From positions 1 through 34,198 of the forward strand of contig JAHCKS010000058.1 in the NCBI GenBank assembly GCA_026125665.1: DNA of 34,198 bases, written 5' to 3'. The translations under genes and the position numbers were made by a program. The notes below the pieces were generated by a model, which was not told the origin of the DNA, ran no database searches, and worked only from the letters and a program-made list of their open reading frames with translations. Of the stretch, positions 1 to 34,198 are shown in pieces (within the stretch, counting starts at the first letter, position 1; each line of letters starts with the position of its first letter). The DNA comes from Rubrivivax sp. GTDB taxonomy: Bacteria; Pseudomonadota; Gammaproteobacteria; Burkholderiales; Burkholderiaceae_C.

Positions 1-1960
1 GGCGCAGCACCGCCAGATGCGCGGCGAAGGCCGCCGGCCACGCCCACGCGCCGCCGGCGGCCAGCGGCTGGCGCAAATCGATCAGCCACGCCAGCGCCGC
101 GACGGCGAGCAGCGGCGCGTGCAGCACCGCGGGCCAGCTCGCCATCGGCCAGGCCAGGCGCAGCGACAGAGCCATGAAGCCGAGCGCGAGTGCGCTGCCC
201 GCCGTGAGCCATGCCGCAGGCTCGTACGGCGCGGCCACGAACTGGTCGATCTGCAAGCCCGCGGTGGCGAGCGCCCACAGCGTGGCCCAGCCGACGAGCA
301 GCGGCTCGGCGATGCCCTCGCCGTGCATGCCCCGCCCGGCCGCGACGCCGCGGCGCACGGCGTGCGCGGCGAGCAGCGAGCCGGCGACGACGAGCGCGCC
401 GTTGAACAGGTAGGCGTTGAGCACCGTGGTCGGCGCGCCGTGCCGGTCCATCGCGTGCAGCAGCGTCGGTGCCGCCAGCATCAGCAGCAGGTAGCCGAAG
501 CCGCGCGCCAGCCGGCGCGACTGACGGAAGCCCAGCCACACCAGCCCCGCCCCTTCCAGCGCCCAGGCGCCGGCGGTGCTGCGTGCGTCGAGCCCGAACG
601 GGATCACCAGCGTGAGGAAGACGACGGCGATCGCCAGGCTCGACTCGAACACCACGCGCAGGTGGTCGCGCCGGCGCATGGCGGCGGCCAGCGCGACGTA
701 GAACGCGCCGAGCACGAGCGCCGAGACCGCGCTGCCGAACGGCCAGTGCCGCACCATGCCCAGCTGCAGCGCGAAGGTGAGGGTCGGCAGGCCGAAGAGC
801 AGGCTGCCGTTGACCCACTGCGCTTCCTTCGTCGGCCGCGCGCTGGCCGCCTCGCCGCCCTCGGCGGCCAGCCGGCGCGCCGGCAGCAGCAGCACGGCCG
901 TGAAGAGCAGGAAGAAGGCGACCAGGAAAGCCTGGCTGCTCGCGTAGTGCTCCGACCGGTACTGCAGCACGCCCCACAGGCTGCCGACACCGAAGGTGGC
1001 GACGAAGCCGACCAGGTTCAGCGCACGCCAGGTCTTGAACCAGGCGACGGCGGCGATGCCGAGGTCGAGCACCAGGTAGTAGCTGAACAGCGCCACGTGG
1101 TTGCCGCTGCCGGTGGAGACCAGCAGCGGCGTGGCGAAGCCGCCGAGCGCGCCGATCACCGCAAGCGAGCGCGCGTCCTGCAGCACGGCGAGCGCGGCGG
1201 CCAGCGCCGCCACCACCACCATCAACACGAACACCGGCAATGCCGGCAGCAGGTGGTAGGTACGGAAGGCGACGAAGAGCGTGAGGAACAGCACCGCCAC
1301 CGCGGCGCCTTGCAGCACCTGCGCATAGCCGGCGCGTGCGAGGCGCAGGCGCCAGCCGAAGGCGAGCAGCGCGATGGCGGCGGCGCCGATGCCCGCCAGG
1401 CGCCACTCGATCGGCAAGCGCACGTGTTCGCTCGCGAAGCGGGCGAGGAAGGCCAGGCCGACGAAGAGGATCGCCGCGCCGAGCTTGACGATGGTGTTGC
1501 CGCCGAAGAGCCAGGCCTTGATCGCCGCCAGCCGGTCGGGGCGCGGCGCGGCGGGCGAGGGCAGCGTCGCGGTCGGCTCGGCACGGCTCTCGGCACCGTG
1601 GCCTGCCATGGCCATTGCGGCCGGGTCGGCCGCGGCATCCGCCATCGTGACCGCGGCGGACTCGACGGCGGGCGCCGGTGTTGCGGAGGGTCCGGAGCCT
1701 GCGATGTCCACCTCCACTTCGGGCCCGGCGCGCAGCGCCGCAGCCTCGCCCACGGACACCCCGGCCGCGGGTGTCGCGGCGGTGGCTGGCCGATCCTGCG
1801 GCGGCGCAGCCAGCCGCCGCGTCAGCTCGGCGATGGCCGCCTGCTGCCGCTGCACGCGCACGAGCAGCCAGCCGAGCAGCGCGCCCACCGCGGCACCGAA
1901 GAAGCTGTCGCCCGCCGCGCCGCCGAGCAGCGCGCCGAGCACGATGGCGATGACGGGCAT
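1..1960 (-). CDS. DUF2339 multi-pass membrane protein, partial (3' end beyond the window)
   Basis: About 653 residues are visible and no stop codon is reached before base 1. The N-terminus has a glycine/alanine-rich hydrophobic segment (MPVIAIVLGALLGGAAGDSF) and a second short hydrophobic stretch. A low-complexity linker rich in Ala, Pro and Thr follows (about residues 50-140). The motif WLFGGNTIVKLGAAILFVGL then opens a long run of closely spaced transmembrane helices. This layout and the NTIVKLGAAILF-type motif are typical of DUF2339 integral membrane proteins, whose function is unknown. The chosen ATG (1958-1960) has AAAGGA almost touching it, so its ribosome site is poorly spaced and the start is uncertain. 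It lies 225 bases downstream of tgt on the same strand and may have its own promoter. Confidence 0.8.
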   Translation of the reverse strand, partial: MPVIAIVLGALLGGAAGDSFFGAAVGALLGWLLVRVQRQQAAIAELTRRLAAPPQDRPATAATPAAGVSVGEAAALRAGPEVEVDIAGSGPSATPAPAVESAAVTMADAAADPAAMAMAGHGAESRAEPTATLPSPAAPRPDRLAAIKAWLFGGNTIVKLGAAILFVGLAFLARFASEHVRLPIEWRLAGIGAAAIALLAFGWRLRLARAGYAQVLQGAAVAVLFLTLFVAFRTYHLLPALPVFVLMVVVAALAAALAVLQDARSLAVIGALGGFATPLLVSTGSGNHVALFSYYLVLDLGIAAVAWFKTWRALNLVGFVATFGVGSLWGVLQYRSEHYASSQAFLVAFFLLFTAVLLLPARRLAAEGGEAASARPTKEAQWVNGSLLFGLPTLTFALQLGMVRHWPFGSAVSALVLGAFYVALAAAMRRRDHLRVVFESSLAIAVVFLTLVIPFGLDARSTAGAWALEGAGLVWLGFRQSRRLARGFGYLLLMLAAPTLLHAMDRHGAPTTVLNAYLFNGALVVAGSLLAAHAVRRGVAAGRGMHGEGIAEPLLVGWATLWALATAGLQIDQFVAAPYEPAAWLTAGSALALGFMALSLRLAWPMASWPAVLHAPLLAVAALAWLIDLRQPLAAGGAWAWPAAFAAHLAVLR

Positions 1961-2185
1961 GTCCTTTGTCGTTCGTGGTCGTTCCGCGGCGCGACTCTAG
2001 CCGCGCGCGGCGCCCCCAGGGGTGCGGCGCGGCGGCGATGCGGCATCCCGCACATCAAGTAGCACGCCGTGCACCGCCCGGCATCACCGCGCCTCCCGCT
2101 GGGGGGGGTGCCGCCACGCCCGGCTCGGGGGCCGCGAGACCTCGGCCGAGCACGACAGGTGCGCGCGAGCGAAGGCCCCGGGCCT
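1961..2185. other. Intergenic region between tgt and the DUF2339 gene
   Basis: No coding sequence is supported here. Just upstream of the DUF2339 start there is a direct repeat of GTCGTTC (1968-1974 and 1978-1984), ten bases apart, which could be an operator. At the tgt end, GAAGGCCC and GGGCCTTC (2171-2178 and 2180-2187) form an inverted repeat that overlaps the tgt stop codon. It could be a transcription terminator, but no T-run follows it. Confidence 0.4.
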
Positions 2186-6795
<4,610 letters not shown>

Positions 6796-6833
6796 GTGTC
6801 CGTCACGGCCGGCCGGGATAATCCGCGCCGACC

Positions 6834-7502
6834 ATGATGGACGCACTGCCGCAACTCATCGACTTCATCCTGCACGTCGACGTCCATCTGCGCGAGTTCG
6901 TCGTTGCGCACGGGCACTGGGTCTACGCGCTGCTGTTCGCCATCATCTTCGTCGAGACCGGCGTCGTCGTGATGCCGTTCCTGCCGGGCGACTCGCTGCT
7001 GTTCGTCGTCGGCGCGCTGTGCGGCGTGGGGCTGATGCACCTCGCGCCGTCGATGGGGCTGCTCATCGTCGCCGCGGTGCTCGGCGACCAGCTCAACTAC
7101 AGCATCGGCCGCGCCGTGGGCCCGCGCGTGTGGGGCTGGGAGCACAGCCGCTGGTTCAACCGCCGCGCCTTCGAACAGGCGCATGCGTTCTACGAGCGCT
7201 ACGGCGGCATCACCATCGTCGCGGCGCGATTCATGCCCTTCCTGCGCACCTTCGTGCCCTTCGTCGCCGGCGTGGCCGAGATGACGCGCAGCAAGTTCAC
7301 CGGCTACAACGTCTCGGGTGCCGTGCTGTGGGTGGTGAGCCTCGTGGGCGCCGGATACCTCTTCGGCAACCTGCCGTGGGTGCAGGCGAACTTCAGCCTC
7401 ATCGTCTGGCTGATGATCATCGTGCCGGGGCTGCTGGCGATCGGCGGCGCCTGGCGGGCGCGCCGCAAGGCGCTCGCCGAGGAAGGCTCGGCGGCGGTGT
7501 GA
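6834..7502 (+). CDS. DedA-family inner membrane protein
   Basis: 222 residues with several hydrophobic helices. DedA proteins are SNARE-associated-Golgi-type membrane proteins; some act as lipid-carrier flippases and support membrane-potential homeostasis. Family marks: an acidic residue in the first hairpin ([19 protein letters not shown]), a [10 protein letters not shown] segment, and the conserved basic loop [20 protein letters not shown]. The C-terminus is a short basic tail ([10 protein letters not shown]). The start may be the ATG at 6834 or 6837. GATAAT at 6817-6822 resembles a -10 box and would give an almost leaderless mRNA, but no good -35 box is visible. It follows recG by 38 bases. 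The exact substrate is unknown. Confidence 0.92.
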
Positions 7503-7514
7503 CTGCGCCTCACG

Positions 7515-7532
7515 GTCGACCGATCGGTTGAC
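7515..7532. repeat. 18-bp near-perfect palindrome
   Basis: GTCGACCGATCGGTTGAC differs from its own reverse complement at one symmetric position only. It begins 13 bases after the dedA stop codon. With such a short centre it is more like a protein-binding site or a cruciform than a terminator. Confidence 0.5.
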
Positions 7533-7567
7533 TGATCCGACAGGGCGCACTTCGCCGGTCAGTGGGA

Positions 7568-7603
7568 GGATCGGGACGGCGGGGTGCCCTGCCGTCCCGA
7601 TCC
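7568..7603. terminator. Strong hairpin, candidate two-way terminator
   Basis: Two 17-base arms, GGATCGGGACGGCGGGG (7568-7584) and CCCTGCCGTCCCGATCC (7587-7603), pair with one mismatch around a two-base centre. The stem is very stable and lies between converging genes. No T-run follows on either strand, so termination activity is inferred only. Confidence 0.5.
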
Positions 7604-7650
7604 GGCGCCCCCTGTGGTGTCCTCCGGTCGAAGACCGACGGTGGTGCCAC

Positions 7651-7737
7651 GCCAAGGACGCCGGGTGGTCGGCGTAGCTGCGAAGCTGGGCCGCTCGAAG
7701 AGGACATTCGCGGAGCCGACCACCCGGCGGCCTTGGC
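7651..7737. repeat. Long inverted repeat (23-base arms, 41-base spacer)
   Basis: Bases 7651-7673 and 7715-7737 are reverse complements with one mismatch. The core of the left arm reads CGCCGGGTGGTCGGC (7659-7673). The 41-base spacer contains GAAGAGGACATTCG. The structure resembles an extragenic repeat, a small mobile palindrome, or the stem of an untranslated RNA. Copies elsewhere in the genome would be needed to decide, and none is present in this window. Confidence 0.6.
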
Positions 7738-7799
7738 GCGCCACGACGTGGATGTGCGAATCGCGACGAGTGCCGCTGCGCCGCCCCAGCGCAGCAGCC

Positions 7800-10700
7800 T
7801 CAGAACGCCTGTCCCACCGTGAGATACCCGCGCGTGCGGCTGCGCCCGGCGATCGGGTCGAGCGCATGGCCGACGCCCAGCCGCAGGTCGATCGCCAGCG
7901 CGTACAGCAGCTTCGCCTCGCCGCGCAGCTCGAGGCCGACGCCGCGGCGGTAGTCATCCGGGTTGTCGCGGCCGGCGGCCCACGCCGCGCCGATGTCGAA
8001 GAACAAGGTGGCGGCAAGCCGGTTGATCCCGAGCGCCGGCACCATGCCGTGGCGGTCGATGTCCACCAGCGGCATGCGCCACTCGACGGTCGCCAGGCGC
8101 GCCTGCTGGCCGAGCAGCTCGGGCTCGTCGCCACGGTAGCCGCGCAGGGCGATCTCGCGGTTGTTCAGCGCGAAGCCGATGCCGCGCCCGGCCTCGGTGG
8201 CGCCGCCGAGCTGGAACGGGCGCGTCGACCGGCGCGCGCGCGCCTCGGTCAGCCGCAACGCCAGCACGCCGCGGCCGATGCCCATGTACGCCTTGGCGTC
8301 GGCGCGCACGACGAGGCCGTCGTAGTCGGGCGCCGCGTCGCTCGCGCTGCCCTGGAAGGGCTTGTACGACTCGCCGCGCAGCGTCAGCTTCAGGCCGCGG
8401 TTGGCACCGTCGCTGTACCAGTTGCCGGCGCGGCTGTCGACGTCCGCGAGCAGCGCCGCGATGCGCTCGTCCTGCGGGCGCGCCACGGCGCCGCTGGCCA
8501 CCGTCACGCGCTCGATGCGGTCCAGCGCCGCGCCGATACCCACCGTGACGCGGTGCGCGAGGCTGTTCAGCCCCGGCACCGGGAAGAGGCTCAGCCACTG
8601 CGCCTGCAGCTCGCGGTCGTAGAGCGTCGTCTCCTCGTCGCCGTCGCTGCCCGTCCAGGCGCGCGCGACGAGCGTGCGGTCGAGCGCCAGGCCGTGGCGG
8701 CCGCGGAAGATGTACTCGATGCCACCCAGCCACTCACGCTGCGATGTCTCGACCTGCAGGTAGGCGGCGTACGCGTGCCAGCCGACGGCGTCCGCGCCCG
8801 ACGTGCTGGCCCCGTAGGCGGTGAGGCCGCGGTCGGCGACGAGGCTCGGGAACCACGAGCGCGGGTACAGCGTGCGCAGCGCCGAATAGGGCTGCGCCGG
8901 GCCGAGCTCGGCCGCGCCGCCGCTGCCGGCTTGCGCGCCGGTGGCCGGCACGGCCGGCCTCTGCGCCACGGCGGCCCGCTCCTGCAGCGGCGGCGCGGCC
9001 GCCATCAGCCGCAGCTCGTAGCCCTGCGTGCCGATCGTCACCAGCGCCAGCGATCCGTCCGGCGCGCTGCCCGCGTGCGCCACCACCGCGGTGTGGCTGT
9101 GCGTCAGCCGCTGCCAGCGGCCGGGGCTCGTCAGGCGCCAGGCGTTGGCCACGCCGCCGTCGACCGCCACCATCTCCAGCCCGGCCGGGCCGTGGCGCAG
9201 GTTGCTGATCGGCGCGTCGTGCGCGAGGCGCAGCACCGGCGCGGCGCCGGCGGCCGCGGTGTCGAGCTCGAGGATGCGCCAGTCGCCTTCGCGCCTGGTC
9301 ACCAGATGCAGCGTGCGGCCGTCGGGAGCCAGCGCGATGTCGAGCAGATCGGTGCCTTCGGGCGGCGCGTAGAGCACCCGCGGCTCGGCGCGCGCGCCCG
9401 GCGTCAGGCGCACGAGCCGCGTCAGGCCGCCTTCGAGCTGGATGGCGGCGAGGTCGCCGGTGGGCGCCGTCGTCGCCGTGACGCCGCCGCTGGCGCTGCG
9501 CGTCGCGCCCAGCTGCACGGCGCGCCGAAGATGCGCGCAATGCGTGAGCTGCGTAAGGCGCGAGCCCTGCAGCCGATACACGTCGTAGGCCAGGTAGTAG
9601 CCGCGGCAGATGTCGGGCTGCATCACGAGCACGCTGCCGTCGGCGCCGGCTTCGAGACGCGCACCGCGCAGCACGGTGGCGATGCGCTCGCGCTTCAAGC
9701 CGCCGGCACCGCCGGCCGGGTCGCGCCGCAACCGCTCGATGCGCGGCGCGCCGAGGCCGTCGTCCACCACCGCGAGCACGCTGCCGTCGGGCTGCGAGGC
9801 GAGCGAGGGCAGGTCGAAGATCGGCCCGAGCACGCGCTCGCCAGCCGCCTCGGGCACACGCTCGATCGGTGCGGCGCGCGCCGCCACCTGCTCGTGCAGG
9901 TCGGCCAGGAACTCGTCCCACAGGACGTCCATCGTCTTGCCGGTGGCACCCCAGGGCATGCTGTGCAGGCGCGGCGCGAAGCCGATGTTGCCGCTGTACT
10001 GCTCGACCATCTCCTGCGCCTTGCCCGGGCCGTAGCGGCGGTGCACGAAGTCGAGGAAGTAGGCGCCGTAGAGATACTGCTTGGAAAGCGGCAGCGCGCG
10101 ACCGTCGGCGTTGATCTCCGCGAGCTTGATGAAGCCGCGCCTGCGCTCGGCGCGCAGCCAGGCCTCGAACCAGGGGCCCTTCAGGCGGCCGCGGCCGGCG
10201 CCGGCCTTGTCGCGGTCGCTCTCCTCCCACACCGCCAGGCCCTCGAGCATCCAGCCCGGGTTGAAGAGGTTGGGCACGAACCAGGCGATGCGGCCGAAGA
10301 TCGCCTGCAGCACGCGCGGTGCGCCGCGTACCTTGTCCAGGTGCACGGCGTGCGTCAGCTCGTGCACCAGCAGCAGGTCGAGCCAGGCGCTGTTGTCGAG
10401 CAGCTCGCCTTCGTCGGGCGGCGCGAGGAACACGCCGACGAGGTTGAACGGCAGCGGCGTCGAGAAGCCGTTGGCGAGGTCGATCTCCGAGTAGAGGACC
10501 ACTTCGATGCGGCTCTTCGGCTCCCAGGCAAGCCCTTGCGTCACGCGTGGCCAGGCGCGCTCGGCGGCACGCGCCACCGCTTCGGCCTGGCGGCGCTGCG
10601 CGGCACGGTAGTGGATGCGGAAGTGCGGGCTCGACGCCGTCTCCCAGCGCGGGCCGGGGTCGGCCGCCTGGGCACGCACCGCGGCCGGGAGCACGAGCCC

Positions 10701-10835
10701 TGCCAGCAGGCCCAGCATCAGCGCGAGGGCGAGGCGCCGAAGGGCATCGAGGTGCCACGCGGAGCGCGAGGCGAGGTGTGAGGCGAGGTCGGGGCGCGGG
10801 GCCCTCGCGCCGCGCGGCGACGGCCATTCGGTCAT
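7800..10835 (-). CDS. Exported metallopeptidase fused to a beta-propeller and an outer-membrane beta-barrel
   Basis: 1011 residues. A long basic N-region and a hydrophobic segment (ALALMLGLLAGLVLPAAVRA, about residues 36-55) form a signal peptide. A gluzincin-type zinc peptidase follows: HELTH (158-162) with the third ligand Glu198 in WMLEGLAVWEES. Residues of about 330-650 look like a TolB/WD-type propeller, with repeats such as ALAPDGRTLHLVTR and GSAPDGSLALVT. The last 350 or so residues alternate polar and apolar strands and end in GYLTVGQAF, with a terminal Phe as in outer-membrane barrels of the Omp85/BamA type. The start ATG (10833-10835) has GGAGAG about eight bases upstream, which excludes the longer frame reaching 10949. 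Substrate and role are unknown. I infer a barrel-anchored periplasmic or surface protease. Confidence 0.82.
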   Translation of the reverse strand: MTEWPSPRGARAPRPDLASHLASRSAWHLDALRRLALALMLGLLAGLVLPAAVRAQAADPGPRWETASSPHFRIHYRAAQRRQAEAVARAAERAWPRVTQGLAWEPKSRIEVVLYSEIDLANGFSTPLPFNLVGVFLAPPDEGELLDNSAWLDLLLVHELTHAVHLDKVRGAPRVLQAIFGRIAWFVPNLFNPGWMLEGLAVWEESDRDKAGAGRGRLKGPWFEAWLRAERRRGFIKLAEINADGRALPLSKQYLYGAYFLDFVHRRYGPGKAQEMVEQYSGNIGFAPRLHSMPWGATGKTMDVLWDEFLADLHEQVAARAAPIERVPEAAGERVLGPIFDLPSLASQPDGSVLAVVDDGLGAPRIERLRRDPAGGAGGLKRERIATVLRGARLEAGADGSVLVMQPDICRGYYLAYDVYRLQGSRLTQLTHCAHLRRAVQLGATRSASGGVTATTAPTGDLAAIQLEGGLTRLVRLTPGARAEPRVLYAPPEGTDLLDIALAPDGRTLHLVTRREGDWRILELDTAAAGAAPVLRLAHDAPISNLRHGPAGLEMVAVDGGVANAWRLTSPGRWQRLTHSHTAVVAHAGSAPDGSLALVTIGTQGYELRLMAAAPPLQERAAVAQRPAVPATGAQAGSGGAAELGPAQPYSALRTLYPRSWFPSLVADRGLTAYGASTSGADAVGWHAYAAYLQVETSQREWLGGIEYIFRGRHGLALDRTLVARAWTGSDGDEETTLYDRELQAQWLSLFPVPGLNSLAHRVTVGIGAALDRIERVTVASGAVARPQDERIAALLADVDSRAGNWYSDGANRGLKLTLRGESYKPFQGSASDAAPDYDGLVVRADAKAYMGIGRGVLALRLTEARARRSTRPFQLGGATEAGRGIGFALNNREIALRGYRGDEPELLGQQARLATVEWRMPLVDIDRHGMVPALGINRLAATLFFDIGAAWAAGRDNPDDYRRGVGLELRGEAKLLYALAIDLRLGVGHALDPIAGRSRTRGYLTVGQAF

Positions 10836-10899
10836 CGTTGTCTCTCCCATGGCGCCGGACGCCGGCATCCGCCCGACCCGCCCGGTCGCATACCGTTCT

Positions 10900-11484
10900 T
10901 CAGGGTTCTTCTCGCGAACGCGCCAGGCGCTCGCTCTTCCAGTAGACATCGTCGCCGCCCAGGCCGTCGAGGTTGGCGCGGTTGAGCACGCGCGCCAGCA
11001 CGAACATCAGGTCCGACAGGCGGTTGAGGTACTGGCGCGGTGCGTCGTTCACCGCCTCGCCGGCGGCGGCCAGCGCCACCAGCGAACGCTCGGCGCGGCG
11101 GGCGATGGTGCGGCTGACGTGCGCGAGCGCTGCGCTGCGCGTGCCCGCCGGCAGGATGAACTCCGCCAGCCGCGGCAGCGCGGCGTTGTGGCGCGCCAGT
11201 GCCGCGTCGAGCCCGGCCACGGCCTCGGCCGTCACCAGGCTGTAGCCGGGGATGGAGAGCTCGCCGCCGAGGTTGAAGAGCTCGTGCTGCACGGTGACGA
11301 GCAGGTCGCGCACGTCGGCCGGCAGCGGCTCGGCCAGCAGCACGCCGAGGCTGGAGTTGAGCTCGTCGACGTCGCCCATCGCGGCGACGCGCCGGTGGTC
11401 CTTGCCCACCCGCGTGCCGTCACCGAGGCCGGTGGTACCGTCGTCGCCGGTGCGGGTGGCGATCTGCGTCAGGCGGTTGGACAT
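10900..11484 (-). CDS. pduO: Cob(I)alamin adenosyltransferase, PduO type
   Basis: 194 residues. It transfers the adenosyl group of ATP to the cobalt of cob(I)alamin or cob(I)yrinic acid diamide, making coenzyme B12. PduO-type marks: the N-terminal ATP-binding motif TRTGDDGTTGLGDGTRVGK; DELNSSLGVLLAE; FNLGGELS; FILPAGTRSAALAHVSRTI followed by ARRAERSL; and YLNRLSDLMFVLAR. The start at MSNRLTQI is preferred over the ATG four codons upstream because the family begins with a short lead before the TRTGD motif. No other cobalamin gene is in the window, so it may serve salvage. It lies 105 bases downstream of the small unknown gene on the same strand and may be cotranscribed with it. Confidence 0.93.
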   Translation of the reverse strand: MSNRLTQIATRTGDDGTTGLGDGTRVGKDHRRVAAMGDVDELNSSLGVLLAEPLPADVRDLLVTVQHELFNLGGELSIPGYSLVTAEAVAGLDAALARHNAALPRLAEFILPAGTRSAALAHVSRTIARRAERSLVALAAAGEAVNDAPRQYLNRLSDLMFVLARVLNRANLDGLGGDDVYWKSERLARSREEP

Positions 11485-11560
11485 GGCGAGCCGCATTCTC
11501 GCCGCTGGCGGCGCCGACGACGGGGCCCGCCGGTGTCCGCTTGTTCGCCGCCGGCGCTGC

Positions 11561-11580
11561 CGCGCCGCCCGGCGGGCGCG
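11561..11580. repeat. GC hairpin after the small unknown gene
   Basis: CGCGCC (11561-11566) and GGCGCG (11575-11580) pair around an eight-base loop, just after the stop of the 104-residue gene and before the adenosyltransferase. It could be a weak terminator or attenuator. No T-run is present. Confidence 0.3.
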
Positions 11581-11589
11581 CGCGACGGC

Positions 11590-11904
11590 TCAGCCGACCA
11601 GGCGCACCGCCAGCCGCTCCAGCAGCGGGCGCTGGCGCCAGGCCGCGAACGCCCGGTCGGCGAAGTCGCGGCCGCGCTCGGTGAGGCGGAAGTAGTGCAC
11701 GTGCTCGAAGCCTTCCGGGTTCTCGTACTCGGCGACGAGCTCGTAGCGCAGCAGCGGGTCGTAGGCGGAGAACACGCGGCCACCGTCCACCGCCCAGCTC
11801 CCGGCGTGGTCGCCGGCCTGCACGAGCACGTGTCCGCGGCGCATCGCACGCAGCACGTCGATGAACTCGCCCCGGTCGGGGATGACGGCATTGGCGTGAG
11901 CCAT
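11590..11904 (-). CDS. Small protein of unknown function (104 residues)
   Basis: I do not recognise this protein. It starts at an ATG (11902-11904) with AGGAG eight bases upstream, which supports real translation. It has no signal peptide, membrane helix or cysteines. It is mixed charged and aromatic, with HVLVQAGDHAGSWAVDGGR near the middle, LLRYELVAEYENPEGFEHVH and, near the end, FRLTERGRDFADRAF. The LTERGRDF-type segment resembles the end of winged-helix DNA-binding domains, but that similarity is weak and I do not claim it as function. It is divergent from the flavoprotein at 12072 and upstream of the adenosyltransferase. Confidence 0.75.
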   Translation of the reverse strand: MAHANAVIPDRGEFIDVLRAMRRGHVLVQAGDHAGSWAVDGGRVFSAYDPLLRYELVAEYENPEGFEHVHYFRLTERGRDFADRAFAAWRQRPLLERLAVRLVG

Positions 11905-12007
11905 GACGGGCACTCCTGCGGCGAAGCTTGGGCGAGTGCATCTTGCAGGGCAATCCCCCAGGGGTTGGAAAGGAGATGCGGCGCCGCGGCAGGGCAGTTC
12001 CACCGCC

Positions 12008-12036
12008 TTCGTGGTCACACCCGTCCTCCCTAGAAT
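12008..12036 (+). promoter_or_regulatory. Possible sigma-70 promoter for the flavoprotein gene
   Basis: TAGAAT (12031-12036) matches five of six -10 positions. A weak TTCGTG (12008-12013) stands 17 bases before it. The ATG lies 35 bases downstream, with GGAGAG directly before it. The -35 match is poor, so this is tentative. Confidence 0.3.
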
Positions 12037-12071
12037 GGAACGCGCTTGGGCGCTACCCTGGAGAGCCGGCG

Positions 12072-13490
12072 ATGAACGCACCCCACGACCCCATCCACCC
12101 GCGCGGCGCAGTGCGCCCGGTGCCGCCGGCGATGCTGCGGGCCCTGCGCGAGCGCTTCGGCGAGCGCTGCTCCACCGCCGCCGCGGTGCGCGAGCAGCAC
12201 GGCCGCGACGAGTCCGTGTACGCCGCCACGCCGCCGGAGGTGGTGCTGTTCTGCGAATCGACGGCCGACGTGGCCGCGGCGGTGAAGCTGGCGCACGAGC
12301 ACGCCGTGCCGGTGATCCCGTTCGGCGTCGGCAGCTCGCTCGAAGGCCACGTGCTCGCGGTGCAGGGGGGCATCACGCTCGACCTCGGGCGCATGGACAA
12401 GGTGCTGCGCATCGACGCCGAGGACCTGACGGTGACGGTGCAGCCCGGCGTCACGCGCGAGCAGCTGAACCGCGAGATCAAGGACACCGGCCTCTTCTTC
12501 CCCATCGACCCCGGTGCCAACGCCACGATCGGCGGCATGACGGCCACGCGCGCCAGCGGCACGAACGCCGTGCGCTACGGCACGATGCGCGAGAACGTGC
12601 TCGGGCTGGAGGTCGTCAACGCCAGCGGCGAGGTGATGCGCACCGGCACGCGCGCCAAGAAGAGCAGCGCCGGCTACGACCTCACCCGCCTGTTCGTCGG
12701 CAGCGAAGGCACGCTGGGCGTCATCACCGAGATCACGCTGAAGCTCTATCCGCTGCCCGAGGCGGTGAGCGCGGCGATCTGCCACTTCCCGAGCGTCGAC
12801 GCGGCGGTGCGCACGACGATCCAGGTCATCCAGATGGGCGTGCCGATCGCGCGCTGCGAGCTGCTGGACGCCAACGCCATCCGCGGCGTCAATGCCTACG
12901 CCAAGCTCGGCCTGCGCGAGCAGCCGATGCTGCTGATGGAGTTCCACGGCAGCGAAGCGGGCGTGGCCGAGCAGGCGGCCGCCGTGCAGGACATCGCGCG
13001 CGAGCACGGCGGCGCCGACTTCCAGTGGGCCACCACGCCCGAGGAGCGCACGCGCCTGTGGCAGGCGCGGCACAAGTCGTACTTCGCGGCGCTGCAGATG
13101 CGCCCGGGCTGCCGCTGCCAGAGCACCGACACCTGCGTGCCGATCTCGCGCCTGGCCGAGAGCATCAACGAGAGCATCGCCGAGAGCGACGCGGCGGGCA
13201 TCCCGTACTGGATCGTCGGGCACGTGGGCGACGGCAACTTCCACCTCAGCTGGCTGCTCGACCCGAACGACCCGAAGGAGGTGGCCGAGGTCGAGCGCCT
13301 GGGCGTGCAGATGGTGCAGCGGGCGCTGCGCCTGGAAGGCACCTGCACCGGCGAACACGGCGTGGGCCTGCACAAGATGGGCTACCTGCTCGACGAGGCG
13401 GGCCCGGCGGCGGTGGAGATGATGCGCAGCATCAAACGCACGCTCGACCCGCGCAACATCATGAACCCGGGCAAGGTGTTCGCGCTCTAG
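12072..13490 (+). CDS. FAD-linked oxidoreductase, D-lactate dehydrogenase (cytochrome)/GlcD type
   Basis: 472 residues. It has the vanillyl-alcohol-oxidase-type FAD domain, with VPVIPFGVGSSLEGHV as the pyrophosphate loop and FFPIDPGANATIGGMTATRA for the flavin. The FAD-oxidase C-terminal domain follows, with GHVGDGNFH, GEHGVGLHKMGYL and the final NIMNPGKVFAL. Such enzymes oxidise D-2-hydroxy acids (D-lactate, glycolate or D-2-hydroxyglutarate) and pass electrons to cytochrome c or quinone. No GlcE or GlcF partner is nearby, which favours a single-subunit D-lactate dehydrogenase. The ATG has GGAGAG about six bases upstream. It converges with ccmI. The exact substrate cannot be told from sequence. 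Confidence 0.92.
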   Translation: MNAPHDPIHPRGAVRPVPPAMLRALRERFGERCSTAAAVREQHGRDESVYAATPPEVVLFCESTADVAAAVKLAHEHAVPVIPFGVGSSLEGHVLAVQGGITLDLGRMDKVLRIDAEDLTVTVQPGVTREQLNREIKDTGLFFPIDPGANATIGGMTATRASGTNAVRYGTMRENVLGLEVVNASGEVMRTGTRAKKSSAGYDLTRLFVGSEGTLGVITEITLKLYPLPEAVSAAICHFPSVDAAVRTTIQVIQMGVPIARCELLDANAIRGVNAYAKLGLREQPMLLMEFHGSEAGVAEQAAAVQDIAREHGGADFQWATTPEERTRLWQARHKSYFAALQMRPGCRCQSTDTCVPISRLAESINESIAESDAAGIPYWIVGHVGDGNFHLSWLLDPNDPKEVAEVERLGVQMVQRALRLEGTCTGEHGVGLHKMGYLLDEAGPAAVEMMRSIKRTLDPRNIMNPGKVFAL

Positions 13491-13536
13491 CTGCGGCCCT
13501 GTTCCGTCGCCGGCGCCGGCGCCGCCCGCCACGCGT

Positions 13537-13557
13537 CGCCTGCCGCTGCGGCAGGCG
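13537..13557. terminator. Candidate two-way terminator between the flavoprotein gene and ccmI
   Basis: CGCCTGCCG and CGGCAGGCG form a perfect 9-bp stem around a CTG loop in the 89-base gap between two converging genes. No T-run follows, so activity is inferred from position and stem strength. Confidence 0.55.
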
Positions 13558-13579
13558 CCCAGGCGCGGCGGTGGCCGCC

Positions 13580-14851
13580 TCAGCGCCGCACGGTGCCGAT
13601 CTCCACCGAGACGCTGCGTGCGGCCGGCGACCCGGGAGCCACCGGCGCGGAAGCGCCCTCGAGGTCGCCCGGCTGCGGTGTCGCCTGGCCGGACTTGCTG
13701 ACACGCGCGGTCACCACCACCTGCTGCACCGACGACAGCCGCGCCGCCGGCGACATCGCCTGGCTGTCGTCGAGCGTGAAGGCGGCGGGCAGTTCGGCCA
13801 CGCGCTTGCGCACGATGGCCAGCGGCATGCCACCACCGCCCGCCGCACCAGCGGCCCGCGCGAAGATGAAGACGACGTCCTCCGGCGACGCCTGGGCCGC
13901 CAGCGCCGGCGCAAGCCGCACGGTGCCGGTGATCGTCGGGCCGGACGGGGCATCCACTGCGCTCGCCGCCCTTGCGGCAGCCACGGGCGGCGCGGCCTCG
14001 GTCGGCGCCGAGGCCGCGGCCGACTGCCGCCGCTGGGCCTGCGCCACCCCCTCGCGCGCCAGCTCGACCAAGCCGTCGCCGGCCGGGCCGATGGCCACCA
14101 CCTCCTGCCAGCGCTTCGCGGCGCCGGCGTAGTTGCCACGCTGGTACTCCAGCGTGCCCACGAGCACCAGCGCCTTGACGTGGCGCGGGTCGAGCTTGAG
14201 CGCGCGCTCGAGCAGCCGCGCCGGCTCGCCTTCGAGCGTGCGGCCGTTGAGCACGCCAAGCGCGTCGGCGTAGTCGGTCAGCAGCGAGGCGTCATCGGGC
14301 TTGAGCGCCAGCGCCTTGCGGTAGGCCGCCGCGGCCTCGTCGTGCCGGCCGAGCGACATCTGCGAGCGCGCGAGGAGCGACCAGCCTTCGACGTCGCCGG
14401 GCTCCTTGTCGAGCCGCTCCTGCAGCTGCTTGATGAGCGCGTCGATCTGCTCCCCGCCGGTGCGTTGCGGTGCGCCGGCGCCCCCACCGGCTTGCTGCTC
14501 GAAGCCCGGGGGCGGCGTGCCGACCGCGCGCGGCTGGCCCTTCCAGCCGTAGCCGACGAAGGCCACCACCAGTGCAAACGGCACGGCCACGGCCCAGAAG
14601 CGCAGCGACGTGCGGTGCGCAGGCTGCTCCGGCGCAGGTGCGGCCGCAGACGGCACGGCAGCCGCCGCCGGCGGGCTGGCCGCTTCGGCCGCCGGCTGCT
14701 GCGCAGGCGGCTCGAGCACCGCGGCCACGATGCGCTGCTCGATCTCGGCGCGCCGCGCGGCGTGCGCCTCGGCATCGACCGCGCCCGCTTCCTTGCGGGC
14801 CTGCAGTTCGCGCCACTGCCGGCGCAGGTCGTCCAATGTCGAGTCGGTCAT
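13580..14851 (-). CDS. ccmI: Cytochrome c maturation protein CcmI (CycH)
   Basis: 423 residues. CcmI delivers apocytochromes to the CcmF/CcmH haem ligation complex in the periplasm. The N-terminus opens directly with the usual cytoplasmic-loop sequence (LDDLRRQWRELQARKEAG, then AEIEQRI). An Ala/Pro linker, one transmembrane helix (84-102), TPR repeats (about 135-270, with GWSLLARSQMSLGRHDEAAA) and a C-terminal beta-rich domain (307-420, with MPLAIVRKRV and FTLDD) follow. Most CcmI proteins have another transmembrane helix before that loop; it is missing here. The ATG overlaps the ccmH stop by four bases, so no upstream extension in this frame would be natural. It is the last gene of the operon. 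Its C-terminal domain is echoed by the protein at 30729-31250. Confidence 0.93.
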   Translation of the reverse strand: MTDSTLDDLRRQWRELQARKEAGAVDAEAHAARRAEIEQRIVAAVLEPPAQQPAAEAASPPAAAAVPSAAAPAPEQPAHRTSLRFWAVAVPFALVVAFVGYGWKGQPRAVGTPPPGFEQQAGGGAGAPQRTGGEQIDALIKQLQERLDKEPGDVEGWSLLARSQMSLGRHDEAAAAYRKALALKPDDASLLTDYADALGVLNGRTLEGEPARLLERALKLDPRHVKALVLVGTLEYQRGNYAGAAKRWQEVVAIGPAGDGLVELAREGVAQAQRRQSAAASAPTEAAPPVAAARAASAVDAPSGPTITGTVRLAPALAAQASPEDVVFIFARAAGAAGGGGMPLAIVRKRVAELPAAFTLDDSQAMSPAARLSSVQQVVVTARVSKSGQATPQPGDLEGASAPVAPGSPAARSVSVEIGTVRR

Positions 14852-15435
14852 GTCGCTTTTCGTTGCTGCGCGCCTGCGCCGCCCTGGCCCTCGTCGTCCT
14901 CATCGACGCCGGGGTCGGGCTCGAACGCGTCGTCGCCGGCTCGCGCGCGGCGCCTGAGCACGAACACCAGCACGAGCAGGCCGCCGGCGAACAGCAGGCC
15001 CGGGCCCAGCCACAGCAGCGCCGTGCTCTCCTTCATCGGTGGGCGGTAGAGCACGAAGTCGCCGTAGCGCGCCGTCATGTAGTCGAGCACCTCGCGTTCG
15101 CTCCTGCCCTGGCGCAGCATGTCGCGCACCTGGTTGCGCAGGTCCTGCGCCAGGCCGGCGTTGGAATCGGCGATGGTCTGGTTCTGGCAGACCAGGCAGC
15201 GCAGCTCGGCGGCGAGCTTGAGCACGCGCGCCTCGAGCTCGGGGTCGGCCGCGGCGGGCTGCGCCGGAGCAGCCAAAGCCGGCGCCACCGCAACCGCAGC
15301 GAGCGAGAGCAGCCAGGCAGCCACCGCGGATCCGGCTCTGCCGGGCCGCCGGCGGCGCCCCCTCGGCCACGAAGTGGCCCTCGCCGGGCCACGGGGGAGC
15401 GCCGCAGGCGCTTCGGGGGGGGCGAAGTCACCCAT
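14848..15435 (-). CDS. ccmH: Cytochrome c maturation protein CcmH, with an unusual N-terminal extension
   Basis: 195 residues from this ATG. CcmH is a periplasm-facing thiol-disulfide protein that reduces apocytochrome CXXCH cysteines. The defining LRCLVCQNQTIADSNAGL carries Cys80 and Cys83. AREVLDYM-type and YGDFVLYRPP segments and a C-terminal membrane helix (about 139-160) follow, then an acidic tail. The signal-peptide core (AAWLLSLAAVAVAPALA) begins only near residue 39, behind an Arg/Pro-rich lead encoded by a palindromic sequence (15354-15411). The ATG overlaps the last eight bases of ccmG, which fits coupled translation. A GTG at the codon of Val38 is an alternative start that would remove the lead, but it has no clear ribosome site. 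The gene overlaps ccmI by four bases. Confidence 0.92.
   Translation of the reverse strand: MGDFAPPEAPAALPRGPARATSWPRGRRRRPGRAGSAVAAWLLSLAAVAVAPALAAPAQPAAADPELEARVLKLAAELRCLVCQNQTIADSNAGLAQDLRNQVRDMLRQGRSEREVLDYMTARYGDFVLYRPPMKESTALLWLGPGLLFAGGLLVLVFVLRRRARAGDDAFEPDPGVDEDDEGQGGAGAQQRKAT
15354..15411. repeat. Nested palindromic element inside the 5' end of ccmH
   Basis: The outer arms GGCGCCCCC (15354-15362) and GGGGGAGCGCC (15393-15403) pair with one bulged A. They enclose GGCCAC-GAA-GTGGCC (15365-15379). GCGCC-GCA-GGCGC (15399-15411) forms an overlapping alternative hairpin, followed by a run of G. It looks like an intergenic repeat element that has become coding sequence at the start of ccmH. 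Confidence 0.6.
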
Positions 15436-16027
15436 CGATCGCCTTCAACAGCGGCTCGATCTTCTCGCGCATCACCGCGGGCGTCACCGGCCCGACGTGC
15501 TTGAAGCGCACGATGCCCTGGCGGTCGATGACGAAGGTCTCCGGCACACCGTACACGCCCCAGTCGATGGCCACCTTGCCGTCACCGTCGAACAGCGACA
15601 TCGCATAGGGGTCGCCCAGCTGGCGCAGCCACGGCTGCGCCTGCGCGCGCTGGTCCTTGTAGTTCAGGCCCACCACCGGCACCCGGCTGCGGCGCGCGAA
15701 GTCCACCCACAGCGGATGCTCCTCGCGGCACGGGCCGCACCAGCTGGCCCACACGTTCAGCACCCAGGTGCGGCCGCGGAAGGCCTCCTGCGTGACGATC
15801 CGGCCGGGGTCGTCCAGCCGCGGCAACGCGAAGGCGGGCGCCGGCTTGCCGACGAAGGGCGAGGGCACCTCGCGCGGGTTGAGCGACAGGCCGCGCCCAA
15901 GCAGCACTGCCAGCACGCCGAATGCCAGCAGCGGCACCAGGAACAGCGCCAGCCGCCAGCGGCGTGCCGGCGTCGCCGCTGTCGTCGACTGCTGCCCCGG
16001 TGGTGCAGCTGGCGCCACGCCACTCAT
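15428..16027 (-). CDS. ccmG: Cytochrome c maturation thioredoxin CcmG (DsbE)
   Basis: 199 residues. CcmG is a membrane-tethered periplasmic thioredoxin that keeps apocytochrome and CcmH thiols reduced. It has a short cytoplasmic N-terminus, one transmembrane helix (25-44), the motif KPAPAFALPRLDD and the active site WASWCGPCREEHP, with Cys97 and Cys100. Further on are the thioredoxin-fold VVGLNYKDQ and the cis-proline segment YGVPETFVIDRQG, where the GVPET motif is typical of DsbE. The ATG overlaps the ccmF stop codon in the four bases ATGA. The longer frame upstream inside ccmF is excluded. Confidence 0.96.
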   Translation of the reverse strand: MSGVAPAAPPGQQSTTAATPARRWRLALFLVPLLAFGVLAVLLGRGLSLNPREVPSPFVGKPAPAFALPRLDDPGRIVTQEAFRGRTWVLNVWASWCGPCREEHPLWVDFARRSRVPVVGLNYKDQRAQAQPWLRQLGDPYAMSLFDGDGKVAIDWGVYGVPETFVIDRQGIVRFKHVGPVTPAVMREKIEPLLKAIDG

Positions 16028-18132
16028 GCCCGCTGCGCCGGCGCTTGCAGCGGCCCGGCGTCGCGCGCCTGCTCGGCCGCGAGGCGCTGGCGGTAGCGCC
16101 GGTCGCCGGCGGCCAGCAGGCCGCCGAGCGCCATCAACGCGCAGCCACCCCAGATCCAGTCGACAAAAGGCTTGATGTAGATGCGCACGATCCACGCGCG
16201 GCCGTCGTCCACGGGCTCGCCGAGGGAGACATACAGGTCCTGCGTCAGCCGGGTCGAGATCGCCGCCTCGGTCATCGGGTTGTCCTGCACGCGGTAGACG
16301 CGTTTCTCGGGCAGCAGGTCGATCACCTTCTTCTTGGCCGCGCCCTCGCCCCGGGTCACTTCCACCCAGCCCTGCACGGCGCGGTAGTTCGGGCCGTCGC
16401 GCTCGCGCAGCCCCTGCAGCGTGAAGGTGAGGTCATCGATCGTCACGAAGTCGCCAGGGGCCATCTTCACGTCGCGCTCGACCTCGAAGGTCTTGACCAT
16501 CGTCACGCCGAAGATGAAGACGGCGATGCCCAGGTGCGCCACCCACATCGCGGCCACCGACCGCGGCACGAGCGGCGCGCGTTCGGCGAAGGCGCGCGGC
16601 ACCGCCTTCAGGCGCGCCGCCAGCGACACCGGGCCGAGGTGACGCGGGCGCAGCCGCTCCCAGGCGTCGGCGGCAAGCGAAGCCACGACCCACCAGGCCA
16701 TCAGGAGGCCGAGCGTGGCCAGCCACGAGATGCCGCCCGCGCCGCGCACGTGGTACAGGGCCTGCAGCCCCGTGGCGACGACCGCCACCAGCAACGCCCA
16801 GCGCAGGCGGCGCGCCAGGTCGGGCAGCTCGGCGTGCTTCCAGCGCGCGAGCGGCCCCACGCCCATCAGGAAGACCAGGGGCGCCATCAGCGGCACGAAC
16901 ACGGTCTCGAAGTACGGCGGGCCGACCGAGATCTTGCCCATGCCCAGCGCATCGAGGGCCAGCGGGTACAGCGTGCCCAGCAGCACGGCGCCGCAGGCGG
17001 CGACGAGCATGACGTTGTTGGCCAGCAGCGTCGTCTCGCGGCTGGCCCAGTGGAAGCGTGCGCCGAGCCCCACCGTCGGCGCACGCCAGGCGTACAGCGT
17101 CAGCGAGGCACCGACGACGACGACGAGGAAGCCGAGGATGAACAGGCCGCGCGCCGGGTCGGTGGCGAAGGCGTGCACCGACGACAGCACGCCCGAGCGC
17201 ACGAGGAACGTGCCGAGCAGCGACAGCGAGAACGCGATGATGGCCAGCAGCACGGTCCACGACTTGAACGCGCCGCGTTTTTCGGTCACTGCCAGCGAGT
17301 GGATGAGCGCGGTGCCGACGAGCCACGGCATGAACGAGGCGTTCTCCACCGGGTCCCAGAACCACCAGCCGCCCCAGCCGAGCTCGTAGTAGGCCCACCA
17401 GCTGCCGAGCGCGATGCCCACCGTCAGGCAGGCCCACGCGGCCACCGTCCACGGCCGCGTCCACCTCGCCCAGGTGGCATCCAGCCGCCCGCCGATGAGG
17501 CCGGCCACGGCCAGCGCGAAGGCGACCGAGAAGCCGACGTAGCCCATGTACAGCATCGGCGGATGGATGACCATGCCCGGGTCCTGCAGCAGCGGGTTCA
17601 GGTCGCGGCCGTTGGCCGGCACCGGGAACAGGCGCTCGAACGGGTTCGACGTGGTCAGCGTGAACAGCAGGAAGCCCACCGCCACCGCGCCCATCACGCC
17701 GAGGATGCGCGCCACCACCTCCGCCGGCAGCGCACGGCTGAAACGCGCCGCCGCTGCCATCCAGCCGGCCTGCATCAGCAGCCACAGCAGCAGCGAGCCC
17801 TCGTGACCGCCCCACACGCCGGCCACGCGATAGGCGAGCGGCAGCTCGAGGTTGCTGTGCATCGCCACGTACAGCACCGAGAAGTCGTTGCGCACGAAGG
17901 CGGCCGTCAGACAGGCGTAGGAGACAACGACGGCGGCGCCGAAGAGGTAGGTGAGCGGGCGAGCGGCGGCCACCCACTGCGTGCGCGAACGTGCGAGCAG
18001 GCCCGGCGCGCCGGCCGCCGCCGTCGGCGAGATGAGCGAGCCGGTGATCGGCAGCACCGCCAGCAGCAGCGACAGGCCGAGCGCCACCCAGAGGAAGAAG
18101 TGGCCGAGTTCGGGGAGGAGTGAGCCGAGCAT
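16024..18132 (-). CDS. ccmF: Haem lyase subunit CcmF
   Basis: 702 residues, a large polytopic inner-membrane protein that attaches haem to apocytochrome c from holo-CcmE, together with CcmH and CcmI. It carries the tryptophan-rich periplasmic WWD motif (GWGGWWFWDPVENASFMPWL) with conserved histidines in GVWGGHEGSLLLWLL and VIHPPMLYMGY. A large C-terminal periplasmic domain (about 560-660, with MAPGDFVTIDDLTFTLQGL) follows, then a final membrane helix. The start MLGSLLPELGHFFLW is typical. It lies 40 bases downstream of ccmE and overlaps ccmG by four bases. Confidence 0.97.
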   Translation of the reverse strand: MLGSLLPELGHFFLWVALGLSLLLAVLPITGSLISPTAAAGAPGLLARSRTQWVAAARPLTYLFGAAVVVSYACLTAAFVRNDFSVLYVAMHSNLELPLAYRVAGVWGGHEGSLLLWLLMQAGWMAAAARFSRALPAEVVARILGVMGAVAVGFLLFTLTTSNPFERLFPVPANGRDLNPLLQDPGMVIHPPMLYMGYVGFSVAFALAVAGLIGGRLDATWARWTRPWTVAAWACLTVGIALGSWWAYYELGWGGWWFWDPVENASFMPWLVGTALIHSLAVTEKRGAFKSWTVLLAIIAFSLSLLGTFLVRSGVLSSVHAFATDPARGLFILGFLVVVVGASLTLYAWRAPTVGLGARFHWASRETTLLANNVMLVAACGAVLLGTLYPLALDALGMGKISVGPPYFETVFVPLMAPLVFLMGVGPLARWKHAELPDLARRLRWALLVAVVATGLQALYHVRGAGGISWLATLGLLMAWWVVASLAADAWERLRPRHLGPVSLAARLKAVPRAFAERAPLVPRSVAAMWVAHLGIAVFIFGVTMVKTFEVERDVKMAPGDFVTIDDLTFTLQGLRERDGPNYRAVQGWVEVTRGEGAAKKKVIDLLPEKRVYRVQDNPMTEAAISTRLTQDLYVSLGEPVDDGRAWIVRIYIKPFVDWIWGGCALMALGGLLAAGDRRYRQRLAAEQARDAGPLQAPAQRA

Positions 18133-18172
18133 GGGCAGGGGCCGTGGCTTGTGGGTGGATGTGGCGGCCCGA

Positions 18173-18661
18173 TCAGGGCTTCGGGGCCGCGCCGCCAGCG
18201 CCTTCGCCGGTGACGAGCGTGCGCGCCGCGCGCTCCGGGTGGCCGGCCTTCTTCAGCGCCTCGGCCGCCTCGGGCGGCATGTAGTTCTCGTCGTGCTTGG
18301 CGAGCACTTCGCGCGCGACGAAGACACCGCCTTCCAGCTTGCCCTGCGCGACGACGCCCTTGCCCTCCTTGAAGAGGTCGGGCAGCACGCCCTCGTAGCG
18401 CACCGGCACCGTCTTGGCCGAGTCGGTGACGACGAAGCTGACGCGCACGCCGTCGCGCTTCACGCTGCCCGGCTCGACGAGGCCGCCGATGCGGAACGTG
18501 CGGCCGGCCGGCGCCTCGTGCGCCGCCACCTGCGTGGGCGAGTAGAAGAAGACGAGGTTGCTGCGGAAGGCGTTGAAGACGAGCGCGGCGATGGCCCCGG
18601 CCGCCAGCAGCAGCAGCCCGGCCACGATGAGCCTGCGTTGGCGCGGTTTCAGGGTCGACAT
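18173..18661 (-). CDS. ccmE: Periplasmic haem chaperone CcmE
   Basis: 162 residues. CcmE binds haem covalently through a histidine after loading by CcmC and hands it to CcmF. It has an N-terminal anchor helix (about 10-29, [20 protein letters not shown]) and the OB-fold sequence [16 protein letters not shown], then VRVSFVVTD and [19 protein letters not shown]. The haem-binding motif HDENY has His123 and Tyr127. The start [11 protein letters not shown] is preferred because it gives the normal short lead before the anchor helix. It lies four bases downstream of ccmD. Confidence 0.97.
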
Positions 18662-18665
18662 GGCT

Positions 18666-18890
18666 TCAGGACTCCTCTTGGCGGGCACCGGGCGCGGGCC
18701 CGGGCGCCGGACCTTCGAGCGTAGCGTCATCGGCCGAAGCCTCGGCAGCTTCGGCCAGCGCGCGGCGGTGCCGGCGCGCGACGAGCCAGGGCTCGGCCAG
18801 CAGCGCGGCCAGCGCTGCCCCGTACGAGCCCCAGACGAAGAGCCCGTGGCCGCCCATCGCGAAGAACTCGCTCGCGCTGCCCCAGTTCAT
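18666..18890 (-). CDS. ccmD: Cytochrome c maturation protein CcmD
   Basis: 74 residues, a small one-helix membrane protein that helps release holo-CcmE from the CcmABC complex. It shows the usual aromatic-rich opening ([20 protein letters not shown]), one transmembrane helix ([18 protein letters not shown]) and a basic cytoplasmic start ([10 protein letters not shown]). A Pro/Gly/Ala tail follows. Its ATG overlaps the ccmC stop codon in ATGA, and its position between ccmC and ccmE confirms the identity. Confidence 0.93.
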
Positions 18891-19714
18891 GCCGCGCGCT
18901 CCTGCGGGGCTTGCGGTCCCTGCGGGCCTTGCGGGCCGGCCGGCGGCAGCCCGCCGGCGCCGCCGGCGGCGGCCAGCTCCTGCACCCACTGCGTGTGCCG
19001 CTCGCGCGCCAGCACCATCGCGCGCGCCCGCATGAACACCACCGCGAAGGCGTACGCCCAGCAGGCCAGCGTCGTCAGCAGCAGCGCGGTGAGCATCGTC
19101 TGCGCCATCTTCGGCGCCGCCGTCATGCTGATCGTGGCGCCCTGGTGCAGCGTGTTCCACCACTTCACCGAGAAGTAGATGACCGGGATGTTGATGCTGC
19201 CGACCAGCGCCAGCAGCGCGCCGGCCTGGTCGGCGCGGCGCGGTTCGTCGATGGCGTTGACGAGCGCGAGGTAGCCGAGATAGAGGAAGAAGAGCAGGAG
19301 CTCGGAAGTGAGCCGCGCGTCCCACACCCACCACGTGCCCCAGGTCGGCTGGCCCCACAACGCACCGGTGACGAGCGCGAGCGCCGTGAACATCGCCCCG
19401 GTAGGCGCGATGGCCCGCGCCAGCACCGAGGCCATGCGGGCGTTGAAGGCCCAGCCGATGGCGGCCCAGAAGGCCATCGCCAGGTACAGGATCATCGACA
19501 GCCAGGCCGCCGGCACGTGGATGAAGAGGATGCGATAGCTCTCGCCCTGCGTCGCATCGGTCGGCGCGACGAAGAAGCCGACGTACAGGCCCGCGATGCC
19601 GCACGCGATGGCCGCCGCCCACAGCCACGGCAGCGCGGCGCCGGCCAGCCGATAGAAGCGCATCGGGGCGGCGAAGGTGTAGAGGCGCAGGCGGTCTGCG
19701 GCGCGGGAGGTCAT
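18887..19714 (-). CDS. ccmC: Haem exporter/handling protein CcmC
   Basis: 275 residues with six predicted helices. CcmC presents haem to CcmE at the outer face of the inner membrane. It has the WWD-type motif (WGTWWVWDARLTSELLLFFL), with a conserved His in ILFIHVPAAWLSM and another in KWWNTLHQGATI. The C-terminus has an unusual Gly/Pro/Gln-rich tail (about 245-275) that is probably disordered. The start MTSRAADRLRLYTFAAP has GGGAGG just upstream. A 271-base gap separates it from ccmB and may contain its own promoter. Confidence 0.96.
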   Translation of the reverse strand: MTSRAADRLRLYTFAAPMRFYRLAGAALPWLWAAAIACGIAGLYVGFFVAPTDATQGESYRILFIHVPAAWLSMILYLAMAFWAAIGWAFNARMASVLARAIAPTGAMFTALALVTGALWGQPTWGTWWVWDARLTSELLLFFLYLGYLALVNAIDEPRRADQAGALLALVGSINIPVIYFSVKWWNTLHQGATISMTAAPKMAQTMLTALLLTTLACWAYAFAVVFMRARAMVLARERHTQWVQELAAAGGAGGLPPAGPQGPQGPQAPQERAA

Positions 19715-19985
19715 GGCGACGAGTGACGACGGCGCGCCGGCTCCGACGGGCCGGGCGGCTCGGGGCCGGGCAGGGCGGCGAGGGCCTGCGCGTGCGACCG
19801 GCCGCGCGCCAAGGCAAGAGCATGCGCGGGCTGCGCATGTTAGGCCATCGTGCACCGCCCGGCGGCGGCTGAATGGGCCCGGGTTGAATCAGGTCAAGGT
19901 GAGAGTGCTTGCCAGGCGTTGCTGCGCGTGAGCGGGCGTCATCGTGGGCCTGCCCGTGGCCGGCCGATGGCGGGCGGCCGGCCCC
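19715..19985. other. Gap between ccmB and ccmC with a possible internal promoter
   Basis: No supported coding sequence lies here, although every other junction in the operon is 40 bases or less or an overlap. It holds the FNR-like palindrome at 19884-19897. On the minus strand TAACAT (plus-strand 19837-19842) is a possible -10 box. The palindrome would then be centred about 61 bases before the predicted start of transcription, a position used by FNR-class activators. Together they suggest that ccmC-I can be transcribed separately from ccmAB. Confidence 0.4.
19884..19897. promoter_or_regulatory. FNR/Anr-like binding site upstream of ccmC
   Basis: TTGA-N6-TCAA is present in full (TTGA 19884-19887, TCAA 19894-19897), matching the core of the FNR-family consensus TTGAT-N4-ATCAA. 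The outer half-site bases differ from the best consensus. It lies about 170 bases upstream of the ccmC start. FNR control of ccm genes is known in Escherichia coli; here it is inferred from one site. Confidence 0.45.
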
Positions 19986-20654
19986 TCAGGCCGTGGCGAT
20001 GCGCAAGGCCGCCGCCGTGGCCGGCGGCGCACCGGCGAGCGTGCCGATGAGCAGCGCCGCCAGCAGCGACAGGTGGCCGTCCACGGCCAGCCCGGCCTCC
20101 AGCGCCGACACCGCACCGGCGCCGAAGATGAGCGCCGGCACCGCCAGCGGCAGCACGATCAGCAGGTTCAGCAGCGCGCCGCTGCGCAGGCCGAGCGTCA
20201 GCGCCGCGGCCAGCCCGCCCAGCAGGCTCAGGATCGGCGTGCCCAGCACGAGCGTGGCCACGAGCAGGCCGATGGCCGGCCCCGGCAGGCCGAACATCAA
20301 CGCGATCAGCGGGCTCACGGCCACCAGCGGCAGGCCGTGCGTGAGCCAGTGCGCCGCCGCCTTGGCCAGCGCCAGCACCCAGGCCGGCTCCGGGGCCAGC
20401 AGCAACTGGTCGAGCGAGCCGTCGGCGTGGTCCGAGCCGTACATCGGCGCCAGCGACAGCATCGCGGCGAGAAGGGCACCGACCCACAGCACGCCGGGCG
20501 CGATGTGGCGCAGCGTCTGCGGCTCCGGCCCCACGCCGAGCGGGAACAGGCTCGCCGCGACGACGAAGAAGACCACCGGCAGCAGCGCCTCCACCGGGCG
20601 GCGGGCGGCCAGGCGCAGCTCGCGCCTGACCAGCGTGGCGAAGAAGCCGTTCAT
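19986..20654 (-). CDS. ccmB: Haem exporter membrane protein CcmB
   Basis: 222 residues with about six hydrophobic helices. CcmB is the membrane partner of the CcmA ATPase; CcmA2BC releases holo-CcmE using ATP. Typical features: a short cytoplasmic start with basic residues (FFATLVRRELRLAARRP), VVFFVVAASLFPLGVGPEP, and FADGSLDQLLL-like sequence (SDHADGSLDQLLLAPEP) after the first pair of helices. LVLGTPILSLLGGLAAALTL and LPLAVPALIFGAGAV follow. The ATG overlaps the ccmA stop codon in ATGA, which fixes the start. Confidence 0.96.
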   Translation of the reverse strand: MNGFFATLVRRELRLAARRPVEALLPVVFFVVAASLFPLGVGPEPQTLRHIAPGVLWVGALLAAMLSLAPMYGSDHADGSLDQLLLAPEPAWVLALAKAAAHWLTHGLPLVAVSPLIALMFGLPGPAIGLLVATLVLGTPILSLLGGLAAALTLGLRSGALLNLLIVLPLAVPALIFGAGAVSALEAGLAVDGHLSLLAALLIGTLAGAPPATAAALRIATA

Positions 20655-21394
20655 CCCCGCTCCGTCGACCCCGACGCCGGCTCGCCGGCGCGCCGCCCGA
20701 AGGAGCGTGCGGGCGGCTCGGGCAGCGTCACGATGCGCGGCGGCGGCTGCAGCGGCGCGATCTGCTGGTGGCTCGTGAACAGCACCGCGCCGCCGTCGGC
20801 CGCCACGCCGGCGAGCAGGCGCGCGAGGCGCGCAATGCCGTCGTCGTCCAGCGCGTCGAAGGGCTCGTCCAGCAGCGCCAGCAGCGGCAGCGGCGCCAGC
20901 GCCGCCCGTGCCACCGCCAGCCGCGCCAGCGCGACGCGGCGGCGCTGGCCCTGGCTCATCGTGCGCACGACGCGCCGGGCGAGCGCGCCGACGCCCAGGT
21001 CGTCGAGCGCCGCCTGCACCTGCGCGGCGGTGCAGGCGTGCCCGGCCAGGCGCGCGGCGAACTGCAGCGACTCGGCCGCCGTGAGGTCGTCCTTCAGCGC
21101 GTTGGCGTGGCCGAGATACACGAGCTGGCGGCGCCAGCCGGCGTCGAGCCCGCGCACGGCCTGGCCGCCCAGACGCAGCTTGCCCGCCGCGGCGCTGCCG
21201 AGACCGGCCAGCGTGCGCATCAGCGTCGTCTTGCCGCGGCCGTTGGCGCCACGCAGCCACACCACCTCGCCCGGCGCGAGGGTGAGGTCGAAACCGTCGA
21301 AGAGCGCGCGCTCGCCGCGCTCGCAGCGCAGGCCGATCGCCTGCAGCGAAGGCAGGCCGGGTGCGGCGGGCGAGGTCGAAGCGGGGGCGGGCAC
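20651..21394 (-). CDS. ccmA: ABC-transporter ATP-binding protein CcmA
   Basis: 247 residues from a GTG start. Cytoplasmic ATPase of the CcmAB complex that drives release of haem-loaded CcmE. It has Walker A GANGRGKTT (49-57), the ABC signature MSQGQRRR (146-153), Walker B LLALLDEP (171-178) and the H-loop His209 in FTSHQ. The GTG (21392-21394) lacks a clear ribosome site, so the exact start is uncertain, although no other good start precedes the first conserved strand. It is the first gene of the operon and is divergent from the caspase gene at 21690. Confidence 0.95.
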   Translation of the reverse strand: MPAPASTSPAAPGLPSLQAIGLRCERGERALFDGFDLTLAPGEVVWLRGANGRGKTTLMRTLAGLGSAAAGKLRLGGQAVRGLDAGWRRQLVYLGHANALKDDLTAAESLQFAARLAGHACTAAQVQAALDDLGVGALARRVVRTMSQGQRRRVALARLAVARAALAPLPLLALLDEPFDALDDDGIARLARLLAGVAADGGAVLFTSHQQIAPLQPPPRIVTLPEPPARSFGRRAGEPASGSTERG

Positions 21395-21689
21395 GTCGGG
21401 AACGGGTGGGCCGGCGCCGGGCTTCCCGGCGCGCGCTCGCCTGCCGGACCGGCCTCAGGCGCTCGCGGCACCGTGCGGGCCGAGGCGCGCACGGTACACC
21501 ACCGGCGCAGGGCGCACCCCCGGGCCGCGGGGGCTCGCACGCGCTGCCACGCCAGTCGTCGTGGTGCGGTGACGGTCTCGCGCAGGCTGCCGGCATGCGA
21601 GGCACGGGCAGGCCCGGCACCCCCCTTCGGAGCGTCCCATGACCAGCGGTTGTTCCGCGTGACGGCACCGCACTAGGATGCCGCGGTCC
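21395..21689. other. Divergent control region between ccmA and the caspase gene
   Basis: No gene is supported in these 295 bases. Two inverted repeats stand near the ccmA side: ACCGTGCG with CGCACGGT (21470-21477 and 21488-21495), and CCCCCG with CGGGGG (21517-21522 and 21528-21533). The promoters for ccmA and the caspase gene must lie here, but I see no convincing -35/-10 pair in this GC-rich sequence. Confidence 0.4.
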
Positions 21690-24600
21690 ATGAAGCACCT
21701 CGCCCGCACATCGTTCGCCGGCCCGCTCTGCACGCGGCGCGCAGCCCTGCTCGGGCCGGGCGCGGCCGGCATCGGCTTGGCGAGCCTGGGCGTTCCCGAC
21801 TGGGTGCTGGCGCAGGTCGCCGCGACGGCCACGGGCACGGCCGAAGGCGCGCTGCGCCCGGTGCTGACCGTCGAGAGCGGCAGCCACGGCGCGCCCGTGC
21901 GGCGCATCGACGTGGCGGCATCGCGCGGCCTCGTCGTCACGGCCTCCGACGACCGCACGGCGCGCGTGTGGGACCTGGCCAGCGGCGCGTTGCGCCTCGT
22001 GCTCAGGCCTTTCGCGTTCGGCTCGGAGGGCGGGCGGCTGTACGGCGTGGCCGTGCACCCGCGCGAACCGCTGGTCGCGGTGGCCGGCACGACGGGCGGT
22101 GCGATGCCGGGCGGCGGCACGCACCCGCACCTCGTCTATCTGTTCGACCTCGAGTCCGGCGCGTTGCGCTCGACCATCGATGCGCGTGCCGGCGACATCC
22201 GCAAGCTCGCCTGGTCTGCCGATGGCCAGGTGCTGTTCGCCGGCTACAACGGCACACACGGCGTGCGCGCCTTCGCGCGCGACGGCCGCGAGCTCGTCGA
22301 CGACCGCCTGCCCGGGCCGGTCTTCGGGCTGGCCACGCACGCGGGCGGCGCGGCGGCGGCTGTCGGGCTGGACGGCACGCTGCGGCTCTACAGGCCCGCC
22401 GGCAACGGCATCGAGCGCGCCGCCGCGGCGGCGCTCGGTGCGCGCCGTGCCGCCGGCGTGGCCTTCAGCCCGGACGGGCGGCAGCTCGCCGTGGCCTACG
22501 CCACGCGCGGCGAGGGCGCCGAGCTCTTCGATGCGGTGACGCTGCAGTCGATCGCCCGGCTGCCCGTGCCCGAGTCGCATGCCGGCGACTGGCGCGTGCT
22601 CGCATGGAGTGCCGACGGCCGCACGCTGGCGCTGGGCGGCACGGCTCACACGCGCGACCTGCGTTTCCCGGTCGCGATGATCGACGTCGCCGCGCGCCGC
22701 GAGGCGGCACGCGCGGAAGTGTCGGTGGACAGCGTCACCGACCTCTTGGCGCTGCCCGCCGGCGGGTTCACCTACACGAGCTTCGACGGCTCCTGGGGCA
22801 CCGTGGGCGCGCCGGGCCAGGCCGAGCCGCGGCGCGTCGGCGCGCCCGTGGCGGCCGTGCGCGGCAACGCGCCGTTCGACCTGGAGCTTGCCGCCGACGC
22901 GCTGGCACTGCGCTGGGGCCAGCGTGGCCCGGGCCGAGGTCTTGCATTCGCCTTCGACCGACGCCGGCTGGCGCGCGGCCGCGCGCTGGAGGGGGTCGAT
23001 CTGCGCGAGCCCGCCACAAGCGCCGGCGGCCTCGCCGTCACCACCGACTGGCTGCGCGACGGCCGCGCCCCCGTGGTCGGTGGGCGCACCGTGGCAATGG
23101 AGGCCGACGAACGCCCGCGTGCCGTCGTCGTGCTGCGTGGCCAGCCGGCGGCGGCGGTGTTCGGCACGAACCGCGCGCTGCACCGCGTCGACGAGCGGGG
23201 TGCGCTCGCCTGGCGGGTGCCGGTCGACACCGAAGTGCGTGCGCTCAACGCCAGCGCCGACGGCCGGCTGCTCGTGGCGGCGATGGCCGACAGCACGCTG
23301 CGCTGGCACCGCACGGCCGACGGCCAGCAGCTGCTCTCGCTGCTGGCGCTGGAGGACGGGCGCTGGGTGGCCTGGACACCGAGCGGCTACTTCGACGCCA
23401 GCGTCGGCGCCGACCGCATCGTCGGCTGGGCGCTGGCGCGCGGCACCGGGCAGGCGATGGACTTCTTCTCGCTGGCGCGTTTTCGCGAGCAGTACAACCG
23501 GCCGGATGTCGTCGAGCGTGTGCTCGCCACGGCCGACGAGAAGACCGCGCTGGCGCAGATCGCCGCGCGCATCGAAGCCGAACGCGTGGCGCTGCAGCAG
23601 GAGGCGGCGCGCCAGGCCGAAGCGGCGCGGCGCGCCGAGCGCGAGGCCGCCGAACGCGCCGAGCGGGCACGCCTCGCCGCGCAGGAGGAAGCGCAGCGGC
23701 GCGCCGCCGCGGACAGGGCAGCGCGTGAAGAGGCGGCCGCCGCCGAGGCAGCACGTCAGGCCGAGGCGGCGCGCCAGGCGGCCATTGCGCAGGCGCGCGC
23801 GCAGGCCGAACGCGGGCCGCTGCCGCCGCTGGGGCGCGCGCGCCGAAGCCGAGGCGCGCCCGCGGCCGAGCGCCAGCGCCTCGAGCGGGAAGCGGCGCTC
23901 GTCGCCGAGCGCGAACGGCAGCGCCTGGAGGCCGAGCGCGTGGCCGCGGAGGAGCAGGCGCGCGAGCGCGAGCGGCTGGCGCAGCAGGCCGCCCGCGAGG
24001 CAGAGGAACGCCGGCGCGCCGAGCAGGCCAAGCGGGCGCTCGTGCAGCTGCGCGCTGCCGAGTTTCCCCCGGCCGTGCAGGGCGTCGGCGACCCGCAGCT
24101 GAAGGTCACCGGCAACATCGCGACGCTGCCTTTCGCGCTGCATTCGCACACCATCGCCGGCGAGGTGGAGCTGGCCATCCGCGCCGCCGGGCGGCCGCTA
24201 GAGCCGCGCGAGCTGGTGATGCCGAAGGCGCTGAACGGCCTGACGCAGGGCTTCGCGCGCATCGAGCTGCCGGTGGCCGGCGGCCTGAACCCTTTGGCGG
24301 TGGAGCTCATCGCGAGCAACCGCTACGGCTTCTCCGAGCCACTCGCCTTCCTCATCGAGCGCGAGCTGCCGCCACCGCCCCCCGGCGGCTGGCCGGGTGA
24401 CCTGTACGTGCTGGCCATCGGCGTGGCGGAGTACGCGCGGCCCGAGTACCGCCTCGGCCTGGCGGCCAAGGACGCCAACGACTTCGCCGCGGCGATGAAG
24501 CGCCAGGAGGGCCGCCAGTACCGCCGCGTCATCACGCGCACGCTCACGAACGCGCAGGCGACGAAGACGTCGATCCTGCGCGAGTTCGAGTGGCTGCGCG

Positions 24601-25133
24601 CGAGCGCCACGCCCACCGACACGGCGATGCTCTTCGTCGCCGGCCACGGCGTGAACGACTCGCAGGGCCAGTACTTCTTCATGCCGCACGATGCGCAGCA
24701 CGAGCGCCTGGTCAGCACCGGCGTCTCGCAGGCGGCGATCGTCTCGACGCTGGCGCAGATCCGCGGCCGCACGCTGATGTTCATCGACACCTGCTTCGCC
24801 GGCGCGGCGCTCGGCGCGCTGCACAAGGCGCCGAAGAAGACCGAGCGGCTGATCAACGACCTGGCCGCCAGCGAGAACGGCGTCATCGTCTTCGCCTCGA
24901 GCACCGGGCAGGAGGAGTCGCTCGAGAAGGACTCCTGGGGCAACGGCGCCTTCACGAAGGCGCTGCTCGAGGGCCTGTCGGGCCGCGCCGACTTCATGCG
25001 CGCCGGGCGCATCACCTACGCAGCGCTGAACCTCTTCGTCTCCGAGGAGGTGTCGCGCCTGACCGACGGCCGGCAGCGGCCGGTGTTCATCTCGCCGCGC
25101 GGCGTGCCGGACTTCGCCGTGGCGCGGCTGTAG
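21690..25133 (+). CDS. Tat-type exported beta-propeller, coiled-coil and caspase-like protein
   Basis: 1147 residues. The N-terminus has twin arginines (CTRRAALLG, Arg16-Arg17), a hydrophobic core and a likely cleavage site near VLA-Q (41-42), which suggests Tat export. Residues of about 50-590 are WD40-like propeller repeats (for example VTASDDRTARVWDLASG and LAWSADGRTLALGG). About 617-790 is an Ala/Arg/Glu coiled coil, broken at 708-725. A linker domain (about 800-890) leads to a C-terminal peptidase C14 caspase fold (about 904-1147), with catalytic His986 in FVAGHGVND and Cys1035 in IDTCFAG. The ATG at 21690 has AGGA about 11 bases upstream and is preferred over 21678. Caspase-propeller proteins are known in bacteria, mostly as cytoplasmic proteins. 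Substrate and role are unknown. Confidence 0.88.
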   Translation: MKHLARTSFAGPLCTRRAALLGPGAAGIGLASLGVPDWVLAQVAATATGTAEGALRPVLTVESGSHGAPVRRIDVAASRGLVVTASDDRTARVWDLASGALRLVLRPFAFGSEGGRLYGVAVHPREPLVAVAGTTGGAMPGGGTHPHLVYLFDLESGALRSTIDARAGDIRKLAWSADGQVLFAGYNGTHGVRAFARDGRELVDDRLPGPVFGLATHAGGAAAAVGLDGTLRLYRPAGNGIERAAAAALGARRAAGVAFSPDGRQLAVAYATRGEGAELFDAVTLQSIARLPVPESHAGDWRVLAWSADGRTLALGGTAHTRDLRFPVAMIDVAARREAARAEVSVDSVTDLLALPAGGFTYTSFDGSWGTVGAPGQAEPRRVGAPVAAVRGNAPFDLELAADALALRWGQRGPGRGLAFAFDRRRLARGRALEGVDLREPATSAGGLAVTTDWLRDGRAPVVGGRTVAMEADERPRAVVVLRGQPAAAVFGTNRALHRVDERGALAWRVPVDTEVRALNASADGRLLVAAMADSTLRWHRTADGQQLLSLLALEDGRWVAWTPSGYFDASVGADRIVGWALARGTGQAMDFFSLARFREQYNRPDVVERVLATADEKTALAQIAARIEAERVALQQEAARQAEAARRAEREAAERAERARLAAQEEAQRRAAADRAAREEAAAAEAARQAEAARQAAIAQARAQAERGPLPPLGRARRSRGAPAAERQRLEREAALVAERERQRLEAERVAAEEQARERERLAQQAAREAEERRRAEQAKRALVQLRAAEFPPAVQGVGDPQLKVTGNIATLPFALHSHTIAGEVELAIRAAGRPLEPRELVMPKALNGLTQGFARIELPVAGGLNPLAVELIASNRYGFSEPLAFLIERELPPPPPGGWPGDLYVLAIGVAEYARPEYRLGLAAKDANDFAAAMKRQEGRQYRRVITRTLTNAQATKTSILREFEWLRASATPTDTAMLFVAGHGVNDSQGQYFFMPHDAQHERLVSTGVSQAAIVSTLAQIRGRTLMFIDTCFAGAALGALHKAPKKTERLINDLAASENGVIVFASSTGQEESLEKDSWGNGAFTKALLEGLSGRADFMRAGRITYAALNLFVSEEVSRLTDGRQRPVFISPRGVPDFAVARL

Positions 25134-25284
25134 CAATGCCGGCGCCGCGGCGGCTGCCTCCCCACGCGACACGACGCGCCCGCACCTCGGGTGCGCCACC
25201 ATTGCAGGGGAGTCACCGCGCGAGTCAACTCCCGTAAGCTCGTGATGCCCCGGGCTCCGCGTGCCGAAGCACGGGGTCCGCCCC

Positions 25285-25289
25285 AGGAG
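25285..25289 (+). promoter_or_regulatory. Ribosome binding site fixing a GTG start
   Basis: AGGAG stands eight bases before the GTG at 25298-25300 and sets the start of the multihaem lipoprotein gene. The next residues form a typical lipoprotein signal peptide, which confirms the choice. Confidence 0.8.
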
Positions 25290-25297
25290 AGAGAACC

Positions 25298-28200
25298 GTG
25301 AAGTTGCGCACCCCCGTTCTGGTCCCCTTCGCCCTGGCCGCCCTGCTTGCGCTGGGCAGTTGCGGCGGTGGCGGTGGTGGCGGTGGGGAAGCCGACGACG
25401 GTGCAGCCGAGCAGCTTGGCGTGTTCACCGGCTTTCCGGACACCGGCAACCTGAACTGGGAGAGCACCGGCGGCGACGGCTCCGGCGGCGTCGGCGACGG
25501 CGGCGCCAGTGGTGACGGCGGCGTGGGTGCCGGCGGCGACTTCGGCCAGTTCCGCGGTGCGCGCATCTGCGTCTTCCTGGACAACGGCACGGAGCTCGGC
25601 TGCGCCCTTACCGACGACGTGAAGGGCATGGTCACGATCAAGCCGGGCCGCAGCTACCGAGGCGGCCTGCGCATCGAGCTCTCCGGCACGCCGACGGCCA
25701 CCTACTACGAGGAAGGGCGCAACGTCTTCGTGCCCTTCCCGGCCGACCGCAAGATCCGCGTCTGGGTGCCCTTCATCCAGCGCAACATCGGCATCACGCC
25801 CTTCACCGAGGCCGCGTACCGCATGCTCACCGAGGGCAGCGCCCCCGAGAGCGCCGGCCCCAACCCGACGAAGGACCAGGTCCGAGCCGCCAACGAGCGC
25901 GTGCGCGCGGCGTTGAACGAGCACTTCCCGTCCGCCCTGCACGTGGACGACATCGCCCGGCTGCCCTTCATCAAGTCGCCGAGCCTGCCCGCGGGCTCGA
26001 TGGGGACCGACCCGCGCGGCCGTTACGGCCTGGTCAACGGCGCGTTCTCCAAGCAGGCGTCGTTCCACAACAGCGACACCGCCACACCGACGCTGGACGC
26101 GGTGCGGCAGCTCGCCGAGGACCTGCTCGACGGCCGCATCGACGGGCGCAATGGCGACTCTCCGGCCGGGCCGGCCTCCGCGCGCACCTACGACCCGAAC
26201 ACGTTCACCAGCGAACTCAGCTCGGCGCTGGCCGAGCAGGCCGCGCGCTTCGGCGCGCAGGAGGCGCTCGACGCGCTGCCGCGCGTGCTGAACTTCGGCA
26301 ACGTGCGCTACGAGGGTTATCTCTTCGACGGCTCGATCAGCAAGGCCGGCAACGCCTTCAGCACCGTGGCCGGCTGGGTGGCCGGCAACTCGCGCGGCCT
26401 GAGCCTCGGGCAGCAGTTCGACCGCCTGCCCGGCCAGCGCGCGCTGGCGCTGTACGCCAACAACGGCCACGGCGGAGGCTTCTACAAGGCCGACGCGCTC
26501 GGGCCGCGGCACAAGGTCTATGCCATCGGCGACAACGTCAACGGCGAGCTGGGCCTCGGCACGCGCGACTCGACGCAGGGCCGCGCCGTCGAAGTGGATC
26601 TTCCCGGCGCGCTGACGCATGCGGTGGGCGGCTTCGCCCACACCATCATTCGCGTCGCCGACGGCCGCGTCTTCGCGTGGGGCGACAACACCTTCGGCCA
26701 ACTCGGCCAGGGCCAGGGCGCCGACACGCTGCCCAGCTCGCTGGCGCCGCTGCAGGTGCAGCTGCCGCGCCCGGCGCTGGCCGTGGCCGCGACGAACATC
26801 GCCGGCTACGCGCTGCTCGACGACGGCACCGTCTGGGCCTGGGGCAGCAACGGAGGCTTCGGCCTGCTCGGCAATGGCGCGCGTGACGGCATGGTCGCCA
26901 CGCCGACGGCCGTTTCCGGGCTGACGCAGGTGGTGCAGATGAGCGCACGCGACAACGACGTCGTCGTCGTGCGGCGCGACAACACCGTGTGGCACTGGGG
27001 CAGCTTCCCGGCCGACGAGGGCGCCTTCGACGCGGGCGACCCGAGCGCGCCGTACCGCGGCGGCACGATGTCGCCGGTGCAGGTGGCCGGGCTGCCGGCC
27101 GGCGTGCCGGTGCGCAAGGTGCTCACCGAGCAGGGGCTGTTCGTCGCGCTGCTCGCCAACGGGCATGCCTACCACTGGGGGGTGCATTTCGACCTCACGG
27201 CTGGCGGCATCCTGCGCGACCTGACGGCGCAGCGCATTCTCGGCCTGCCTCCCGTGCGTGACCTCATGCCTGGGGGCTTCATCGGCTACGGCGCGCGGCC
27301 GTTCGACCGGCTCACCGGCATGGCCGTCGACTACAGCGGCGGCATGTGGAAGGTGCGCGGGCGCGTCGCCGAGCGCTTCGACCCCGCAGATCCGTCGAAG
27401 CAGAACCGGCCGCAGGGTGCTGCCGCCCGCCCGGACTGCATCTCCTGCCACACCTTCCTCGACGAGTCGCTCGAGCAGTTGCGCGCGCGGCAGCCCTCGA
27501 CCGCGGGGCTGCCGGTGTGCCAGCCGCCGGACACGGTGCACGCACCGGGAGGCGTGAACCTGCTGCACGCCGAAACCGACTGCGTCTTCTGCCACAACCC
27601 CTCGCGCGCGAACTACCCGCAGCTTGCCCAGCCGTTTGCGGGCAGCGGCTCGTGGCAGAACTGCGCCAAGCCCGACGGGCTGCCGCCACGCGCGCAGAGC
27701 ACGCCTGCGCCGCAGACCAATTCCTGCACCGTGCCGGTGGGGCATGTCTACACGCCGCCGGGCACGGTGTGCGCAAGCTGCCACAACAGCATCATCGCGC
27801 GGCCGTTGAACGCGCTCGACACGCCCTGCGCCCAGCCGCGCAGCGACGAGCTGCCGGCCATCGCCAACCTGACCACGATCACCGGCGTGTTCGACCTCGC
27901 CGGCAACGCCATCGCCGCCGGCAGCACGACGAACGTGGTGCGCCACCAGGTGCGCGGCACGCTGTCGCAGCAGCTCGCCGCCGGCCAGACGCTGGAGGTG
28001 TCGCGCAACGGCGCGGTCCTCGGCAGCGCCGCGGTGGGCGGCACGACGTGGACCTACACGCACCCCGCCGACGCGCCGCAGGGCGGCGCCACCTTCACGG
28101 CGCGCGTCGTCGCCAGCGGCGCCTTCGGGCGCACGAGCAACACCTTCTCGTTCAACGTCGACTCGACGCCCCCCACTGGCAGCGCCGCGATCACCGGCTT

Positions 28201-30658
28201 CACCGACGACACGCTCGGGCCGCTGGCCACCGGCGCCTTCGCCAGCGACACCACGCCCACCGTGAACGGCACGCTCAGCGCCGCGCTCGGCAGCGGCGAG
28301 TCGGTGCAGGTGCTGCGCGGCGGGAGCCCTGTGGGCCTGGCCACCGTCAACGGCGGCACCTGGAGCTTCACCGAGCCGGCCGCGCTGGCCGCCGGCACCT
28401 ACAGCTGGCAGGCGCGCACGATCGACGGCACGGGCAACGCGACCGCGGCGAGCGCCGCGGCGACGCTGACGATCGTCACCTCGATGGTGGCGACCAACCT
28501 GACGCAGGTCGTCAACGACGCCACCAGCGTCGTGGTCCCACCCGGCGGCGCGACCAACGACTCGACGCCGCTGGTGCGCGGCACCGTCGGCTCGGCGCTG
28601 CCGCCGGGGCATGTCGTGCGCGTGCTGCGCAACGGCGTGGCGATCGGCACCGCGGCCGTCGTCGGCACCGACTGGACCTTCACCGACCCGGGCGGGCCCG
28701 ACGGCACTCGCACCTACGTCGCGCGCACCGAGGCCGGCGCCGTGCTCGGCACGCCTTCGGGCAGCTACACGATCAGCGTCGACACCGTGCCGCCGGCGCA
28801 GACGGCGAACGTCACGCAGATCGCCGACGACTTCATCGGCCCGCTCGCCGACGGCGCGACCACCGCGGACACGACGCCGATCGTCTCGGGCACCTTGAGC
28901 GCGCCGCTGGCCGAAGGCGAGCAGGTGCGCGTGCTGCGCCGGCTGGGCGCCGGCGCCTTCGTGCAGGTGGCCCTGGTCACCACCGCCAGCCAGAGCTGGA
29001 GCTACACCGAGCCGACGCCGCTGGCCAACGGCACCTACACCTATCAAGTGCAGGTCGTCGATGCCGCCGGCCAGCTCGGCCCGCTCGGCGCGGCGCGCTC
29101 GGTCGTCGTCGACGCGACGGCGGTGCCGCTGCCCGGGGTGGCGGCGACGATCGCCACCATCAACGGCGTCGCGCCCTCGGGCGGCGCGGTGCCGGCCAAC
29201 AACATCACGACGCCGGTCGTCGCGGGCACGATCCAGCGCACGCTGCTCGCCGGCGAGGTGGTGCGCATCTACCGCGGCCTCGGCGCCGGCGCGCCGGCAC
29301 CGGTGGGCACGGCCACCGTCACGTCGACGAGCTGGACCTACACCAACAGCACGCTCGCCGACGGCACGTACACCTTCCGCGCCCGCGTCGAGCGCCTGTC
29401 CGACGGTGCGTTCGGGCTCGTCAGCGCCACCATCACCGTGCCGATCGACGCCACCGCGCCGACGCAGACGGTGACCATCACCAACCTGCGCGAGAACAGC
29501 GGCGGCACGATCGTCGCCAACAACGGCCACACGACCGACACGACACCGTTCCTCGAGGGCACGCTGAGCGCGGCGCTGGGCGCGGGCGAACAGCTGCAGG
29601 TGCTGCGCAACGGCGTGGTCGTCGCGAACCTCACGCCCGGCGGCACGAGCTGGACCTACCAGGAAGGTGCGCTCACGGTCACGGCGCTGTACACGTACAC
29701 GCTGCGCGTGCGCGACGCCGCGGGCAACCTCGGGCCGACCAGCGCCGGCCGAGGGGTGAACATCGTCACCAACCTGCCGACGACGACGATCACGTCGATC
29801 AACGGGCTGGCCAACGGCGCGGCGACCAACGACACGACACCCACCGTCAACATCACGCTGAGCGCCAACCTGCCCTCGGGCTACCTCGTGCGCATCTTCC
29901 GCAACGGCGGCTCGGTCGCGACGCTCGGCACCTGCGCCCCGAGCTGCTCGTTCATCGACGGGCCGCTGCCGGGCACCTCCGGCACGACGTACAACTACAC
30001 CGCCCGCACCGAGGTCGGCGGCACCGCGCTCGGCGCCATCAGCAACACGCGCACGATCGTGCTCGACACGGCGGCGCCGGCCGCGCCGAGCTTCCAGGTG
30101 TTCTCGAACAACCGGCCGTTCCAGAACAACACCACGGGGTGGCCGACGGTGTTCGACGGCAGCGGCCGCAGCACGCAGGAGGTGGCGTTCGGCTCCGGCG
30201 TCGCGACGAGCGACCCCGACCCGCGCGTGCAGATCACGTTCTCGGTGAGCAGCGGCGACACGGTGCAGCTGTTCCGCGGCGGCACGCTGGTGGCAAGCAC
30301 CACGACCGTGGGCCAGACGACGCTGACGGTGAACCACCCGGCGTCGCTGGCGCGCCCGCCGTCGGCGCCGAACACGGTGGCCGACGTCACCTACACCGCG
30401 CGGCGTACCGACGCGGCCGGCAACTTCAGCGATGCCACCTTCGTTGTCAACGTCGTGCATCCGACCTGCAACCGGGACCGCGCGCTCAGCCGGTCGAACA
30501 ACACGACACACCAGAACTGGCTCGCCGGCTCGCCAGCCGCGGCCGGCTGCACGGCCTGCCACGGCACGACTAGCGGCAACTACCTGGCCGCGCCGCCGAC
30601 AAACCCGGAGACGAACAACCTGAACCAGGGCAGCTGGTACTGGTGCTTCAAGAGCTGA
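25298..30658 (+). CDS. Tetrahaem c-type cytochrome lipoprotein with RCC1 propeller and eight Ig-like repeats
   Basis: 1786 residues. The signal peptide ends in a lipobox (LLALGSC, lipidated Cys22). A Gly-rich linker follows, then an unrecognised domain (about 80-400) with ARICVFLDNGTELGCALTDD. An RCC1-type propeller spans about 400-640 (VYAIGDNVNGELGLG, VFAWGDNTFGQLGQG, VWAWGSNGGFGLLGNG). Three CXXCH haem sites, CISCH (714-718), CVFCH (762-766) and CASCH (825-829), lie in a Cys-rich segment. Eight Ig-like repeats of 100-128 residues follow (about 852-1722), with DTTPTVNGTLSAALGSGE and TWSFTEP as recurring motifs. The fourth site, CTACH (1751-1755), is near the C-terminus. The protein is exported, lipid-anchored and probably at the cell surface. 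It lies between the caspase gene and the CcmI-like gene. I know no characterised protein with this combination; an electron-transfer or redox-sensing role is inference. Confidence 0.88.
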   Translation: MKLRTPVLVPFALAALLALGSCGGGGGGGGEADDGAAEQLGVFTGFPDTGNLNWESTGGDGSGGVGDGGASGDGGVGAGGDFGQFRGARICVFLDNGTELGCALTDDVKGMVTIKPGRSYRGGLRIELSGTPTATYYEEGRNVFVPFPADRKIRVWVPFIQRNIGITPFTEAAYRMLTEGSAPESAGPNPTKDQVRAANERVRAALNEHFPSALHVDDIARLPFIKSPSLPAGSMGTDPRGRYGLVNGAFSKQASFHNSDTATPTLDAVRQLAEDLLDGRIDGRNGDSPAGPASARTYDPNTFTSELSSALAEQAARFGAQEALDALPRVLNFGNVRYEGYLFDGSISKAGNAFSTVAGWVAGNSRGLSLGQQFDRLPGQRALALYANNGHGGGFYKADALGPRHKVYAIGDNVNGELGLGTRDSTQGRAVEVDLPGALTHAVGGFAHTIIRVADGRVFAWGDNTFGQLGQGQGADTLPSSLAPLQVQLPRPALAVAATNIAGYALLDDGTVWAWGSNGGFGLLGNGARDGMVATPTAVSGLTQVVQMSARDNDVVVVRRDNTVWHWGSFPADEGAFDAGDPSAPYRGGTMSPVQVAGLPAGVPVRKVLTEQGLFVALLANGHAYHWGVHFDLTAGGILRDLTAQRILGLPPVRDLMPGGFIGYGARPFDRLTGMAVDYSGGMWKVRGRVAERFDPADPSKQNRPQGAAARPDCISCHTFLDESLEQLRARQPSTAGLPVCQPPDTVHAPGGVNLLHAETDCVFCHNPSRANYPQLAQPFAGSGSWQNCAKPDGLPPRAQSTPAPQTNSCTVPVGHVYTPPGTVCASCHNSIIARPLNALDTPCAQPRSDELPAIANLTTITGVFDLAGNAIAAGSTTNVVRHQVRGTLSQQLAAGQTLEVSRNGAVLGSAAVGGTTWTYTHPADAPQGGATFTARVVASGAFGRTSNTFSFNVDSTPPTGSAAITGFTDDTLGPLATGAFASDTTPTVNGTLSAALGSGESVQVLRGGSPVGLATVNGGTWSFTEPAALAAGTYSWQARTIDGTGNATAASAAATLTIVTSMVATNLTQVVNDATSVVVPPGGATNDSTPLVRGTVGSALPPGHVVRVLRNGVAIGTAAVVGTDWTFTDPGGPDGTRTYVARTEAGAVLGTPSGSYTISVDTVPPAQTANVTQIADDFIGPLADGATTADTTPIVSGTLSAPLAEGEQVRVLRRLGAGAFVQVALVTTASQSWSYTEPTPLANGTYTYQVQVVDAAGQLGPLGAARSVVVDATAVPLPGVAATIATINGVAPSGGAVPANNITTPVVAGTIQRTLLAGEVVRIYRGLGAGAPAPVGTATVTSTSWTYTNSTLADGTYTFRARVERLSDGAFGLVSATITVPIDATAPTQTVTITNLRENSGGTIVANNGHTTDTTPFLEGTLSAALGAGEQLQVLRNGVVVANLTPGGTSWTYQEGALTVTALYTYTLRVRDAAGNLGPTSAGRGVNIVTNLPTTTITSINGLANGAATNDTTPTVNITLSANLPSGYLVRIFRNGGSVATLGTCAPSCSFIDGPLPGTSGTTYNYTARTEVGGTALGAISNTRTIVLDTAAPAAPSFQVFSNNRPFQNNTTGWPTVFDGSGRSTQEVAFGSGVATSDPDPRVQITFSVSSGDTVQLFRGGTLVASTTTVGQTTLTVNHPASLARPPSAPNTVADVTYTARRTDAAGNFSDATFVVNVVHPTCNRDRALSRSNNTTHQNWLAGSPAAAGCTACHGTTSGNYLAAPPTNPETNNLNQGSWYWCFKS

Positions 30659-30679
30659 GCGTCGGTGCAAGGCACGCGC

Positions 30680-30696
30680 GCCGCCGGCGAGGCGGC
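30680..30696. repeat. Small hairpin between the lipoprotein and CcmI-like genes
   Basis: GCCGCC and GGCGGC pair around GGCGA in the 70-base gap between the two genes. It could reduce but probably not stop read-through into the second gene. There is no T-run. Confidence 0.3.
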
Positions 30697-30728
30697 TCGC
30701 TCGGCCTGCTGGGGCCGCGACGTTGTCG

Positions 30729-31250
30729 ATGCGGCGAACCCCATCGGGCCGCATGAGCCTCGCCAGTCGAGGCGCGGTGCGGCCGGGGCTGCTGGGCGCC
30801 ATGCTCGTCGCCGCCGTCGTGCTCGCGGTGGCAGCGCTCTTCTGGAGCGCCTCGCGCACCACGCCGACCGCGGCGCCGGCCGTCGCACCGCGCGCCGGCG
30901 CGCAGGTCGTCGGCCGGGTGGAACTCGCCGCGGGCGCACCCTCGCCGCCCGCGCGGGCCACGCTCGCCGTCTACGCCTACGCGCTCGACGGCCCGCGCCT
31001 GCCGCTCGCCCTGCTGAAGCTGCCCGCCGCCGGCGCGGCGTTGCCGCTGGACTTCAAGCTCGACGACACGCTGGCGCCGAACCCGGCCTACCGGCTCTCG
31101 CAGGCGGTGCAGGTGGTCGTCGGCGCGCGGCTGAGCATCGGCGGCGGCGACGGCGACGGCGCCCAACCCGGCGACTGGCTCGCCCAGCCGCAGACCGTGG
31201 CGCTGGGCACGCACGGCGTGCGGCTCGTGCTGCAGCCGCCGTCGCGTTGA
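30729..31250 (+). CDS. One-helix membrane protein with a CcmI C-terminal-like periplasmic domain
   Basis: 173 residues. A basic N-terminus leads into one transmembrane helix (about 20-39, LLGAMLVAAVVLAVAALFW). A Pro/Ala linker and a domain at 61-168 follow. That domain matches the C-terminal domain of the CcmI at 13580 (residues 307-420): a VYAYA/IFARA-type strand, then PLA, LP-x2-F-x-LDD, P-x2-RLS, VVV-x-AR-x-S and PGD appear in the same order and similar spacing. The TPR region of CcmI is absent. In CcmI the periplasmic part binds apocytochrome, so a maturation helper for the multihaem protein directly upstream is a reasonable inference. The start may be the ATG at 30729 or 30753; neither has a strong ribosome site. 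Confidence 0.78.
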   Translation: MRRTPSGRMSLASRGAVRPGLLGAMLVAAVVLAVAALFWSASRTTPTAAPAVAPRAGAQVVGRVELAAGAPSPPARATLAVYAYALDGPRLPLALLKLPAAGAALPLDFKLDDTLAPNPAYRLSQAVQVVVGARLSIGGGDGDGAQPGDWLAQPQTVALGTHGVRLVLQPPSR

Positions 31251-31275
31251 GCGCGGCCCCGCCGCCGCCGGCGCG

Positions 31276-32823
31276 TCAGTTCCCCGCCGGCGCCGGCACG
31301 CTCCAGCGCTTCGTCACGTCGCCCTTGGCGTTGACGCTCTCCAGGTGCACGCCGAACCCCCACAGGCGCGCGACGTGCTTGAGCACCTCCTGCGCCGTCT
31401 CGTGCAGCGGCCGGTCGTTGTGCTGGAAGTGCCGCAGCGTCAGCGAGCGGTCGCCGCGCAGGTTGACGTTCCACACCTGGATGTTCGGCTCGCGCGAGCC
31501 GAGGTCGTACTGGTGCGACAGCGACTCGCGCACGCGCCGGTAGCCGGCGTCGTCGTGGATGGCGCTCACCTCGAGCTCGGCCTGGGCTTCGTCGTCGGTG
31601 ATCGCGAACAGGCGCAGCTCGCGCATCAGCTTCGGGCTCAGGTACTGGCCGATGAAGCTCTCGTCCTTGAAGTTGCGCATCGCGTGGTCCAGCGCCGGCA
31701 GCCACGGCCTGCCGGCTAGCTCGGGAAACCACTGGCGGTCTTCCTCGGTGGGCTCGCGGCAGATGCGCTCGATGTCGGTGTACATCGCGAAGCCGAGTGC
31801 ATACGGATTGATGCCGCTGTAGGCGCGGTGCCCCACCGGCGGCTGGTAGATGACGTTGGTGTGGCTCTTCAGCCACTCGATCATCACGCCGTCGGTGAGC
31901 CAGCCTTCGTCGTACATCGTGTTCAGCAGGCGGTGGTGCCAGAAGGTGGCCCAGCCCTCGTTCATCACCTGCGTCTGCCGCTGCGGGTAGAAGTACTGGC
32001 TGACCTTGCGCACGATGCGCACGATCTCGCGCTGCCACGGCTCGAGCAGCGGCGCGTTCTTCTCGACGAAGTACAGCAGGTTCTCCTGCGGCTCGTCGGG
32101 GAAGCGGCGGCTCGGCGCCGCCGTGCCGTCCTTGTCGGCCTTGCGCGGCAGCGTGCGCCACAGGTCGTTCACCTGCTGCTGCGCGTAGGCCTCGCGGTCC
32201 TTGCGGTCGGCGAGCTCCTGCGCCAGGCTCTTGCGGCTCGGGCGGCGGTAGCGGTCGACGCCGTGGTTGGCCAGCGCGTGGCACGAGTCGAGGAAGAGCT
32301 CGACCTGGTCGAGCCCGTACCGCTCCTCGCACTTCGCAACGTAGTCCTTCGCGTAGACCAGGTAGTCGATGATCGACGACGCATCGGTCCACATGCGGAA
32401 CAGATAGTTGCCCTTGAAGAAGCTGTTGTGGCCGTAGGCGGCGTGCGCGATGACGAGCGCCTGCATCGCCAGCGTGTTCTCCTCCATCAGGTAGCTGATG
32501 CAGGGGTTGCTGTTGATGACGATCTCGTAGGCCAGGCCCATGTGGCCGCGCTTGTAGTTCTTCTCGGTGGCGATGAACTCCTTGCCGTAGCTCCAGTGGC
32601 GGTAGTTCACCGGCATGCCCACGCTGGCGTAGGCGTCCATCATCTGCTCGGCGCTGATGACCTCCAGCTGGTTCGGATAGGTGTCGAGGTTGAAGCGCTC
32701 CGCCGTCTGGCGGATGACGCGGTGGTAGTCCTCGATCAGCTCGAAGCTCCAGTCGCTCGGGCCCGGCAGCGGCAGGGCCGGGCGCGGCGGCGCCGGTTTC
32801 GGCCCCTCCAGCAGCGTCTTCAC
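31276..32823 (-). CDS. SpoVR family protein
   Basis: 515 residues from a GTG start that overlaps the stop of the DUF444 gene in GTGA. GGAGG stands seven bases upstream. The family is named for Bacillus SpoVR and includes Escherichia coli YcgB; its biochemical function is unknown. Conserved features: WSFELIEDYHRVIRQTAERF; NYRHWSYGKEFIATEK followed by YKRGHMGLAYEIVINSNP; HAAYGHNSFFKGNYLFR; TQVMNEGWATFWHHRL; INPYALGFAMYTDIER; and a C-terminal HDDAGYRRVRESLSHQYDLG. The length and all blocks look intact. It belongs to the prkA-DUF444-spoVR cluster, which in enterobacteria is associated with starvation and stationary phase. Confidence 0.95.
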   Translation of the reverse strand: MKTLLEGPKPAPPRPALPLPGPSDWSFELIEDYHRVIRQTAERFNLDTYPNQLEVISAEQMMDAYASVGMPVNYRHWSYGKEFIATEKNYKRGHMGLAYEIVINSNPCISYLMEENTLAMQALVIAHAAYGHNSFFKGNYLFRMWTDASSIIDYLVYAKDYVAKCEERYGLDQVELFLDSCHALANHGVDRYRRPSRKSLAQELADRKDREAYAQQQVNDLWRTLPRKADKDGTAAPSRRFPDEPQENLLYFVEKNAPLLEPWQREIVRIVRKVSQYFYPQRQTQVMNEGWATFWHHRLLNTMYDEGWLTDGVMIEWLKSHTNVIYQPPVGHRAYSGINPYALGFAMYTDIERICREPTEEDRQWFPELAGRPWLPALDHAMRNFKDESFIGQYLSPKLMRELRLFAITDDEAQAELEVSAIHDDAGYRRVRESLSHQYDLGSREPNIQVWNVNLRGDRSLTLRHFQHNDRPLHETAQEVLKHVARLWGFGVHLESVNAKGDVTKRWSVPAPAGN

Positions 32824-34124
32824 GCCGCCACCTCCGACCCTTCCTTCTTGAACAGGTCGCGGAAGACGGGGTAGATCTGCGAGGGTTCGGTCGCCTTGCG
32901 CATGGCGAAGTGCTTGTGCGTCTCGAGCAGCTGCGAGTATTCCTCCCACAGATTCTGCTCTTCCTCGGCCACCTGCACGTAGGCGTAGTAGCGGCACAGC
33001 GGCAGCAGCTTGTCGGCCAGCAGCTCGCGGCAGCGGCCGCTGTCGTGGTGCCAGTTGTCGCCGTCGGAGGCCTGCGCGCCGTAGATGTTCCACTCGCTCG
33101 GGTTGTAGCGGGCGCGGATGATCTCCTCCATCAGCACCAGCGCCGAGCTGACCACGGTGCCTCCGGTCTCGCGCGCGTGGAAGAAGTTCTCCTCGTCCAC
33201 CTCGGCCGCCTGCGTGTGGTGGCGGATGAAGACGAGCTCGATGCGCTCGTAGTGCCGCGTCAGGAACAGGTACAGCAGGATGAAGAAACGCTTGCTGAGC
33301 TCCTTGCGGCCCTCGTCCATCGAGCCGGAGACATCCATCAGGCAGAACATCACGGCCTTGCTCGTGGGCACCGGCACCTTGATGCGGTTGCGGAAGCGCA
33401 GGTCGATCGGGTCGAGGTACGGGATGCGATCCAGGCGCGCTCGCAGCTCGGCGACCCGCTCCTCGAGCTCGTCGATCCGCTGCTGGCGTGCCTTGGCGGC
33501 CATCGCCTCGGCGGGCGTCGGCGAGGCGAGCAGCGCCGCCAGCTCCTCCTCGAGCTCGCGCAGCTCGCCACGCGCCACGGCACCGATGGCGATGCGTCGG
33601 CCGATCGCTCCGCGCATGCTGCGCACGACGTGCAGGTTGTTCGGCGTGCCGTCGCTGGTGAAGCCGGCGCGGTGGTACTTCCACTCGGGCACCTCGGCGA
33701 GCTGCGTGCGCACGAGGTGCGGCAGCGCCAGGTCCTCGAAGAAGACCTGCATGAACTCTTCCTTGCTGAGCGAAAAGACGAAGTCGTCCTCGCCTTCGCC
33801 CTGGTCGCTGGCCTGCCCCTTGCCGCTGCTGCCGCCGCCGCCCTTGGGCCGCTCGATGCGGTCGCCCTTGATGTACTCGCGGTTGCCCGGATGAACGATC
33901 TCGCGCACGCCGCCCTGGCCGTGGCCGAACACCGGCTCGCTGATGTCGCGCCTGGGGATGTGGATCTCCTCCCCACGCTCGATGTCGCGGATGCCGCGGC
34001 CGTCGACGGCGCGCTTGACCGCCTCCTTGATCTGGTCCTTGTAGCGCCGCAGGAAGCGCTCGCGGTTGCCGATGGACTTGTTCTTCCCGGCCAACCTGCG
34101 GTCGATGATGCTTTGCAGCGCCAT
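32820..34124 (-). CDS. DUF444 family protein with a von Willebrand A-like domain (YeaH/YhbH)
   Basis: 434 residues. The N-terminus MALQSIIDRRLAGKNKSIGN is typical of YeaH/YhbH. A Gly/Ser/Lys-rich linker (about 93-112) and an acidic helical coil (about 190-240) follow. The C-terminal half is von Willebrand A-like with the metal-site motif DVSGSMDEG at Asp264, then FIRHHTQAAEVDEENFF and TGGTVVSSAL. Family members act with the PrkA kinase and SpoVR and are linked to nutrient and stress responses; molecular activity is unknown. The gene lies 18 bases after the prkA stop and overlaps spoVR by four bases, so the three are almost certainly one operon. Confidence 0.95.
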   Translation of the reverse strand: MALQSIIDRRLAGKNKSIGNRERFLRRYKDQIKEAVKRAVDGRGIRDIERGEEIHIPRRDISEPVFGHGQGGVREIVHPGNREYIKGDRIERPKGGGGSSGKGQASDQGEGEDDFVFSLSKEEFMQVFFEDLALPHLVRTQLAEVPEWKYHRAGFTSDGTPNNLHVVRSMRGAIGRRIAIGAVARGELRELEEELAALLASPTPAEAMAAKARQQRIDELEERVAELRARLDRIPYLDPIDLRFRNRIKVPVPTSKAVMFCLMDVSGSMDEGRKELSKRFFILLYLFLTRHYERIELVFIRHHTQAAEVDEENFFHARETGGTVVSSALVLMEEIIRARYNPSEWNIYGAQASDGDNWHHDSGRCRELLADKLLPLCRYYAYVQVAEEEQNLWEEYSQLLETHKHFAMRKATEPSQIYPVFRDLFKKEGSEVAA

Positions 34125-34142
34125 GGCTCGCAGTGTCCTACG

Positions 34143-34198
34143 TCATGAGCTCTTGCGCACGCGCAGGTACCACTCGCACAGCAGCCGCACCTGCTTCT
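34143..34198 (-). CDS. prkA: C-terminal end of a probable PrkA serine protein kinase (5' part beyond the window)
   Basis: Only the last 17 codons are visible, ending in KQVRLLCEWYLRVRKSS and a TGA stop at 34143-34145. The ending resembles PrkA/YeaG C-termini, and PrkA is the usual gene immediately upstream of DUF444 and SpoVR genes. Identity rests mainly on this conserved order, because the fragment is too short to stand alone. Confidence 0.65.
   Translation of the reverse strand, partial: KQVRLLCEWYLRVRKSS

Follow-up and report, generated by a model that had tools for sequence, protein, structure and literature searches.

The stretch of Rubrivivax sp. DNA analysed here (34,198 nucleotides in total; hereafter, the window) encodes a lipoprotein in which an RCC1-type propeller, four c-type haem motifs and a long array of Ig-like domains are combined in one reading frame, next to a gene for a WD40-caspase protein. 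We tentatively regard this lipoprotein as a c-type cytochrome on a lipid anchor, predicted to carry four haems and representing the haem-bearing branch of an envelope cassette of caspase and lipoprotein, in which it is probably the redox- or ligand-responsive partner. The domain order, the haem motifs, the additional Cys and His residues, the linkage to the caspase and the occurrence of haemless versions of the pair are all apparent from sequence. The individual parts belong to known kinds; as far as could be seen, the combination and its pairing with a caspase are new. The relevant features of the window are as follows.

13580..21394, minus strand: ccm (System I) operon (Pfam)
21678..25133, plus strand: partner gene for a WD40, coiled-coil and caspase (Peptidase_C14) protein, 1151 aa (Pfam)
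25285..25289, plus strand: ribosome-binding site AGGAG, read in the sequence
25298..30658, plus strand: tetrahaem-motif RCC1/Ig lipoprotein, 1786 aa (Pfam, motif counts, Ig profile count, eight homologous loci)
25361..25363, plus strand: putative lipid-anchor Cys22 in the lipobox LGSC, with a Gly-rich linker behind it (pattern)
25436..26413, plus strand: N-terminal domain, residues 47-372, a small beta domain and then a helical part (low-confidence fold), common to haemless paralogues
26414..27367, plus strand: RCC1-type propeller, residues 373-690, approximate boundaries (Pfam, Foldseek)
27437..27451, plus strand: haem motif 1, CISCH, residues 714-718 (9/9 homologues)
27581..27595, plus strand: haem motif 2, CVFCH, residues 762-766 (9/9 homologues)
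27770..27784, plus strand: haem motif 3, CASCH, residues 825-829 (9/9 homologues)
27842..30427, plus strand: array of eight Big_13-type Ig-like domains (counted with a profile of the window repeats)
30458..30655, plus strand: C-terminal module C...H...CTACH...C, with haem motif 4 (CTACH, residue 1751) at 30548-30562 (8/9 homologues)
30753..31250, plus strand: small protein in which a stand-alone Ig_CycH domain (PF23892), the C-terminal domain of CcmI, follows an N-terminal hydrophobic stretch (read by eye)

Domain architecture and relatives of the lipoprotein

The initial annotation, made from the letters alone, had placed a lipobox, an RCC1 propeller, four CXXCH motifs and eight Ig-like repeats in a single frame behind a strong ribosome site, and this description holds: the frame comprises 1786 codons from a GTG start at 25298, AGGAG lies eight bases ahead of it, and Pfam, motif searches and the repeat profile recover each of the parts, including an Ig-like domain count of eight. 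In the domain search proposed there as a check, RCC1 (PF00415) scores 65.3 bits against a cut-off of 21.7 (E 7.6e-18) and the Big_13 Ig domains also exceed their cut-off (E 2.4e-26); the RCC1-like propeller model PF25390 matches with an E-value of 4.4e-27, under its cut-off. Structure prediction, likewise proposed, was informative in part. An AlphaFold model of the homologue from locus L001, running from RCC1 to the end of the protein, has a mean pLDDT of 65, with usable propeller and Ig parts but a pLDDT of about 30 in the haem block. A model of window residues 22-870 similarly leaves the haem block unstructured (pLDDT about 30), and the N-terminal domain is also poor. RCC1 and UVR8 lead the Foldseek matches of the L001 model (top match 1a12, E 1.6e-13, TM 0.53 by target length), and this RCC1-like fold, together with the passed Pfam cut-off, places the propeller in the RCC1 superfamily.

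Searches for homologues with the same domain order, another of the suggested checks, yielded eight further loci, so that nine loci in eight genomes of Rubrivivax/Ideonella-like Burkholderiales, the window included, share the plan. Six loci were found by a contig scan, and the locus of genome G098 and the second copy in genome G273 by whole-genome searches; judging by open-frame length, G695, G721, G743 and G744 apparently are the genomes of L001, L002, L005 and L004, respectively. The nine lipoproteins share 49-89% identity pairwise, and identity with the window protein is 49-70%. All nine have, behind a hydrophobic stretch, a lipobox-like motif that ends in C-G-G-G-G (pattern and by eye), although the alignment was cut at this motif and its first column is therefore no test of conservation. 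The number of Ig-like domains varies considerably: with the profile of the window repeats, eight are counted in the window protein and 8, 8, 6, 6, 5, 4, 4 and 1 at the other loci, that is, four to eight in the eight proteins with a terminal haem motif and one in that of locus L042.

The haem lipoprotein type is rare in the samples drawn. It was found in at least one of 399 genomes of the order, in at least three of 299 genomes of the family (counting only matches with E 1e-270 or better), in three of 60 genomes of the window's genus and in four of six genomes of a second genus. The order and family counts, as well as those given below for the N-terminal domain, the caspase and the family Ig_CycH matches, are lower bounds, the best 3 to 12 candidates per genome having been scored. 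A plasmid search returned 15 records matching the lipoprotein, none over 80% of the query, and the ten listed matches begin at about residue 340, that is, with the propeller part.

The second copy in G273 (L042:7052-13595) deviates from the common plan: it has no terminal haem motif, a Calx-beta domain replaces most of the Ig domains and the accompanying caspase is a remnant. Transposase-like genes adjoin this lipoprotein gene (by eye), and L042 is probably a decaying copy.

Haem motifs and haem attachment

The four CXXCH motifs of the window lipoprotein compare with 0.003 expected by chance, and none of 20000 shuffled sequences reaches four; in having two or more motifs, above chance, the protein fits a multihaem c-type cytochrome. 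According to the initial annotation, close homologues without the motif cysteines or histidines would have spoken against haem; instead, all Cys and His residues of the three clustered motifs are invariant in the nine aligned proteins, and the terminal motif is retained in eight of them, as CXXCH in six and as CX4CH in two (L001 and L002), the exception being L042. CX4CH is counted as a haem-binding motif in the accessible text of PMC10734462. Conservation extends beyond the motifs. Four additional cysteines (741, 789, 810 and 844) are present in all nine proteins and two (1724 and 1783) in eight, and with these six, each of motifs 2 to 4 can be read as part of a module C...H...CXXCH...C. His748 and His816 are found in 9/9 proteins and His757 in 8/9; in the terminal module, a His precedes the motif in all eight proteins that have it (residue 1738 in the window), as read by eye, the aligner having scattered its column. 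His757 was considered as an axial ligand of haem 4, and this assignment was rejected, as it depends on L042, which lacks both the His and the motif and whose caspase is a remnant as well.

The N-terminal and RCC1 parts have a mean pairwise identity of 68-70%, the haem block one of 58%, the Ig array one of 48% and the terminal module one of 39%, with a minimum of 22%; the values for the Ig array and the terminal module exclude L042. Thus, identity drops along the protein but the cysteines of the haem modules stay, that is, they are kept against a background of change. Export of the lipoprotein to the compartment of haem attachment is predicted from the lipobox pattern and from reading by eye, and covalent haem is likely, judging from these sequence features.

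The ccm operon that the initial annotation had noticed nearby is real. CcmI, CcmH, CcmF, CcmE, CcmD and CcmC all match Pfam models, and a redoxin and an ABC ATPase occupy the positions expected for ccmG and ccmA; ccmB was not found in the single frame scanned for it. The window, L001 and L003 have the operon beyond the caspase gene. The stretches seen of L006, L041 and L042 do not contain it, and the contigs of L002, L004 and L005 end too early.

The product of the small gene that follows the lipoprotein gene carries the C-terminal Ig_CycH domain of CcmI (PF23892; E 1.9e-15, 56.9 bits against a cut-off of 27) behind the hydrophobic stretch, but, unlike in CcmI/CycH, no TPR domain was found, Ig_CycH being the sole Pfam family at E 0.001. 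CcmI is an apocytochrome chaperone whose binding is discussed, in the accessible text of PMC3884852, via the TPR part. Stand-alone Ig_CycH genes follow the lipoprotein gene in four of the nine loci (window, L001, L002 and L003) and were not found in the remaining five. In the family sample, at least four other Ig_CycH matches (E 1e-17 or better) fall in frames as long as full CcmI (355-499 aa). The genus sample contains several matches in short frames, of which three were inspected: one appears to be cut by a contig end, one by a run of masked bases, and one is a second copy in G721.

The G721 copy (L095:5704-7286, contig C240) lies beside a protein with He_PIG Ig repeats that has no CXXCH in its visible 348 residues, and this argues against a strictly haem-bound role of the domain. 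A role of the small gene as dedicated chaperone of the lipoprotein was accordingly rejected; given its absence from five loci and the second copy in G721, we treat the gene as supporting evidence only.

Could the CXXCH motifs instead bind zinc or another metal, or be engaged in disulfides, with no haem at all? The Pfam multihaem families all remain under their cut-offs, Paired_CXXCH_1 scoring 19.6 against 20.6 bits in the window lipoprotein and Cytochrome_C7 18.2 against 24.8 bits in that of L003, and comparison of the haem block with solved structures gave nothing significant (best PDB profile match 3ov0, E 0.31); the six further conserved cysteines also would suit such a role. However, the adjacent Cys-His pair survives even where the spacing is CX4CH, the protein has a lipobox, a gene for a CcmI-type domain follows in four loci and ccm genes adjoin in three, which makes a haem-free protein highly improbable.

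The WD40-caspase neighbour and the distribution of the cassette

Directly upstream of the lipoprotein gene, on the same strand, lies the gene for the WD40-caspase protein. The Peptidase_C14 domain is recognized with E 2.7e-14 (53.9 bits against a cut-off of 21.4), WD40 propeller models match as well, and a signal sequence and an Ala/Glu-rich coiled coil were read by eye. With the His of AGHG and the Cys of DTC in place, the neighbour is a predicted Peptidase C14 protease with an intact catalytic dyad, and from its N-terminus it looks exported. The catalytic Cys is the sole Cys past the signal sequence in the window, L001 and L003. A sequence search of the caspase domain against solved structures gave no significant match.

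A caspase match is found just upstream of the lipoprotein in all nine haem loci, including the remnant in L042, and the association is wider than the haem proteins. The N-terminal domain of the lipoprotein has at least 16 matches in at least 11 of 299 genomes, and the 14 of them with E 1e-22 or better adjoin a WD40-caspase gene (a remnant in L042); at L088, a 140-aa frame sits between the two genes. For the two weakest matches, the caspase matches of their genomes are on other contigs. Ten of the 14 caspase-adjoining proteins have no CXXCH motif. Conversely, among at least 20 caspase matches (E 2e-70 or better), 13 adjoin such a lipoprotein, and none was found beside the five examined caspases of L080-L084 (L083 being cut at the contig start); two caspases of G291 were outside the examined set. 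These five close relatives indicate that the caspase can occur without the lipoprotein.

Of the 23 caspases examined, 22 have both AGHG and DTC. In a tree of 22 caspase domains, all with the His/Cys dyad, the seven tested caspases that lie beside haem lipoproteins form one clade (support 100/99). The tree is rooted at the midpoint only, omits L081 (where AGHG was not found by motif search), L002, L042 and G291; L004 and L005 are truncated at the contig start. The simplest reading of this topology is that haem is confined to a single branch of the cassette; gain and loss of haem both would fit.

The haemless paralogues keep the RCC1 propeller or bear other C-termini, which would be compatible with a surface protein whose main task is adhesion or matrix binding and which the neighbouring caspase processes, its haems only tuning stability or binding a ligand. 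The structural matches of the Ig array include the adhesin SiiE and the Ig domains of PrgB (Foldseek), and the length of the array, ranging from four to eight units, points in the same direction. Nevertheless, the haem motifs, the extra cysteines and the candidate axial histidines stay while the Ig array diverges, and we consider a primarily adhesive function unlikely.

Several peculiarities of the caspase loci deserve mention. At the two Ideonella-type loci (L006:4790-8178 and L041:10856-14325), the WD40 and caspase parts are in different, overlapping frames, the break falling in the Ala/Glu-rich coiled-coil region that in the window, L001 and L003 belongs to one frame; a true split, a frameshift signal and a repeat-induced error are the candidate causes. 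On the other side of the caspase gene, L041 (14420-17019) encodes an OmpA-family protein and a Ser/Thr kinase with DUF4384; comparable matches occur in L006 and were also read in L089 and L090. The accessible text of PMC3501461 reports 14 predicted metacaspase operons that contain OmpA. Finally, a second, small caspase-like gene lies beside a haemless lipoprotein/WD40-caspase pair (L047:10204-11121; by reading).

Possible function and relation to known systems

For the function of the protein, the initial annotation had suggested surface electron transfer or redox sensing. Redox sensing is the better fit, with the caspase as the likely output; electron transfer is weakened by the haemless pairs and by the gene content of G098. 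In the latter scenario, the haems would link the cell electrically to minerals, other cells or partner cytochromes, with the Ig stalk extending their reach. The window genome does carry an Mtr-type cluster on another contig (L076:8259-14978, G000:C195), comprising an MtrB/PioB porin, a lipoprotein-like protein of 943 aa with 10 CXXCH motifs and a 225-aa protein with four, and MtrB/PioB is also encoded by G273. No MtrB/PioB gene was found at the locus itself, however, among the 24 window proteins scanned, nor does the window contain a second frame (of 100 codons or more) with two or more CXXCH motifs. Moreover, G098, one of three haem-carrying genomes tested, has the lipoprotein but no MtrB/PioB match, and the MtrB/PioB gene of G273 has no CXXCH gene among the genes called in the surrounding 18 kb.

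The protein itself also differs from established conduits. OmcA and MtrC form a family with ten haems and a four-domain fold; the window lipoprotein resembles them in its lipid anchor, its richness in CXXCH and the beta-sandwich domains between haem parts, but has four motifs rather than ten, an RCC1 propeller and a long Ig array, and matches the Mtr domain model PF22113 only with E 0.13, which places it outside that family. Known electron-transfer cytochromes are close-packed haem wires, unlike the haems here, one of which is set apart from the other three by a stalk of four to eight Ig domains. A further comparison is with Desulfovibrio ferrophilus IS5, in which, in the accessible text of PMC8322314, beta-propeller lipoproteins lie near multihaem cytochromes, some detected extracellularly, and an OmpA-family gene is among those listed; there, however, propeller and cytochromes are separate genes instead of a fusion, and no caspase is named. 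Since the cassette exists in versions without haem motifs, its basic job probably is not electron transfer. Extracellular electron transfer fits less well than a caspase partner that responds to redox state or to a haem ligand, and we regard it as a possible but doubtful alternative.

For a haem-bearing partner of the caspase, the following sequence of events may be envisaged. System I would attach haem in the periplasm, and the lipid anchor would hold the protein in the outer membrane, where the N-terminal domain and the propeller might bind the WD40-caspase. Oxidation, reduction or ligand binding at the haems would then alter caspase binding and, in turn, how active the protease is or how the lipoprotein is trimmed. 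As a spacer, the Ig array would set the fourth haem apart from the cluster of three. If extended, an array of four to eight Ig domains greatly exceeds the range of electron tunnelling, so that the stalk would not connect haem 4 electrically to the cluster, and haem 4 would have to either fold back on the cluster or meet another partner.

A more ambitious version, in which the cytochrome on the lipoprotein switches the exported WD40-caspase on or off, so that envelope proteolysis follows when the haems change their redox state or ligand, would imply that the parts of an animal apoptosome have been united independently; we consider this very unlikely. The Apaf-1 apoptosome joins a WD40 propeller, a caspase and cytochrome c, and the cassette contains the same parts, but in different proteins, in a different compartment and with different ancestry, so that the resemblance is one of parts only.

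A literature search that covered few subscription papers returned no publication uniting RCC1, multiheme and cytochrome, and the titles returned for RCC1 with c-type cytochrome and electron transfer concern plant topics. Nor was such a protein or caspase cassette found in the literature searched, again with few subscription papers and, for one search, among the best 20 of 1,900 records. Among bacterial metacaspases and orthocaspases, WD40 is one of the commonest partner domains in the accessible text of PMC3501461 and PMC8283722, as in the window caspase, whose pairing with a haem-motif lipoprotein is different; the main text of PMC3501461 does not contain the words 'cytochrome', 'heme' or 'RCC1'.

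For the function and control of bacterial caspase homologues, the conserved pairing described here offers a concrete partner to study. To such a pair, the lipoprotein of the window adds a predicted haem protein in which a stalk of variable length separates the fourth haem from the other three, and a comparison of pairs with and without haem would reveal what haem adds. One possible point of contact is the basic linker between the propeller and the haem block, which reads QRRP in seven of the nine proteins and QNRP in the window and which, as a guess, might be a cleavage site: according to the accessible text of PMC8283722, metacaspases require Arg or Lys ahead of the cleaved bond, with Arg preferred in the case of a modelled orthocaspase.
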